IMG/VR virus record: IMGVR_UViG_3300031999_000027
Coordinates: 1 to 53,337 of that record
Reading direction: 5' to 3' (one strand)
Origin: a virus
Length of the DNA stretch: 53,337 nucleotides
How positions within the stretch are numbered: the stretch's first letter is position 1; every line of letters starts with the position of its first letter. The notes beneath the pieces were generated by a model, which ran no database searches, was not told where the DNA came from, and worked only from the letters and a program-made list of their open reading frames with translations. This document shows positions 1 through 53,337 of this stretch, piece by piece. The translations under genes were made by a program, and so were the position numbers.

Positions 1-46
1 TAAGCGTGGCGTGGGTGGGAAATCAGAGAAGGGGGGAAAAAGTTAG

Positions 47-355
47 ATGGACATTTATATAATCATCAAAGTCGGGTATGAAGGGATAAATGGTATCCTT
101 AGAGGGTTTAATGACCCTAAACAAGCACTTCAATTCTATGAAGAGGAGAAAACACGAATCCTAGAAAGCAAAGATGAAGAATATTCGTTGATGGATGAGG
201 AGGATAATGAGATAATTCATCCGGGTCGCGGAGGTAACCGGAGAAAACGAAGAGCCGATAGACTTTGCATCCAGAAAGTAACTGATATAGAGCCAGCGAA
301 ATGTGTCTGCCGAGAACTAGGATTACACTCTAAAGAGGAGATGATTCTGTATTGA
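47..355 (+). CDS. Small acidic hypothetical protein, 102 aa
   Basis: I do not recognise a family. The ATG follows a G-rich Shine-Dalgarno stretch (GGGGGG near 32-37), and the reading frame is open for 102 codons. The N-terminus (hydrophobic IYIIIKV) suggests a beta strand, followed by a charged helix rich in Glu and Lys, a basic patch GRGGNRRKRR around residues 60-69, and a C-terminal CVC motif. It is the first gene of the leftward plus-strand block, only 46 nt from the window edge, so its promoter is not visible. An early, host-interacting or DNA-binding role is conceivable from the basic patch, but this is only inference. Confidence 0.6.
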   Translation: MDIYIIIKVGYEGINGILRGFNDPKQALQFYEEEKTRILESKDEEYSLMDEEDNEIIHPGRGGNRRKRRADRLCIQKVTDIEPAKCVCRELGLHSKEEMILY

Positions 356-392
356 TCTATTCGTCTTCTTGCGCTAAGGGAGGGGATGAGAA

Positions 393-587
393 ATGTCATT
401 CGTGAAGATTAAAGACAAACAGGGAATAATGAAGATTGACAACGGTGTTGATCTCAAGGCACAACTCGCTGATGGATCAATCAACGAGGGTGATCTCGTA
501 GCTAATGTTAAGCAATGGATGATAGCAGTTAAGGATGGTCAGGGTATCACGCTAGAGCCGATCAAGGTGAAAGATATCATCTGGTAG
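393..587 (+). CDS. Small hypothetical protein, 64 aa
   Basis: Unrecognised 64-residue protein with a strong Shine-Dalgarno (GGGAGGGGATGAG) directly upstream of the ATG. Alternating hydrophobic and charged residues suggest a small beta-rich fold. No cysteine cluster or membrane segment is present. It lies in a run of closely spaced short genes, as is common at the early end of viral genomes. No function is assigned. Confidence 0.6.
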   Translation: MSFVKIKDKQGIMKIDNGVDLKAQLADGSINEGDLVANVKQWMIAVKDGQGITLEPIKVKDIIW

Positions 588-611
588 GAAACGCGTAAGG
601 TGAGTAAACAA

Positions 612-794
612 ATGTCTAAGAGATTCGATATCTATGGGGGTTATAGCGGCATGGTTCTTCAAGCTCAGAGTGTGGGTGAAGAGGAAGTAAGGAAACGGTT
701 TGAGAACTACCTAAAGACATGTGATCATGGTTACGAAATAAAATTCGAGTGCATCAAGGAAGGATCATCTGATCATCTGACGTGCGAAGGGTGA
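612..794 (+). CDS. Small hypothetical protein, 60 aa
   Basis: Unrecognised protein. A GTG at 600 is in frame, but the GGTGA at 599-603 sits about eight bases before the ATG at 612 and looks like its Shine-Dalgarno, so I start at 612. The sequence is a mixed alpha/beta small domain (FDIYGGYSGMVLQAQSV) with two cysteines. No function is assigned. Confidence 0.55.
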   Translation: MSKRFDIYGGYSGMVLQAQSVGEEEVRKRFENYLKTCDHGYEIKFECIKEGSSDHLTCEG

Positions 795-853
795 GATGTC
801 GGACCTGGTGTAGTATTAGTAGTCGTAGTAGGATCAAGAGGTGAAAGTTAAAA

Positions 854-1207
854 ATGAAAATTGAAGTGTATGCAGAAGGAGAGCCGAGATCCGGAAAGAG
901 TTTCATCTTGGAACGGATCAAGGAAACGTTGAAGGCGTACGGCTTTGACGCGAACAATGTTGTTAATGTAACAGCGGATAAGGAGTTGTTAACATTGATT
1001 CGCGATGAGGATAGGCAACATTTTTTAACCGGGGATAGAAAACTGATCTTCGGAGACTGGGAGTTCGAGATAGACAAAGTGGGGCATCTGATGAAAGTAA
1101 TCCACGCGGGTGCGGTACTTGAGACGTCAGAGGTATGGGTGGGGTTGTTTGTTGACTCACTGATGGAGGTCAATTTGAACGCGGTATTGAAGAAGGTCTC
1201 GCCATGA
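854..1207 (+). CDS. Small P-loop protein, 117 aa
   Basis: The N-terminus carries a Walker A motif, GEPRSGKS at residues 9-16, preceded by a beta strand (KIEVYAE), as in P-loop NTPases. The protein is much shorter than an AAA+ or kinase domain. I see a possible second acidic strand (LIFGDWEF) but no clear Walker B. It may be a degenerate or minimal nucleotide-binding protein. The stop codon overlaps the next ATG (ATGA at 1204-1207), so the two are probably translationally coupled. A viral P-loop kinase or packaging-type role is not supported. Confidence 0.65.
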   Translation: MKIEVYAEGEPRSGKSFILERIKETLKAYGFDANNVVNVTADKELLTLIRDEDRQHFLTGDRKLIFGDWEFEIDKVGHLMKVIHAGAVLETSEVWVGLFVDSLMEVNLNAVLKKVSP

Positions 1208-1488
1208 GTCTAAAAAATAAAATCGAAGAAGAACTAACGAAAGGATACAACTGGTGTTATTCACCTTTTAAGCCGCAAAACACCTCGGAGGTTGCTGGGA
1301 TGATAAACACAGGAATAAAACCAAATATACTTTCGATAATCGACGAGGCCAAGAAGGAGTTTCTTAATGTAATAGTCATTGACCCCAAGGAAAATGATTA
1401 TGAAACGAGCATCCCGCAGTCTTTAGAGCAGTACAAACAAGATGAAGCAATCTGGAACATCTTCAAGAAATGGTTTGGTGAATCTTGA
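1204..1488 (+). CDS. Hypothetical protein with C-terminal FKKWFG motif, copy 1
   Basis: A 94-residue protein of unknown function. Its central and C-terminal parts (IDEAKKEF, then W..FKKWFG) recur in the 76-residue protein encoded at 17231-17461. The DNA under these motifs is also very similar, so the two genes share ancestry. The C-terminus is an aromatic, amphipathic helix that could dock on a partner protein or membrane. Start ATG overlaps the stop of the P-loop gene; its own stop abuts the next start with no gap. Confidence 0.65.
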   Translation: MSLKNKIEEELTKGYNWCYSPFKPQNTSEVAGMINTGIKPNILSIIDEAKKEFLNVIVIDPKENDYETSIPQSLEQYKQDEAIWNIFKKWFGES

Positions 1489-1623
1489 ATGGCTGAGCAT
1501 CCCATTTGTCTAATGTACAAGTGCCCGGGTTACCCGTGTAAGATCTTGGATCCCGTGTTGGAGAACCCTGTGGTGTGCAATGAGAAGGGATTCTGGGAGA
1601 AGCACAAGGAGGAGAAGAAATGA
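1489..1623 (+). CDS. Cys-rich mini-protein, 44 aa
   Basis: A short gene whose ATG immediately follows the previous TGA. The product has four cysteines (CLMYKCPGYPC at residues 7-17, and a fourth near residue 30), a plausible zinc- or metal-binding knuckle, and a Lys/Glu-rich C-terminus. The C-terminal codons contain an AAGGAGGAG that serves as Shine-Dalgarno for the next start at 1620. Perfect packing into the operon supports it as a real gene. Confidence 0.55.
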   Translation: MAEHPICLMYKCPGYPCKILDPVLENPVVCNEKGFWEKHKEEKK

Positions 1624-1829
1624 GTAACAAACGACGGCTGGAAATATAAGAAAACCTTGCAGATGGTTTAGGATTCCTTATTTATGGTATAGCGCAGGTC
1701 TATGATATAGACCGAGAACTATTAGTGAAGACATCTATCAAGATGTTACATGTAGCAGAGGATGACGCGTCTAAACTGTTTAATATAGCTGACGGTGTGC
1801 GTTCAATACTGGAGAAGGTCAGTCTGTGA
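1620..1829 (+). pseudogene. Small gene interrupted by an in-frame TAA
   Basis: The ATG at 1620 has an excellent Shine-Dalgarno (AAGGAGGAG) but the frame stops after nine codons at TAA 1647-1649. The same frame then stays open for 59 more codons, reads like real protein (for example GLGFLIYGIAQVYDIDREL, then helical KMLHVAEDDASKLFNIADG) and ends in TGA overlapping the next ATG (TGATG). No standard start lies near the beginning of the second part. The simplest reading is a recent nonsense mutation in a gene of about 69 codons. Readthrough or a sequencing error are alternatives. Confidence 0.5.
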
Positions 1830-1996
1830 TGTTCTATATATGGAACAAGACGGGGTTCAGGAACCTCAAGAGAAAGAGAGTCTCTAGAGCTATCGAACAG
1901 GGTCATAGATTGTTTTATGGAACCGTAGAACATGAATTACGAGGATTAGATTCCTACGCTGTAGTAGAGGACATGAGAATCAAGAGGGGATACTGA
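1829..1996 (+). CDS. Small basic hypothetical protein, 55 aa
   Basis: Begins at an ATG overlapping the TGA of the interrupted gene. The N-terminal half is very basic (KTGFRNLKRKRVSRA), the C-terminal half mixed (YGTVEHELRGLDSYAVVEDM). This resembles many small viral nucleic-acid-binding or host-takeover proteins, but no family is recognised. The stop overlaps the next ATG (TGATG at 1994-1998). Confidence 0.5.
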   Translation: MFYIWNKTGFRNLKRKRVSRAIEQGHRLFYGTVEHELRGLDSYAVVEDMRIKRGY

Positions 1997-2139
1997 TGGA
2001 TTGGAAGTTTTCATTCCGTAGACTTTGGGAAAAATTTACAATCCAAAAATTTTCATTCCCTCCTACTACTACATTTGCCATCTTCCCTATTGTCCTGGAG
2101 ATCAGTCTTTCCAGTATCGACGACTTTATTAATGAGTAA
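1996..2139 (+). CDS. Small hypothetical protein, 47 aa
   Basis: Short aromatic/hydrophobic protein starting at an ATG coupled to the preceding stop. The N-terminus contains an imperfect internal duplication: FSFRRLWEKFTIQKFSF. The remainder (PTTTFAIFPIVLEISL) is hydrophobic but too short and polar-flanked to call a membrane helix firmly. No function is assigned. Confidence 0.4.
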   Translation: MDWKFSFRRLWEKFTIQKFSFPPTTTFAIFPIVLEISLSSIDDFINE

Positions 2140-2197
2140 TGGTGATCATTGAATGCATCAACTCTCAAACAACGAGAGATGCAAGGATTGAAAAGAA

Positions 2198-2473
2198 ATG
2201 CCAATAAGTCTAGACGAGTTCAAGAAGCTCGCACCGAAGGGAGAGAAATCTGCCACGGTGCCGACAGAGAAGCTCTTAGCTGAGCTTAAGAAACAGGGAA
2301 TGACAACTAAGGAGGTAGCGAAGCTCCTTGGTGTACAGTCTGGCACAGCGTACTCGAGGTTGGGAAAGCTCGAGAAGATCGGTGCTGTTCACAGAGGAAT
2401 GCAGGGCACTACATCCTACTGGGCAGCGAAGCCAGATTACGTCCCGAAACCTGAGACCGAGAAGGCCAAATAG
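2198..2473 (+). CDS. Winged-helix DNA-binding protein, 91 aa
   Basis: Residues 25-70 form a typical helix-turn-helix plus wing: a helix (EKLLAELKKQG), a recognition-type unit (TTKEVAKLLGVQSGTAYSRLGKLEKIGAV) and a wing (HRGMQGTTSYWAA). The N-terminus is a Lys-rich flexible segment and the C-terminus a charged tail. It lies just upstream of a second winged-helix protein, three nucleotides apart. Likely a viral transcription regulator of the MarR/ArsR-like size class, acting on early or replication promoters; the target is unknown. Confidence 0.75.
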   Translation: MPISLDEFKKLAPKGEKSATVPTEKLLAELKKQGMTTKEVAKLLGVQSGTAYSRLGKLEKIGAVHRGMQGTTSYWAAKPDYVPKPETEKAK

Positions 2474-2475
2474 AA

Positions 2476-2739
2476 TTGCCCATCGACTGGAGTAGTGTCT
2501 TAAGAGAACAAGCGTTATCCTGTGATGAGATCTCGAACAGAATCGGAAAAAGCAGGCCGACTACTCTTAAACTACTCCAGGAGGCAGTCATCAATAGTAT
2601 TCTCGATGCAAGGGTCAAAGATTCTATCGTTTTTTATTCACTCGCTTATAAGCCAGAATGTGGTGAATGTGAAACAGCCATGGAGAGCGAGTGTAGTAAG
2701 TGTTTCACAGCAGTAAGTAATACAAGGAAAGTGTTGTAA
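2476..2739 (+). CDS. Winged-helix plus zinc-ribbon protein, 87 aa
   Basis: Starts at TTG three bases after the preceding stop. The N-terminal half is a helix-turn-helix (EQALSCDEISNRIGKSRPTTLKLLQEA) and the C-terminal half carries CGEC and CSKC separated by seven residues, a compact zinc ribbon. This architecture is common in archaeal transcription factors and viral regulators. It may act together with the 91-residue winged-helix protein upstream. The TTG start is supported by the tight spacing and lack of another start. Confidence 0.65.
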   Translation: MPIDWSSVLREQALSCDEISNRIGKSRPTTLKLLQEAVINSILDARVKDSIVFYSLAYKPECGECETAMESECSKCFTAVSNTRKVL

Positions 2740-2741
2740 CA

Positions 2742-3911
2742 TTGTCGTATCCTGAAGAGCTAAAGGTCTGGTCGGAGAAACTCGGAGAGTCTGTTGAAGA
2801 CCTGCAGACGAAGTTCACCGAGGAAGTTGCCTTAGTCAAGAAAAACCATCCGGAGATGACACCGGAGGTCGTTGCGCTCAGAGCACTCAAGATCCTTTAT
2901 TCGAAGATCAAGTCTGATATGCGATCTCGAGCCGAGCCCTTTGACTTCGTTCCTGTAGGGGTTACATCGAAACGCGATATGAATGTTAGGAAGAAGGAAG
3001 ATCTCCTCGCGAAGTACGCGAACCCTGACACCCGGGAGGAAGCCTTAGCTGGTATCGATGGAATTAGAATCAAGGTAACGATCAACCAAGTGACGGGGGA
3101 TGAAACACCAATCGTCGTTGATGATCGTGAATGGATCGAGTTCCAAAGAGACGGCAAGGACGCTAAGTTCAAAAACAGAAGCTACGGAAAGGAACTAGCG
3201 GAAACCTGGGTTAGGGATGAGATCGCTATAGGGAAGCGGGCAAACTCAAACGAGGGGTTCCGGATACTGAGGATCAACTCATTGAAGAACCAAGCAGAGG
3301 GATATCCGAAACTTGGACAATCGATGCGGTCGAGGTTCACGGTTCGGAAGGAAGACGAACTCATCGTGGATCTACGATCCGTCGAACAGACCTCATGGAC
3401 GAATCTCATCATGATCCCAGGAGTGAAAGACGCCACGACTGAAGCCGGTATGTACGATCTCCTGGGGAAATTACCTGATTGGTTGAAGACATCACTTGGG
3501 AGTGAGGAACTGAAGGACATCCATGAGAAGTTCAAAGACGACTACTCGAGGGTAGCAATGATCGAGGGAGATGTCACGTATATAGGTCATGAGGCTAACG
3601 AGAACGGTTCCTTCATGATCGTCTTTGAGGATGAATCGAACTTTGACATAGAAAGTGAGGGCATACAGGGTTATATTCCGAAAGAGTTGGAACCCTGGAT
3701 ACAGTTTAGCCCTGGGACCCATGTAAGGGCACTAGTGCGCACTGGAGAAGGCAACGTCAGAGACCGTGATACAGGAGAGTTCATGAAGGACACCGAGGGT
3801 AACAACGTGAAGCGGATAATCTTCAATGTTCTCGGAATAGCCGCGGATCCCAGCATGAAAATTCCCTATGAGCCAGTAGTGGATGAGACTGAGTCAGTGA
3901 CCCAGTCTTAA
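2742..3911 (+). CDS. Putative RPA/SSB-like OB-fold protein, 389 aa
   Basis: A 389-residue protein starting at TTG. The N-terminal 65 residues are helical (YPEELKVWSEKLGESVEDL onward), followed by beta-rich stretches with the spacing of OB folds: the segment around DFVPVGVTS, the mid region, and RVAMIEGDVTYIGHEANENGSFMIVFEDES with IQGYIPKELEPWIQFSPGTHVRALV. This last pattern (strand, loop, strand, then an exit strand about 50 residues later) is typical of single-strand-binding OB domains. Its place directly before a RecA/Sak4-like ATPase and near PolB fits a replication or recombination SSB. I see no zinc finger. Family assignment is inferred from pattern, not an exact match. Confidence 0.55.
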   Translation: MSYPEELKVWSEKLGESVEDLQTKFTEEVALVKKNHPEMTPEVVALRALKILYSKIKSDMRSRAEPFDFVPVGVTSKRDMNVRKKEDLLAKYANPDTREEALAGIDGIRIKVTINQVTGDETPIVVDDREWIEFQRDGKDAKFKNRSYGKELAETWVRDEIAIGKRANSNEGFRILRINSLKNQAEGYPKLGQSMRSRFTVRKEDELIVDLRSVEQTSWTNLIMIPGVKDATTEAGMYDLLGKLPDWLKTSLGSEELKDIHEKFKDDYSRVAMIEGDVTYIGHEANENGSFMIVFEDESNFDIESEGIQGYIPKELEPWIQFSPGTHVRALVRTGEGNVRDRDTGEFMKDTEGNNVKRIIFNVLGIAADPSMKIPYEPVVDETESVTQS

Positions 3912-3949
3912 TCCATATCCCATTTTTCCTTTCAAACGGAACGAGTGAA

Positions 3950-4879
3950 TTGAGAGAGCACTTGATGTGGTTGAGTATGGCTCAAGAGATGAAGTTTGGT
4001 AAATCCGGTGATAAGGAATCTCCGGATCCCGTAATGAGAACAGTGTCAAAGGAACCTCCTAAGGATCCAAGGTTGTATTTCAAAGGAGGGTCTCAGGTGA
4101 AAGCGTTAAAGGGTCTCAGATTGGCTGTCTGGGGAGGGCCTGGAACTGGTAAATCGAACTTGTGTTTCACAATGCCTAAACCGATTAGGGCGATTAATAC
4201 TGACTTTGGGATGTATCCATTACTGGAGCAGAAAGAGTTCGCTCAATGGCTCAAGCCGAATCTCCTTGAGGATATGATTGAGATTGCGGAGATTGGTGCG
4301 ATGGATGAGTTCACAAAGGAACCGGATCCGTTGGCTTCGTTGACAGCAATCGAAGAAGCGTTGACGTCGTTAGTTGGAATGGAATTAGGCACAATATGTT
4401 TGGATTCAGGGTCTGATGTCTGGCAGTTCATCTCGCATTGGTTAGAAGAGGTAGCACATTTCCGGAGTGCGAAGACCGGAGATAAGTATCAATTCGAATG
4501 GGGGAAGGCTAATGCGAGATATCGATTAATAATGATGAGAATCGTTTCGAAACCGATTAATCTAGTGATCACTGGTCAATCATCGATTGTCTATCGTGAT
4601 GGCAATCCCACGGATGATCTAAAAGCCGATTGGATGAAGAAAACGCCGTATTGGGCGGATCTAGAGCTAGAGATGCAGAGGAGATCGGACAAAGTGTTCC
4701 AAGCGAAGGTTAGAAAATGCAGACTAGGAGCTAACAAGACTGATTTGATTATTAATCCCACATATGAGAATATAGTAAAGTGGGTAAGGACTGAGTTCCC
4801 GGAAAGAACTATCTACACACAAGGGATAACTTCGATCGATCAGGTGAATAACTCCCCAGAGGTGAAACCGATTGTTTGA
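3950..4879 (+). CDS. RecA/Sak4-like ATPase (AAA_24 type)
   Basis: The Walker A motif GGPGTGKS lies at residues 62-69 (counted from TTG 3950), and a strand with acidic end, ICLDS at 149-153, serves as Walker B. The sequence that follows Walker A (KPIRAINTDFG) and the region RLIMMRIVSKPINLVITGQSS match the phage AAA_24/Sak4 family of RecA-like proteins. These assist single-strand annealing and recombination with the cognate SSB. The gene follows the OB-fold protein, the usual neighbour of Sak4. An ATG at 3965 is an alternative start. The stop overlaps the next gene. Confidence 0.75.
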   Translation: MREHLMWLSMAQEMKFGKSGDKESPDPVMRTVSKEPPKDPRLYFKGGSQVKALKGLRLAVWGGPGTGKSNLCFTMPKPIRAINTDFGMYPLLEQKEFAQWLKPNLLEDMIEIAEIGAMDEFTKEPDPLASLTAIEEALTSLVGMELGTICLDSGSDVWQFISHWLEEVAHFRSAKTGDKYQFEWGKANARYRLIMMRIVSKPINLVITGQSSIVYRDGNPTDDLKADWMKKTPYWADLELEMQRRSDKVFQAKVRKCRLGANKTDLIINPTYENIVKWVRTEFPERTIYTQGITSIDQVNNSPEVKPIV

Positions 4880-5189
4880 TGATAACAAGACAACAATCCT
4901 CTGCGGTGGTTGTGGAGGCAAAGGATGGGTGGATTCCCAGTTCTATGGTCCTTGTACATGTCCCATTTGCAGGGGAACTGGTATGGCATATATCACTATA
5001 ATCAAGGATCAAGGGAATAACACTAAGATAATAGAATCAACCGGAGATAGTTTGAAATGGTCAGAGTTCAAGAAGCTCATAGAGAGCAAAGGTGTCAAAG
5101 ATGATGACCAGATCTGGTATATTGACATTTCATTCAACGAGCCGATTTCTATAGAGAAGGACGGCGCAAGATGGAGGATACATTCTTGA
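4872..5189 (+). CDS. DnaJ-type zinc-finger protein, 105 aa
   Basis: Residues 11-36 contain CGGCGGKGW and CTCPICRGTG, two CxxCxGxG knuckles as in the DnaJ central zinc-finger domain. The rest is a small alpha/beta domain (SEFKKLIESKGVKDDDQIWYIDISF). There is no J domain, so this is not a co-chaperone in the usual sense; such knuckles alone mediate protein or nucleic acid contacts. It starts at TTG overlapping the ATPase stop and overlaps the transglycosylase-like gene by 19 nt, suggesting it belongs to the same functional unit. Confidence 0.65.
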   Translation: MFDDNKTTILCGGCGGKGWVDSQFYGPCTCPICRGTGMAYITIIKDQGNNTKIIESTGDSLKWSEFKKLIESKGVKDDDQIWYIDISFNEPISIEKDGARWRIHS

Positions 5190-5896
5190 AGGTCTGCCTT
5201 ATCTCACCGGATTCATGGCTTCACACTAAAACTGATCTGCATTTTGTTCTCGCGCAAAGGTGTCTGCAATCGGATGTGTATAAGGACTTCTACGCACAAG
5301 AGGATAAGTTTAAGATTCTGGATCATGGGATCTATGAGTCTGATATGATGGAATTCGATGATACAATGAAGATTGCAGACGAGATATCCGCGAATGAGAT
5401 CATTCTTCCGGATGATATAATGAATCGAATGCCTATTGATTTTTACGAAGACCTGCTGGATTCGCTCCCGAAGAATTATCGGTATATGGTTGTGCCCCAA
5501 GGAGAAAATCCAGCAGAGTGGCGTGAATCTTATTTGGAGTTGAAGAAACTTCCGGTGGATACGATTGGGATTCCGATTTGGTTACATAAGGAGTTCCGAG
5601 CTAGGTCAACGATTGTCAATTACATGTTCAAAAGAGGAGAACTGGATATGTCTAAGGATCATCACCTCTTGGGGTTGGATAATTATTGGGAGCTGATCGA
5701 GTATCCATCAGGAATCATTCGAAGTGTTGACACCTCTTTGCCGTTCTCAATGGCCTGTTCTGGAGAGGTATCTAAATGGTTCGAAGAACCTCCGGAGCAT
5801 AAGAGAGTATCTGAGGATATACCACTGTTTGATGTTCCAAATGAGTTCCTGACACATGAGCTAAGTCTACTAGAGGTAGCATCAAGACTAGTCTAA
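5171..5896 (+). CDS. dpdA: TGT/DpdA-like 7-deazaguanine transglycosylase
   Basis: The 241-residue protein carries the spaced signatures of the tRNA-guanine transglycosylase TIM barrel. These are DHGIYES at 51-57, ILPDD at 78-82, VVPQGE at 107-112 followed by an IGIP strand, HLLGLDNYWEL at 165-175 and SVDTSLPF at 185-192. The last two correspond to the HLLGvG...DmFDcvlPTR region of TGT, making D187 the likely nucleophile. No zinc-binding Cys cluster or PUA domain is present, so a tRNA enzyme is unlikely. Phages and archaeal viruses with preQ0 genes use such short paralogues (DpdA types) to exchange guanine in DNA for a 7-deazaguanine. FolE, QueC, QueD and QueE are all in this window. The assignment is by motif plus context. 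Confidence 0.7.
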   Translation: MEDTFLKVCLISPDSWLHTKTDLHFVLAQRCLQSDVYKDFYAQEDKFKILDHGIYESDMMEFDDTMKIADEISANEIILPDDIMNRMPIDFYEDLLDSLPKNYRYMVVPQGENPAEWRESYLELKKLPVDTIGIPIWLHKEFRARSTIVNYMFKRGELDMSKDHHLLGLDNYWELIEYPSGIIRSVDTSLPFSMACSGEVSKWFEEPPEHKRVSEDIPLFDVPNEFLTHELSLLEVASRLV

Positions 5897-5929
5897 GGAG
5901 GGGTCATTATAGTTATCAAATGCGACCTG

Positions 5930-8500
5930 ATGAATCTCGATTACATCGAGGAAGATAATAAACCGATGTTGTACTGGTTCCTCAGAGATATGAACGGTAA
6001 ACGAATAAAACGCAAATTAGGGTTTATTGGACCCCACGCTTGGAACAACGATCCGAGTTCAGGTCCTCCGGTTAAAGATATCTTCGGTCGCACGGTGTAC
6101 GAGTGGAAAGCAAGAATGCCCTCGGAAATAGGAGGAGGAAGAGATCGTTACGCGATGACTTGTGAAGCCGACGTGTTGTTCCCGATGAGGGCGATGATCG
6201 ATATGGGAATCTACTGCGGAGTGGAGATAGGAGAAGATAATGTCATTCGAGCAGTAGAAAGTCATGGAATCGCTCCGCTCTACTCCTTGTTTGATTTTGA
6301 GTACTTCTCTCCGAAGGAGATCATGCCGATGCCCCAAGATGCAAAATGGCCTGCGATCACAGTCCAATGGGGTCTCACTTCGGACAATATTATACATATA
6401 ATAGTACTGAACTTTACGTCCCTCGAGCAGGCCCCATTAGGAACACTGTCGGACTCATGTATAGCCGCATCGGACTCACGTAGAGCGCTCTGGTCAAGTT
6501 TTAAGAGCATAACAGTTCACATTGAGCTCCGTGATGAACAAACGGGCAAATGGCTCATCGAACCGCAATATCTCACGTATCCTGTGCAAGTAACTGTCGT
6601 TGATGATGAACGAGATTTGTTTATTGACTTCGCCAAGTGGCATATGGGAGAGCCCATTCCAAACCAAACTGGTGAAACGGACATTGATGGCTGGGCGGGG
6701 TACAATAGCAATAACTACGACTGGCCGATGTATCTCAGGAGGGCAGATAGATTGGGGATCTCATGGGCGGTCTCCGAACACATCTCCCCACTGCACCGAG
6801 CGTCAGCGAGATTCAATGTCCAATATAAGAAATGGGATGTCCATATCTGGGGCAGGACGATTGCTGATCTGAATGATATTTATAAGAAATACGTCAAGCC
6901 AGTTGGGGAGAGAACTAGTTATGATCTCAAAATCGTTGTTGCAGACGAGTGTGGGCTCCATTACCAAGACTTAGGAGCTTATATGAAGGAGAGCTACGAA
7001 AACGATCCGCAATCATTGATAGAGTACGCCGCGAAAGACGTCATCGCTTTGAAACTATTGAACGAGAAGTGTGACTTGTTGCCATATATCGATGTTCTTC
7101 GCCGAACAGCGGGCACTCTCTTTGACAAATCGACGTCGAATAAGGTTCTTGTAGATACGATGTGTTTGAGACTCGCTGGTGCCCCGTTGCCTACGGGAAC
7201 CAAACATGAGAAGTTGAAGAAAGCAAAAGGCGCACTGGTGATCACCCCGACTGTAGGATTGCACCAATGGGTAATGCTCTTGGATTTGAAGAGTATTTAT
7301 CCTTCGATGATAATCGCATATAATCTCAGCCCTGAGTGCAAAGACCCCAACGGAGAAATTCAAATACCAATCGTTGATGATCAGGGCCGCACGACGGAAG
7401 TGATTAGATATCGGAGATCACCGATAGGGGTGCTCCCAAAAGTGGCTGATCATTTAATGGCGCTCAGAGAACGTTATCGTGCCCTAGGACGAGAGATTGA
7501 ATCTCATCCAGGGTTCGACGTTCAATATCGCGAAAGGATCAAATCTCAAGAAACCGTAGCAAAGTTCATCGCCTGCAGCTTGAACGGTGTCTTGGCCTAT
7601 CCTGGTTTCCGTCTATACGACCCAGAGGTATTCAATTGTGTCACATCGATCACCAGATCTGTGATATGGAAAGTCAGGCAGTTCTTAGAGCCCAGAGGAC
7701 TCAAGATTATGTACGCTGATACCGATTCGTTGTTCGTTAGGCTAACGAGCGCAACGAAGGAAACAGCCGCTGAGGAAGCGTTTAAGATAGAAGCCGACGT
7801 TCAGGAGTATATTAATGAATGGACGAAATCCCTCGGAGCCACTTATCCGATAGAGATCAAGTTTGAGAATCTCTTTGACAGGATCCTTTGGAAACGCAGA
7901 GCCAAAGGTGATGACCCTGCGAAGAAACACTACGGGGGACATTATGTAATGAAAGACGGAGTGTGGAAGGAAGGAATGAAAATCTCTGGTCTGGCACCGA
8001 GATCCTCAGCGAATGCTTTGTTCACGAGGAAACTCACCACACAGTTCCTCAATCTAGTTCTTGGGAAGAATGATATAGACTCCGCAGTGGAGGTCGTTCG
8101 CCAAGCATGGAATAGTATATTGACTATTGACGATGTCTCAATGATAGGTATCCCTAAGGGCCTTCATCAGGCGAATATCGATTTGGAGAACCTCCATGGG
8201 AGCACCAAACCATGGATTGAAGGAGTGGAACATGCTAATAAGGTATTTGGATGGCGATTCAACGAGGACGATAAACCCAAGTTGATATATACGATCCCCA
8301 CTGCGATGTTCCCGTATAAGACTCTCTGTTTGAACTCCGATCAGACCAAAGTACCAAACAGTGTAAGGATCAATTGGTCCCTTCAGAGAGAGAAGGTTCT
8401 TAAGAATAAGTTCTTCGAACTTTTGGAAGCCATTGGTCGTGACTGGTCTGAGATAGAGTTCAAGGTTAGGAAGACAAAGATGAGTGATTACTTTGGGTGA
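5930..8500 (+). CDS. polB: Family B DNA polymerase with 3'-5' exonuclease
   Basis: Replicative DNA polymerase, 856 residues from the ATG at 5930. Exonuclease motifs: FDFEY at 121-125 (Exo I), YNSNNYD at 258-264 (Exo II), and YAAKD at 366-370 (Exo III). Polymerase motifs: DLKSIYPS at 452-459 (A), KFIACSLNGVLAYPG at 545-559 (B), and YADTDS at 595-600 (C). All catalytic acids are present, so it should be active with proofreading. A strong AAGGAGG at 5894-5900 is too far from the ATG. The frame is open upstream through ATT 5906 and ATA 5909, and the added residues (IVIKCDLMNLDYIEE) align with the first strand of PolB proteins. The true start may therefore be a non-ATG codon at 5906-5909. Confidence 0.95.
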   Translation: MNLDYIEEDNKPMLYWFLRDMNGKRIKRKLGFIGPHAWNNDPSSGPPVKDIFGRTVYEWKARMPSEIGGGRDRYAMTCEADVLFPMRAMIDMGIYCGVEIGEDNVIRAVESHGIAPLYSLFDFEYFSPKEIMPMPQDAKWPAITVQWGLTSDNIIHIIVLNFTSLEQAPLGTLSDSCIAASDSRRALWSSFKSITVHIELRDEQTGKWLIEPQYLTYPVQVTVVDDERDLFIDFAKWHMGEPIPNQTGETDIDGWAGYNSNNYDWPMYLRRADRLGISWAVSEHISPLHRASARFNVQYKKWDVHIWGRTIADLNDIYKKYVKPVGERTSYDLKIVVADECGLHYQDLGAYMKESYENDPQSLIEYAAKDVIALKLLNEKCDLLPYIDVLRRTAGTLFDKSTSNKVLVDTMCLRLAGAPLPTGTKHEKLKKAKGALVITPTVGLHQWVMLLDLKSIYPSMIIAYNLSPECKDPNGEIQIPIVDDQGRTTEVIRYRRSPIGVLPKVADHLMALRERYRALGREIESHPGFDVQYRERIKSQETVAKFIACSLNGVLAYPGFRLYDPEVFNCVTSITRSVIWKVRQFLEPRGLKIMYADTDSLFVRLTSATKETAAEEAFKIEADVQEYINEWTKSLGATYPIEIKFENLFDRILWKRRAKGDDPAKKHYGGHYVMKDGVWKEGMKISGLAPRSSANALFTRKLTTQFLNLVLGKNDIDSAVEVVRQAWNSILTIDDVSMIGIPKGLHQANIDLENLHGSTKPWIEGVEHANKVFGWRFNEDDKPKLIYTIPTAMFPYKTLCLNSDQTKVPNSVRINWSLQREKVLKNKFFELLEAIGRDWSEIEFKVRKTKMSDYFG

Positions 8501-8753
8501 GATAGATAAACTAAGAGAGGTTATCCGCGTAGTATGTCATATGACAATAGATAAGAACTTTGATAATAAGGAATACGATGATGCAATACAATGTTTGAAA
8601 AATGGGGACACATTCATGATCAATATCGCTCTACATCTGGTGCCTAATGACATGATTTGGATGGAGCTTATAGAACACGATGGGGCTATAACGAAGGCAT
8701 TATATAAGAAAGTGATAGAGACAAAAAAGGAGTTCGACATACCTGGTGATTAA
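8484..8753 (+). CDS. Small helical hypothetical protein, 89 aa
   Basis: Starts at GTG 8484 (or TTG 8493), overlapping the end of PolB, so it is probably coupled to it. The product is largely alpha-helical with hydrophobic and acidic faces (GEIDKLREVIRVVCHM, then YDDAIQCLKNGDTFMINIALHLV). No family is recognised. A polymerase accessory role is only suggested by position. Confidence 0.55.
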   Translation: MITLGEIDKLREVIRVVCHMTIDKNFDNKEYDDAIQCLKNGDTFMINIALHLVPNDMIWMELIEHDGAITKALYKKVIETKKEFDIPGD

Positions 8754-8755
8754 TA

Positions 8756-8947
8756 TTGGAAATAGGTAAATGGATCATTAAACTTCGCTCCCCTGTAGTG
8801 ATCGAGAGAGCTCCGAAACCTGCATTACCGGATCAACTAGTTCTCTTCGGTATGCCGGTGTTCGCGATGGAAGGCATCCCAGAAGGAGCAATATTCACAG
8901 TTAATGATAAAGGAGAGGCTAGAAGAGCTATTGATAATCTTGGTTAG
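8756..8947 (+). CDS. Small hypothetical protein, 63 aa
   Basis: Begins with TTG at 8756, five bases after a GGTGA Shine-Dalgarno that overlaps the preceding stop. The sequence has two short hydrophobic strands (KWIIKLRSPVVI and LVLFGMPVFAM) and a Pro-rich linker (RAPKPALPDQ). The QLVLFGMP segment contains QxxLFG, which loosely resembles a sliding-clamp-binding peptide and would be interesting beside a polymerase, though the aromatic pair is not canonical. No function is assigned. Confidence 0.45.
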   Translation: MEIGKWIIKLRSPVVIERAPKPALPDQLVLFGMPVFAMEGIPEGAIFTVNDKGEARRAIDNLG

Positions 8948-9191
8948 GATTCACAAGAACAGAGTGCAATTCGACTGGGGAGGATGGTTACAATGGAAAC
9001 CAGTAGGAACAAAAAACAAGATATGGTACACGGTTCATCAAGGAGCGTTCGAACCCCTCGAGATGAGGGATCGGATTCAGAACGAGATAGAGAACATGAA
9101 AGCATATCACGTGGCACTAGAGATCGACGGAGAATGGGATCGGTCGAGGAAAGTCATGGTAGTTTCATCAGTCAGCGGCTTAGTTGGATGA
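8904..9191 (+). CDS. Hypothetical protein, about 80-95 aa
   Basis: The frame shows protein-like composition (FDWGGWLQWKPVGTKNKIWY, then a charged helix, then ALEIDGEWDRSRKVMVVSSV). The ATG at 8904 overlaps the previous gene by 44 nt and has no clear Shine-Dalgarno; TTG at 8931 or 8940 would give a more usual overlap. The plus-two frame over the same bases (starting 8984) is Arg/Ser-rich and I regard it as a shadow. The stop at 9189-9191 overlaps an ATG at 9188 that opens a 25-codon frame ending in the next gene's start. Confidence 0.5.
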   Translation: MIKERLEELLIILVRIHKNRVQFDWGGWLQWKPVGTKNKIWYTVHQGAFEPLEMRDRIQNEIENMKAYHVALEIDGEWDRSRKVMVVSSVSGLVG

Positions 9192-9261
9192 ACTGGGTAG
9201 CTCCAAAATGGTCGTCGAATTACAGTAGAGAAACCAACATCGTGGGAGACGAAGGAATGGG

Positions 9262-9543
9262 ATGAAATCAAACATAACTAAGATCAAAGAGATCGATCGG
9301 GAGGCTATGGATAAGATCCTCGAACGAGCGGTCCCCTATGAGAACTTAACCGCAACCCCTGTCTGGAGACAAATGTCTATTGACGCTATCCTCTCAGGGG
9401 TAGTCTATAGGGGTAGCCGTGCTCGGGCGACCAAGGATTTAAATAAAGCATACGATGACATCTTAGATGCTATCAATTACCTCAGGTTTGCAGGCGTTCT
9501 TATGAAAGAGGAAATCGAACGACAGAAGCAGGTGAAGAAATGA
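9262..9543 (+). CDS. Helical hypothetical protein, 93 aa
   Basis: Predominantly helical, charged protein with a basic loop (YRGSRARATKDLNKAYDDIL) and C-terminal Lys/Gln-rich helix. The pattern of AYDDILDAINYLRFAGVL resembles small dNTP/nucleotide-related or regulatory helical bundles in phages, but no catalytic motif is evident. The stop codon overlaps the next ATG (ATGA at 9540), indicating coupling to the Cas4-like nuclease. Confidence 0.55.
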   Translation: MKSNITKIKEIDREAMDKILERAVPYENLTATPVWRQMSIDAILSGVVYRGSRARATKDLNKAYDDILDAINYLRFAGVLMKEEIERQKQVKK

Positions 9544-10355
9544 ACGAACGAAGCTCAGAAAGACTCTTCATACATAAAAGCGGTCTGAGCTCGTGGAGAC
9601 AATGTCCGAGAAAATTTTACTGGATGTATATCAAACAACAAGGCCCAGAGGTCTCAGACGAGAGCATCGCGATGGAACATGGAGCTACGTTCCATCATGT
9701 TGCTCGCCAGTTTGAGTACATCTATGACACTGATGTGTTGTTTGGTAGTGGAACTTATATCGATCGATTGAAATACTTATCGAGTTGTATTCCCAAAGGA
9801 ATCTCCAACACAATCTACGGATGGATGCAAAACCTAGTGGATTTCGAAGCCAGACGATCTTTAGATTGGACATTACCTCAGGGGATGTTCAAACCTGTAC
9901 AGATGGAAAGATATTTAGAATCCCCGGAGTTTAACTATGCGGGAACGTTTGATAGGTTGGACTATTATGATGAGGACTCTTACATCGTGATTGATTATAA
10001 ACCGAGGATATATAATATATCAATGATTAGACAGGAACAGGCGATCTACTGGGTCTTGATCAACGATCAATTGAAACTTGATAAACCAGTCAATCATTGG
10101 GGAGTCATCGCCTACGATGAGGGGGTTTATCACTCCGAAGAATTTAAGAAGGTCACATTCACAGCTCTGAAGAAGAATACGAATAATCTCTGGGAGAAGA
10201 TCCAAGAGTATAAATTGTCGGGCGATCGGAACATCTTCCCGATCAAGTCAGGGGAACATTGCGATTACTGTATGTTCTTGACGCTCTGTTGGAACGATCC
10301 AGAGTACATAGATGAAGTGATGGCTACTAAAAGAGAGGAGATCAATGAAGAATAA
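9540..10355 (+). CDS. Cas4/RecB-like PD-(D/E)XK nuclease
   Basis: A 271-residue protein of the PD-(D/E)XK (PDDEXK_1) family. The order is: HKSGLSSWRQCPRKFYW with C22; a helix with HGATFHH around 47-53; GTFDRLD with D138; VIDYKP with D152 and K154 as the metal-binding/catalytic residues; Q165 in the following helix (QEQAIYW); and CDYCMFLTLC with C241, C244 and C250. The four cysteines are placed as in Cas4/AddB iron-sulfur nucleases. It probably resects DNA ends during viral recombination or repair. No cas1/cas2 or CRISPR array is nearby, so a CRISPR adaptation role is unlikely. Confidence 0.85.
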   Translation: MNERSSERLFIHKSGLSSWRQCPRKFYWMYIKQQGPEVSDESIAMEHGATFHHVARQFEYIYDTDVLFGSGTYIDRLKYLSSCIPKGISNTIYGWMQNLVDFEARRSLDWTLPQGMFKPVQMERYLESPEFNYAGTFDRLDYYDEDSYIVIDYKPRIYNISMIRQEQAIYWVLINDQLKLDKPVNHWGVIAYDEGVYHSEEFKKVTFTALKKNTNNLWEKIQEYKLSGDRNIFPIKSGEHCDYCMFLTLCWNDPEYIDEVMATKREEINEE

Positions 10356-10857
10356 CCTGTGGGTAGTGTTGGGAGTCGCAATCATGATCATATCTGCAGG
10401 ATCTATAATATATAGTACCCGTAGACCATCAATAGTCCCTCCGATAAATCAGACTAAGCTATTAATGAACGTCTATGGAAATGTGACCCAAGCTGTGTTA
10501 ATCTTCTGCCGCGTAGAACTCACCCCCACAGGCCCTATCATACGTAATAGCTCTGTTGCTGCATACACTGAAGCAACAGCGTATTGGGGGTTCTATGATA
10601 ACGGAACTTGTGTCATAATTACAGTTCCATATATGACCATCGGATGGAACGCAACTACAAACAGTAACACAGCGAGGGTGTTCAATGATGTATTCGGTTA
10701 TAGATATGGTAACTTAGATACATTCATCGGAGGGGTCAAATGGAATGATCTAATAGTAAGTTATAACAACCCTAAGGGGAACATGTTATCAGTTCCCAAG
10801 TTATCCAGTTATAATCAAACGAACACATTAAAAGTTCTAAGGGAGTTGCACAAGTAA
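10345..10857 (+). CDS. Membrane-anchored extracellular protein, 170 aa
   Basis: An N-terminal hydrophobic segment (residues 5-23, LWVVLGVAIMIISAGSIIY) followed by positive residues suggests a signal anchor or cleavable signal. The remainder is beta-rich and has at least six N-x-S/T sequons (for example NVT, NSS, NGT, NAT, NQT), which archaeal oligosaccharyltransferases could glycosylate. It may alter the host surface, for instance in superinfection exclusion, or form part of the exit apparatus; this is inference. It overlaps the Cas4-like gene by 11 nt and abuts the next gene. Confidence 0.65.
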   Translation: MKNNLWVVLGVAIMIISAGSIIYSTRRPSIVPPINQTKLLMNVYGNVTQAVLIFCRVELTPTGPIIRNSSVAAYTEATAYWGFYDNGTCVIITVPYMTIGWNATTNSNTARVFNDVFGYRYGNLDTFIGGVKWNDLIVSYNNPKGNMLSVPKLSSYNQTNTLKVLRELHK

Positions 10858-11132
10858 TGGGCAAAAGATTAATTGGGGAGTCATCGGACAAAGATAAAGT
10901 CCTAGAAGCTCTGAGTTATCGAAACAGAAGTGTTCTTATCATTCAGAGGGAACTTCCTGGAGTTCAAGAAGTTCTCTTGGAGTGGACTACAGATCGTAGC
11001 CCAATGATCGTCACAGTATCCCAGGGAAGAGAATGGATGAAGGTGCTCTTTGCTACTGGAACACTGGTGACATTTATGGTCAACAGACCGGAGAGTATCT
11101 CTCGATACTCTCTTGTCATTGATAAGAGTTGA
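10857..11132 (+). CDS. Hypothetical protein, 91 aa
   Basis: Starts at ATG overlapping the previous TAA (TAATGG). Alternating hydrophobic strands (SVLIIQRELPGVQEVLLEW, MIVTVSQGREWMKVLFAT) suggest a small beta-rich fold. No motif is recognised. It sits between a membrane protein and the queC neighbourhood in an unbroken operon. Confidence 0.55.
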   Translation: MGKRLIGESSDKDKVLEALSYRNRSVLIIQRELPGVQEVLLEWTTDRSPMIVTVSQGREWMKVLFATGTLVTFMVNRPESISRYSLVIDKS

Positions 11133-11136
11133 TGAA

Positions 11137-11577
11137 ATGACATGGAAAGAGGTTCTGAAGGGGTCAGCGGATCCCGATTTTTTATCAATAACCGTGCCAG
11201 GGGTCGTAGGAACCACCCGGCATGTAGTCATGAAGATCCCAAGAGGGAAGAGACTAAGCATGTCCAAACTCCGGACACTTATCAAACCTCTTGCGATGAT
11301 AGAAGTCAAGAATATAGCCGATCTGCCGGAGTTAATGAGGACGGATATGATAATACTCTCTCAGGTGGAGGAGATTGGGAAGCATCCGGGGCTCTTATCC
11401 ATCGGAGCAGCAATGGAGTCTGGTATGATAGAAGTAGACACTATCAACGGCAGGATGCTGTTTAATTCGTTTGCTGTTCTATGGTTAGCAACATCAGATG
11501 AGAACATCCCAGAGGGGTTCAAGAAGAACTCCACAGTGATAACAATCCCCGAAGAGGAGGATGTGTTTGAGGAATGA
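11137..11577 (+). CDS. Hypothetical protein upstream of queC, about 146 aa
   Basis: I start at ATG 11137; a TTG at 11113 is in frame but lacks a Shine-Dalgarno. The product is alpha/beta (TVPGVVGTTRHVVMKIPRGK, then IEVKNIADLPELMRTDMIIL) with an acidic C-terminus (PEEEDVFEE). The stop overlaps the queC ATG (ATGA at 11574). No family is recognised; translational coupling suggests co-production with the preQ0 enzymes. Confidence 0.55.
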   Translation: MTWKEVLKGSADPDFLSITVPGVVGTTRHVVMKIPRGKRLSMSKLRTLIKPLAMIEVKNIADLPELMRTDMIILSQVEEIGKHPGLLSIGAAMESGMIEVDTINGRMLFNSFAVLWLATSDENIPEGFKKNSTVITIPEEEDVFEE

Positions 11578-12305
11578 AAGCGATCGCCATCTGTAGCGGA
11601 GGATTGGATTCCACTGTGATGTTGTATGAGATGATCTCGAATAGAATCACTCCTGTGGTGTTGAGTTTCGACTATGGTCAGAGGCACAGGATAGAACTGG
11701 ATTTCATAGAACGAACGGCGAAGAAGCTCAATCTCCGGTGGATCCTCGAACGTATGCCGACGTTTAACTCAGCTCTGACCACAGGAGTAATGGGGGTTAA
11801 TGAGTTTGAGGAACTAACGAAGGCCATGATTCCAAAAGCTAACTACGATGACGCCTCTCAGAAAATCACAGTTGTTCCCAACAGGAATATGATCATGATT
11901 GCCATCGCTGGGGGATACGCTGTTCAGATGGGTGCTCAGGAAATCTGGTATGCGGCACATTCCGGTGATCATGCGATCTATCCCGATTGCCGAGAGAGTT
12001 TCGTCTGTGCGTTGGCCGAAGCCCTAACCGAGGGAACATATGAGAAGATTCAATTGGTTGCCCCGTTCATCAATCTAACAAAGACAGATATCGTCAAACG
12101 AGGAGCGTTATTGGGAGTACCATTCGAAGACACTTGGAGTTGTTATGATCCCCAGAAACCCCTACATTGGGATCCTCATTACGTTGATCTGCAGATGTTG
12201 CAATGTGGGAAGTGTGGAACGTGCAGAGAGCGAATCGAAGCTTTCACTAAGGCAGGTATCAGAGATCCTACTTCCTACGTGAAAAGTAAAGGAGTGAAAA
12301 CCTAG
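11574..12305 (+). CDS. queC: QueC, 7-cyano-7-deazaguanine synthase
   Basis: Converts 7-carboxy-7-deazaguanine and ammonia to preQ0 with two ATP. The PP-loop SGGLDST lies at residues 8-14, and the family's NRN motif (VPNRNMIMI) at 102-109. The substrate region HSGDHAIYPDCR spans 129-140, and the structural zinc site is C190, C211, C214 and C217 (CGKCGTC). The length of 243 residues is normal and no key residue is missing. It is the first of four preQ0 genes; together with the TGT/DpdA-like protein this points to modification of viral DNA rather than tRNA. Confidence 0.95.
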   Translation: MKAIAICSGGLDSTVMLYEMISNRITPVVLSFDYGQRHRIELDFIERTAKKLNLRWILERMPTFNSALTTGVMGVNEFEELTKAMIPKANYDDASQKITVVPNRNMIMIAIAGGYAVQMGAQEIWYAAHSGDHAIYPDCRESFVCALAEALTEGTYEKIQLVAPFINLTKTDIVKRGALLGVPFEDTWSCYDPQKPLHWDPHYVDLQMLQCGKCGTCRERIEAFTKAGIRDPTSYVKSKGVKT

Positions 12306-12352
12306 GAGATTACTACTATGAATACTAATACTACTCGGGGGTCGTTCGTTTG

Positions 12353-12766
12353 ATGTACCTGAAGTTTGATGAGATCACGTTTGAAGCGGCGCACTACCTC
12401 CCGGGGTATGATGGGAAGTGCGCTGGGATTCACGGTCATACGTATACAGTGAAGGACTTGGTTATTAGAGTGTCAGAGTTCCTAGATGACCAGGGGATCA
12501 TTGTGGACTTCGGGAAGATCACGGGGTATTTCGCCAAGGAGTGGGATCATAAATTCTTGATCCCGGTTGCTGGCATAGGCTATTGGGAAGACATATATGA
12601 ACACACAGGATTCAAGCCGATGATTGATAACAGAAAGGTTGTTAATTATGGCTCCGATGAATACTGTGCTGAGAGAATCAGAGATGAACTAATGGTGTTA
12701 CATCCAAACATCGCCGAGGTTCATTTCACGTTGTACGAAGGGAAGAACCATGGGGTGTCAGTATGA
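12353..12766 (+). CDS. queD: QueD, 6-carboxytetrahydropterin synthase
   Basis: Makes 6-carboxy-5,6,7,8-tetrahydropterin from dihydroneopterin triphosphate. Counting from TTG 12350, zinc ligands are H15 (FEAAHYL), H28 and H30 (GIHGHTY), the catalytic cysteine is C24 (GKCAG), and DFGKI plus WDHKFL (D66, H67) are the usual QueD motifs; E130 ends the active site. The ATG at 12353 directly follows the TTG, and either could be used. The 47-nt gap to queC contains a TACTACTA-type low-complexity stretch. The stop overlaps the next gene (ATGA-like). Confidence 0.93.
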   Translation: MYLKFDEITFEAAHYLPGYDGKCAGIHGHTYTVKDLVIRVSEFLDDQGIIVDFGKITGYFAKEWDHKFLIPVAGIGYWEDIYEHTGFKPMIDNRKVVNYGSDEYCAERIRDELMVLHPNIAEVHFTLYEGKNHGVSV

Positions 12767-13071
12767 TCGCGTTAACTGCGACGACATCAACCTACGAGCA
12801 ACCCAAATGTCCGGGAAAGTGTTCCGAGGGAGATAACTTAGTATGTCCGTATGCTAGCTGGCAGTATCAGACGTCGTTTGTCACTGTAAACGGTCAAGGG
12901 GGTTCATCGAAGTTCACAAAGTACGTTCATTGTGGGTTGGCGACACCCTTCGTGTGGTATCCCACACCGATATTGAGCCCTTGCCCACATGCGACGTGGA
13001 CAATATGGTGTACGGCATTTGGTCTGGATTGTGAGACTTGTCCTGTGAAGAAAGCGAGGAGTGTCCAATGA
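12763..13071 (+). CDS. Eight-cysteine protein inside the preQ0 cluster
   Basis: A 102-residue protein with cysteines at 16, 20, 28, 57, 74, 83, 90 and 93 (CPGKC, CETC among them), enough for two metal sites or an Fe-S cluster. I do not recognise the family. It overlaps both queD (4 nt) and queE (4 nt), so it is made with the preQ0 enzymes. A role as an extra 7-deazaguanine-modifying or electron-transfer partner is possible but only inferred from position. The PP-loop, radical SAM and transglycosylase motifs are absent. Confidence 0.6.
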   Translation: MIALTATTSTYEQPKCPGKCSEGDNLVCPYASWQYQTSFVTVNGQGGSSKFTKYVHCGLATPFVWYPTPILSPCPHATWTIWCTAFGLDCETCPVKKARSVQ

Positions 13072-13772
13072 TAGATCTAGTGGAGATTTTTAGAAGCATT
13101 CAAGGAGAAGGCCCCTTCATCGGGTCACCTGCTGTCTTCGTCAGAGTCCATGGATGTAATCTAGCATGTTCCTTCTGTGATACGAAGTACTCCTGGTACT
13201 CGAACGCCGGGGAGGGTTACAGAGAGGTCGATCCAACAATACTGATCATGGAGATTCTTGACATCGCGAGGATCAACGACATTATCGTCCTGACGGGCGG
13301 GGAACCTATGATCTATCAGGACCAGCTGACACACGTCGCTGGTGTACTTCCACATAAGATTCATATCGAGACTAACGGAACGATCTTGCCTCAGGGAGAG
13401 CAGATCCTCAAGGATATCGATCATTGGGTTGTGAGCCCCAAAGAATGGCAGAAGCCAGAGAATAGAGCTAAGGTCGAATGGTGGTTGGATCATTTCAAGA
13501 AGAATCTCACGATGAAGTTTGTTATATCAACAGAAGACGATGTCGAACTGCTTTCGGAGACGTTTAGACTTCAGAAGGCTCCGTTAGTGGTATTACAACC
13601 AGAGAGGTTCGCAATGACATCAGGGGTACCACATAATGGCAGTCAGCAGGGCCTATATCTAGAGAATATGAAGAAGCTCATTGAATGGGCGGACGCTCAT
13701 CTCAATGGCGTTAACTGGAGGGTTCTCCCGCAGCTCCATTATCTCTTGTGGGGAAACCGACGAGGAGTTTGA
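13068..13772 (+). CDS. queE: QueE, 7-carboxy-7-deazaguanine synthase
   Basis: Radical SAM enzyme that turns 6-carboxytetrahydropterin into CDG. I choose ATG 13068, overlapping the preceding TGA, because the protein then begins IDLVEIFRSIQGEGPFIG, the standard QueE N-terminus. The cluster cysteines are C30, C34 and C37 (CNLACSFC), and TGGEPM is the SAM-binding GGE motif. The C-terminal half (KFVISTEDDVELL, VVLQPE) also matches. The length of 234 residues is typical. Confidence 0.93.
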   Translation: MIDLVEIFRSIQGEGPFIGSPAVFVRVHGCNLACSFCDTKYSWYSNAGEGYREVDPTILIMEILDIARINDIIVLTGGEPMIYQDQLTHVAGVLPHKIHIETNGTILPQGEQILKDIDHWVVSPKEWQKPENRAKVEWWLDHFKKNLTMKFVISTEDDVELLSETFRLQKAPLVVLQPERFAMTSGVPHNGSQQGLYLENMKKLIEWADAHLNGVNWRVLPQLHYLLWGNRRGV

Positions 13773-13776
13773 AATA

Positions 13777-14448
13777 ATGAGAAACGAGCAATCACTTGAA
13801 GACACGATAGAGAAAGAAGGAGACTCAGGGTTAGAATCTACCCCGCATCATTATGTTCTGCATAATAAGGACAAGATCATGGACAAATTCCGTGAAATAT
13901 TGCTCCTATCGGGGTTTAATCCCTCGTCGAATCCATTGAGACGTACCCCGGAGAGACAATGGGAGGTTCTCCGAACTATGACAGAAGGGTATGTTATAGA
14001 CCCCACACTTGATAGAATGTATAGAGATTACGCCCTTGGAGACCTTCCCGGTGTGAGAATCTGCCCGGGAATTCACTTCGTTTCATTATGTGAACATCAC
14101 TTCGTTCCATTCTACGGTGTTGTCGACATAGCATACGTTCCTGGTAACGGCAAAGTCACTGGGCTATCTAAACTCCCTCAGCTGGTACAGAAGTACGCCC
14201 GAAGACCTCAGCTTCAAGAGAAGATGGCTGCGCAGATAGCAGACGAACTAATGCAGAGATGTGAAGTTTCCGGGGTCATGGTCATAGCTTCAGGTTATCA
14301 CACGTGTGAGATGATTGAGGGAGTCAAGGAAGGCTTCCATCGAGATAAACCTTATATCACACCAGAGATCCGGGGATCGTTCACCGCGGACACTGGGCTC
14401 AGGGAAGCTACGATGATGCACCTGGGGAGGTTGGCTAAGAATGTATGA
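13777..14448 (+). CDS. folE: FolE, GTP cyclohydrolase I
   Basis: Converts GTP to dihydroneopterin triphosphate, the first step towards preQ0. The ATG at 13777 lies four bases after the queE stop; a longer frame from 13681 would overlap queE by 92 nt and is less likely. Zinc ligands are C105 and H108 in SLCEHHFVPFYG and C177 in GYHTCEMIEGV. The pterin-binding stretch KVTGLSKLPQLVQKYARRPQ is intact. The first 25 residues are a nonconserved extension. A GTP cyclohydrolase on a virus ensures precursor supply for DNA modification. Confidence 0.93.
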   Translation: MRNEQSLEDTIEKEGDSGLESTPHHYVLHNKDKIMDKFREILLLSGFNPSSNPLRRTPERQWEVLRTMTEGYVIDPTLDRMYRDYALGDLPGVRICPGIHFVSLCEHHFVPFYGVVDIAYVPGNGKVTGLSKLPQLVQKYARRPQLQEKMAAQIADELMQRCEVSGVMVIASGYHTCEMIEGVKEGFHRDKPYITPEIRGSFTADTGLREATMMHLGRLAKNV

Positions 14449-14788
14449 TAATGACACCGACCCTAGTTCGAAAGCCAGTCCGTTCTTAGTGGACTTCGGT
14501 AGTATCACTCTGGAGGAACTTGCGGAGTATAAGATGGAGAAGGGAAGAGCGAAGTTTGAGAATCCAGATAACTATACCGCTGCATCGATGTTGATGAGGT
14601 ATATAAGACACATTGGGGAGTTCCTCAACTCAATCGAAGGTCTCGACTATGGAGCGATGATGGAATACATCGCTGATGTTCAGAACGTCGGATCGTTACT
14701 ATATCCGAAGCTTCAGGAGGATATGATCCAGCGGGATTACGAGATAAGTATGATGGAAGATGAACAGAACAGCAAAGGACCGAACTAA
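14441..14788 (+). CDS. Acidic helical hypothetical protein, 115 aa
   Basis: Overlaps the folE stop by 8 nt. After an unstructured N-terminus it is almost wholly helical, with conserved-looking GSITLEELAEYK and MLMRYIRHIGEFLNS, and an acidic Met-rich C-terminus. No catalytic signature is visible. A scaffolding or regulatory partner within the replication block is possible. The 46 nt after it hold an AT-rich stretch and GGGGG before the next small gene. Confidence 0.55.
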   Translation: MYDNDTDPSSKASPFLVDFGSITLEELAEYKMEKGRAKFENPDNYTAASMLMRYIRHIGEFLNSIEGLDYGAMMEYIADVQNVGSLLYPKLQEDMIQRDYEISMMEDEQNSKGPN

Positions 14789-14834
14789 TCCTGTTCGTAG
14801 ACTTTATCTATATTAAAGGGGGAATAAATAAGGA

Positions 14835-14993
14835 ATGTCTGTGCCAGTAGTTGTCTTCAACGGTCGGTTAACAAGGTGTATGTATAAAGAGACAACAGTA
14901 GTGGTTAACTGTAGGGATTGTCTATATAGGTATCAATGCGACGCGATAAATATCACGATTCCTAAGGAGAGTGGAACACCTGATATTCGTTGA
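14835..14993 (+). CDS. Four-cysteine mini-protein, 52 aa
   Basis: A short open frame with cysteines at 15, 26, 29 and 35 (CRDC in the middle), a plausible zinc knuckle, and mostly beta-type residues (VPVVVFNG, TTVVVNC). It overlaps the start of the ERCC4 nuclease by 23 nt. Its AAGGAG near the 3' end could serve as Shine-Dalgarno of the nuclease. No family is recognised. Confidence 0.45.
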   Translation: MSVPVVVFNGRLTRCMYKETTVVVNCRDCLYRYQCDAINITIPKESGTPDIR

Positions 14994-15627
14994 TAGTCGG
15001 GAGCCTCAAGAGGTAATGCAACGCGTCTGGGATAGGAAGATATCTCATATGGTAAAGGCACTCGAGGTGGGGGATTTTCAAAATGAAAAGGGAAACGCGA
15101 TCATCGAGAGGAAAAGACCGGAGGACATCTGGGGTCGAGTCCTTAACAAATCGAACGGCTGGGATGATCAGATGTCGAGATTGTCAGACTACGCATACGG
15201 ACACAACTGTATGCCATGGCTCATTGTTGAAGGCTCATTCGAGACAGCTTCGAGAAGAACTCATGGGAAGTTTCATCCGGAAGAAACCAGAGGAGCTATT
15301 GTCTCTGCGGCCGTACGATATGGAATTGCGGTGTGGAATGCAGAGAGTCTTGATGATCTCCTCACCACAGTCTGCTCTATTTGCGAGAAAGCTGATCGGG
15401 AACTCGGGCAGCCGAAGCAATTGCCCTTCTCGAGAGTAGCTATGGACAAACGCGCTGCCATACTAATGAACGTTTGCCACGTGTCAGCCAAACAAGCAGA
15501 ACATCTGTTGCATCACTTTGGTTCCATTCGAGGGGTTCTCCTAGCCACGGAGAATCAACTGTCGATCGTCGACGGTGTAGGGTTCATCACAGCAAAGAAG
15601 ATCTGTCAGTATAAGGACTCGGTGTAG
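14971..15627 (+). CDS. ERCC4-type structure-specific nuclease with HhH domain
   Basis: XPF/MUS81/Hef-type nuclease domain: VDSREP at 7-12, VGDF at 33-36 and the catalytic IERKRPED at 45-52 (motif ERKxxxD). A C-terminal tandem helix-hairpin-helix follows (VSAKQAEHLLHHFGS..., IVDGVGFITAKKI). Such enzymes cut branched DNA near junctions and flaps, so it may resolve replication or recombination intermediates before packaging. GTG 14971 lies almost on top of the AAGGAG, so a start slightly downstream (CTG 14980) is conceivable. No helicase domain is attached, unlike full-length Hef. Confidence 0.88.
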   Translation: MEHLIFVDSREPQEVMQRVWDRKISHMVKALEVGDFQNEKGNAIIERKRPEDIWGRVLNKSNGWDDQMSRLSDYAYGHNCMPWLIVEGSFETASRRTHGKFHPEETRGAIVSAAVRYGIAVWNAESLDDLLTTVCSICEKADRELGQPKQLPFSRVAMDKRAAILMNVCHVSAKQAEHLLHHFGSIRGVLLATENQLSIVDGVGFITAKKICQYKDSV

Positions 15628-15630
15628 GCA

Positions 15631-16767
15631 ATGTCAATCTATGATGAATTAATAGCGGAGTTTCATCATAGAAAATGCGCACATGCAGACATCTATCCCG
15701 GACATTATGCATGTTCGGTCGGTGCCCATATGTTCAACTTAGTTAATCAAGAGACCGAAGTTCTGATAGCCAATGCAATCCCTATAGATACGAGGCTTCA
15801 TATAATGATGGTTGCTCCTCCCGGTTATAGTAAGACCTTCTGGTTGGAGATGTTCCTAAGAGGCAAATGGTGTGTTTTGGAAGGCACGACTATCCAACAC
15901 GGGTTCGAGGGGTCAACGACCGAAGCGGGATTCGTCGGATCAGCATCAATGTCGGAAGGCGGGGATCCAGTCGTGACACCAGGGTTAGCGAAGATCTACG
16001 AGAAGGGTATAGTAGGTTTTGAAGAATTCTCCGCGTTGACAGCTATGATGAAGTCATCTCATAGTCAACAATTGGACGCAGCGATGCTCTTAGCGTTGGA
16101 TAGAGGCTATGTTGTGAAACGATTGCGAGCGGGAAGGATCGGGTATAAGACGAATGTCACAGTATTCGCAGGAACTCAACCTGCGAGGTTCGATCTGACT
16201 TCTGGTCTAGGCCGACGGTTCTATTATCTATTACTGATACCCACTGCGGATGATAAGGAACTAATCAGGGGAAAGATTAGAGAAGGCTGGGGGGTCAGAA
16301 TGAATCTCGATAGAACGAATAAGATCCGAGCCAAGATAGATGAAGTTCAAGAGGAGCTGTACAAAATTAAAAGTGTTCGTCGAACCCCTGCGGTTAACAA
16401 TCTTCTCGATGAGCTGAGGATGCCACCGTACGAAGAGCAGCTCTATATTAGACTGATAATCGGCTACAAGGTGATCACACAGGACTTTGGCTCGGAGTTA
16501 ACGTTAGATCTTGATCCACGGATTGCCGCGTTGTGCAAGCAAGAAGCTATATGGAGAAAGGCTATTCGTCGAGGACCAGAGATTGCCGAGGTAGTAGCTC
16601 TATTAAGACATAATGGGAATCAAATGAGCATCGTCGAACTCCGAGATGAGCTAATGGATTTTGGCATTGATTGGAAGAAATCATCGGAGTTAATTGCTGA
16701 ACTATCAAAAATGAAGATTCTCGTTCTGGGAGAATCAAATGTAACATTGAAAGGGAAGTGGGAATAG
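15631..16767 (+). CDS. MCM-like AAA+ replicative helicase
   Basis: A 378-residue AAA+ ATPase. Walker A is APPGYSKT at 62-69, in the MCM style (GxPGxxKS); Walker B is GIVGFEEF at 126-133; sensor 1 is FAGTQP at 179-184; and GLGRRF at 192-197 lies where the arginine finger is expected. The C-terminal 70 residues form a winged helix (VALLRHNGNQMSIVELRDELMDFG). The N-terminal OB/zinc domain of cellular MCM is missing, so the protein is about half the usual length. This fits minimal MCM-like helicases of archaeal mobile elements. Its neighbours, PolB and the OB-fold protein, support a replicative role. Confidence 0.75.
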   Translation: MSIYDELIAEFHHRKCAHADIYPGHYACSVGAHMFNLVNQETEVLIANAIPIDTRLHIMMVAPPGYSKTFWLEMFLRGKWCVLEGTTIQHGFEGSTTEAGFVGSASMSEGGDPVVTPGLAKIYEKGIVGFEEFSALTAMMKSSHSQQLDAAMLLALDRGYVVKRLRAGRIGYKTNVTVFAGTQPARFDLTSGLGRRFYYLLLIPTADDKELIRGKIREGWGVRMNLDRTNKIRAKIDEVQEELYKIKSVRRTPAVNNLLDELRMPPYEEQLYIRLIIGYKVITQDFGSELTLDLDPRIAALCKQEAIWRKAIRRGPEIAEVVALLRHNGNQMSIVELRDELMDFGIDWKKSSELIAELSKMKILVLGESNVTLKGKWE

Positions 16768-16770
16768 AAT

Positions 16771-17244
16771 TTGAATGAGAAAAAAGGAACAATGTTAAAC
16801 CTCGATGTTAGTCTCGTTGAGCAAGCGAAGCTCTTAGGGATTAATATGAGCAATGTTATGAATGTAACATTGAAATATCTCCTTGAGGGATCTTCGTTGC
16901 AACCTATTAGGACCGATTTGATGCTTGTGGAACAAGATATAGCTCGAGTGAACAATGAATTATCATTGCGCTCGTTGGAGACACAAGGACTATCCGCGAG
17001 ACTTGAGATGTTACTAGCTGAACAGATCAATTTAAGCTCAGCGTTGGTTAACGCAGAAAAGGACACCTCATTGGCTAAAGTCTTGGAACGAATACGATCT
17101 CTGATGGTTACTAATGTTCCCTTAGAGGAGATCCTCGAGAGACATGATCTAATCAATGAATTAGAATCACTATTGTCAATGAAAGTAACCTACGAATGGT
17201 TGGAGACGTTTAAAATTCGAGTGATGAAGAATGACCAAGGGTAA
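16771..17244 (+). CDS. RHH-like N-terminus plus coiled-coil protein, 157 aa
   Basis: Starts at TTG four bases after the helicase stop; an ATG at 16792 is an alternative. The first 40 residues (MLNLDVSLVEQAKLLGINMS, then NVTLKYLL) resemble a ribbon-helix-helix DNA-binding domain of the CcdA/CopG type. Residues 50-100 form a heptad-rich coiled coil and the C-terminus is helical. It could be a DNA-binding segregation or regulatory protein, or a helicase-loading partner. There is no toxin-like gene next to it. Confidence 0.55.
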   Translation: MNEKKGTMLNLDVSLVEQAKLLGINMSNVMNVTLKYLLEGSSLQPIRTDLMLVEQDIARVNNELSLRSLETQGLSARLEMLLAEQINLSSALVNAEKDTSLAKVLERIRSLMVTNVPLEEILERHDLINELESLLSMKVTYEWLETFKIRVMKNDQG

Positions 17245-17461
17245 ACTCTATGATAACATTCCCGAGCCTGCTAGACTAGGGATTGGAAATACCAATGAGG
17301 GCGATTTCATATCCTATACGAATCACACCGCAAACCTCAAACTTCTTGATGAGGCCAAGAAGGAGTTTGAACAGATTAATCCTAATTATGAAGATAATGC
17401 AGATTGGCATGACGCCGATTTAGATGAATGGTTCAAGAAGTGGTTTGGTGATGAAGAATGA
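17231..17461 (+). CDS. Hypothetical protein with FKKWFG motif, copy 2
   Basis: A 76-residue acidic protein related to the product of 1204-1488: LLDEAKKEF and the terminal W(F)KKWFG recur with nearly the same codons. The N-terminal part differs (PEPARLGIGNTNEGDF). The two copies lie at opposite ends of the plus-strand early/replication block. The stop overlaps the next start (ATGA). Function unknown; the shared aromatic amphipathic tail suggests binding to a common partner. Confidence 0.6.
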   Translation: MTKGKLYDNIPEPARLGIGNTNEGDFISYTNHTANLKLLDEAKKEFEQINPNYEDNADWHDADLDEWFKKWFGDEE

Positions 17462-17784
17462 GTAAAACGACTGAAAGAATAGCAGCCGAACTTCTTCATG
17501 ATAAAAATCATGAGGAATTAATAAACTTCCCAGGTGTGCTAAACACTGTAGTTGGGAATAAGATAACAGATGGGAAGGACACTGGAGAGATCAGTATTAT
17601 ATTTCTTGTGGCTAAGAAGAAGAAACTAAGGGGACTAAAGGTAGTTGATAGGATACCACCCACCTATAGGGGTGTCCTAACTGACGTCCAAGAGCTCTCA
17701 TCTAAGGACTTCGATCTAGGACCTACGGATGCTTCTAAAATGAGACCGTCTGATCAGAAGAAACTACTTGGGGTGATGAAGTGA
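17458..17784 (+). CDS. Propeptide-like protein paired with the papain-like protease
   Basis: The 108 residues follow a pattern (FPGVLNTVVGNKITDGKDTG, EISIIFLVAKKKKL, DRIPPTYRGVLTDVQEL) that I recognise from the N-terminal domain of many bacterial and archaeal secreted proteases: PGVxGxGxGxK, TGExxIxVFVxxK, IPxxxxGVxTDVxE. Here it is a separate gene whose stop overlaps the GTG of the protease gene (GTGA at 17781-17784). I infer an intramolecular-chaperone or inhibitor role supplied in trans, keeping the protease inactive until release. Family naming is from memory of the pattern. Confidence 0.6.
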   Translation: MSKTTERIAAELLHDKNHEELINFPGVLNTVVGNKITDGKDTGEISIIFLVAKKKKLRGLKVVDRIPPTYRGVLTDVQELSSKDFDLGPTDASKMRPSDQKKLLGVMK

Positions 17785-18536
17785 GCAGAGATCCTGGATT
17801 ACCTGATATTGCAAGATTTGCAAGTCCTATCTATAATCAAGGTGCTTGTGGCTCTTGTACAGCATTTGGCACTCTTGGAGCTGTGGAACTTGAGATTAGG
17901 AAGATGCATAATACCCCCGATGAGAAACTTGAATTGAGTAGACGTGATCTTTTCAGCTGCTCTGGTGGAACTTGTAATAGAGGTAACTATGTGGATGTTA
18001 CAGTCATTGCAGCTGAGAAGGGTGTCGCATTGAATGATGATTGTCCATACGATGCGATGGATCATAGCTGTGAACAGGGGAGAACGGCCGATTGGTGGAA
18101 GAGAGGAAAGAAGACTACTAAGACTATATCATTCAAAACACACGATGACATGAGAGCGGCTCTTTCAGATGGATATGCCCTTGTGGGTTCGATGGCTGTT
18201 TACACAAGTTTCTTTAACTATAGGAAGGGAGTATATCAACATCTTCCTGGTGAACGGTTGGAGGGATACCACTGTATTTCTATGCATGAATATGATGTAT
18301 CTGATGAATCGGTTCTGATTCAGAACTCATGGGGTGACTGGGGATGTCCCAACCCAAGAAGAACTGACCAACCTTATGGCTATTGTTGGATAAAGATAAC
18401 AGAACTTGATCCTGAGTCATTCAGGGTGGTCGTAAATGATGATCCAATACCAGAGCCTGGACCGGATCCGTCAATATGGGAGAAGATATGGAACTGGATT
18501 ATTATCCTCTTGAGGAGGATATTTGGAGGTAAGTGA
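17781..18536 (+). CDS. Papain-like (C1) cysteine protease, C-terminal membrane anchor
   Basis: Mature-form C1 peptidase: Q20 of the oxyanion hole and catalytic C26 in NQGACGSCTAF, H164 in GYHCISMHEYD and N182 in QNSWGDWG. The C/H/N spacing matches papain. No signal peptide is visible and the prodomain is absent from this gene; a propeptide-like protein is encoded immediately upstream. After a Pro-rich linker (PIPEPGPDP) the last 20 residues (IWEKIWNWIIILLRRIFGGK) form a hydrophobic, amphipathic helix with basic end, a probable membrane tether. Next to a two-TM protein this suggests a lysis enzyme attacking S-layer or other surface protein; a virion-associated protease is an alternative. Confidence 0.85.
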   Translation: MSRDPGLPDIARFASPIYNQGACGSCTAFGTLGAVELEIRKMHNTPDEKLELSRRDLFSCSGGTCNRGNYVDVTVIAAEKGVALNDDCPYDAMDHSCEQGRTADWWKRGKKTTKTISFKTHDDMRAALSDGYALVGSMAVYTSFFNYRKGVYQHLPGERLEGYHCISMHEYDVSDESVLIQNSWGDWGCPNPRRTDQPYGYCWIKITELDPESFRVVVNDDPIPEPGPDPSIWEKIWNWIIILLRRIFGGK

Positions 18537-18538
18537 AC

Positions 18539-18712
18539 ATGAACTTTGATATGAAATATGTAGTAGGCATTCTCCTACTTGTGATAGCGGTGGCACTATT
18601 CTGGACAGCCAGAATAGACCTGCCAACGTTCCTTGGGTTAATGGCTGCAGCCCTTGCTGTGATGGGATACACAGCATACCAGGCTAGGAAAGTTGACAAG
18701 ACTATCCCTTAG
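18539..18712 (+). CDS. Holin-like two-TM protein, 57 aa
   Basis: A GGAGGT sits eight bases before the ATG. The protein has two hydrophobic helices, residues 8-23 (VVGILLLVIAVALFW) and 31-46 (FLGLMAAALAVMGYTAY), joined by a short loop (TARIDLP), and a basic C-terminus. Size and topology are those of class II holins, but small membrane proteins of other roles look alike. It is located between the anchored papain-like protease and a single-TM coiled-coil protein, which supports membership of a lysis cassette. Confidence 0.6.
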   Translation: MNFDMKYVVGILLLVIAVALFWTARIDLPTFLGLMAAALAVMGYTAYQARKVDKTIP

Positions 18713-18727
18713 CAGGAGAAAGAATAG

Positions 18728-19291
18728 ATGAAACTTACAGGAATTCTTGTAACTATATGTATCATATTAAGTTGTACAACTGTTTATTATGGAATACTAG
18801 AACATAACCCACTTACAGCTATAGTTACTGAGAACGAGCAGAAGATTATCGTCTATGAGAATACCATTGCTGAATTAACTTCACAGCTACGGATAGTTAA
18901 CATTACAATTACACAATTGGTAAAGGATAAGAATACTCTTGAGAAGAAGATAGAGAGTATTACCAGATATAAGAACTTTGCTGGAACTGGAACATATCTG
19001 AAGAAGATGGGTTATGATAAGGTAATAGTGATACAAAGAGCAGACTCTTGGGCTGATGCAATAACTGAACAGTTGAAGAAAGAGACTACTGTAATCATGA
19101 TATATAGATACTCTATAGGCACTGAGAGCTTCCGTTGGCTATCACCGCCTACTATCGATAGTACTACATGTGTGTTAGTGATTAGCTACTCAGAGGCTGC
19201 TATAATAGTTGGACAAATGCCACATCTTGGGATACCTTGGTATGCACCCGGAGATAGTGAGTGGGCAATGCTCTTGGTGGAGGCTGATTGA
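18728..19291 (+). CDS. Membrane-anchored coiled-coil protein, 187 aa
   Basis: Residues 3-22 (LTGILVTICIILSCTTVYYG) are a signal anchor, residues 35-80 a coiled coil (ENEQKIIVYENTIAELTSQL onward), and 85-187 an alpha/beta domain (YLKKMGYDKVIVIQRADSW, TCVLVISYSEAAIIVGQMP). The C-terminal part looks like a Rossmann-like, possibly cell-wall-binding-repeat-like fold: the stretch DKVIVIQRADSWADAI resembles repeat units of cell_wall_binding_2. It may hold the lysis apparatus at the envelope or act like a spanin. The next gene starts directly after its stop. Confidence 0.55.
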   Translation: MKLTGILVTICIILSCTTVYYGILEHNPLTAIVTENEQKIIVYENTIAELTSQLRIVNITITQLVKDKNTLEKKIESITRYKNFAGTGTYLKKMGYDKVIVIQRADSWADAITEQLKKETTVIMIYRYSIGTESFRWLSPPTIDSTTCVLVISYSEAAIIVGQMPHLGIPWYAPGDSEWAMLLVEAD

Positions 19292-20557
19292 TTGACAATA
19301 CTATTGATGCCCACACTAGATTGTAACTTCCGATGCCTGGCATGCTTTGAAGACCCAATACACTCAAAGACTGTGGTAAATATCCCACTTAATTTAGATG
19401 CTATGGAACAGACATTAGCTAAACTTTGGGAGGACACATATTATCATGGCAGTGGGATTGGGATTCATGGAGGAGAGTGTCTGCTTGCACCACCTGTCGT
19501 ATTAGATAGGCTATTCGAGGTTCAACAAAAGTACACTGGAGGTACTTCAGTAGTAACAAATGCCTCACTGATAACTCCAGCTATTATGAGACTTTTCAAG
19601 AAGTACAAGACTGATGTGTCAGTTAGTGTAGATGGTCCGCCAGAGTATAATCTCTTGAGGGGTCCCAGTCCACTTGACAAAGACATCACGGGAGAGTACA
19701 ACAAGTTACTGAATGACAACATCAAATGGCTTCGAGAAGAGGAGATATCTGTAAGCGTGATGTGCATTATTAACAAGTTTAACTCAGGAGATGCTAAGAA
19801 AGTCAAACGAATGAAGCAATGGTTCAATGAGCTGGCTACGTTGGGAATACGTGGAGGAAGGATTAATCCAATGTATGCTGATGGAGCGGCTAAGAAATAC
19901 GAACTCACTAACGATGAATTGCTGTACGCATATATTGAGTACACTAAGATGACGTTTGAGAGCAGCAAGATGAGATGGTTGCCGTTCAGGGAAATGATAG
20001 ACAACGTGCTTAACTTCAGTTCTTCTCCATGTATCTTTGGAGGGTGTGACTTCTTATGCACACACACTGTGACCATATTCCCCGACGGTTCACTCGGTAA
20101 CTGTGACAGAACATTCTCGGATGGCGTTGGCATAAGAAGCGAGTACGGGAAGAGAGAAGGTAGAACAAGCGCCCTCCAGCAGACACAATGCGCGGGATGC
20201 AATTACTGGAACATATGTAAAGGAGGATGCCCTTGTGAGGGGGTTGACGGCGATTGGAGAAACAAAACTAGATTCTGTGAAGCCATCGCTGGAACATACG
20301 ACTTCATTACAGATTATCTAACAGGACTACTGCCAAATGTGAGAATTTCTAATGACAGTGAACCATTCAGAGCCATGGGTTGGGGTCTTGTAGACAGACC
20401 TACGACATTCGGAAACTACACTGCTAAAACACAAGCTTTACCGCAAACTCAACAGCCAAATGGACATAGCGATAGTCACGGAGATCATCACGGAGATAAA
20501 CCGCATGGTGACCATGCGGATGAGGCACATAATGATCAAGGAGGAGTGAGACAATGA
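19292..20557 (+). CDS. Radical SAM/SPASM peptide-modifying enzyme with His-rich tail
   Basis: Starts at TTG adjacent to the previous TGA. Residues C11, C15 and C18 (CNFRCLAC) bind the radical SAM [4Fe-4S] cluster; IHGGECLLAP is the SAM-binding GGE motif. A SPASM domain with ten cysteines (247, 252, 256, 271, 300, 303, 309, 313, 315, 329; CAGCNYWNICKGGCPC) should hold auxiliary clusters. SPASM enzymes typically modify peptides or proteins (sactipeptide, anSME, HxsB-like families). Residues 391-413 form a His/Asp/Gly tail (NGHSDSHGDHHGDKPHGDHA) absent from the usual family and alike in composition to the His-repeat protein at 22923-24269. The next two genes overlap in series. Confidence 0.85.
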   Translation: MTILLMPTLDCNFRCLACFEDPIHSKTVVNIPLNLDAMEQTLAKLWEDTYYHGSGIGIHGGECLLAPPVVLDRLFEVQQKYTGGTSVVTNASLITPAIMRLFKKYKTDVSVSVDGPPEYNLLRGPSPLDKDITGEYNKLLNDNIKWLREEEISVSVMCIINKFNSGDAKKVKRMKQWFNELATLGIRGGRINPMYADGAAKKYELTNDELLYAYIEYTKMTFESSKMRWLPFREMIDNVLNFSSSPCIFGGCDFLCTHTVTIFPDGSLGNCDRTFSDGVGIRSEYGKREGRTSALQQTQCAGCNYWNICKGGCPCEGVDGDWRNKTRFCEAIAGTYDFITDYLTGLLPNVRISNDSEPFRAMGWGLVDRPTTFGNYTAKTQALPQTQQPNGHSDSHGDHHGDKPHGDHADEAHNDQGGVRQ

Positions 20558-21369
20558 AGGAAGTTCAACCGTTTATATCTTTATCGTGGAAAAACCAAGA
20601 AGTCAGACAGAAGTGGGAACCAATCAGACAGGCGATCTATAAGGCAACCTATATTGCAGAATATGAAATGATAAAACGAGGGAAGAGGCACTGCGACGTA
20701 TATACTTTCACTCCCCAGAGATTCGACGAGCAGATGAACTGGGTGATTAATAACGGGTTCGTACCGTTAACGATATTGAAGTCAAAGACATACGAGGGGT
20801 TCGGACACAGGCACTATCCCGCAGATAAGATGGATTGGGACGTGTTCGCATACAGTGTAATAGCTGATACTTATGAGAATGCCAAGAAGTTCCAGCAGGC
20901 GAGCATTGGAAATGTCGATCACCGGATCATAGGACAATTACTAGGCTACCCAGAGTGCTGCATTGATTTCTTCCTTCCCATTTGGCTAGAGAAACGTGTG
21001 ATGGATCCGATGTGGGAGATTGCAGAGAACACTGAAGGGATGAAAAGGACATCGACAGAAATCGAGGTCACCGGAAACCCAATGTTGAATAGGATGGCAA
21101 GGTACTTTGGTCTTCAGGTCTGCCCATTCTTCACCCACAGCTACACCTGTAAAGAAGCCATCAAGTTCAATGAAGCCTGGTACGAAATAATGCACGACCA
21201 TTATCCGTATGAATCCGAAGAACTACTGAAGCTCCTAGCTATGCCTATGACATGGAGCCACCACAACATGATCATCTATGTCGAGCATCCCTTATTCAGG
21301 GGAGCAAGTAATGGATTCGACTGGGACACGAAAAAGGTGGTTAGATGGCTAGGCTCAGCGTCTGCCTGA
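20554..21369 (+). CDS. DUF483-like GYPECC protein, 271 aa
   Basis: The motif LGYPECCIDFF at residues 130-140 and a later C190PFFTHSYTC199 are characteristic of the DUF483 group of archaeal and viral proteins of unknown function. The protein lacks membrane segments and any nucleotide-binding loop. The paired cysteines could bind metal or take part in thiol chemistry. ATG overlaps the radical SAM stop (ATGA) and the gene overlaps the following glycosyltransferase by 25 nt, so it likely works in the same pathway, presumably protein or glycan modification. Confidence 0.6.
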   Translation: MKEVQPFISLSWKNQEVRQKWEPIRQAIYKATYIAEYEMIKRGKRHCDVYTFTPQRFDEQMNWVINNGFVPLTILKSKTYEGFGHRHYPADKMDWDVFAYSVIADTYENAKKFQQASIGNVDHRIIGQLLGYPECCIDFFLPIWLEKRVMDPMWEIAENTEGMKRTSTEIEVTGNPMLNRMARYFGLQVCPFFTHSYTCKEAIKFNEAWYEIMHDHYPYESEELLKLLAMPMTWSHHNMIIYVEHPLFRGASNGFDWDTKKVVRWLGSASA

Positions 21370-22136
21370 CCGGACATTCCAGACCTCTCTTATCCCAACT
21401 AGTATTTGAGAGAGCCAAGGACATCCTAGATGGTTATGATTGTGAGTTTACGTTCGCATACGATAGAGACCCGGAATCCCCCCATGATGAGTTGATTGAG
21501 ATAGTTAAGTTGCTATTCGATATTAAAGAGGTTGTGATAAGCAAACATCACACCAAGCGAGGAGAGTTACTCAATGATGCGTTTATGAAGAGTTCAGGGG
21601 AGTATTACATATTTTTGGAGAACGATTGGTACTGGGTAGAGGATAGGATCGAAGATGCCATACGGGCATTAGATGAAGTAGACTTCGTTCGGATGGTGCG
21701 CACTCCGTTCAAGAACTTTACCACAATTAAGAATGGTTTCTGCATATTAGCTCCAGAGACAGGTTATGCGTATAACTTTAACCCTAGTGTTAGGAAAGAT
21801 GTATTCCTTATAGGAATATTCAGAGAGGATTTGAACAGCGATCAACTAGAGAGTCTTACATCGACGTTATTCAACGCTATGGGTAAAACAGCTGCAGTAC
21901 TCGATACTGATAGTTTATCCCACATAGGATTTGTCAATAGCAATGGGGTGTTGAGAGAGCAACATTTCATTCGGGAGGGGATTAAGCCTTCACTTATCGA
22001 AGTAGTGAAGTGGTTTGAGTCAATCTCAAAAGATCGGTCGCATATTGATCTTTTCGTAGAGCATCTCCAAACAGAGGTCAGAGGAGCAGACAAAGGAGTG
22101 GAGTTAGATGAAACTTTCAGCAGTAATATCCTATAG
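21345..22136 (+). CDS. Glycosyltransferase, GT-A-like, 263 aa
   Basis: N-terminal Rossmann-like start (RLSVCLTGHSRPLLSQLV), then a stretch with spaced strands and the acidic motif YYIFLENDWYWVEDRI around residues 87-102, resembling the DxD region of GT-A enzymes. Further hydrophobic/aromatic segments and the pattern NFNPSVRKDVFLIG are like those of phage-encoded glycosyltransferases placed near tail genes. It overlaps both neighbours (25 and 29 nt). The likely substrate is a virion or host-surface protein; this is inferred from location only. Confidence 0.6.
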   Translation: MARLSVCLTGHSRPLLSQLVFERAKDILDGYDCEFTFAYDRDPESPHDELIEIVKLLFDIKEVVISKHHTKRGELLNDAFMKSSGEYYIFLENDWYWVEDRIEDAIRALDEVDFVRMVRTPFKNFTTIKNGFCILAPETGYAYNFNPSVRKDVFLIGIFREDLNSDQLESLTSTLFNAMGKTAAVLDTDSLSHIGFVNSNGVLREQHFIREGIKPSLIEVVKWFESISKDRSHIDLFVEHLQTEVRGADKGVELDETFSSNIL

Positions 22137-22947
22137 AGACTGCATTAGAACAGGCTATCCGTTCTTAGAATCCATCTTAAGTGTACTGCCGATTGTGGAC
22201 GAGTACCTGATAAACGACGGTGGGTCGATTGATGGAACTCTTGAAGCAACGAAACGATTAGTTGAGATGTATCCTGATAAGATTATATTATTTCAGATTA
22301 AAGATTATCCCTCAGACCATTGGCAGTGTGTCTCCGAACAATACAATAAATTACTTAACGATGCAACTGGAGACTGGATATTCATGGGAAATGCCGATGA
22401 GTTGATGCATGAAGATGACGCGAGAAAGTTTAGGGCAAAGCTAGAAGCATCACCGATTGATATCTTGGTCTACAGACACCTTCGGCGGGAAGTCTCTAAC
22501 TGGTGGAGCGAGATGGGTTCTTATGATTATTACCCTGCAAGAACTGTTCGTAATATAGAAGGGGTTTTTCAGAGTTGGGCAAGTCACGGAGGAGACGAGT
22601 TCTTGGTGCCTGAGTGGAGGTGGTTAAGAGAACCCCCTGAGTGCCAAACATTGGATGGATATATGATGTGGCATTACTACATGATGTTCCCCGAAAACAT
22701 CTTTGAGAAAAGGAAACATGATTCCGAAGAGGTAGCCACAGGAGATAAGGAAAGAATGATCCAGTACGAATGGTGGAAGGAGAACAAAGACAAGATAAAG
22801 CCGCCCGAGTGGTATGGGAAGAAAACTGTTCCGGACCAACCTAGGTCTATGCAGGGATTAGTAGGAGCCTTGAGATATTATGTTAGAGAAGAAATGTTTG
22901 ATAGAAAGTGGATACAGGAAATTTATGAAGGCACAGTATCCCAGTGA
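22108..22947 (+). CDS. Family 2-like glycosyltransferase, 279 aa
   Basis: GT2 hallmarks are present: LSAVISYRDC at the N-terminus, INDGGSIDGTLEATKRL (the NDGSxDGT motif) and WIFMGNADELMHEDD (the acidic metal-binding motif) around residues 90-105. The C-terminal half has RHLRREVSNWW and WASHGGDEF. It should transfer a sugar from a nucleotide donor. It is the last plus-strand gene of the block and its final 25 bases overlap the end of the convergent His-repeat gene, leaving no space for a terminator. Confidence 0.75.
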   Translation: MKLSAVISYRDCIRTGYPFLESILSVLPIVDEYLINDGGSIDGTLEATKRLVEMYPDKIILFQIKDYPSDHWQCVSEQYNKLLNDATGDWIFMGNADELMHEDDARKFRAKLEASPIDILVYRHLRREVSNWWSEMGSYDYYPARTVRNIEGVFQSWASHGGDEFLVPEWRWLREPPECQTLDGYMMWHYYMMFPENIFEKRKHDSEEVATGDKERMIQYEWWKENKDKIKPPEWYGKKTVPDQPRSMQGLVGALRYYVREEMFDRKWIQEIYEGTVSQ

Positions 22948-24269
22948 GCCACATCATCGTGAGCTATATCTGTATGGTAGTTGGTGTGGGTGTCTACATG
23001 TGCAGTATTTGAATGTGGTGTGTTAACATGCGGAACATTCCCGTGGGAGTTTGAATGATTATTCACATGCGGTGTATTAACATAGCTATTGTAATGTGGA
23101 GTGTTTTCATGCGGAATGTTAGTGTGGCTGTCGCTATGCGGTGTATCCTCATGCACATCTCCGTGTGTATTAGTATGGGTATCTACATGAGCTGTGTCGC
23201 TGTGGACATCTGAGTGAGTGTTCACATGATCGTTCACATGGGCTGTATTGGTGTGGGTATTAGTATGAGGAGTATTATAGTGAGGAGCGTTGCTGTGACT
23301 GTCATTGTGTGCAAGGTCATCATGGACATCTGAATGAGTATCAGCATGGGCACTATCTGAGTGAGTATTGGAATGAGTGTTACTGTGTGGTATATTTTGA
23401 TGTTCCTCAAGCTGGCGGTCAGTATGCGGAACATCTGAGTGAGTATCCGAATGAGAGTTACTATGAGGGGTGTTCGAGTGAGTATTTGAGTGATCATTTA
23501 CATGAGCCACATTGCTATGAGTATCACTATGCGATGTATCACTATGAGAAACATCACTATGGCTATCAGCGTGTGCCGTATCGTCATGAACATCGGTGTG
23601 AAGATTTGTATGAGTGTTGGTATGAGGAGTATTTGCGTGAGGAACGTCTCCGTGAGTGTTTGAATGGTCATTTATGTGCACATTGTCGTAATGGGCATCC
23701 GCATGGGCTGTATCAGTATGAGAGTCACTGTGACTATCATAGTGTGCGGTGTCCTCGTGAACGTCACCATGAGTGTTTGTATGAGTATCTACATGGGGCA
23801 CATTTGAATGGGGGGTATTGACATGAGGAACATTACTGTGGGTATTTAAGTGAACAACATTCGCATGTTCCCCCTCCCTTAATAGCCTCCAAGAGCGAAT
23901 ATCTCCAGTAGATTGATACCTAACGGGAGACGCTTCAGGATGATCAGTTTGTACGGTGTAAATAGACTTCGCGGCAACCGAAGTTCGAATCCGTGGAACT
24001 CCACCTACACCAGTAGCCCCATCTGCTGTTGCTACTATAGTGATTGGAACATACGGTGTATCTAAATGTGCCTTATCTACGTGAACATCGGCGTGCGAAT
24101 CAACGTGGGTATCGGTATGTGAATCCCAATGCTCAGGAGACAGATCCACATCTGTATGATTCTGATGAGGAACATTACTGTGAGTATTCGTATGGGTATT
24201 CATATGGGTATTTTCATGCACGATGTTGACGTGCCCAGCGAGGCGGAGCCCATCATACTGATTCGGCAT
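22923..24269 (-). CDS. His-rich repeat virion protein, 448 aa
   Basis: About 80 of 448 residues are histidine. Residues 13-70 and 135-446 are tandem H-x-[DN]-x-H and H-x-[DN]-x-x-H units, such as THSNVPHVNTPHSNVPHVD. They surround a non-repetitive middle domain (72-133, containing VPITIVATADGATGVGGVPR and IRSWRLLREGEH). The regular spacing of His and Asp/Asn would allow many metal ions to be bound along a rod, as HxH motifs do in T4-type fibre tips. ATG overlaps the preceding tail gene stop (TAATG). It is the last gene of the late operon, so a distal tail fibre or tip protein is likely. Function is inferred; no family name is known to me. Confidence 0.75.
   Translation of the reverse strand: MPNQYDGLRLAGHVNIVHENTHMNTHTNTHSNVPHQNHTDVDLSPEHWDSHTDTHVDSHADVHVDKAHLDTPYVPITIVATADGATGVGGVPRIRTSVAAKSIYTVQTDHPEASPVRYQSTGDIRSWRLLREGEHANVVHLNTHSNVPHVNTPHSNVPHVDTHTNTHGDVHEDTAHYDSHSDSHTDTAHADAHYDNVHINDHSNTHGDVPHANTPHTNTHTNLHTDVHDDTAHADSHSDVSHSDTSHSDTHSNVAHVNDHSNTHSNTPHSNSHSDTHSDVPHTDRQLEEHQNIPHSNTHSNTHSDSAHADTHSDVHDDLAHNDSHSNAPHYNTPHTNTHTNTAHVNDHVNTHSDVHSDTAHVDTHTNTHGDVHEDTPHSDSHTNIPHENTPHYNSYVNTPHVNNHSNSHGNVPHVNTPHSNTAHVDTHTNYHTDIAHDDVAHWDTVPS
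22932..23867 (-). repeat. His-codon tandem repeat region of the fibre gene
   Basis: The DNA coding residues 135-446 is a degenerate tandem array with 12- and 15-base units, each beginning with a His codon. Reading the opposite strand gives long open frames because the repeats exclude stop codons there. The array is coding sequence, not CRISPR; units are not identical and no constant repeat/unique spacer alternation exists. Confidence 0.7.
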
Positions 24270-27223
24270 TAAAGATCAGTCCTAAACCACAGTTCGCCGG
24301 TCCGCGGAGTACTTGGATCGCCTGTTTTAAGAGGAAGTATTAGGTGAGCATCCACGTCACTTAAATCTAACGTCGCGAACACATCGATATCACCATCTCC
24401 TCGGAATTTCAACGAGTACCCACCTGATTCTAATGTAATATCCTGAGTCCCCAGAACGGTCATTATTTTGAGTGTACCTCTGCCACCTTCCTCAGTACCA
24501 TCGATCCATCCTATAGGGGTACCATCGGCTTTCTGAATCCCATATTGACCTATCCCCTTTACAGTCACTCCATTAGAGTCTAATATGACATTCCCCCCTC
24601 CGGCAGTAGCTTTGCCCGTAGCTGCATCCAAGGAGAACTGCAACGTTCCTGTTCCCGCAGCTCCAGAATACCCCTTGATCCCAGCTTCGTTGATCATTAT
24701 ATGCCCATCAGCAACGTAAGCCTCCCCTGTTGTCGGATCGAGTTTAAATGTGATCGTTGATGCGTCTTTCATCCCCACAATCCCTAGAGTGTCCGACATG
24801 ATGATTTTCGGATAACCAACCGATGTCTGGATCAAATGACCAGTGATCGTCATCGTAGCCTCAAGATGATCCACAATGATCGACTTAACTGTAATGACCC
24901 CTCCTGATATCGTCGGGAGATAACTATCAAACATTAATATCGTCGGGGGTTTGGAACTATCGGTCTCAACCTTCACTATCGCAATCATTCCAAGACCAGG
25001 TCCTGTTGCTGCAGCATGATCAGTGGTTTGACGTAAAGTTGTGGATGCATCCCAGTAACAGTACCAAACCCCTGCAGCTAAAGTGATCCTTGACGCATAG
25101 AGTAACGCGTCGATTGTCTTAGAACTTCCATCGGAGAATGTCACCTTGGCATTATCAGTGATCGCCCCACCCTTTCCCCAGTAGAACTTATTATTCGACG
25201 GAGTCGCAGAATCGTAAGTAACATACAAGTCCGACGTCCAGGGTCTTAACTCAACATTCAGATCAATCGCCGAGAGTTTTAATGGAGTAGCAACGACCGA
25301 ACTCGTAGCGGCCGATATGTTCTTCGACGTATCAAAGGCCTTCACCCAGAAATACTGTGGAACGTAATCGGATGTTGTCTCTACTACCCAGGCGAAGAAG
25401 TTAGTATTAATCACCGCTATCGGATCTGCAGGGATGCTGTTCGTTGTGTTCCGATAAACTAAGTATCCAGCTAAGTCAGCTTCTGTGTTCACCGTCCATC
25501 GGACAATCACCCCCCCAGGGATTCCAGTAGCTCCTAATCCAGTGGGCACTCCCGGAGGGGTCGTGTCTGTTGCTGCTAATTTATCGACAATCGTCGTCCA
25601 TGGGGAGTACTTATTAAGTTTGGATATCGCCACTGCTTGGAATTTATAAACCAATCCCGGCATACATCTAGGGATCACAAAATAGATATCCGTCCCTGAC
25701 CCCGGATCATCCATAAACAACGTCGTCCAATTCGTTGTGCCGTCGATTCTGACTCTCAACGCATACTGAGTAGCCCCAGTGACTCTAGCTATCTTAACAT
25801 CAAACGTGATCGACACTGTACCATCTGCGGCAATGGCCGATGTTGTTGTAATATCTGACGCGTCGAATCCCGCTGGAGCGGCCAAAGTCGTTCCATAAAG
25901 TTGACCTTCTCCCAAGGTTGTTCCCTTACCTTGGAAGGTTTCAATAGTTAACGAATTAACCCCATCACAGGTGATCTTCGCTAAGAGACCTTTCACGTTC
26001 CCTACGCAGTCACTATACAACTGAGAATAGGTCAGTGCCGCGACCGGCCATAACCAATAAACATACGTGGTTCCCACAGATACAGTGATCGTCTGCTGAG
26101 GAGTCAGATCGATCACTAATGTATCTCCATCAGCGAAGTTGATATTCCCATCCGCCGGTGGGGTAGCCCCGTTGACATTCACTGTGTAGACCGGATCGAT
26201 TACATCTACACTGAACACTATATCGGAATTCCAACCTTGAGAGCCCTTAGGGATCGCTGACGTTATATAAATGCCAAACTCCTCATACTTCGTCAGATCG
26301 ATCACTCTGTCTTCCAACGTCTTATTTGGTGCGTTGATTGATATAAACACCTGATCGAGTCTTCGGACTATCCTCGTGATCCTCTCCGTGGTTCCAGTTA
26401 ATCCTAACGCAGGAACAGTTAACGCTACAGTATCCCCTAGAGATATCACTCCAGAGTCATTCAACGATACTTCTAACTGACTGGGACCGTCTTCGACGTT
26501 CATCTCATTATAATATTTAAGAGCTAACAAATTTAACGTCGTGACATCTGCGGCTTTCTTCTCGGTAAATGATCTTATCTTAGTTCCTAATCCATCATTA
26601 TAGAACCCCTCTAAATACGCCCCAGCTGCGTTTTGTCCTCTAACGTAAACTATATTGACCTTTCCTACTCTATTTTTCATCCTTGACGTCTCTATATCCT
26701 GAATGATCGTGAGAGCTCCTTTATAAGAACCTCTCAGGCCGACGACAAATGTATTCGTCGCTTCAACATAATAATAGTCTGTGTTCGCAATATCCGCTAG
26801 GAACTTTCCAGCATCAAAACATGACGCTCTAGCGAAACGTACAGAAATAACCGGATCAGTCGGCGCAGTCCATGAGACCACAACCCCTGCGGCGAGTCCG
26901 ATGGCAGTCAATATCGTCGACGCAGCGGTCGCCACGTAATTCTCCGTGATCCCCTTGAACGCCATCTTGTAATACACGCTAGGAATGATGCTCGTTTCTA
27001 GAACATCTGCAGCGTGATTCGCTCCGGTGCAGGTTCCGGAGAATAGCAAAGTTGATCCTCCGGTAGTCCACCTCAATGTCGCAGGGCAGTCACTGTTGAC
27101 AATCGTTCGATTCCCTGACGTATTCGGGAGAAATATCTTGCATATCTCCGTACCATTGAGGTTCTCATCTGACTCAGATAACCAACCAGTGGATCCCCCG
27201 ACGATAGACTCATATCCCGTCAT
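24269..27223 (-). CDS. Tail tip/central fibre protein with FN3 domains, 984 aa
   Basis: The first 310 residues have a baseplate-hub type pattern, including DIETSRMKNRVGKVNIVYVR with LGDTVALTV and ERITRIVRRLD, as in tail proteins of siphoviruses. Residues 310-440 carry a beta-rich insertion, residues 446-548 and 555-647 two fibronectin type III domains (GVPTGLGATGIPGGVIVRW; YFWVKAFDTSKN), and the C-terminus (660-984) is beta-rich, ending ILPLKTGDPSTPRTGELWFR. It would form the distal tail tip that contacts the host. It follows the tape measure and Dit-like genes, the canonical order. Confidence 0.8.
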   Translation of the reverse strand: MTGYESIVGGSTGWLSESDENLNGTEICKIFLPNTSGNRTIVNSDCPATLRWTTGGSTLLFSGTCTGANHAADVLETSIIPSVYYKMAFKGITENYVATAASTILTAIGLAAGVVVSWTAPTDPVISVRFARASCFDAGKFLADIANTDYYYVEATNTFVVGLRGSYKGALTIIQDIETSRMKNRVGKVNIVYVRGQNAAGAYLEGFYNDGLGTKIRSFTEKKAADVTTLNLLALKYYNEMNVEDGPSQLEVSLNDSGVISLGDTVALTVPALGLTGTTERITRIVRRLDQVFISINAPNKTLEDRVIDLTKYEEFGIYITSAIPKGSQGWNSDIVFSVDVIDPVYTVNVNGATPPADGNINFADGDTLVIDLTPQQTITVSVGTTYVYWLWPVAALTYSQLYSDCVGNVKGLLAKITCDGVNSLTIETFQGKGTTLGEGQLYGTTLAAPAGFDASDITTTSAIAADGTVSITFDVKIARVTGATQYALRVRIDGTTNWTTLFMDDPGSGTDIYFVIPRCMPGLVYKFQAVAISKLNKYSPWTTIVDKLAATDTTPPGVPTGLGATGIPGGVIVRWTVNTEADLAGYLVYRNTTNSIPADPIAVINTNFFAWVVETTSDYVPQYFWVKAFDTSKNISAATSSVVATPLKLSAIDLNVELRPWTSDLYVTYDSATPSNNKFYWGKGGAITDNAKVTFSDGSSKTIDALLYASRITLAAGVWYCYWDASTTLRQTTDHAAATGPGLGMIAIVKVETDSSKPPTILMFDSYLPTISGGVITVKSIIVDHLEATMTITGHLIQTSVGYPKIIMSDTLGIVGMKDASTITFKLDPTTGEAYVADGHIMINEAGIKGYSGAAGTGTLQFSLDAATGKATAGGGNVILDSNGVTVKGIGQYGIQKADGTPIGWIDGTEEGGRGTLKIMTVLGTQDITLESGGYSLKFRGDGDIDVFATLDLSDVDAHLILPLKTGDPSTPRTGELWFRTDL

Positions 27224-27234
27224 GGTTGATCATC

Positions 27235-27633
27235 CTACAGTGATATGATCTGCGATCCTTCCCAGAACTCCGCAGTGTAGAAGAACGCAGTCATTACTCC
27301 TGGGCGTTCCTCAAAACTGATCCCTGCGAATACATACGTTCGTCCGCTGTAGAGTCTCCCAGTAGCGGTAATAGTGACCGTCTTATATACTGCTGCATCA
27401 AGAGGGGTCAAATAAGTAGTCGTTAATGTATCCTTAGACGACGCAGGCATTGTCGAGATGATTCCCTCTATCTGTAGAACGTTCGCCTTCCTTCCAAACG
27501 CTAGAAGTAACGGTAACGCTCCAGGGAATCTCGTCTGTTTAACATCCGCTTGTAACTTATGAACAATCCTCGAGGGAAACCTCGGTAACGTGATCGCTCC
27601 TGCTGTTGGGGTTATAACAAAATTCAAATCCAT
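27235..27633 (-). CDS. Distal tail (Dit-like) protein, 132 aa
   Basis: A small beta-rich protein between tape measure and the central fibre gene, the usual position of a distal tail protein. Strands such as RIVHKLQADVKQTRFPG, ANVLQIEGIIST, TVTITATGRLYSGRTYVFAGISFEE match the belt-domain pattern of Dit/LysM-like tail adaptors. The start overlaps the tape measure stop. The assignment is mostly by synteny. Confidence 0.65.
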   Translation of the reverse strand: MDLNFVITPTAGAITLPRFPSRIVHKLQADVKQTRFPGALPLLLAFGRKANVLQIEGIISTMPASSKDTLTTTYLTPLDAAVYKTVTITATGRLYSGRTYVFAGISFEERPGVMTAFFYTAEFWEGSQIISL

Positions 27634-30245
27634 TTACCCCCCATAGTTTTGGTGAACGTTACAATCGATGAACCCTTCGACGCGGCATCTGCTATCTTCT
27701 GCAAATCTACATCTCCGGAGATATTACCAATCTCAAAGTTCATATACTGTGTCTGATTAACCTGTGGAGTACGATATGCCATCCCTGTATTATCGGTCGG
27801 AGCGGGTGTCGGAACTGGTGTAGGGTTCGCGGGGGTTGTCCAACCAAACGCCTGCCCTAGCCATGAGTTCTTTATCCAGTCAATGATTCCTTGAACAAAC
27901 CCTGTTAAGGCATCTCTGATTCCCCCGAAGTTAGTAACCAACAAGACAATCGCTGCGATCAACAACCCAATAGCTATGACCGGCCAACCAATTGCGGCTA
28001 CCACAGATGCAATCACAGGGATCAGTGTCGTGGTAATGAACCCAACGATAGTACCAATCAAAGGACCCAACCCAAGAATTTGCATAATAAGCCCAGAGAT
28101 TATAGAAATGATAGGAGCAAAGAGTACAAAGATCCCTGCGAGAAATCCCAACGCGGGCATTAGAGGTGTAAGGGCCTTCAGAACATTCAATATTATAGGT
28201 GCGAACAACGCCAGAGTGTTAATCAAAGAAACCAAGAACGCCCCTATAGGACCTCTTAATGCCTCAGCGATGGCATTGATTATGATAATCAAACCAGGCC
28301 CTGCTTGAATAGCAATCGCCATCATAGCGAGAGTTATATTCCCTAACGCCACTTGAACATTTAATGCTTCCTTAGGGAAGTCAGTAAGAACCTGCAGGTT
28401 CTCCGCAGTTCTCGCCGGAGTAGTTCCCCCACCGTATCCAGCCTGTTGTAACCCTATAGCCTCAGCAACAGAGGAAATCGTTTCCTCCCATTGTGCCATA
28501 GTATCAATGAGAGTCTTCAACGTCGAAGTCGCAATATTCCATATTATCCTATTTAGCTGCATCATCCTATACGCTAGGAAGAACAGCCCTCTACCCATAG
28601 CCCCTCCAGCAGATCCAGCCGCTCCTTCTCCAGCTGGACCTCCTACCCCACCCTGTGCTTCAGCTGCTTCAGCACCTTCGCTTAACCCAGTGACATCTCC
28701 AGTTCTCTCAGCGTATTCTTCCTCCGTCTCCGGGCGTTGCCTACCATACACAGGTTCTCTTACTGTTCTCTTTTTGCCGTTCTCTTGTTTTTCAACCTCT
28801 TTAAACCCAAGTATATCTCTGATATACTGTCTAGGAACCTCTGTCAGTGGAGGTTCTTGCTCCCTCTTGAACAACTCAGCTATTCGACTTCTGAAACTCT
28901 GCTTAATCAGTCCCATAACTCCAACTTCTCTTGGAACCTCTCCAGGCATCCCTTCCGCTCCAGGGGGCACCTTACTAACCTCAGCCATAGATTCAACATA
29001 AGCTCCCTCGAAGGCTGAGTTGATTAAATCGAATGTCTCCTTGGCACCGAGACCTCCAGCGGTCCATCGTTGCTCACCATGTCTCTTTCCCTCCGCTGTC
29101 TCCCATATGTCCTCCGACCTAAGTGTGGGTGGGATAGCAGCCATTAACCTTTCAGTAATCCCCTTTCTAGCTTCCTCAGGAATTGTCTCCTTTGTAAGCT
29201 GTTCCATCTGTTTCATTAACTCAGGGATCTGTTCCTCTGGAGGTATTACCTCCCGAGTAGCCGCCATCCACATCCTTGGCGCAGGTCCCTCACGCAGTTC
29301 ATTGTACGCATCAAAGCTCTTTTTCATACTGTCTTTATAATACTTCTGAAGATCCGTTTTACTAAGCATCGCCTTAGGCATAAGTGCCTCTCTTGGAGGA
29401 ATCTTTACAGGACCTTTCTTAGTTAATACCTCCCCTTGTATAGCTTCGACTAAATTCTGCTCCTTCTCAGTGTCCTCAATGATTGATTGTATCAAAGTCG
29501 GAAGGGCCGTGATCATCGAATCCACTAATTCTCTCTTACCCTTGGATTTCATCATCATATTCAATGATGCTATCAATTGTTGCTGAACGGCTTTGCTTTT
29601 CCTAGACGAAGGCCTAAGTGTCCTTTCTGTTGCCTCAATTAGAGTGAACCCCTCACCTTCTTCGTCCTCCTCTTCCTCTCCTGAAGGTACAGCTCCTGTC
29701 GCAGCGGCAGCAATCCCAGATTTGATCCTCGCTGCGTCGGCCTCCGCTTCCTTCGCGACTCGTTTCTCTTCCTCTACCGCGTCCTCCTCAGCTTCTTCAA
29801 ACTTAGCCTCTTTTAATTGTGCGAGAAGTTCCTCCTCAGTTAACACTGACTCCCCTGGTTGAAGATCCGTTCTAATATTAGTCTCTGGAATGCCTAACTT
29901 CATCCCTAGAGACCCAGGAATAAACTGCGTAGTCCTCGCAATAGTCGGCGCACCAGTGGGCCTTCTCCCAGAAGGCAACTCAACCCGTTTCTTAGGATTC
30001 CTAAACTCCTTAGGGGGTTGTTCTTTGCCAAAAACCTGCGTTACATTCGCGGCATCTTCCCTTGATAACGGTTGTCTGGTACTATAAACAGCCGCTGTTG
30101 CACTCTGAAGATCCTTTATTTGCTCCGTAGCTTGTTTCGCATCATCTGTGAGACTTTTGAGCTCCCTTTTGACTTCCTCTATAGCTCTAGTATCTCCCTT
30201 CTTTGCAGATACCTCAACCTCAAGTTTCTTCTCGGTTTCCGCCAA
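27624..30245 (-). CDS. Tape measure protein, 873 aa
   Basis: The N-terminal 500 residues are charged and helical with coiled-coil stretches. Residues about 530-560 are Gly/Ala-rich (AEAAEAQGGVGGPAGEGAAG). Residues 655-800 hold several long hydrophobic helices (for example GLIIIINAIAEALRGPIGAF, PVIASVVAAIGWPVIAIGLL), and the end is Pro-rich. This is the classic tail-length ruler layout. It sits just after the G/GT chaperone genes. The start is TTG 30245 inside the T-frame. By the usual correlation, the length suggests a moderately long flexible tail. Confidence 0.88.
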   Translation of the reverse strand: MAETEKKLEVEVSAKKGDTRAIEEVKRELKSLTDDAKQATEQIKDLQSATAAVYSTRQPLSREDAANVTQVFGKEQPPKEFRNPKKRVELPSGRRPTGAPTIARTTQFIPGSLGMKLGIPETNIRTDLQPGESVLTEEELLAQLKEAKFEEAEEDAVEEEKRVAKEAEADAARIKSGIAAAATGAVPSGEEEEDEEGEGFTLIEATERTLRPSSRKSKAVQQQLIASLNMMMKSKGKRELVDSMITALPTLIQSIIEDTEKEQNLVEAIQGEVLTKKGPVKIPPREALMPKAMLSKTDLQKYYKDSMKKSFDAYNELREGPAPRMWMAATREVIPPEEQIPELMKQMEQLTKETIPEEARKGITERLMAAIPPTLRSEDIWETAEGKRHGEQRWTAGGLGAKETFDLINSAFEGAYVESMAEVSKVPPGAEGMPGEVPREVGVMGLIKQSFRSRIAELFKREQEPPLTEVPRQYIRDILGFKEVEKQENGKKRTVREPVYGRQRPETEEEYAERTGDVTGLSEGAEAAEAQGGVGGPAGEGAAGSAGGAMGRGLFFLAYRMMQLNRIIWNIATSTLKTLIDTMAQWEETISSVAEAIGLQQAGYGGGTTPARTAENLQVLTDFPKEALNVQVALGNITLAMMAIAIQAGPGLIIIINAIAEALRGPIGAFLVSLINTLALFAPIILNVLKALTPLMPALGFLAGIFVLFAPIISIISGLIMQILGLGPLIGTIVGFITTTLIPVIASVVAAIGWPVIAIGLLIAAIVLLVTNFGGIRDALTGFVQGIIDWIKNSWLGQAFGWTTPANPTPVPTPAPTDNTGMAYRTPQVNQTQYMNFEIGNISGDVDLQKIADAASKGSSIVTFTKTMGGKWI

Positions 30246-30468
30246 GGGGGTCTAACATCTCCATTCGTTTGTACTTTCTTTCGATATCATCCTGGAGACT
30301 TCCTCTGTGTTCTGGATTCATCTGCTCTGATGCATCACTAAGGATCTTAGTATCCAGCATCAGATCCCATATCCCCGGTTCGATGTCATCCAATAGGTGT
30401 TCCTGCCGGAGAATCTGACTCGGCCTTTGGTTGACTGACAACGCTATTGCCCCCACCATCTTCCCCAA
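30220..30468 (-). CDS. Tail assembly chaperone T region, made by frameshift
   Basis: Frame +1 (equivalently -2) relative to the upstream chaperone gene, which it overlaps by 83 nt. Translated content IALSVNQRPSQILRQEHLLD and IWDLMLDTKIL matches the T-part of phage G/GT tail chaperones (RPSxIL). A slip at the G-run at 30454-30450 would join 145 residues of the upstream frame to 76 of this frame, a fusion of about 221 residues. The TTG at 30468 gives a formal independent start but has no good Shine-Dalgarno. Located between tail tube genes and tape measure, as expected. Confidence 0.65.
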   Translation of the reverse strand: MGKMVGAIALSVNQRPSQILRQEHLLDDIEPGIWDLMLDTKILSDASEQMNPEHRGSLQDDIERKYKRMEMLDPLGGNREET

Positions 30469-30886
30469 CTGGCTTTCCGCGAGGGCGAAACAAGCTTTGT
30501 ATCTTCTCCTCCGACATATCGGCGAGAACGAATACCTCTTGTATCAGGAAGAAATAATCCATAAGGTCCAATTCGTCAACCGCTAATGCCTCTTCAGTTG
30601 GGGTGATAGACACCTTAGGTTCTATAACACACTTTACAAGAACCTCATCCATGATATCCATCATGGACTCTACAAGTTTCTGCCTCTCTGGTGTGAGTGT
30701 CTTGAACTCCCCTGTTGTTGGATCTATATTCTGCTCAATCTGAGGTAACTGATCTCTTAAATCCTGAGCATCAAGTAGTTTCATATACGAATCCCTTCCG
30801 GGTTTGCGAATCGTAGCCACATCCCCAGAAGGCATTGTCAACGTTTTCCGTCTCCTCTCACGGTATCTTCCAGCGTCTATTCCCAT
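30386..30886 (-). CDS. Tail assembly chaperone G-like protein, 166 aa
   Basis: A 166-residue protein with the composition of siphovirus tail chaperones: an N-terminal beta/basic start (RERRRKTLTMPSGDVATIRK), helical middle (LLDAQDLRDQLPQI, MDIMDEVLVKCVI) and VDELDLMDYFFLIQEVFVLA. It ends in a disordered Gly/Pro/Ser tail in which the shift to the T frame can occur. It would bind the tape measure and tail tube subunits during assembly. ATG overlaps the stop of the zinc-ribbon gene (TAATG). Confidence 0.65.
   Translation of the reverse strand: MGIDAGRYRERRRKTLTMPSGDVATIRKPGRDSYMKLLDAQDLRDQLPQIEQNIDPTTGEFKTLTPERQKLVESMMDIMDEVLVKCVIEPKVSITPTEEALAVDELDLMDYFFLIQEVFVLADMSEEKIQSLFRPRGKPVGEDGGGNSVVSQPKAESDSPAGTPIG
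30448..30457 (-). other. Candidate programmed frameshift site (GGTGGGGGCA)
   Basis: On the minus strand, codons GGT GGG GGC of the chaperone gene contain five consecutive G. A P-site tRNA on GGG (30454-30452) can slide one base forward and re-pair perfectly with GGG, placing the ribosome in the T frame at GCA. A -2 shift on GGC to GGG is the alternative. The run of G resembles the -2 slippery site known in phage Mu. Position and frame relation fit; no measurement is available. Confidence 0.5.
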
Positions 30887-31113
30887 TATTTATCAACTTC
30901 TTCTATGTCTTCTATTTCTTCTATTTCTTCTATTTCTTCTATTTCTGACTCTTTAACTAACTGATCTCCGAACCAAACGATTTCTGACTCACACTCGATA
31001 CATTTCCTAGTTCCCGAGGAGCCTTTCTTCGTGAAGTTCTCACCCTTGTACTCTGCTGCCTCAGGGATAAGATTCGCCTTACCACACGATGGGCAGTTAA
31101 TATAGACGTTCAT
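30886..31113 (-). CDS. Zinc-ribbon protein with acidic repeat tail, 75 aa
   Basis: From ATG 31113 the protein starts MNVYINCPSCGKANLIPEAA and has a second pair CIEC, a two-knuckle zinc ribbon. The last 20 residues are a Glu/Ile repeat (EIEEIEEIEEIEDIEEVDK) encoded by 9-base tandem repeats. The stop of the major tail gene lies upstream at 31118. Zinc-ribbon proteins are found between tail tube and chaperone genes in some archaeal viruses; the role is unknown. The repeat tail may vary in length between isolates. Confidence 0.6.
   Translation of the reverse strand: MNVYINCPSCGKANLIPEAAEYKGENFTKKGSSGTRKCIECESEIVWFGDQLVKESEIEEIEEIEEIEDIEEVDK
30904..30946 (-). repeat. 9-bp in-frame tandem repeat
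   Basis: About four copies of TTCTATTTC (plus-strand orientation), coding for EIE-type units of the zinc-ribbon protein tail. Nine-base units change the length without shifting frame, so copy-number change would be tolerated. Confidence 0.7.
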
Positions 31114-31117
31114 TACA

Positions 31118-32119
31118 CTACACCGGACCAGCAACGTCATTCGACAGTACTATCGACGGAGCGGCAGTCGCACCAGCTGATGTGTGGCTATATGCTTGGA
31201 AGCCAATTCTTTGCCTGAGTCTTTCTCTTCCAGTAGTTCCTGACTCTAATGTCTGTAACGCCACCGCGGGAAGAGATATCGTCATGTCATAGTTCGGGTG
31301 AACCACTCCTGACGCCTGTCCGAGATAGTAGAGAGTCATTACTCCAGTTAAGAAATCATTATGAGGAGCAGTCTCCGCCCCAGAGACACCACCGTAGAAC
31401 TTAGACCTCTGTGTGAAAGTCGTAAATCTAGCATCGAGCTCTCCGGAAATCGTGAATCCCTCTTCAGATATATCCTGGAGGAACCTAGACCCTGAAGTAT
31501 GTGCATCATCAGGTATTGCTCTCTCCAACCTGACCCTGACGTTCTCACATTTGAGACTTTCACCGAAGGAAGTCACGGTAGCATCATACAACGTATACGG
31601 TCTGAGAGCAGGTAACACAGTCGCATCTAATGCCAATCCCGCTGTGGCAATATCCTCCGTCTTATACTGTGTTGTGATCTCAGCCATACATGGTCTGTTT
31701 TGCGCAGCGTTGAACTCGATTGATTTCACAACGTTTCCTAATGTGAAAATCGGGAGCAACGCACCGTATCCATGTCTGTACTCCATCGAGAACGACTTCA
31801 CACCATCAACCACGGAATACGTGTGCTGTTGTACACCATCATGCGCTGCTGATGAGACCCCTCCCATCACCCATTTCAACATATTCTCCAAGTTGTCTGG
31901 TCTCGCGTACATCGAGATCCTATTCTCTCCAACAAAGCCCCCTAGAATTCCTCCTGCTTCCATCAGATCTACAGATTCCTTTAGCCCCATCATATTATTA
32001 TTCGGTGTCGGTGTGTAATCAGCCACAGGGATCTGTTTAACCCCGCCTATTATCGTCCAAGTTCCAGGATTAGTTCCATAGGCCGCTTCTTCCTTGATTG
32101 CTATCCATCTGTTCCCCAT
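31118..32119 (-). CDS. Major tail tube protein, 333 aa
   Basis: Begins GNRWIAIKEEAAYGTNPGTW, the start pattern of tail tube proteins of long-tailed phages (KEEAAYGT). It continues with beta-rich stretches (TYSVVDGVKSFSMEYRHGY; GFTISGELDARF; YDMTISLPAVALQTLES). Size and position between tail-completion and chaperone genes fit. It would form the hexameric rings of the tail tube. A Shine-Dalgarno GGAG precedes the ATG. Confidence 0.8.
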   Translation of the reverse strand: MGNRWIAIKEEAAYGTNPGTWTIIGGVKQIPVADYTPTPNNNMMGLKESVDLMEAGGILGGFVGENRISMYARPDNLENMLKWVMGGVSSAAHDGVQQHTYSVVDGVKSFSMEYRHGYGALLPIFTLGNVVKSIEFNAAQNRPCMAEITTQYKTEDIATAGLALDATVLPALRPYTLYDATVTSFGESLKCENVRVRLERAIPDDAHTSGSRFLQDISEEGFTISGELDARFTTFTQRSKFYGGVSGAETAPHNDFLTGVMTLYYLGQASGVVHPNYDMTISLPAVALQTLESGTTGRERLRQRIGFQAYSHTSAGATAAPSIVLSNDVAGPV

Positions 32120-32148
32120 TTCATATCATTCTCCGATCAGTTTCCTGA

Positions 32149-32631
32149 TCATTCCTCCGAAACTGGGTCGTCTACCCAGATTCTTGCTTCTACTACGAAC
32201 GAAACCAACTGTCTCTCGTATCCAGCTACGTCAGGTGGGTTCGATCGTGATTGACCGAATCTTATATCACTAACTAACCCATCCAACGTTCGATGAGCCA
32301 ACAATTTCTTCTTAATCTTTCCTACCCATCCGATGCAGGTTTTTAATGCTACTACCATGTCGTCCCCCTTAGTGAACACCAACAAAGGAATAGAGTACAA
32401 CTGATAATCCCCATGGGTGTCACTCACAACAATCGAACTAGTTCCTGCGGAGACCATCACCAGAACATCCTCGAAGTCAGGCACTGGGGGGTATTTAATT
32501 CCCTGAAGAACGTTTGCAACACCTAGCCCCGTCACTTCTTTAGTCACAGAGAAGACCTTATCCCAGACGTCAACCCATACTGTCTCAGAGTCTGTCACGG
32601 AAGACCCCCTTCGGCGTTTCTTTTCATCCAA
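32149..32631 (-). CDS. Tail terminator/completion protein, 160 aa
   Basis: Small alpha/beta protein with strand-helix pattern (TVWVDVWDKVFSVTKEV, YQLYSIPLLVFTKGDDMVVALK, RQLVSFVVEARIWVDDP). This resembles tail completion proteins that cap the tail and join it to the head. Overlaps the gp10-like gene by 37 nt. Identification depends on order (connector, gp10-like, terminator, tube) more than on sequence. Confidence 0.6.
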   Translation of the reverse strand: MDEKKRRRGSSVTDSETVWVDVWDKVFSVTKEVTGLGVANVLQGIKYPPVPDFEDVLVMVSAGTSSIVVSDTHGDYQLYSIPLLVFTKGDDMVVALKTCIGWVGKIKKKLLAHRTLDGLVSDIRFGQSRSNPPDVAGYERQLVSFVVEARIWVDDPVSEE

Positions 32632-33086
32632 TCCTCATCCGTAAAACCCAGAACATCATTGATCGCTTGTTCAAAGAACCTATAAGGTCTATTCCCTGGA
32701 TGCTCTCCTAATGGGTTCTCTATCTCAATGATCTCGTTTTCCGTTCCCCATTTAGTGACTCTTCTCGTAGGATGGATGAGTCTTCGATCTATATCTGGGA
32801 CATATCTTCCCGGGGAGGGATTCGAACCTCGTTCTAAGGGCACAGCATACGGAGCATCAACGGATACTATAATCGTATCTCCTTGGTTAGTTTTATTAAC
32901 ACTACCATAGAGCTCCCCAGAGACATACAGCTCCTCTGCAATAATGTGATTTTTCGTCTGTATCACAATCCAATCAGCGATGTCATTAGCCAACTTCTCC
33001 CCAATACCCATCAGTGATAGCTCAAACGTGTCTATCGTCGCCATGACTTCTTTGTCATCGATTGTAATAGCTAATTCAACTGACAT
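32595..33086 (-). CDS. HK97 gp10-like head-tail protein, 163 aa
   Basis: Typical gp10-like features: an N-terminal helical part ending WIVIQTKNHI, ELYVSGELYGSVNKTNQGDT, and IIVSVDAPYAVPLERGSNPSPG, the YAxxxExG stretch common to the family. It helps join head and tail. It overlaps the preceding and following genes by 11 and 37 nt. Confidence 0.75.
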   Translation of the reverse strand: MSVELAITIDDKEVMATIDTFELSLMGIGEKLANDIADWIVIQTKNHIIAEELYVSGELYGSVNKTNQGDTIIVSVDAPYAVPLERGSNPSPGRYVPDIDRRLIHPTRRVTKWGTENEIIEIENPLGEHPGNRPYRFFEQAINDVLGFTDEDWMKRNAEGGLP

Positions 33087-33771
33087 CTTTGTTATCCTCT
33101 ATAGTGTCTGTTCTCAACTGAGCTAACGTGATCATTCCTCCAGGAACCAATATAGGTTGCCCACTAGGAGTTCCAGGAGTAGGTCCTGACATCTGTACTA
33201 ACGCTAACGCTCGTTCAGATATCACATAATATCGTTGAATCTGTCTGTCAACCGCCTCTGGTAGCCTCCCTGCGGTTCTCTCGTATTCTGCCGCGTAGGC
33301 TACATAACTAAGATACACAGCTCTTGCTAGAATCGCTTGGTTAACTATTGCCAAGGGTACTATATCCGCCTTATTATACGTGACATACTCCGCAGCTGAC
33401 GCGATCTGTATCTCTATCGTTTCACTGGATAATCTCTTCGTGCCCATGTCAGCAAGATAAATCCTAACCTCAGCTACCGTAGGCCAGGAGATATCCCAGA
33501 CGATGAACGCAAACGGGTAAACATAGTTCTTTGTCAAAACTGTGTTAACCCAAGAGACCATCCAACGGCCGACAGGGCCCGTCAAAGGTATTGAATAATC
33601 CAGATACCAAGTCCCCAAGATGACCTGTATGCAATCCGTTAGAGCCTTCGTAGCAATCAATATCCTCTGTGGGTCATAAATCGTGATCACCGCAGACGAC
33701 GGATCATATGCAGCATTGTTCTCATCAGTGAATGTTCCCTGAATCCTTTTTACTCCCCCAGGTAATATCAC
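33076..33771 (-). CDS. Head-tail connector protein with Ig-like N-terminus, 231 aa
   Basis: Starts at GTG with a strong AAGGAGG a few bases upstream. Residues 1-95 look like a beta-sandwich (AYDPSSAVITIYDPQRILIA; YPFAFIVWDI); residues 97-200 are helical (TVAEVRIYLADMGTKRLSSE; RAVYLSYVAYAAEYERTAGR), as in gp6-like connectors. It would dock on the portal. It is the first gene downstream of a putative TATA box at 33824-33835. Confidence 0.65.
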   Translation of the reverse strand: MILPGGVKRIQGTFTDENNAAYDPSSAVITIYDPQRILIATKALTDCIQVILGTWYLDYSIPLTGPVGRWMVSWVNTVLTKNYVYPFAFIVWDISWPTVAEVRIYLADMGTKRLSSETIEIQIASAAEYVTYNKADIVPLAIVNQAILARAVYLSYVAYAAEYERTAGRLPEAVDRQIQRYYVISERALALVQMSGPTPGTPSGQPILVPGGMITLAQLRTDTIEDNKDVS

Positions 33772-33823
33772 TCAAATTGCCTCCTTAGATAAAGACCCAT
33801 CTGATATTTCAGTCGAATGTGAA

Positions 33824-33835
33824 GTATATAAAAAC
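33824..33835 (-). promoter_or_regulatory. Putative archaeal TATA promoter
   Basis: Minus-strand GTTTTTATATAC lies in the 90-nt gap between the repeat fibre gene and the connector gene, 55 nt upstream of the connector start. Position and A/T composition fit an archaeal TATA box; a strong Shine-Dalgarno follows downstream. Confidence 0.5.
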
Positions 33836-33861
33836 TTAGTCCATCAAACAACAATCATCAA

Positions 33862-36603
33862 TCACTCCGGTGATGTATCCTCCATCTTGCGAGAGTCATC
33901 AACAAACATTCCTTTACGAGAGTCATCAACAAATGTTGCGTTTGAGGACCTCTGGACGAATCTTGCACGAAGCCACAGAACAACACTAGTAGCACTTGCG
34001 GTAGCTACTTGTGTTATATTTCCAATGGCTCTCCTTATGTGAGCTGATCCCCTGATGCCAATAGCACTAGTGACAATCGTGCTGGTTGCCACTCGACTTA
34101 GTATTAACGAGCGTCCAGTAACACCCACTTGGGCTACCCCGGCAAGTGCTGCTCTCCCAAATATGCTGGCTGCTCTAAAGGCCATTCCTATTACATTCAT
34201 TGTTCCCAAAGCAGTCCTTATAGCCGATAGTACCCTATTCGATATTCCTACTAGACTGATTGTCCCTAATACTAATCGTATAGCTGACAGCATTCTTGAC
34301 GATACTCCTGCCAGGTTGACTGTACCAATTGCTGACCGTATCTTTGAGAGTGTTCTTTGTGAGATTCCTGTTATATGGAATATGCTAACTACAATTCGTG
34401 TTGCTGTTAGAATTCTCGACGATATTCCGATCAATCCTACTGCACCGGCTGCTGATCTGATGAATCCTGCCACCTTATTTGTGTTCGCAATCATCGAGAG
34501 TGCTGCGACGGTTGAACGCGACAAGATTAGTGATCTCGCCGCTACACCAACTGAAGTGATCGCTCCTATCGTACTACGCACCGCAACGATTGCTCGGTTT
34601 GATGCTCCAGTTACTCCTATCACTCCGGTTGCTATTCGACTCAGCAGGAGAGATCGTGCTGTGTTACCGATAATAGAAAGTGCGCCTGTAGCGGCTCTTA
34701 TAGTGGACATCATTCTGGAGGCTATTCCAGCTACTGATAATGTGCTCACAGCTGTCCTAATCGAGGTGACTAATCTTTCAGCACTCCCGATGATGTTTAC
34801 TGCTCCTGCCATACCTCTAGTGAAAATGCCTGCTCTACCAGCCAAGGCAACTAAACCTTGAGCTCCTTGTGCCAGTCGGCTTAATATTAGCGAGCGACTA
34901 GCAGCTCCTATCTGTGTTATTGTTCCCGAAACCGCACGCACAACCTGCAACGATCTAACTGCATTAGCCACTGCACCGATAGCTCCACTTGTCATTCTGA
35001 CAAAGATTCCCGATCGTTTTGTGTCAGCAGAAATACTCTGTGTTGCAATCACAGACCGGAGTGCTAGTAGCACGCGAACTGCCGATCCGATCGATGAGAG
35101 TCCCGCTATTCCGCCTCTAACCACAGCGAGCATTCTACCCGGAGTAGCAATCAATGATTGAGCTGCTGATGCTGCCCTGTTCTTGATAGCTGTGCGCGCT
35201 GATACTCCAACAGATGAGAGTGCCGCTACGTGGCTTCTAACAATCACTAGGCTCCTGGTCGTCTGTCCGACTAGTGACTGCGCTCCTGCAACTGATCTGA
35301 TTGCAGCAAGCAATCTAGCTGATCCGCTTACTATGCTGATGGTGGCACTTGCCGCACGAGTAATAATGAAACTTACAGCCGTGTCTGATACTTGACTTAA
35401 TGCAGCCGATGAGCTTCTAATGGCGGCTAATAAGCGGCCTGACACTCCAATCAGTCCGATTGCCGCTATTGCTCCGCGAGCTCCAACAAACGAACGTACA
35501 CTTGCTGCGGTTACTCCAAGTGTCCCGATTGCGCTTCTTATACCAATTGTCACTCTCTGAGCCACTGATACCGTACTCATTGCAGCAGATGCTAAGCGCA
35601 GCCCAATGAATAATCGTATTGCGCTTCCGCTTAAGCCTATCGCGCTGACTGCCGCTCTACTAGCAACAAGTAGCCGATTAGTAACTCCAACTATGCTAAG
35701 TGTAACAATAGCCGACCTAACTGCGACCTTCAGACGACCCGAAACTTCAACTATGTTGATAGCTCCGATCGACGATTTAGTGAAAATGCCTACTCTGCTA
35801 GCTAGGCCAACTAAGCTTTGACCTCCAGCCGCTATTCGGATCACAATTAATAAGCGATCGGCAACTCCTATTTGCGATAATCCTGCAGCCGCAGACCTGG
35901 CATATGCTCCTACCGCCCATGTCACGACGAGTTTCGTGGCATCAACGAATACCTCATAGTTGGCCTCTAGGTAGCCCACGGCAGTTGCGGCTATTCCGAT
36001 AGCCGATGCCGCTACTCGAGTTCCTACCAAGTTTCTTGCAGTACTAGCCGCTTGTTGGATTGCCGCTACTACACTTCTAGTATAAGACACAGGCCATGCC
36101 CAATTCGTGCTCCGAGTCTGATTCGCCTCGGCGAGTGTGTTATCGTCGATTCTTAGGTAGGCATACTTGCCGCTCTTCAGTGCCGTCACGTCGCCGTAGA
36201 AGTCGATCTCCAGCCAGTCGGTCTGATCGACAACGGTGTACTCGGCGAAGATGTAGTTCGCTCCTGTGTACGTCGTGTAGGAACTGCCGAAGTTGGTCGT
36301 GTTGCTCACGTTCGTCGCTATCGTGGTGCGGATGGTGCCGTCGTTCTTGCGGATGATGATGTCCACGTCGCCGTGGACGGTGCCTCCGTCTTTGTAGGCT
36401 CTGAAGATGGCTGCGATTGTGACCGCTGAGAGTTTAGTTATGTCCGTGAGTTGGTAGACGAATTTGCCGAATATGACGCGGTTTACAATCGCAGTCGATA
36501 CGGTGAGCGTTGTGCCTGCTGCATCGGCGGCGATTGTCTTGAGGAGATAGTAGCTTGTGCCGCCTATGGTCGTCGTGTCCTGATGGCAGTAGAGCGTCGG
36601 CAT
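33862..36603 (-). CDS. Fibre-like protein with 34 tandem 20-residue repeats, 913 aa
   Basis: I start at ATG 36603, eight bases after AGGAGGTGA; a GTG at 36615 is in frame. Residues 1-170 form a beta-rich (jelly-roll-like) domain (for example FGKFVYQLTDITKLSAVTIA, TDWLEIDFYGDVTALKSGKY). From about residue 176 to 870 there are roughly 34 repeats of exactly 20 residues. The approximate consensus is R-S-A-x-G-A-[IL]-S-x-[VI]-G-[VI]-[SA]-x-R-x-L-x-[AS]-[IV], with Arg at positions 1 and 15. No insertion or deletion breaks the phase for about 31 units. The C-terminus has a short duplicated FVDDSRK. The same repeat occurs in the 784-residue collar fibre. A beta-solenoid or trimeric fibre shaft is the natural guess. 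Confidence 0.7.
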   Translation of the reverse strand: MPTLYCHQDTTTIGGTSYYLLKTIAADAAGTTLTVSTAIVNRVIFGKFVYQLTDITKLSAVTIAAIFRAYKDGGTVHGDVDIIIRKNDGTIRTTIATNVSNTTNFGSSYTTYTGANYIFAEYTVVDQTDWLEIDFYGDVTALKSGKYAYLRIDDNTLAEANQTRSTNWAWPVSYTRSVVAAIQQAASTARNLVGTRVAASAIGIAATAVGYLEANYEVFVDATKLVVTWAVGAYARSAAAGLSQIGVADRLLIVIRIAAGGQSLVGLASRVGIFTKSSIGAINIVEVSGRLKVAVRSAIVTLSIVGVTNRLLVASRAAVSAIGLSGSAIRLFIGLRLASAAMSTVSVAQRVTIGIRSAIGTLGVTAASVRSFVGARGAIAAIGLIGVSGRLLAAIRSSSAALSQVSDTAVSFIITRAASATISIVSGSARLLAAIRSVAGAQSLVGQTTRSLVIVRSHVAALSSVGVSARTAIKNRAASAAQSLIATPGRMLAVVRGGIAGLSSIGSAVRVLLALRSVIATQSISADTKRSGIFVRMTSGAIGAVANAVRSLQVVRAVSGTITQIGAASRSLILSRLAQGAQGLVALAGRAGIFTRGMAGAVNIIGSAERLVTSIRTAVSTLSVAGIASRMMSTIRAATGALSIIGNTARSLLLSRIATGVIGVTGASNRAIVAVRSTIGAITSVGVAARSLILSRSTVAALSMIANTNKVAGFIRSAAGAVGLIGISSRILTATRIVVSIFHITGISQRTLSKIRSAIGTVNLAGVSSRMLSAIRLVLGTISLVGISNRVLSAIRTALGTMNVIGMAFRAASIFGRAALAGVAQVGVTGRSLILSRVATSTIVTSAIGIRGSAHIRRAIGNITQVATASATSVVLWLRARFVQRSSNATFVDDSRKGMFVDDSRKMEDTSPE
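33996..36078 (-). repeat. 60-bp-period coding repeat array
   Basis: DNA of the repeat part of the fibre gene. The unit is 60 bases long, in frame and strictly phased over most of its length, but the units have diverged strongly, so the array is old rather than recently amplified. Reading the opposite strand gives spurious open frames such as 34055-34861. Confidence 0.75.
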
Positions 36604-36611
36604 GCCGACAC

Positions 36612-36890
36612 TCACCTCCTGAACGTTATCTTGAGGACCTCGGCTCCGCTTCCCTCAACGATCCACCTGTATCCGCATTCTGGGTTCTCCGTGGGCAATT
36701 CTGGACCTGATACACAGGTGTCGTGTGTCTGCCCGCACTCATCGCAATATTCGTCTCGATGACTGTAGATACTGCATTTCCCTTTGGTGGTGAGGTGGCG
36801 ACATGATCCCTCAGTGATCTCCCCGTCTACGTAGCCGCAGCAATAGCCGCATCCTGTACAGGAGCCCATCCGATGAATGATTAAGTCCAT
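36612..36890 (-). CDS. YkgJ-like Cys-cluster protein, 92 aa
   Basis: Eleven cysteines, with the pattern SCTGCGYCCG (residues 10-19), then C30, GKCSIY and YCDEC, as in the YkgJ/UPF0153 zinc- or iron-chelating family (CxxCxxCC, CxIYxxR). It could bind metal and possibly supply or insert it into the neighbouring metal-binding fibres; this link is inference. The stop TGA lies within the Shine-Dalgarno of the repeat fibre gene downstream. Confidence 0.7.
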   Translation of the reverse strand: MDLIIHRMGSCTGCGYCCGYVDGEITEGSCRHLTTKGKCSIYSHRDEYCDECGQTHDTCVSGPELPTENPECGYRWIVEGSGAEVLKITFRR

Positions 36891-36891
36891 A

Positions 36892-39246
36892 TCAAATCAC
36901 ATGCCTTAGGTATATCTTCGCTGCATTCACCTTTTCGTATGTGTCTAAAATCGAACTCACATCGAACTCCTTATCCGCCCAACCAACATCGGGCGTTATC
37001 GTGCCAGCATCGACGAAGCCTGCTCCGGAATCAATATAGATTTTAATAGTCCCCCCGCTAACCTCCTTTCGGCAATGTATTCTAAGTAAAACACTCTGCG
37101 GTACTGTTGTTCTAGCGGAATCTGCGAAGTCAAAATTACCAATTTCATCCTCATTGGTATCGTTGTGGATATAATTAATCGGATAGTCGATCGCATCTAA
37201 ATATGGCGTTGTGCCTACCTTTGTCCAAGCATTTCTGCTAGTTACAGTATACAAGTTGACGTATAGTTCCTCATCAAGTATGAATGCTGCAATTGCGACC
37301 TGACTTAATGTAGCCTGTTTGGCTCTAAATGCGGCTTTCATTCTACCAGTACCAGCAACCTGGGCGATAGCCCCGATAACCGATCTGTTGCCAACAAAGG
37401 CTCTGGCAACTGACCCTGTCTGCGAGATCCCACCTGTAACGGTTCTCAACGCCATTTTAACTCTATTGGCCGCCCCCACATTGGCGAGTGCTCCAGCCAC
37501 AGATCTGATCGCCACTGCTACTCTCCTACTGACCCCAATTTGAGCTATCGTGCCAGTGGTCGTCCTGATTGCAGCCTTCAGGCGCCCTGAAACTCCAACC
37601 GTACTGATAGCTCCGACCGACGACCTAACTGCGATCTTCAAGCGGCTTGCAGTACCTGCCGCGGCAATCGCCGCTCCATCCACACGAAGTTTAAGTAATC
37701 GTCTGGCTGATACTCCGGCTACACCAAATATTCCAGTTTTCGAACGAGTTTTAGAAGCTAATCGGTTGCTTATGCCAACGGCAGCTAGGGCAGCAACTGC
37801 TGAACGAGTATATTCCTGAATAGTCGAAGTGCAGTAGATGTAGGCGACCTCGTAGTATGCTGGGAGGCTGCTCGCCGTGTTGTAGGTGTGGTCGACGTGG
37901 GTTCCGGAGGTGGTCGTCGAGTGGTCTGTGTGTGCGCCGGTGCTGCTGAGGTTGCCGTGGTTGTGGGCGGGGCCGTAAAAAGTAATCCCCAAACAAGGTG
38001 GACCACTAACATGATAGAAGGCCGTGGGGCCGTGATTATGAGACCACGTAGAGTCGTTACATGTGTGCGTATGTGTTCCTTGGGAATCGACTGTGTGAGT
38101 GTGATCCCCCGCCGCTTGAGGTGTGTGCGTGTGTGTAGTCGCTCCACCTGTTCCGCCGGGGTTCGTTACACTGGTGTTTACGCCTCTGATGAATTTGCTG
38201 AACAGGTTTGGTCTTCCGCCATTGCCGTCGCACAACGCCCAGTTTGCGGGGATGTTGGCTAATGTGCCTGTCCATGTGGTTATGACTCCTATCGCCAAGT
38301 TGGCTCCGCCTGCGCCAGCTTTGATGGGTGCAAGCTCATAGTATGGCGGCCTTCCGTCGGCGGTGTTTATAGTATGTGAGTGCGACCCCGCGCTCGTTGC
38401 GGTGTGAGTGTGACCACCGCCTGACGCGGCGCCATGTGTATGCGATCCTTGGGAGAAATATCCTCCACCATCCGCGCTTCCGCTAAAGCACTGATCTGTA
38501 TAATTGTGATAGTGATTCCCCGCCGAGTCTGATGTATGAGTATGGGTTGTAGACGATAGTGTGTGAGTGTGCGCTCCGGCGGCGTCTTGTGTGTGAGTGT
38601 GGGAGTCTGCTCCGCCCGTGCCTCCGGGGTTAGTTGCAGCCGGAACACCCCTCAGGAACTTGGCTACTAGGGCGGTATCAAGACTAAAACCAGCGGGGAT
38701 GCTGGCAAGGGTTCCACTCCAGAGAACGATGACGTTCTGAGCAAAGGTGGTCGGGGTTCCATCAGAATAGATGAAGGCAACTTGATAGTAGGCGGGTCTC
38801 GTGTCCGCGTTCTGAAACGTGTGAGCATGCGCGCCCAGAGTATCAATCGGATGGGTATGCGCTCCACCGCTGGGCCAAGTGTGGTTATGGTTTCCGGCAG
38901 TGTCTGTCAATCCCACACTATTGACATCCACTACATAATTCGTGGCCCCATGTTCGGCATCGTGTGTTCCAGTTGTGGTGGGTGTAGTGTGAACGTGTGC
39001 CCCTCCACTTCCGGAGGTTCCGCCGTGATTGTGCGCCCCGCCCGTCGCTGACTCAACGTGAAGGTGAGTGTCGGAGCCGCCGGTCGCTCCGGGGTTGGTC
39101 GCGGCATCCGGGACGCCCTTCAGGAACTTATCCAGAAGATTGGGTCGTCCACCGTTGCCATCGCAGAGATTCCATCCAGCAGGGATGTTAACTAGGGTCC
39201 CCGTCCAAACCGCTATAACTCCCGCTGGAATAGGCATTGTGAACAT
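36892..39246 (-). CDS. Tail-collar fibre with HxH metal sites and 20-residue repeats, 784 aa
   Basis: Three tail-collar-like modules (about residues 10-160, 170-310, 320-475) each start with a variant of W(S/T)GTLxxIPAGWxLCDGNGGRPNL and end with YYEVAxIY. Between these are numerous HTH/HNH/HAH motifs, which in T4-type fibres coordinate iron. Residues 481-655 contain nine 20-residue repeats beginning R481, R501, R521 and so on, the same type as in the 913-residue protein. The last 120 residues are a beta-rich (jelly-roll-like) domain. A second ATG at 39237 is better spaced from AGGA. Likely receptor-binding fibre. Confidence 0.8.
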   Translation of the reverse strand: MFTMPIPAGVIAVWTGTLVNIPAGWNLCDGNGGRPNLLDKFLKGVPDAATNPGATGGSDTHLHVESATGGAHNHGGTSGSGGAHVHTTPTTTGTHDAEHGATNYVVDVNSVGLTDTAGNHNHTWPSGGAHTHPIDTLGAHAHTFQNADTRPAYYQVAFIYSDGTPTTFAQNVIVLWSGTLASIPAGFSLDTALVAKFLRGVPAATNPGGTGGADSHTHTQDAAGAHTHTLSSTTHTHTSDSAGNHYHNYTDQCFSGSADGGGYFSQGSHTHGAASGGGHTHTATSAGSHSHTINTADGRPPYYELAPIKAGAGGANLAIGVITTWTGTLANIPANWALCDGNGGRPNLFSKFIRGVNTSVTNPGGTGGATTHTHTPQAAGDHTHTVDSQGTHTHTCNDSTWSHNHGPTAFYHVSGPPCLGITFYGPAHNHGNLSSTGAHTDHSTTTSGTHVDHTYNTASSLPAYYEVAYIYCTSTIQEYTRSAVAALAAVGISNRLASKTRSKTGIFGVAGVSARRLLKLRVDGAAIAAAGTASRLKIAVRSSVGAISTVGVSGRLKAAIRTTTGTIAQIGVSRRVAVAIRSVAGALANVGAANRVKMALRTVTGGISQTGSVARAFVGNRSVIGAIAQVAGTGRMKAAFRAKQATLSQVAIAAFILDEELYVNLYTVTSRNAWTKVGTTPYLDAIDYPINYIHNDTNEDEIGNFDFADSARTTVPQSVLLRIHCRKEVSGGTIKIYIDSGAGFVDAGTITPDVGWADKEFDVSSILDTYEKVNAAKIYLRHVI
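37282..37806 (-). repeat. Second 60-bp-period repeat array
   Basis: Nine in-frame units coding residues 481-655 of the collar fibre, in exact 20-residue phase. The amino-acid consensus is that of the array at 33996-36078, so one gene probably donated the shaft to the other. Confidence 0.7.
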
Positions 39247-39251
39247 CCTAC

Positions 39252-39548
39252 TTATTCAATAATCTGGTCGATGTGCCAGTGTATCCGCTTCAGCTCCCTG
39301 TAGCAGAGGAGAAGAAGAGCCTCTTTCGTGTCGCAGTTCAGCATCTTCGCGTAGTCCCGCGCCTCCTTCAATATCGATTGCAGTTCCTGACAGTCTTTCG
39401 TCAACTCTTCCTTCGCCTGCTTCTCCTGCTCCATCAACTCATCCAGGCGCTTTCGCCGCTTCTCATCGCCGAGTTCGCTGAGCATCGTATCCACCTTGAG
39501 CGCCGTGAAGGTCTTTTCGACCTCCTTCAACCGCGACTGGAGAGACAT
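39252..39548 (-). CDS. Coiled-coil protein, 98 aa
   Basis: Almost entirely helical, with heptads throughout residues 5-75 (LKEVEKTFTALKVDTMLSEL; LMEQEKQAKEELTKD) and an end LLLLCYRELKRIHWHIDQII. It could be a fibre-assembly chaperone, since it lies directly upstream of the collar fibre gene and T4-like fibres need helical chaperones. No sequence family is recognised. Confidence 0.6.
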   Translation of the reverse strand: MSLQSRLKEVEKTFTALKVDTMLSELGDEKRRKRLDELMEQEKQAKEELTKDCQELQSILKEARDYAKMLNCDTKEALLLLCYRELKRIHWHIDQIIE

Positions 39549-39839
39549 TCACGCCACCTCTATCACGTATTCTTTTCCGATGAAGTCCTGCGCACGCTTC
39601 CATGTCCTCTCAGGCGTTACCTCATCCAGCTCACCGAGCCTCTGGTGGATGACGTCCTGTAGACTTCCTTTGAAGTGGTCCCGAACCTCGATGTCGGTCA
39701 ATCCGCGGAGGTTGCCCACCATCTCGCAGACGCGGACCTCCTCGGTCCTTCCTGCAATCGTGGCGTCTATAGTCAACGTGATCATCCGACCCGTGGGGTC
39801 GAGTTCTATATCCGTGATTTTGATATTAACCTGAACCAT
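39549..39839 (-). CDS. Small alpha/beta protein, 96 aa
   Basis: The start at ATG 39839 is chosen because AGGAGATG precedes it; a longer frame to 39896 overlaps the upstream gene. Starts with beta strands (VQVNIKITDIELDPTGRMIT, LTIDATIAGRTEEVRVCEMV) and ends helical (RAQDFIGKEYVIEV). Possibly an assembly factor for the fibres downstream. The stop overlaps the ATG of the coiled-coil gene closely (1 nt apart). Confidence 0.55.
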   Translation of the reverse strand: MVQVNIKITDIELDPTGRMITLTIDATIAGRTEEVRVCEMVGNLRGLTDIEVRDHFKGSLQDVIHQRLGELDEVTPERTWKRAQDFIGKEYVIEVA

Positions 39840-39850
39840 CTTCTCATCTC

Positions 39851-41143
39851 CTATTCTGTTGATGAAATGGGATTCAATTTTGGAACTACCATCCACGAAT
39901 ATCTTCCAAACGTGTCCATCGTCTCTTCCTTCAAGTCGAACACTAAGTCGTCCTTGAAGAACTTTGCTGCTTCCTCCCTATATAGCTTGAAGTGCATATC
40001 ATCCAAGACTATGACCTTCGCGTGTTCCCTAACGAATTCAAAAAGCTTCACACGATCCTCTATCGCATAGTCCAACAATATCAGGTCGAAGTCCCCCGTA
40101 ATGTCATCGAACCCTTCCACCACGTTGTCCGTATTAAGCTTATGCTTCACGAGGAACTCCCTTGTTCTTTCAAGCCACGTTGGATCCTTATCCGCGGAGA
40201 CGACTTCAGCGCAGTTTGACCGGAAGACAAACGAGCTAAAGCCCGATCCCAAGTCTAGCATTCTCTTTGGGTGTAATTGCTTGATTGTCTTATCCAGGAA
40301 GCAAGCTAACTGCCAACTGATCGCCCATTCGGGTTTCGATACATCCTTTACATACTCCAGATACGCCGTCCTCATGGCATCCGATGGCTTATATCCTATG
40401 TTGCCCCTCACCAGCCTGAAATTATTCGATGGATCCGCCTGCACATCGATCTCCACGGGCAGTTGCTTGGTAAATGCGAACAGCAGCTCCCTGAACTTGT
40501 CAAGCCGCCCCTCCTCCTTGAACCCCCTCACCATCTTCCAGAACAGCGACATCTCATATGTCTCATTAGTGACAACGTACGGCGTCGCTATATGGCCAAG
40601 ATGGAGACCCGTATCCACGAAGATTGGTATCCCGGCCTCTTTGCACTTAACACAGAAGAAGATGTCTTCTCCGGACTGGCTCTTATCACTGCACTGGAAC
40701 CAAGGGTACTCGACTCTCTCGAAGACCTCTCTCTTAATCAACAAGAAGCCCGTGCCGACGATGTCCACTTGGATCAGCTTGTCATATTGGAAAGGCGTCG
40801 GGGTCCGGTAAGTCCTTGATGCCTCATCCCAGTATCCGAAACATGGAGCGTGGTCGCCGCCCTTCTTATATATGACGGCACTGGTCACCGGTTTGTCATG
40901 AGCTAACAGTATCTTAATTGCGTTAGCATCAGCAATTGTATCTGAGTCCCAAAATAGCAGATGTGTGCAGTCTGTTTTGAGGAACTGCTCGACACAGCTA
41001 TTCCGCTTGTCATCTAAGAACTTCGAGTAATCAGATTCTACATGTGCATGAGTTACCAATCCCCCTCCCGCATGCAGGATCGAATCTAACACTAACGGTT
41101 GGATCTCCCTAAGTATCGGGATAGCTAGGAACACTGAGGCCAT
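39851..41143 (-). CDS. Glycosyltransferase-methyltransferase fusion, 430 aa
   Basis: The N-terminal 230 residues are a GT-A glycosyltransferase with LLFWDSDTIAD (D66, D68), VGTGFLLIKREVFERV, SGEDIFF (158-162) and HLGHI (181-185). Residues 270-430 are a SAM-dependent methyltransferase with MLDLGSGFSSF (295-305), VVSADKDP and FDLILLDYA. It would add and perhaps methylate a sugar. It is encoded inside the structural gene block, directly upstream of fibre genes, so virion-protein glycosylation is likely. This is separate from the two glycosyltransferases on the plus strand. Confidence 0.8.
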   Translation of the reverse strand: MASVFLAIPILREIQPLVLDSILHAGGGLVTHAHVESDYSKFLDDKRNSCVEQFLKTDCTHLLFWDSDTIADANAIKILLAHDKPVTSAVIYKKGGDHAPCFGYWDEASRTYRTPTPFQYDKLIQVDIVGTGFLLIKREVFERVEYPWFQCSDKSQSGEDIFFCVKCKEAGIPIFVDTGLHLGHIATPYVVTNETYEMSLFWKMVRGFKEEGRLDKFRELLFAFTKQLPVEIDVQADPSNNFRLVRGNIGYKPSDAMRTAYLEYVKDVSKPEWAISWQLACFLDKTIKQLHPKRMLDLGSGFSSFVFRSNCAEVVSADKDPTWLERTREFLVKHKLNTDNVVEGFDDITGDFDLILLDYAIEDRVKLFEFVREHAKVIVLDDMHFKLYREEAAKFFKDDLVFDLKEETMDTFGRYSWMVVPKLNPISSTE

Positions 41144-41166
41144 TGTTTTACCCCTCAGTGTTCTGC

Positions 41167-41745
41167 CTACGATAGGGTTATCTTATCCCATTTGGCAGTA
41201 AGCTGGTCGTCAGTCACGAGAGATACACTAACAATCGTTGCCTCAAAGTAGAGATTGCCTGCACTCGCGGCGTCAAGAAGACCCATCTTCACGACAGCTG
41301 CGACATTCGCAGTAGCTGTGAATGTCTTCGATAGGATACACTCGCCGGTTGCACACCCACCGACACTATACGCGGCAGTTGCTCTCGCCAGGCCACTCAA
41401 CGTGATTTCAGCCTCAATTTTCGTGTCCGTGGCCGCCATTGCGCCAGTGCCCTCGCTCAGCACTATGAAGTTAGTTATGCCCGCGGTAGTTGCACTGTTG
41501 AACAGCCTGTCCTTGGCACCGCTCAGCGCCGTATTGCAGGTTATGTTATGATTCTTATATATCTCGAGTTTCTCTTCGTAAAGTCTATTCCCCTCCGCAT
41601 CAAAGAGCGGAATCCCCCGTTCCTTGTCAACCCACTTAGCTCGGCGGATTTGCCATTCTACCCCATTAGGCCCGATACCAATCCTTCCCATGGGAGCGGG
41701 CTCTGGTTCCTTCATTCCCAAGACTTTGGTTAACCTTTCAAACAT
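41167..41745 (-). CDS. Putative virion beta-rich protein, 192 aa
   Basis: After a charged N-terminus (APMGRIGIGPNGVEWQIRR), residues 65-192 form alternating strands (GITNFIVLSEGTGAMAATDT, LARATAAYSVGGC, CILSKTFTATANVAAVVKMG, LYFEATIVSVSLVTDDQLTA). This is a pattern seen in small jelly-roll virion proteins. A GGGTGA precedes the ATG. It could be a capsid- or tail-decorating protein; the exact role is unknown. Confidence 0.6.
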   Translation of the reverse strand: MFERLTKVLGMKEPEPAPMGRIGIGPNGVEWQIRRAKWVDKERGIPLFDAEGNRLYEEKLEIYKNHNITCNTALSGAKDRLFNSATTAGITNFIVLSEGTGAMAATDTKIEAEITLSGLARATAAYSVGGCATGECILSKTFTATANVAAVVKMGLLDAASAGNLYFEATIVSVSLVTDDQLTAKWDKITLS

Positions 41746-41816
41746 TGATCATTCACCCAACTTGCTTTCTTGAGCCCTTATCAGACCCTCATCAGCCTGT
41801 CAATTCAGGGAGCATC

Positions 41817-42140
41817 TTATCTTCCTATAAAATAACTGATCAATTGTCCAGCAATTGCCGTCAGACTAGTGACAATAGCAATGATTATCGCAGCTTTCTC
41901 TTTCCACTGCAAAGGTTCTCTACGGGTGCTCTTCGCATCAGTGATCTCCTCTCTTAGCTTCGTAACCTCGTGGTTAACAAATGTGTTCAACCGGACGTTG
42001 ATTGCCCCAATAGCTACCGCCTGGAGTTCCCTGCAAGCCTTTTCAGTATCATCCATTGTTTTCAATCGTACTTCAATTCCATCAGTGCGAGTTTCTAACA
42101 CAGCCACCCGTTCACCTATTGCTTTACCATTCTTGCTCAT
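41817..42140 (-). CDS. XhlA-like coiled-coil plus C-terminal TM protein, 107 aa
   Basis: Residues 8-75 are a coiled coil (ERVAVLETRTDGIEVRLKTM, LNTFVNHEVTKLREEITDAK) and residues 84-105 a membrane helix (AAIIIAIVTSLTAIAGQLIS). This topology is that of XhlA-type accessory holin proteins. Position inside the structural genes is unusual for a lysis gene; a tail-associated membrane protein is an alternative. GAGGTGA precedes the ATG. Confidence 0.6.
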   Translation of the reverse strand: MSKNGKAIGERVAVLETRTDGIEVRLKTMDDTEKACRELQAVAIGAINVRLNTFVNHEVTKLREEITDAKSTRREPLQWKEKAAIIIAIVTSLTAIAGQLISYFIGR

Positions 42141-42149
42141 CTTCTCACC

Positions 42150-42533
42150 TCACAGCGTTCCGGCCTCAAGATAGAATATGCCAGTTCCATGAACCCCCGC
42201 GACATTCGGCTTCACTGAAATCCTCATCGAATGCCAGAGCCCAGCAATATCCGGGTCCCAATCGCTCCAGAAGTACGTAAAATACCCCGCTGCGACTAGG
42301 ATATCATCCTTAAAGGTGCTAAACTTCGTTCCATCAGGGCTCATTTCCACCCTGAATCGCAAATCTTGCGCCGCCGCGACCAACGTGAGTGTCTTCGATC
42401 TCATTCCTTGAATCGAAAACTCCCCATTAGTGACCACCTTAGGTAAAGTTAACGGAACTACCACATAGGTATCCACTGTCGTGAGCTTGAGTCCTTCAAC
42501 ATGGGTTAACGTAGGCTTAACGAATACATCCAT
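42150..42533 (-). CDS. Beta-rich structural protein, 127 aa
   Basis: Strands with virion-type composition (VDTYVVVPLTLPKVVTNGEF, KTLTLVAAAQDLRFRVEMSP, HGTGIFYLEAGTL). Preceded by GGAGATGG. Probably a minor capsid or decoration protein by location between capsid-related genes and the membrane protein. No named family. Confidence 0.55.
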   Translation of the reverse strand: MDVFVKPTLTHVEGLKLTTVDTYVVVPLTLPKVVTNGEFSIQGMRSKTLTLVAAAQDLRFRVEMSPDGTKFSTFKDDILVAAGYFTYFWSDWDPDIAGLWHSMRISVKPNVAGVHGTGIFYLEAGTL

Positions 42534-42568
42534 TGTCTAATTACCATCTCCTTTGACGCTTAACGCAC

Positions 42569-42622
42569 AGGGGTTTAGGAGCCCCTACCTCCGTTCAGGA
42601 GTTAAAAATGTCCGTCCTGAAC
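42569..42622. other. Two inverted repeats between late genes
   Basis: AGGGG (42569-42573) pairs with CCCCT (42582-42586), and GTTCAGGA (42593-42600) pairs with TCCTGAAC (42615-42622), in the 100-nt gap between genes starting at 42533 and ending at 42634. They may form RNA hairpins that limit transcription or protect mRNA ends. Neither has a U tract. Confidence 0.4.
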
Positions 42623-42633
42623 TCGGACTTAGT

Positions 42634-43590
42634 TTACTTCAACGCTACGTAAATATCCCCAGCAACAGTAGCTCCTGTTAGAGCAACTCCCAGCTTCACG
42701 TGCTCGTCATCCTCAGTAGCCCTTACTAACGCGGAAACAGTTACCGTGGATTCGGCATCTCCAATGTCAATCGTCGTAATCTCAGAGTAATCATTCACCG
42801 ATGGAATGACCGCAGCACCGTTCAGAGCTATCTCTTCTGATGCCGCAGCTCCAGTGAGGTTCTTACCTCTAACTCCAATGACTTTTGTCGTTGCCCCACT
42901 GGCTGTTACACCAATCTTCCCACAATGAGCTCTGGGATCAGTGGCTGTCAATCGACCCTTCGAGAGAGTTCCTGTCGCGAGGGTTACAATATCCGCATGA
43001 CCACTATGTTCCTCGACCGTTACCGTTCCTGCATGTGCGGCACTTATCACCACAGCATGGATATTCGCCCATACTTTGGCCCCTGCTATCACATTTGCAC
43101 CGTTCAGTGTTAGCGTTTCACTATCCAACGTTCCTGCCTGAAGTTTGCCATAAACCGTCACCGTCTGACCAATATCAGCCCCACTAGCAGAATGCGTATC
43201 GACAGAATCACTCGCAGGTTGATTAGCGAAATCCAACCCCGCGATTGTTGTGTACTCTCCGCCCCCGAGAGCTGCAGAGATCAATCCAGAGTCGATCATT
43301 CTTACAGCCTTCCCTTCAGGCCCTGCTTTGACGTTCTTTCCAACTTCTAACTTTCCTAACGTCGCTACTGGGGTAATTCCCGTTGTCTTAAACGTTATCG
43401 GCAACCCAGTTGTGGTTCCTAGACCACGACTCTCCGCTCCGATTACTTTGATCGAATTAGCCGCTGAAGCTATGATCCCTGTTCCATCATGCTCCACGAG
43501 ACAATGCGCAGTTGTCGTACCATTTGTCGCTAAGGAGTACTCGGAGTCCTTGATCAGACCCCTCAGTATCAGACCAATGTCATCTACCAT
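42634..43590 (-). CDS. Capsid-decoration-like protein, 318 aa
   Basis: The N-terminal half has VGKNVKAGPEGKAVRMIDSG, similar to capsid fibre or decoration proteins of the DUF2190 type. The rest has several Ig-like or beta-helical repeats (DSETLTLNGANVIAGAKVW, VISAAHAGTVTVEEHSGHAD, SEEIALNGAAVIPSVNDYSE). The latter two show a repeated ALNGAxVI-type motif. Directly downstream of the capsid gene, with GGAGG before the ATG. Likely exposed on the capsid surface. Confidence 0.6.
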   Translation of the reverse strand: MVDDIGLILRGLIKDSEYSLATNGTTTAHCLVEHDGTGIIASAANSIKVIGAESRGLGTTTGLPITFKTTGITPVATLGKLEVGKNVKAGPEGKAVRMIDSGLISAALGGGEYTTIAGLDFANQPASDSVDTHSASGADIGQTVTVYGKLQAGTLDSETLTLNGANVIAGAKVWANIHAVVISAAHAGTVTVEEHSGHADIVTLATGTLSKGRLTATDPRAHCGKIGVTASGATTKVIGVRGKNLTGAAASEEIALNGAAVIPSVNDYSEITTIDIGDAESTVTVSALVRATEDDEHVKLGVALTGATVAGDIYVALK

Positions 43591-43605
43591 GTTTTATGAG
43601 CCTCC

Positions 43606-44559
43606 TTAACAGACGTTACTGATCTTTGCAATGCCAACATTCGTTGCATCCGTACTAGAGTTCGGTTGGATCTTCGTTCCGAAGAGCTGTCTTACCACCC
43701 ACTCCTCGCCGCCATCATCCAGTTCCTTATGATACGCCGGAGGGATGACTCCACCAGTGTAGACACCGTGTTCTCCGGTATCTTCTGCGTTGACTACCAG
43801 GTAGGCGTCATCGCTGATTCCAGCTGGGCTACCCGCCAAGGTGTATATACTCCCCGGTGGGTGGGTTATAGCATCAGTATAGAGTGTCGGAAGTATCGTT
43901 ATCTGATAATTCCCACTGAAGTAGTCCGATAATCTCTGTTGTACGTTGCCTATCAATTGGAGCTTCTGGAGATTGCCATAGACTGGAGCTGGGACGACCA
44001 ACTTAAGGTTATTAAGTGTCGCCATGGTCGTGTAACCATTCGAGATCAGGTTATTCCATGCAGTGATGACATCCTTCTCTATATCTACCGTTGCCCCGCC
44101 AGAGTTCCACTCGGAACCCGCACCTACAGTAACTGTGTTCGTAGCGTATGTTCCTGCGATGACCTTGTCCAAAATATCCTTGTCCTTCCAGAAAGCTAAC
44201 GCCTCTTGGACGCGTCTGACGGCAGCTTGCTGATCCTGTTGAGCGGCCTGTCGGATCTTTCCCTCTCCTGTGATACTCCATCTTGCTTCGAACTTATAGA
44301 GAGTGTAGCCATACGGAGTCCATGAAACTCTCTCCATCTGTACCTTCGCACCTGGGGCCAGAGGATAGTTCCCAATAAGGTTCCCTGGGAAGCTATTCGC
44401 TACATCTATGACCGGATAGTTCTTCGTCGGAAGCATCTTCGTCCCTACGCTGAGGAAATCTGCATTCCGCCAGACGACTCTCTCAACAATGGTATTCTTT
44501 CTAACATTGTCAGAATTCATCATGCCATCGGCCATCGCGACTTTCATCATTTGTGACAT
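43606..44559 (-). CDS. Major capsid protein (HK97 fold), 317 aa
   Basis: Position after prohead protease and decoration genes, length of 317 residues and mixed alpha/beta composition fit an HK97-fold capsid protein. The N-terminus has no long delta domain. Typical patterns include an aromatic/hydrophobic spine helix (QQAAVRRVQEALAFWKDKDI), an A-domain-like central part (LVVPAPVYGNLQKLQL) and a P-loop-like end (DAYLVVNAEDTGEHGVYTGG). AGGAGG lies seven bases before the ATG. The identification is by context rather than a diagnostic motif. Confidence 0.75.
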   Translation of the reverse strand: MSQMMKVAMADGMMNSDNVRKNTIVERVVWRNADFLSVGTKMLPTKNYPVIDVANSFPGNLIGNYPLAPGAKVQMERVSWTPYGYTLYKFEARWSITGEGKIRQAAQQDQQAAVRRVQEALAFWKDKDILDKVIAGTYATNTVTVGAGSEWNSGGATVDIEKDVITAWNNLISNGYTTMATLNNLKLVVPAPVYGNLQKLQLIGNVQQRLSDYFSGNYQITILPTLYTDAITHPPGSIYTLAGSPAGISDDAYLVVNAEDTGEHGVYTGGVIPPAYHKELDDGGEEWVVRQLFGTKIQPNSSTDATNVGIAKISNVC

Positions 44560-44571
44560 TTTCTTAACCTC

Positions 44572-45039
44572 CTAACAATGCTGGATGGCGATCATCACCT
44601 TGATGACACCGCCGACAGCATTACCCTTGGTCTCAAGAGCCCTTCCGACGACAGATCTCAACTCCACTAGAGTTGGTGTTGCACCCGCGTAAGTGACCAG
44701 ATCAACAGTCCCTCCAGCAGTCGATTGCAAAGTATCTCCATAGACTATAGGTACATTAGCAGCCAACAGTTGGACTAACGCCTCACCCTCTCTCTGTATC
44801 TGCACGGGTTTAGTAACAACCGCAGTCCATGCCCCGCCACCATAGCCATCATTGATGAACTCCTTTGTCGACTTTGTCGAGACACCATAAACCCTCTCAT
44901 CTGCTCCGCAAAGGTCTACATGTCCAGTGGCCGTAACCATCTTGAGAACAAACCCGCCGGCCTGTATGGCCGTGTCTGTGATTCTCGATTCGTATTCCTC
45001 ACCACAAAGCGCTGGTCTAAGAACTCCACCATCAACCAT
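44572..45039 (-). CDS. DUF2190-like capsid decoration protein, 155 aa
   Basis: A Gly/Val-rich beta protein with the DUF2190 signatures: IQAGGFVLKMVTATGHVDLC, VYGVSTKSTKEF, VQIQREGEALVQLLAANVPI and VVGRALETKGNAVGGVIKVM. These trimeric proteins decorate HK97-type capsids and are usually beside the capsid gene. A strong AAGGAGG precedes the ATG, shared with the end of the protease gene. Confidence 0.75.
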   Translation of the reverse strand: MVDGGVLRPALCGEEYESRITDTAIQAGGFVLKMVTATGHVDLCGADERVYGVSTKSTKEFINDGYGGGAWTAVVTKPVQIQREGEALVQLLAANVPIVYGDTLQSTAGGTVDLVTYAGATPTLVELRSVVGRALETKGNAVGGVIKVMIAIQHC

Positions 45040-45041
45040 TT

Positions 45042-45965
45042 TTAGCTACCCTCCTTTTTAAGGAACATCTCTTTAAGATCCACACCGAAAACATCCCTTG
45101 ACGCCCCTTCTAACTCTTCGTTCTTTACTATGATAGGCGTCTCACTTGGTAATATCGGTGCTATCTTAGAGATAATCCCCCTATAAGCATTGAGCATCCG
45201 CATTTTCATTGAATGCTCAGAAACCCCCTCACAGTAGACATCTACTTTGAAGTCCTTATCCATCCCGGTAATCTCCCCGACGACCTTTACGATCTCCGCA
45301 GCTTCATTTGATGTCTTCATAGCCCCAAGTGTCGTCTTTACCACCTCAAGATCGGTCTTCAATATATCTACAGTCTTACCCTTCTCAGCAAGCGCCTTCA
45401 TCTGGACGTACTCATCCTCGCTAAGAGCTACCATCTTCGTACTCTCTTTGGGCTCACCAATAAGAGTCGCTCCAGCTAAAAGCGCCTTCTTTTTGTCCTC
45501 ATCCATGCTCAGTTTCACACTCTCAATTCTTCCAATCTTAGCGGGTTGGCACGCGGGGTTCTCCACTCCAATCGCAATAGAACTCCCTTGAATTCTTACT
45601 GCGTTCATCTGAGAATCTACATAGACCTCCGCTTCCATTGACTGCCCCATAGGGTACTCCCCCATAACGACCTTGTCAACAGTGGTCTTATCCCAGATAT
45701 ACCCTCTATTCCGGATGCATCCATCTTGATACCACGAGACAGCGTTGAACCCCTTCACCGCTTCCCTCGTTTGATCAATATGTCCCTCGTGCAAGGCTAC
45801 GCCAGAAAAAGTTGGCGCTCCTGATGCCACGACGGCGTCTGAGTAGGTAATCTTATTTCCATCAACGCCCTGCCAAGTCCCCGGGCAAAGTACCGTACCT
45901 TCATACTTGAGTACCTCGCCGAGAATCTCAAACGAGGTAATCTGACCACTCAGAACAGCTTTCAT
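45042..45965 (-). CDS. Prohead protease plus scaffold, 307 aa
   Basis: The N-terminal 150 residues have the pattern of phage prohead proteases: YEGTVLCPGTWQGVDGNKIT, FSGVALHEGHID with H59, and GQSMEAEVYVD with S109 as candidate catalytic Ser. The C-terminal part (from about residue 180) is helical and charged (MKALAEKGKTVDILKTDLEV) with LPSETPIIVKNEELEG and an end KEMFLKKEG, suitable as scaffold. Protease-scaffold fusion is common. The gene has its own TATA-like promoter at 46041-46050. Confidence 0.7.
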   Translation of the reverse strand: MKAVLSGQITSFEILGEVLKYEGTVLCPGTWQGVDGNKITYSDAVVASGAPTFSGVALHEGHIDQTREAVKGFNAVSWYQDGCIRNRGYIWDKTTVDKVVMGEYPMGQSMEAEVYVDSQMNAVRIQGSSIAIGVENPACQPAKIGRIESVKLSMDEDKKKALLAGATLIGEPKESTKMVALSEDEYVQMKALAEKGKTVDILKTDLEVVKTTLGAMKTSNEAAEIVKVVGEITGMDKDFKVDVYCEGVSEHSMKMRMLNAYRGIISKIAPILPSETPIIVKNEELEGASRDVFGVDLKEMFLKKEGS

Positions 45966-46040
45966 TCAATGCACCCGATTTCCGATTTTCCGGGGGAACC
46001 TACAATCCCCTTCCGCATGTCTATGATCGTTTTTTATATT

Positions 46041-46050
46041 TATAAATCCT
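46041..46050 (-). promoter_or_regulatory. Putative late promoter, GGATTTATAA
   Basis: Minus-strand GGATTTATAA, followed by ATATAAAAAA, lies 76 nt upstream of the protease/scaffold start in a 99-nt gap. The same ten bases occur upstream of the small terminase gene (50582-50591). Both are preceded by CCRAG, a possible BRE. Confidence 0.55.
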
Positions 46051-46064
46051 CGGCCCAAAGGAAC

Positions 46065-46544
46065 CTACTTGGTTAGAGCTAGCTTAGCCCGGCGATCGGC
46101 GATCAGCCCCATCAACGCCACTATCTCGGGGTCTTCGGTCTCAGTACTCCCACGAACTAGAACCTTCTTCCCCTCATCGGGAGTGTATCCTCTAGCTTCC
46201 AACTCTGGAATGTACTTAGCTAGACCGATCAAACAGGGCTTCTCTATAGCTTCCTCATACGTCAGAATCAGATCATAATCACTCGCCAATTTGACATCCT
46301 CTATAGGGGCCGATGCTTTCTCTTTGATCGTATGGTCCGATAACCACTTCTCCACGTCAGCCTTCTCTGGGAACCTGTCCTTATGGAACACCATCGATTG
46401 TATCGCCCAGTCATTCTTGCCTTTATACTTGCCAAAGACGAATGATACCCCTCCATTCGTTTCCTTTGTTCTGAACTCCTCAAACAGACCAGGATCTCTA
46501 ACCCTGTGTCTCCAAGTGTTCTCTTTTTCCTCAATTCCCGGCAT
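46065..46544 (-). CDS. Head morphogenesis domain protein, 159 aa
   Basis: N-terminal residues 10-70 have NTWRHRVRDPGLFEEFRT, VSFVFGKYKGKNDWAIQSMV and FPEKADVEKWLSDH. I recall this module from proteins beside phage head maturation proteases (R-x-P-x-x-F, then GxxKG, then a WL-H helix). The rest is acidic alpha/beta. Located between portal and protease genes. Function likely in capsid assembly. Confidence 0.6.
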   Translation of the reverse strand: MPGIEEKENTWRHRVRDPGLFEEFRTKETNGGVSFVFGKYKGKNDWAIQSMVFHKDRFPEKADVEKWLSDHTIKEKASAPIEDVKLASDYDLILTYEEAIEKPCLIGLAKYIPELEARGYTPDEGKKVLVRGSTETEDPEIVALMGLIADRRAKLALTK

Positions 46545-46578
46545 TTAATCAACTCCTTTTAAGATTCACAATTACCCC

Positions 46579-48063
46579 CTATGTTTTCTGATTCGCTTTA
46601 TCCGACTGGGGGGTCTGAACTTTGTCCTTGGATTGTGGAACACCTCTCTTAATTTGTGCGGCGGTCTCATCAGGGGAGTTCGCGTTGGGCCCTGTAGTAC
46701 TACCAAATGGCCCAGCAGAAGGTCCCTTTCTCATCGCAATCTCTTCCTCAAGGAGTACTCTATCGTCCTCCGTGAGAGGATCCTTCCCTAGAACCTCCCT
46801 CATTTCGTTAATCGTATATATATTCGCAGATGCGAGCACAGCTACTTGTCTCGTCAGGGATTCTACGTCCTTTGGTAGGATCAACTGTAGTTTGATGTCT
46901 AATTCTTCAGCCTCTAGAGTGTTCCCTAAGGCTTCTCTTAGAAGCACCAAGAGATAGTTCTTGATCAACTGGGCGAGGAACTCCGCCATCAATTGCTCTA
47001 TAGACGCGGCAACAAGTTCCGCTGCGAAACTCTCCTTGGTCTGAGATACCGACTTAACAAAGTAAGTGTCTTGTACTCCTTGTGCGAGTTGCTTCAATAG
47101 CTCGTTCGGTGACACGTAAGTCGTCGACTTGGGTTCTATAATATTAATGTCAACCCCTTTGACCTCTCCTACCTTCGGCGTGACATATCCCTGATCAGGC
47201 ATTTGATTCTTTAACTTCGCAATGTACGCTTCGATAGCCTTCGCACCAGCAACTAACGCTGCAGCTCGGCGTTCGGTCATCGTATCACCATCATACTGAT
47301 CGGGATTTAGCACATCCGTCAGATCAATCTCATGATGTTCCCTTGGGAGGTAGAGCTTCCTCCAGATCATATCATTGACTATCGTGCTGAGTCTCCAAAG
47401 GATAATCGGCCGAAGAGCCTCAAGGGGGCTTTGAGACCAGATCCCCCAAGTCAGCCTGTTCTGATTATCCGTGACCATTTCCGCGTCATTCGCCAGTGCT
47501 ATATGCATCACTTCTTCCGGCTTGTAGAGTTTCCGGCCGGGTTCTCCATAAAATTCATCAAATATATACACTCCCGGAGGTCCGGAGAGGATCTGCATAG
47601 ATGTTAGATCTTCCATCTTGTTCGCGGCTGTCATCATCTCCATAGGCAAGAAATCCAACCTATTAACATCCAAATGCTTTACCGCGATGACATCACCGTC
47701 AATGAGCAACCTCCTAGCAATCACGTAAAACCTCTGGTCGAACTTGAGATCCAACGCCTTTCTCTGAGCGGTTTTCAAGAACGTCTTTTCCTTGTCCTCA
47801 AGATCCTCCCCGGGATGGTACATAATCCCCTGGTAGCACCTTTCAACAAGGATTGACATCTTCATAATCGCGGTGTTTAGATCGGAGTCTCTCTTAACCA
47901 TGCGGTTATAAAGCTGATATTTATTAAGACCAGGCGCGAAAACCTCATCTAGGATCTCTGTCGCTCCGGGAATCCGATGGAACAACGCTGGGATGTCACT
48001 TAATCCGACGGTCATCTTGTCCCCATACAGGATTTTTAACTGACCAAAACTGATTTCCGGCAT
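46579..48063 (-). CDS. Portal protein, 494 aa
   Basis: ATG 48063 is chosen because AGGTGA precedes it by six bases; GTG 48072 is in frame. The pattern is that of portal proteins: VMHIALANDAEMVTDN-type stretch, LTWGIWSQSPLEALRPIILW (G-SpLeal), then helical wing and stem, and a C-terminal crown with LTRQVAVLASANIYTINEMR, EVLGKDPLTEDDRVLL. The tail is disordered (GPSAGPFGSTTGPNAN). It forms the ring through which DNA enters the capsid. Directly downstream of the large terminase. Confidence 0.85.
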   Translation of the reverse strand: MPEISFGQLKILYGDKMTVGLSDIPALFHRIPGATEILDEVFAPGLNKYQLYNRMVKRDSDLNTAIMKMSILVERCYQGIMYHPGEDLEDKEKTFLKTAQRKALDLKFDQRFYVIARRLLIDGDVIAVKHLDVNRLDFLPMEMMTAANKMEDLTSMQILSGPPGVYIFDEFYGEPGRKLYKPEEVMHIALANDAEMVTDNQNRLTWGIWSQSPLEALRPIILWRLSTIVNDMIWRKLYLPREHHEIDLTDVLNPDQYDGDTMTERRAAALVAGAKAIEAYIAKLKNQMPDQGYVTPKVGEVKGVDINIIEPKSTTYVSPNELLKQLAQGVQDTYFVKSVSQTKESFAAELVAASIEQLMAEFLAQLIKNYLLVLLREALGNTLEAEELDIKLQLILPKDVESLTRQVAVLASANIYTINEMREVLGKDPLTEDDRVLLEEEIAMRKGPSAGPFGSTTGPNANSPDETAAQIKRGVPQSKDKVQTPQSDKANQKT

Positions 48064-48068
48064 AGTTT

Positions 48069-49574
48069 TCACCTAATCATACTAAACGGAGCCATTAATG
48101 GCGGCACCCAAGGAGCGGCTGGCTCAGCATCCGCTGCCCAAACAAGATTACACACTGCGTCTGCTATGTCCTTCGACCCTCCCTTCGGGTGATCGACATG
48201 CTTTGCATTCAATTGAATAAGATTCTTCCATTCTTCCAGAAGTTTAGCATTCACACAACAGTGTAGCTGATTCGCATACTGGAGTTTTCTCAGAACTTCA
48301 TAATGTTCGAGTTTCACTAAATTATTGTAGACCTGTATCCCCCCAAGCTGTAACTCCTTTTGGAGCTCCGGATACTGCCAGGTATCAGAGACGAACGTCC
48401 TAACCCGAAGATCAGTTACAGTTTCTATAATGTCCTTCTTCACCGTCAGAGGGTTGATCTCCATCGCAACTCGCTTACCTAATTTTTTAATCATCATTTG
48501 CTCTCGAACAGCCTCCGGGGAGAATCTCTTGACACCGATCACGTAATACTCCCCAGAGTTCCGATCCTTATACCCCAACGCTAGACCGAAGGAATCCATC
48601 GTCCCCGCTGGGTCCGCGGATAATATCAACGTATCAGGGTTAGTTCGTTGCCTTGCTTTCCAATACGCCCATGATGTTCCCGACTCGAACACATTGTCAA
48701 TCGACGTGTCGAACGTCAGAATGCTCTCGTCCTTGTAGAATCTATCTACCGAAGCTTGAGGGATCGCGCCGTAGTCTCGCCAAAATGTAATCGGATCTTC
48801 CTTGAGCTTCGCCTGTAGGAACTCTCCATCGAACGGGAGATTAGGGTTTATTTCCCAAGTCGGTAACGGAGCGTAAACTTGTGCGTAGGGGTTATCCCTG
48901 TTCTGTTCTGCGAGCTGGTTCGCCTTCGACTCAGTATAAAGCGGGGAGGTAATAACAATGTTCTTTCCACTGAATTGAAAAGAGGTCGTCGATTTGGACA
49001 GCGAACTAAATACAAGTTCGGCGGATCGCTTGCCTTCTGTTCTCTCAAGCCTATCTAGTTCATCAAAGACGTTTGCTTTGACCGTTCTTCCCACAAGAGC
49101 CATCGCAGAGCTTAATCCTGCTTTGATCTCAACCGGATGCTTAGGGAACCTGATTTCATTCGCATAACACTCCGCGTTGTATTTCTGAAAAAACGGGGAG
49201 TTGGAGACAGAGCTCTTAACCGCGTAATAAATCGTATCCTCAGCTTGATCTTCGGATGTTGCCACACAAATGATGTAAAACTTTGAGTCTTTCTCCAGGT
49301 GATACTGTTCGTAGATATTCGGAGTTGTTAAGAGCGTAAACGCCTCATAACAGACGATATCTGCGGCTAGTCGAGTCTTCCCTCCCCTCATGCCCGCTAT
49401 AATCACCAAAAGGATGACCTTCGGATTCTTATAGAACGTCGAGAAGATGTGCTCCTGCATCGGATATGGTTTTCTACCAAGGAAATACGGGTCTTTAACG
49501 AAAGTGATAGGGTCCTCCTTCGCCTTCATCTCAAGAAACATCTGCATTGTAGAAGAGAGGACCATGTCAATCAT
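48069..49574 (-). CDS. terL: Terminase large subunit (TerL), 501 aa
   Basis: Packaging ATPase and nuclease. Walker A is GMRGGKT at 61-67, Walker B VFDE at 169-172 (with catalytic Glu), and a coupling-type motif around VITSPLYTE. The RNase H-like nuclease acids are D321 (SADPAG), D397 (FVSDTW) and D469 (KDIADAV). The protein is full length. The ATG at 49574 overlaps the stop of the upstream small membrane ORF; a second ATG at 49565 is possible. TerL confirms a head-tail virus. Confidence 0.92.
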   Translation of the reverse strand: MIDMVLSSTMQMFLEMKAKEDPITFVKDPYFLGRKPYPMQEHIFSTFYKNPKVILLVIIAGMRGGKTRLAADIVCYEAFTLLTTPNIYEQYHLEKDSKFYIICVATSEDQAEDTIYYAVKSSVSNSPFFQKYNAECYANEIRFPKHPVEIKAGLSSAMALVGRTVKANVFDELDRLERTEGKRSAELVFSSLSKSTTSFQFSGKNIVITSPLYTESKANQLAEQNRDNPYAQVYAPLPTWEINPNLPFDGEFLQAKLKEDPITFWRDYGAIPQASVDRFYKDESILTFDTSIDNVFESGTSWAYWKARQRTNPDTLILSADPAGTMDSFGLALGYKDRNSGEYYVIGVKRFSPEAVREQMMIKKLGKRVAMEINPLTVKKDIIETVTDLRVRTFVSDTWQYPELQKELQLGGIQVYNNLVKLEHYEVLRKLQYANQLHCCVNAKLLEEWKNLIQLNAKHVDHPKGGSKDIADAVCNLVWAADAEPAAPWVPPLMAPFSMIR

Positions 49575-49723
49575 CCCACAACGATCAAAACTATGCCTAA
49601 CACAGATCTAAGAACTCTTCCAGTTTGGAAATACCACGGATGGGTATCGTAATTCCAATAGACCATATTCGCAACTCCCTCACAGAGATAGAACAACCCT
49701 ATAAGTTTGATAGTCAAATTCAT
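49571..49723 (-). CDS. Small membrane protein coupled to TerL, 50 aa
   Basis: A 50-residue frame ends in a TGA overlapping the TerL ATG and begins at an ATG overlapping the end of a 25-codon GTG frame (49720-49797). That frame in turn overlaps the stop of the 65-residue gene. The product is hydrophobic (KLIGLFYLCEGVANMVYW and VLRSVLGIVLIVVG), consistent with two short membrane segments. The chain of overlaps suggests real translation, though the 25-codon frame may merely pass ribosomes along. Confidence 0.5.
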   Translation of the reverse strand: MNLTIKLIGLFYLCEGVANMVYWNYDTHPWYFQTGRVLRSVLGIVLIVVG

Positions 49724-49793
49724 TTCTTGACACTCTTCTTCATAGGATGTCTTGCGAAGAGACTAATCCAGTGCTTATCAACCAAAATTAATG

Positions 49794-49991
49794 TCACTTC
49801 TCAAAGAACTGCTTCGACCAGCCAGCCCGTTTGACTTTCTTCTCTACACTAGTGTTTTTCTTCGTTGGTTTCGGAGAAACCCACCCGCCCATCAATATCC
49901 CAGAATAGTTATCATGTGGGGCTATCAAAGTTGTGCCGTTCTCAGTCCAACCTTCCCACATTGGAACACAATCATTGGCGGCGTCACTCAC
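49794..49991 (-). CDS. Small protein between TerS and TerL, 65 aa
   Basis: Starts at GTG overlapping the small terminase stop (GTGA). Aromatic, Gly-rich N-terminal half (CVPMWEGWTENGTTLIAPHD, YSGILMGGWV) and very basic C-terminus (SVEKKVKRAGWSKQ). It may be a packaging accessory or DNA-binding protein. No family is recognised. Confidence 0.55.
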   Translation of the reverse strand: MSDAANDCVPMWEGWTENGTTLIAPHDNYSGILMGGWVSPKPTKKNTSVEKKVKRAGWSKQFFEK

Positions 49992-50512
49992 TTTTGACCC
50001 AACTCCTTGCTCAAGAACGCAAGAACCTTCGCACGATCCTCAGGACAGAGCTCCGACATTATGAAATTCTGCAGTTGGTTGATCTGATTCTGTTGAATCC
50101 TGAGCTCAACGATATATTTGGTTTCGATGTCACCGTTCAACTCCGCTATCGTTCGTGCGGATTGTCTGATCTCCTTCACTAGATTCATTGCTGGGCCAAT
50201 CAACGACAAGTCAAACTCCCCGATGGAGTCGAGTTTCTCCAGCAAACTCGTCGCAATCTTGTCCATCTTGTTCGATAATCGTGTCAAAACCCCGACACCA
50301 TCGAGAGTTTTCTTCTCCACAGCGCAAATAGCATCCCCGGAACCTGTCGTGACCCTGATGTGTTCTTTAAGATGCTTCTCGAAAACATCCCTATCCTCAA
50401 TATTCAATCTCCGCATAGCTTCTGTCACAGAGATTGCTGATGTCAAAACTAGATTAACGATGTTCATATTCTGCGGATTAGCGCATATCGGACAATCAGT
50501 CACTCGTAACAC
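49988..50512 (-). CDS. terS: Putative small terminase subunit (TerS), 174 aa
   Basis: N-terminal CPIC motif plus helix-turn-helix (AISVTEAMRRLNIEDRDVFE), a central helical coiled coil (VGVLTRLSNKMDKIATSLLE) and a C-terminal oligomerisation-type helix (QNQINQLQNFIMSE). This fits a DNA-recognising small terminase. It is the first gene of the late operon, upstream of TerL, with a TATA box at 50582-50591. The GTG at 50512 or the one at 50503 may be used; GGGGTG is better spaced from the latter. Confidence 0.7.
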   Translation of the reverse strand: MLRVTDCPICANPQNMNIVNLVLTSAISVTEAMRRLNIEDRDVFEKHLKEHIRVTTGSGDAICAVEKKTLDGVGVLTRLSNKMDKIATSLLEKLDSIGEFDLSLIGPAMNLVKEIRQSARTIAELNGDIETKYIVELRIQQNQINQLQNFIMSELCPEDRAKVLAFLSKELGQK

Positions 50513-50581
50513 CCCATCGAACTTCGCCTACTGGGCACTCCAGCGCCAGGAGACCTCTGTATGAGATAGGCACCCTGAGAG

Positions 50582-50591
50582 TTATAAATCC
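50582..50591 (-). promoter_or_regulatory. Putative late operon promoter, GGATTTATAA
   Basis: Minus-strand TATA-box sequence 70-80 nt upstream of TerS, identical to that at 46041-46050 over ten bases, both preceded by CCRAG as a possible BRE. It lies in the divergent region between the late operon and the right-end plus-strand genes, so the 250-nt gap (50513-50760) probably holds promoters for both directions. Confidence 0.55.
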
Positions 50592-50760
50592 TTGGATCAT
50601 AGATCAACAGGCGATAGGCTTTGGGTTTTTCGGAGTTCTAAAAAATTACACTGCTGAGTGAGCGACAGGTTAGTTGAGTGCCGGAAGTTTTAACTAGGGT
50701 CCTCACATTATTATTGAGTATCAGCATCCTAAATCTGGGTGTTAGATATTCAACAGAGAG

Positions 50761-51075
50761 ATGAATGAAATGAAAACAACTACAGAAGTAGTTAGAGATA
50801 TGCCTGAAACAAAAGAAAGTAATGAAGTAAACTTCATACTTCTAGGGAGAGATGATACAGCAACTAGAATCAGACATAGTAAATTTATATCTGATATAGT
50901 ACCAAGATTGAGAAGTAAGAATGTAACTTGTAATCAGCTAGTTAAATCTTACTCAGCATCAGTTAGAATAATCAGCTATCAGTATATGTATCATATATTA
51001 GAAGATCTAGTTAGTATGAAGATATGCAAGAAAACTTATAACAAGAGCTTAGGATGTAATGAATACAAATTCTAA
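50761..51075 (+). CDS. Paralogous small protein, copy 1, 104 aa
   Basis: First of four related proteins at the right end. All share a start-proximal strand V(N/D/E)F(I/T/V)LL.RD, then W/F-x-(D)-x-(I/V)(L/V)P(K/R)L, VT.(N/R/S/H)QL/M, and (Q/N)Y(M/L/V)Y. Copies 1-3 also share HILE and a C-terminal SLGCNEY. The predicted arrangement of helix, strand and short basic helix suggests a winged-helix-like DNA-binding fold. No catalytic residues are conserved. Copies 1 and 2 end in an identical 41-base stretch. This copy is the most AT-rich and the most diverged. Confidence 0.65.
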   Translation: MNEMKTTTEVVRDMPETKESNEVNFILLGRDDTATRIRHSKFISDIVPRLRSKNVTCNQLVKSYSASVRIISYQYMYHILEDLVSMKICKKTYNKSLGCNEYKF

Positions 51076-51077
51076 AC
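51037..51077 (+). repeat. 41-bp direct repeat, first copy
   Basis: Identical to bases 51500-51540. It covers the last codons and stop of copies 1 and 2 of the paralogous family plus three bases. Perfect identity in otherwise diverged genes suggests recent gene conversion or recombination between the copies. Confidence 0.7.
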
Positions 51078-51089
51078 TGATGAAGAGTG

Positions 51090-51198
51090 AGAAAGTTATA
51101 CTTTCTGCTAGAATCTGTATTTTAGATAGAGAGACTAGAAGTAAGCATGTATCTTCTAGTCCTATACTAAAAGTATAGATTCAATAGAGATATTGAAT
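51090..51198 (+). ncRNA. Stacked hairpins, candidate structured RNA
   Basis: Four perfect inverted repeats lie in 109 bases. AGAAAGT (51090-51096) pairs with ACTTTCT (51100-51106); GACTAGAAG (51133-51141) with CTTCTAGTC (51153-51161); CTATACT (51162-51168) with AGTATAG (51172-51178); and ATTCAATA (51179-51186) with TATTGAAT (51191-51198), the last closed by a GAGA tetraloop. The last three abut without gaps. This may be an RNA gene, a leader regulating copy 2, or a terminator. A role as DNA cruciform operators is an alternative. Confidence 0.45.
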
Positions 51199-51211
51199 AA
51201 GATATGCAGAG

Positions 51212-51538
51212 ATGAAACAAATGAAAACAACGAATGTTGTATCTGAAGTTATGCCTGAGACAAGAGAAGTAGAAATTGAATCTGTAGAAGTAGATTTCAT
51301 ACTTCTAGATAGAGATGTAATTGAACGCAGCGTTAGAGAAAGTAAATGGGATAAGTATATATTACCGAAGTTAAGAGGTAAGCTTGTAACGAAGCGTCAG
51401 TTGAAGAGTAGTTATGAAGCAACCTTCGGTAAGATCAGTGATCAGTATCTGTATCATATATTAGAACGCTACGTAAGTAAGAAAGTATGCACGAAGAAGT
51501 ATAACAAGAGCTTAGGATGTAATGAATACAAATTCTAA
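51212..51538 (+). CDS. Paralogous small protein, copy 2, 108 aa
   Basis: Closest relative of copies 1 and 3. Shows VEVDFILLDRDVIERSVRES, WDKYILPKLRGKLVTKRQL, ISDQYLYHILERYVSKK and SLGCNEYKF. The stretch of charged residues between the strand and helix resembles basic DNA-contact loops. The gene follows the stacked hairpins, so these could control it. Function unknown; early regulator or genome-end binding protein are possibilities. Confidence 0.65.
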   Translation: MKQMKTTNVVSEVMPETREVEIESVEVDFILLDRDVIERSVRESKWDKYILPKLRGKLVTKRQLKSSYEATFGKISDQYLYHILERYVSKKVCTKKYNKSLGCNEYKF

Positions 51539-51540
51539 AC
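51500..51540 (+). repeat. 41-bp direct repeat, second copy
   Basis: Second copy of the repeat at 51037-51077; together they frame copy 2 of the gene family plus the hairpin region, so recombination between them would delete exactly one gene unit. Confidence 0.7.
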
Positions 51541-51735
51541 AGTTGAAGAGTTATGATTTCTTCGTTGAGTGGAGGTTGATGAATGTACAACTGATGATCG
51601 ATTATCGAAGAGCGTTCTATAGCTACGCCCGCTACATATATACGAGCTTTAGATTACAGATGCTCGTGTGTATGATGATTAGGGTCACAAACCCTAGTCA
51701 GAAGCATTCCGCCTGTAGTCTTATCATCTATATAT

Positions 51736-51751
51736 TATATAACGTTATATA
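51736..51751 (+). promoter_or_regulatory. Perfect 16-bp palindrome TATATAACGTTATATA
   Basis: Lies 56 nt before copy 3. It could contain a TATA box (TTATATAA) and, as a palindrome, bind a dimeric regulator such as the neighbouring small proteins. The surrounding 268-nt gap (51539-51806) also has TAGGGT/ACCCTA arms spaced by five bases, and otherwise no convincing gene. Confidence 0.45.
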
Positions 51752-51806
51752 TAACCTGTAGATAGGGTAGGAGGAACAACCTTCTATCCCTACAAGGTGT
51801 AGAAAC

Positions 51807-52127
51807 ATGACACAAGGTGTAGAAACCAAGAATGTAGGCCTTATACAAGAGAAAGTTGAGAACGTAGAGTTCACGTTACTTCCTAGAGATGAGATTGAAT
51901 CTCGTCAGAGGAGTAGCTACTGGAATGATATCGTTCTACCGAAGTTGGTTGGTAATATAGTTACCAGCAGCCAACTGCGAAAGTCGCTCAAGGCGGTAGG
52001 TAAAGAAGTCAGCCAGCAGTATATGTATCATATACTGGAGAAGTGGGCCGCGAAGGGAGTCTGCAAGAAGAGACTGAATAGTAGCTTAGGATGCAACGAG
52101 TATGAGTTCAAGAAGCCGTCGAAGTAA
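51807..52127 (+). CDS. Paralogous small protein, copy 3, 106 aa
   Basis: Shows VENVEFTLLPRDEIESRQRS, YWNDIVLPKLVGNIVTSSQL, VSQQYMYHILEKWAAKGVCK and SLGCNEYEF plus a basic end KKPSK. Codon composition is less AT-rich than in copies 1 and 2. An upstream palindrome and a GGAGG may control it. Function unknown, as for the other copies. Confidence 0.65.
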   Translation: MTQGVETKNVGLIQEKVENVEFTLLPRDEIESRQRSSYWNDIVLPKLVGNIVTSSQLRKSLKAVGKEVSQQYMYHILEKWAAKGVCKKRLNSSLGCNEYEFKKPSK

Positions 52128-52165
52128 GAAGACTAATGAGACGGAGATCAAGAGGAGGTGAAACA

Positions 52166-52240
52166 ATGAAAGGCTATGAACTAGGTGAGTGTCACCCGAA
52201 GTTGAACTCTAGTGTGGTTATAGTTACAATAACTAAGTAG
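52166..52240 (+). CDS. Mini-ORF, 24 aa, strong ribosome-binding site
   Basis: AGGAGGTGA is placed six bases before the ATG. The product (KGYELGECHPKLNSSVVIVT and the end) is too short to classify. Such a strong ribosome-binding site suggests either a translated small peptide or a leader peptide upstream of copy 4. Confidence 0.35.
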   Translation: MKGYELGECHPKLNSSVVIVTITK

Positions 52241-52256
52241 TTGAGCTGAAGAAGCG

Positions 52257-52355
52257 ATGAGACACGAGATAGGTCCTGGTGATTTATTGAAGAATACTCT
52301 CGAGATGATGAGAGAAGTAGATAGGCAGGTAAGAACAAATGTCTGCAAACAATAG
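52257..52355 (+). CDS. Possible mini-ORF, 32 aa, overlapping copy 4
   Basis: Open frame from ATG 52257, running 17 nt into copy 4. Composition is protein-like (RHEIGPGDLLKNTLEMMREV) but no good Shine-Dalgarno is seen. Low confidence. Confidence 0.25.
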   Translation: MRHEIGPGDLLKNTLEMMREVDRQVRTNVCKQ

Positions 52356-52644
52356 CCTGAAGAATGTAGTACTCGCTGAAGAAGCGTCCACAGTTGAGTT
52401 CGTTCTACTCCCTAGAGAGACGGTTGAACGATCTCAGAGAGTATCGAAGTGGGATAAGGTGATCCTACCGAAATTGAAAGGTAAGAGCGTCACCATCCAC
52501 CAGATGATGGATTCATTAGAGAAGATGGAAGGTAGGAAACCCAACAGAAACTACGTCTACGCGAAGATGAATAGATGGGTCGCGCAGGGCGTATGTAAGA
52601 AAGTCTCAGCGGGAGCGTACGATAAGTACGTATTCCCAAAGTAG
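52339..52644 (+). CDS. Paralogous small protein, copy 4, 101 aa
   Basis: Most diverged in its C-terminus: VEFVLLPRETVERSQRVSKW, DKVILPKLKGKSVTIHQMMD and NYVYAKMNRWVAQGVCKK keep the family pattern, but GCNEY is replaced by AYDKYVFPK. It is followed after 19 nt by another small gene. Family members probably form dimers or bind similar DNA; unknown function. Confidence 0.65.
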   Translation: MSANNSLKNVVLAEEASTVEFVLLPRETVERSQRVSKWDKVILPKLKGKSVTIHQMMDSLEKMEGRKPNRNYVYAKMNRWVAQGVCKKVSAGAYDKYVFPK

Positions 52645-52663
52645 AGTGAGGAGAGAGAAAAGA

Positions 52664-52852
52664 ATGAAAGTACCAAGAGTAACAAGAAAAGCAGGAAACG
52701 TTGTCTTATACATGAGAGAGAAAGAGGATGCAGAGATGCTGCTGCTAACTCTAAAGAGAGTGCAGAGATACGATCACAACAGAGGAGTTAGTGATCACAA
52801 CGATAGACATTATGCAATCGACGGCATCATTGAAGTGTTAGAGGAAATATAG
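52664..52852 (+). CDS. Small basic protein, 62 aa
   Basis: ATG 52664 follows GAGGAGAGA; an upstream ATG in frame at 52646 has no such site. Basic N-terminus (KVPRVTRKAGNVVLYMREKE) then helical, His/Arg-rich middle (LLTLKRVQRYDHNRGVSDHN). Not part of the four-copy family. Probably nucleic-acid binding; function unknown. Confidence 0.5.
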   Translation: MKVPRVTRKAGNVVLYMREKEDAEMLLLTLKRVQRYDHNRGVSDHNDRHYAIDGIIEVLEEI

Positions 52853-52871
52853 AACAAGCAGAGGGAACAAG

Positions 52872-53036
52872 ATGATAGATAATACATCATCACGGTCCGG
52901 AGTTAACATAGCTCGAGCTCTAGACGATCAACCACCGATACATCTATTGCTCCCATATATAGACGAACGCAATTCGAAGTCGCGAGTGGCGAACGATTTA
53001 GGGACCCTAAAAAAAATCTCATTCCTACGAGTTTAA
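52872..53036 (+). CDS. Small hypothetical protein, 54 aa
   Basis: Preceded by AGAGGGAAC. The 54-codon frame (for example SGVNIARALDDQPPIHLLLP) has fairly protein-like composition, but there is no family match. It is the last plausible gene before the AT-rich right end. Confidence 0.4.
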   Translation: MIDNTSSRSGVNIARALDDQPPIHLLLPYIDERNSKSRVANDLGTLKKISFLRV

Positions 53037-53337
53037 CCATTCTACGTCCAAGTTGTTCATAAACAGTAACTATACGTATAATTTATACGTATTTTTCCTC
53101 TCATATATTTAAACATGCTCCTACTACTATGAATACTACTACCATGATTATTCTCATTACTTCAGTATATAGTACATACTCAATAATACATACTATATAC
53201 AGTACAGTATATACCTAGTAATTACCCAATCCTACAACACATACATTATCATCCGTCATAATATTGAACATAATACCTACGACGAATGCGTCCGCCTGAC
53301 GATCAGACAGCGATATAGTCCATAGTTAGTGTATATA
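53037..53337. other. AT-rich right end with inverted repeats, possible origin or control region
   Basis: No gene is seen in the final 301 bases. ATACGTATA (53072-53080) and TATACGTAT (53084-53092) form an inverted repeat with a three-base spacer. GTATATAGTA (53165-53174) and TACTATATAC (53191-53200) form another, and GTATATAC recurs at 53207-53214. Such iterated AT-rich motifs are typical of replication origins or regulatory arrays. If the genome is circular, this would be upstream of the gene at base 47. Confidence 0.4.

Follow-up and report, generated by a model that had tools for sequence, protein, structure and literature searches.

The window, a stretch of 53,337 nucleotides of viral DNA (IMG/VR record IMGVR_UViG_3300031999_000027), carries a radical SAM/SPASM enzyme gene that faces a tail-operon gene whose product is built of H-x-[D/N] triads. 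Enzyme and repeat were observed to be associated in both directions across related records. On balance, and without great assurance, a three-gene module is proposed in which a dedicated maturase installs many aromatic-to-Cβ crosslinks in a tail fibre. The wider statement, that tailed viruses make poly-cyclophane fibres by means of a dedicated radical SAM enzyme, which joins His-x-Asp/Asn triads by the dozen along a single structural protein, and that bacterial chromosomes carry the same device, is given even chances.

The repeat protein and its motif

On the - strand, the order of genes was TerL, portal, tail fibre, minor tail, tape measure, tip protein and, last, the repeat gene. The tape-measure protein (27624..30245, - strand; phrog_991 and phrog_58 tail length tape measure, E 4e-5 and 1e-4) is encoded in the same operon as the repeat gene, and a tail-tip/virion structural protein (24269..27223, - strand; phrog_32822 virion structural, 1e-8) directly upstream of it. 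The repeat gene (22923..24269, - strand; 448 aa) ends this tail operon and faces the radical SAM gene. A first-pass annotation of the same DNA had placed a SPASM enzyme, a DUF483-type gene, two overlapping glycosyltransferase genes and the His-repeat gene here, and these ORFs were recovered as described. It had also called the repeat gene a late virion gene. The observed position in the tail operon supports this, whereas the presence of the protein in virions is inferred only; the product is considered a putative tail fibre or virion protein by gene position, and a putative maturase substrate.

The product contains 82 His, 51 Asp and 46 Asn. H-x-[DN] triads hold 81 of the 82 His (40 HxD and 41 HxN), compared with 17.8 +/- 3.4 triads and a maximum of 30 in 2000 composition shuffles. 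According to the motif positions, the triads form a first block at residues 13-70 (24060..24233, - strand) and a second at residues 135-444 (22938..23867, - strand). The protein had been described as mostly H-x-[DN]-x-H units with about 80 His; the His count was right, and the true unit is the triad H-x-[D/N]. The longer form is merely one frequent arrangement, because triads are mostly separated by 0-3 residues. With Tandem Repeats Finder, only two stretches of the gene, of 42 and 29 bp, were detected. The DNA thus does not form a regular tandem array, and the pattern is maintained at the protein level. In other viruses, large proteins were found that end in the repeat as a fusion (L017, L022, L025, L028 and L102), in L102 with a tail-fibre-assembly domain. 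The main repeat proteins of the linked records are ~180-1500 aa long, with repeats along the whole chain or C-terminal, and did not match the short precursor with leader and core that defines triceptide substrates.

When the repeat proteins were pooled, D/N was present at +2 for 97% of 1552 His and other spacings were depleted. Ser was at +2 of only 5 of the 1552, and H-x-H was observed 7 times against 284 expected by composition, a 40-fold depletion. Where D/N had no His at -2, Y/W/F were found there 5-9 times above expectation; E/C/K/Q were not enriched at this position in the repeat regions. Substitutions were counted in five close pairs, not all independent, with similar synonymous rates. 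At the aromatic site 3% of cases differed, with one aromatic residue replacing another in 6 of the 7 observed changes; at the D/N site the figure was 12.5%, 24 of the 29 changes being D<->N, and at linker positions 27%. Many W, Y and F of the repeat regions fall outside aromatic-x-[D/N] triads. As far as can be judged from these sequence patterns, the recognized unit would be aromatic-x-[D/N], mostly with His, and this motif is, at the sequence level, that of the three-residue-cyclophane (triceptide) maturases. Such a unit favours crosslinking and disfavours metallation.

The enzyme, its tail and its partner

The maturase gene (19292..20557, + strand; 421 aa, TTG start) encodes a CX3CX2C motif at C11/C15/C18. 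The product was recognized by Pfam Radical_SAM (PF04055; 36.5 bits, cut-off 29.5) and matched phrog_1802 (3e-27). The Fe-S ligands were observed to be intact: C11, C15, C18, C247, C252, C271, C300, C303, C309, C313 and C329 are invariant in 42 relatives. The full SPASM criterion was fulfilled by eight invariant auxiliary-cluster Cys and by C-terminal Cys motifs aligning with those of anSMEcpe. The AF2 model matched anSMEcpe, ChlB, CteB, SuiB, SkfB and TigE, anSME and ChlB being the closest. The radical SAM enzymes linked to repeats, including that of the window, were observed to form a single clade (support 100/99). All 23 scanned family members matched the DynA, YhhB, AmcB, GrrM and XyeB models, and none of the named cyclophane families was reached at its curated cut-off (DynA 74.9/450, AmcB 59.3/425, YhhB 39.8/445 and GrrM 37.1/310 bits). 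DynA was the nearest NCBIfam model. The score and neighbourhood expected of an anaerobic sulfatase maturase were lacking: the score was 59.7 of 349 bits, within the range of the cyclophane-family scores, and no sulfatase was present among the scanned window proteins. At the catalytic-Asp site beside an auxiliary-cluster Cys, most family members have Gly and the window enzyme has Asp (D272).

The enzyme ends in an H-x-D tail (20459..20554, + strand; C-terminus NGHSDSHGDHHGDKPHGDHADEAHNDQGGVRQ). From residue 360 onward pLDDT was 33-40, and the H-G-D tail was disordered in the AF2 model. At least two HxD/N were found in 33 of 50 nonredundant family tails and in none of 70 control radical SAM tails. 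Gly occupied the x position in 60% of tail HxD/N versus 13% in the repeat proteins. The tail is inferred to be substrate-like; whether it enters the active site is not given by the AF2 model.

The next gene (20554..21369, + strand) encodes a DUF483-like protein with a GYPECC motif. By the Pfam profile and family co-occurrence, it is the conserved partner of the maturase, a member of this family being present in 55/61 of the enzyme-family records described below. Its earlier designation as DUF483-type appears right: the window protein itself, at 21.9 bits with Pfam DUF483 (PF04467), remained below the cut-off of 25, and a homologue (L156) passed it with 26.5 bits. C135, C136 and C199 are conserved, and many relatives are fused to a SAM methyltransferase domain. 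A fold search with the AF2 model (pLDDT 95) gave no PDB fold at E<=0.001. The two overlapping GT2 glycosyltransferase genes (21345-22136 and 22108-22947), a papain-like protease and a 187-aa ORF were considered as parts of the conserved module and rejected, as no homologues were found in the case loci.

Association of the enzyme with the repeat

No relative was found when viral contigs were scanned with the sequence of the window enzyme alone; alignment-based scans did find relatives. Among the 61 radical SAM-family records were the Thermus phages Cumys and phiMa, both of which infect T. thermophilus HB8, and the Thermus phage phiLo; the others were IMG/VR contigs, prophages and a number of chromosomes. 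A nearby H-x-[DN] cluster, defined as at least 5 motifs per 60 aa, was present in 54/61 records. It was found in 0/120 random viral loci (990 kb) and in 0/68 loci of other radical SAM/SPASM enzymes (Fisher p about 1e-38 and 1e-28, respectively, values that are overstated because some records are near-copies). Two untruncated relatives (L158 and L159) lacked the repeat. In the reverse search, the DNA repeat pattern alone was used, without the radical SAM gene. On reading, many HxD-pattern matches turned out to be microsatellites or to come from other repeats read out of frame, and these were removed. This left 19 real repeat proteins, 17 of which had the same enzyme on their record; the other two were on short records. 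The check suggested in the first-pass annotation, co-occurrence of the two genes in related genomes, was thus met in both directions by enzymes of one clade, and the outcome named as a refutation, a repeat mostly without the radical SAM gene, did not occur.

The association was observed in diverse tailed viruses, in prophages and in chromosomal loci of Chloroflexota, Bacteroidota, Sphingomonas and Acidobacteriota. In most cases the start of the radical SAM gene is overlapped or adjoined by the repeat gene, and gene order varies. Repeat relatives were located after or among baseplate and tail genes in phiLo (baseplate wedge), Cumys (tail and baseplate) and L154, where the order is baseplate wedge, repeat, radical SAM, DUF483 and endolysin. 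In one bacterial chromosomal case, the protein that carries the repeat has a Tat-like signal and is putatively exported.

The family is identical to that of a module already reported in Cumys and phiMa. Kolesnik et al. (2024; PMC11437467) described there a locus of radical SAM, DUF483 and an unknown third protein as a possible DNA modifier. The third-protein neighbours Cumys_13, with 54 triads, and phiMa_29 are H-x-D repeat proteins, and phiLo has two. The earlier claim that no such virus system had been described must accordingly be narrowed. Within its accessible part, that article makes no mention of histidine, and neither the repeat nor its wide co-occurrence with the enzyme nor a role in protein maturation appears there.

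Inferred chemistry and competing explanations

Triceptide enzymes link the ring of residue i (Trp, Phe, Tyr or His) to Cβ of residue i+2, and known links include Trp-Asn/Asp, Tyr-Asp, His-Ala and His-Arg (PMC11002830). By analogy, the window enzyme would act on the repeat protein at its H-x-[D/N] triads, or more broadly at aromatic-x-[D/N]. It would abstract H from the Asp/Asn β carbon, which would then be joined to the aromatic ring two residues earlier (His imidazole or the Tyr/Trp/Phe ring) with the loss of 2 H per triad. Up to ~80 small rings might stiffen an otherwise flexible, polar chain of low complexity, giving a rod or adhesive virion tip that resists heat and proteases. The DUF483 protein would be a dedicated partner, perhaps holding the substrate or acting as a second modifying protein, the latter suggested because relatives carry a methyltransferase domain. 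The disordered H-G-D tail may be a substrate-like element that holds the repeats or is itself modified. The chemistry, the cyclophane product and the roles of partner and tail are all inferred. So is modification of the repeat itself, which the first-pass annotation had suggested, possibly as crosslinking or metallation; the two-way gene association supports that suggestion, and the motif favours crosslinking over metallation. No His-x-Asp cyclophane was found in the accessible literature, and a search there for radical SAM enzymes and phage tails gave nothing relevant. Counted against the cyclophane reading were the tens of sites and the lack of a leader, unlike triceptide precursors, together with the sub-cut-off model scores, anSME and ChlB as closest structures, the off-triad W/Y/F, and L158 and L159.

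If true, this would be, to our knowledge, the first virion protein matured by a radical SAM enzyme, a covalently stiffened chain unlike known virion proteins. Ring-forming peptide chemistry, familiar from short antibiotics, would then apply to a structural polymer of repeats, with up to ~80 sites in each chain. The unexplained Thermus phage module would gain a function and DUF483 a testable role, and genetically encoded, possibly heat-stable stapled protein polymers would become conceivable.

The triceptide enzymes XncB, OscB, MscB, YxdB, HaaB and YhhB are likewise SPASM radical SAM proteins encoded beside an aromatic-x-x substrate (PMC11002830). Here, in contrast, the residues are overwhelmingly His with Asp/Asn, and each large tail protein holds tens of such triads; no leader was seen, a DUF483 partner is present and scores are far under every named family. 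The His-Xaa-Ser system (HxsA-D) also links radical SAM genes to a His-repeat protein, and HxsB was weakly matched (34.3 of 370 bits). The present system differs by D/N as third residue, one radical SAM enzyme rather than HxsB plus HxsC, the DUF483 partner and the phage tail genes; no HxsC was found at cut-off among the scanned neighbours. In the glycine-rich repeat system GrrA/GrrM and in TvgA/TvgB, a single radical SAM enzyme similarly modifies a repeated motif many times, but motif and product are different and the substrates are not virion proteins.

A dedicated maturase might leave another mark on each triad, such as a His N-Cβ bond, epimerization, hydroxylation, decarboxylation or an inter-triad bond, with or without methylation by a DUF483-methyltransferase. 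This is possible rather than expected: the gene association and the motif constraint fit it equally well, DynA is the nearest model and many DUF483 partners carry the methyltransferase domain. Dynobactin also has a His imidazole N-Cβ link. TvgB offers a precedent for a different radical SAM reaction on a repeat peptide (PMC9062424). However, a spacing fixed at i to i+2, with aromatic residues as the only replacements, is what marks i/i+2 crosslinking, and an aromatic residue is needed neither for epimerization nor for decarboxylation. It is improbable that the repeat forms a metal-binding needle with iron sites of the HxH type, the radical SAM linkage being secondary or serving metallation. 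HxH iron sites occur in T4 gp37 (at its tip) and other phage fibres (PMC11705849), which share with the window protein a His-rich tail fibre; the chain is rich in His/Asp, and a beta strand would put all His on one face. Yet the depletion of H-x-H is the opposite of what HxH sites require, linkers of 0-3 residues would disrupt the strand register, and His is replaced by Tyr/Trp/Phe, not by Cys/Glu/Gln. Metal loading needs no radical SAM enzyme, and we know of no such partner for HxH fibres.

Crosslinking by the maturase was also weighed against explanations in which the repeat protein is not its substrate. A function of radical SAM and DUF483 in DNA modification, the repeat protein being unrelated or accessory, is very improbable. 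It was proposed, in the available portion of PMC11437467, from cyanobacterial loci with deazapurine genes, and the window does have QueC, a QueD-like gene, a QueE-like radical SAM and FolE at 11574-14448. Nevertheless, QueC was present in just 4/39 records searched and 0/3 Thermus phage genomes, compared with 54/61 for the repeat; the enzyme is of the SPASM, peptide type and its H-x-D tail copies the repeat. Hitchhiking of a hypervariable tail-fibre cassette, without any enzyme-substrate relation, is scarcely credible. Both genes do lie in a variable tail-end region in varying order, but they are associated both ways in tailed viruses of diverse kinds, in prophages and at chromosomal loci, and the repeat motif recurs within the enzyme's own tail.

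The repeat protein and its pairing with the enzyme

The four genes named in the first-pass annotation, which had set a radical SAM enzyme against a His-repeat virion protein, were all found where it had placed them. The product of 22923-24269 (- strand) is 448 aa long and contains 82 His, 81 of which have Asp or Asn at position +2 (17.8 ± 3.4 in composition shuffles). Its repeating unit is the triad H-x-[D/N]. The linkers separating the triads are variable, mostly 0 to 3 residues, and tandem repetition is weak at the DNA level, so that the pattern is maintained by selection on the protein and not by recent repeat expansion. In the late operon the gene comes last, after those for TerL, portal, tail fibre, minor tail, tape measure and tip protein.

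Viral contigs were scanned with alignments, genome contigs were scanned once, and a repeat-pattern scan was added; together these gave 61 records of the enzyme family, window counted. A repeat cluster was defined as an ORF with at least five H-x-[DN] per 60 aa, the tail of the enzyme itself being excluded. Such an ORF was present in 54 of the 61 records and a DUF483 relative in 55. Five of the seven records without repeat (L011, L018, L020, L023 and L161) are short contigs or are cut off near the enzyme gene; L158 and L159 are real exceptions. Neither 120 random viral loci (totalling 990 kb, with at most 4 per 60 aa) nor 68 loci of other radical SAM/SPASM genes (threshold 6 per 60 aa) contained a repeat cluster. 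Near-copies among the records (e.g. L005/L007, L029-L031) make Fisher p values overstate independence; the association does not hinge on them. A reverse search with the pattern HxDxHxDxHxDxHxD gave 19 real repeat proteins, 17 with the enzyme in the same record; the other two are in records of 17.6 and 19 kb. The enzyme-repeat pairing in tailed viruses is real, widespread and, as far as could be found, undescribed.

Among 50,697 phage records, only the Thermus phages Cumys, phiMa and phiLo carry enzyme relatives, adjoined by a DUF483 protein in all three. In Cumys and phiMa, reading of unannotated neighbours revealed an H-x-D repeat protein immediately upstream of the enzyme. In phiLo, two convergent repeat proteins come after baseplate wedge genes, 4-6 kb from the enzyme, a layout as in the window.

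Placement in the tail module was seen repeatedly. The order in L154 is baseplate wedge, tail fibre, baseplate protein, repeat protein, radical SAM enzyme, DUF483 protein and endolysin, and the module of L029 belongs to a tail-sheath virus. Fusions of the repeat to large proteins occur in L017, L022, L025, L028 and L102, the last including a tail-fibre-assembly domain. Many repeat proteins carry three copies of an N-terminal GSxW[IV]E.. motif. A virion fibre is the likely site of the system. In L002 (10961-11250) and most repeat proteins, the N-terminal triple repeat reads GSxW[IV]EGxxLxYID with a spacing of ~35 aa and is probably a virion anchor. For L008, no family turned up in Pfam or PHROG.

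The radical SAM enzyme and its DUF483 partner

In the enzyme (19292-20557, + strand), a CX3CX2C motif is accompanied by the auxiliary cysteines that belong to a full SPASM domain; the tail at its end, which has H-x-D motifs, is predicted to be disordered. All 23 members scanned matched the cyclophane-type models DynA, YhhB, AmcB, GrrM and XyeB, far below cut-off, and matched sulfatase maturases alongside these. Because every tested cut-off was missed, the module was not assigned to any named family. The solved structures closest to the enzyme model are peptide-modifying SPASM enzymes. In a tree of 41 linked enzymes and 30 controls, all linked enzymes, including those found via the repeat alone, share one side of a 100/99 branch; fine placement is unsure owing to long branches (window included). 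A stop splits the enzyme gene of L013 (9929-11194), which is intact in its close relative L012; this is either a pseudogene or a sequencing error.

DUF483 relatives have GYPxCC and a third Cys in common, and many have a C-terminal SAM methyltransferase domain that is absent from the window protein (20554-21369, + strand). The model of the latter is confident (pLDDT 95), and a PDB fold search with it gave no match at E<=0.001. Single open reading frames encode enzyme and DUF483 protein in L159 (8567-12142) and L161 (461-2191); judged from sequence, these natural fusions support a joint function. No repeat protein was seen near them. A fourth gene, encoding ~483 aa, follows the enzyme and DUF483 genes in L157 (Aquimarina, 12002-13447) and L158 (Mucilaginibacter, 11982-13436), and the L158 copy shows a weak P-loop signal; genes upstream encode large proteins in both.

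Residue preferences and candidate reactions

Across 42 nonredundant repeat regions totalling 8,356 aa, D/N stands at +2 of 97% of the 1,552 His, and other spacings and H-x-H are depleted. Non-His residues at -2 of D/N are enriched 5-9 fold in Tyr, Trp and Phe; no enrichment of Glu, Cys, Lys or Gln was found there. Five close pairs were compared, three of which have members in common. The aromatic site is the least changed class (3%), linker residues change freely (27%), and synonymous rates are alike across aromatic, D/N and linker classes. Six of seven aromatic-site changes replace one aromatic residue by another (H>Y, H>W, F>W), and 24 of 29 D/N-site changes are D/N swaps. Together, this constraint, the aromatic replacements and the D/N swapping favour a reaction that involves an aromatic ring and a beta carbon over chelation. 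Metal binding by the repeat, a possibility raised in the first-pass annotation, is ruled against by H-x-H depletion and aromatic replacement.

Known three-residue-cyclophane enzymes link the ring of residue i (Trp, Phe, Tyr or His) to Cbeta of residue i+2 (Asn, Asp, Arg, Ser or Ala) (PMC11002830). The module works like such a triceptide maturation system, the modification itself being inferred. Dedicated maturation of the repeat protein is held with high confidence; a three-residue cyclophane as product is only somewhat favoured, a different radical SAM reaction on the same triads being the serious rival. For the Cumys/phiMa locus, described as radical SAM enzyme, DUF483 protein and unknown protein, DNA modification by the first two has been proposed (Kolesnik et al. 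2024, PMC11437467); a text search of that paper gave no mention of histidine. The idea of DNA modification fits in the case of the window virus, where a complete-looking 7-deazaguanine gene set (11574-14448: QueC, QueD-like, FolE and, as a second radical SAM gene, QueE-like) points to deazaguanine-modified DNA. However, only 4 of the 39 records with the module have QueC, and all the Thermus phages lack it. Besides the window, QueC was found in the relatives behind L007, L074 and L071, where it was the sole gene tested.

Chromosomal versions and other window genes

Chromosomal modules were found in Chloroflexota, Aquimarina, Owenweeksia, Sphingomonas and Acidobacteriota, and their enzymes cluster together within the viral tree. 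The Chloroflexota repeat gene (L155, 8354-9277) adjoins the enzyme and a DUF483-methyltransferase fusion. Read by eye, its product has a putative Tat-like signal, H/Y/W-x-D repeats and a C-terminal hydrophobic/membrane segment, and may represent a cellular version of the system whose product is exported.

The window glycosyltransferases and papain-like protease are not conserved with the module. The protease gene (family C1, 17781-18536), upstream of the module, has no homologue in related loci; such a cysteine protease is unusual in a virus of prokaryotes. Genes for a family B DNA polymerase (5930-8500), a PD-(D/E)XK (Cas4-like) nuclease (9540-10355) and an archaeal Hef/XPF-like nuclease (14971-15627) point to a possible archaeal host. 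Between 50761 and 52644 lie four paralogous ORFs in tandem, each 101-108 aa long and with a common KLxGK..VT..QL and Y.YHILE-like pattern; they possibly encode small DNA-binding regulators.
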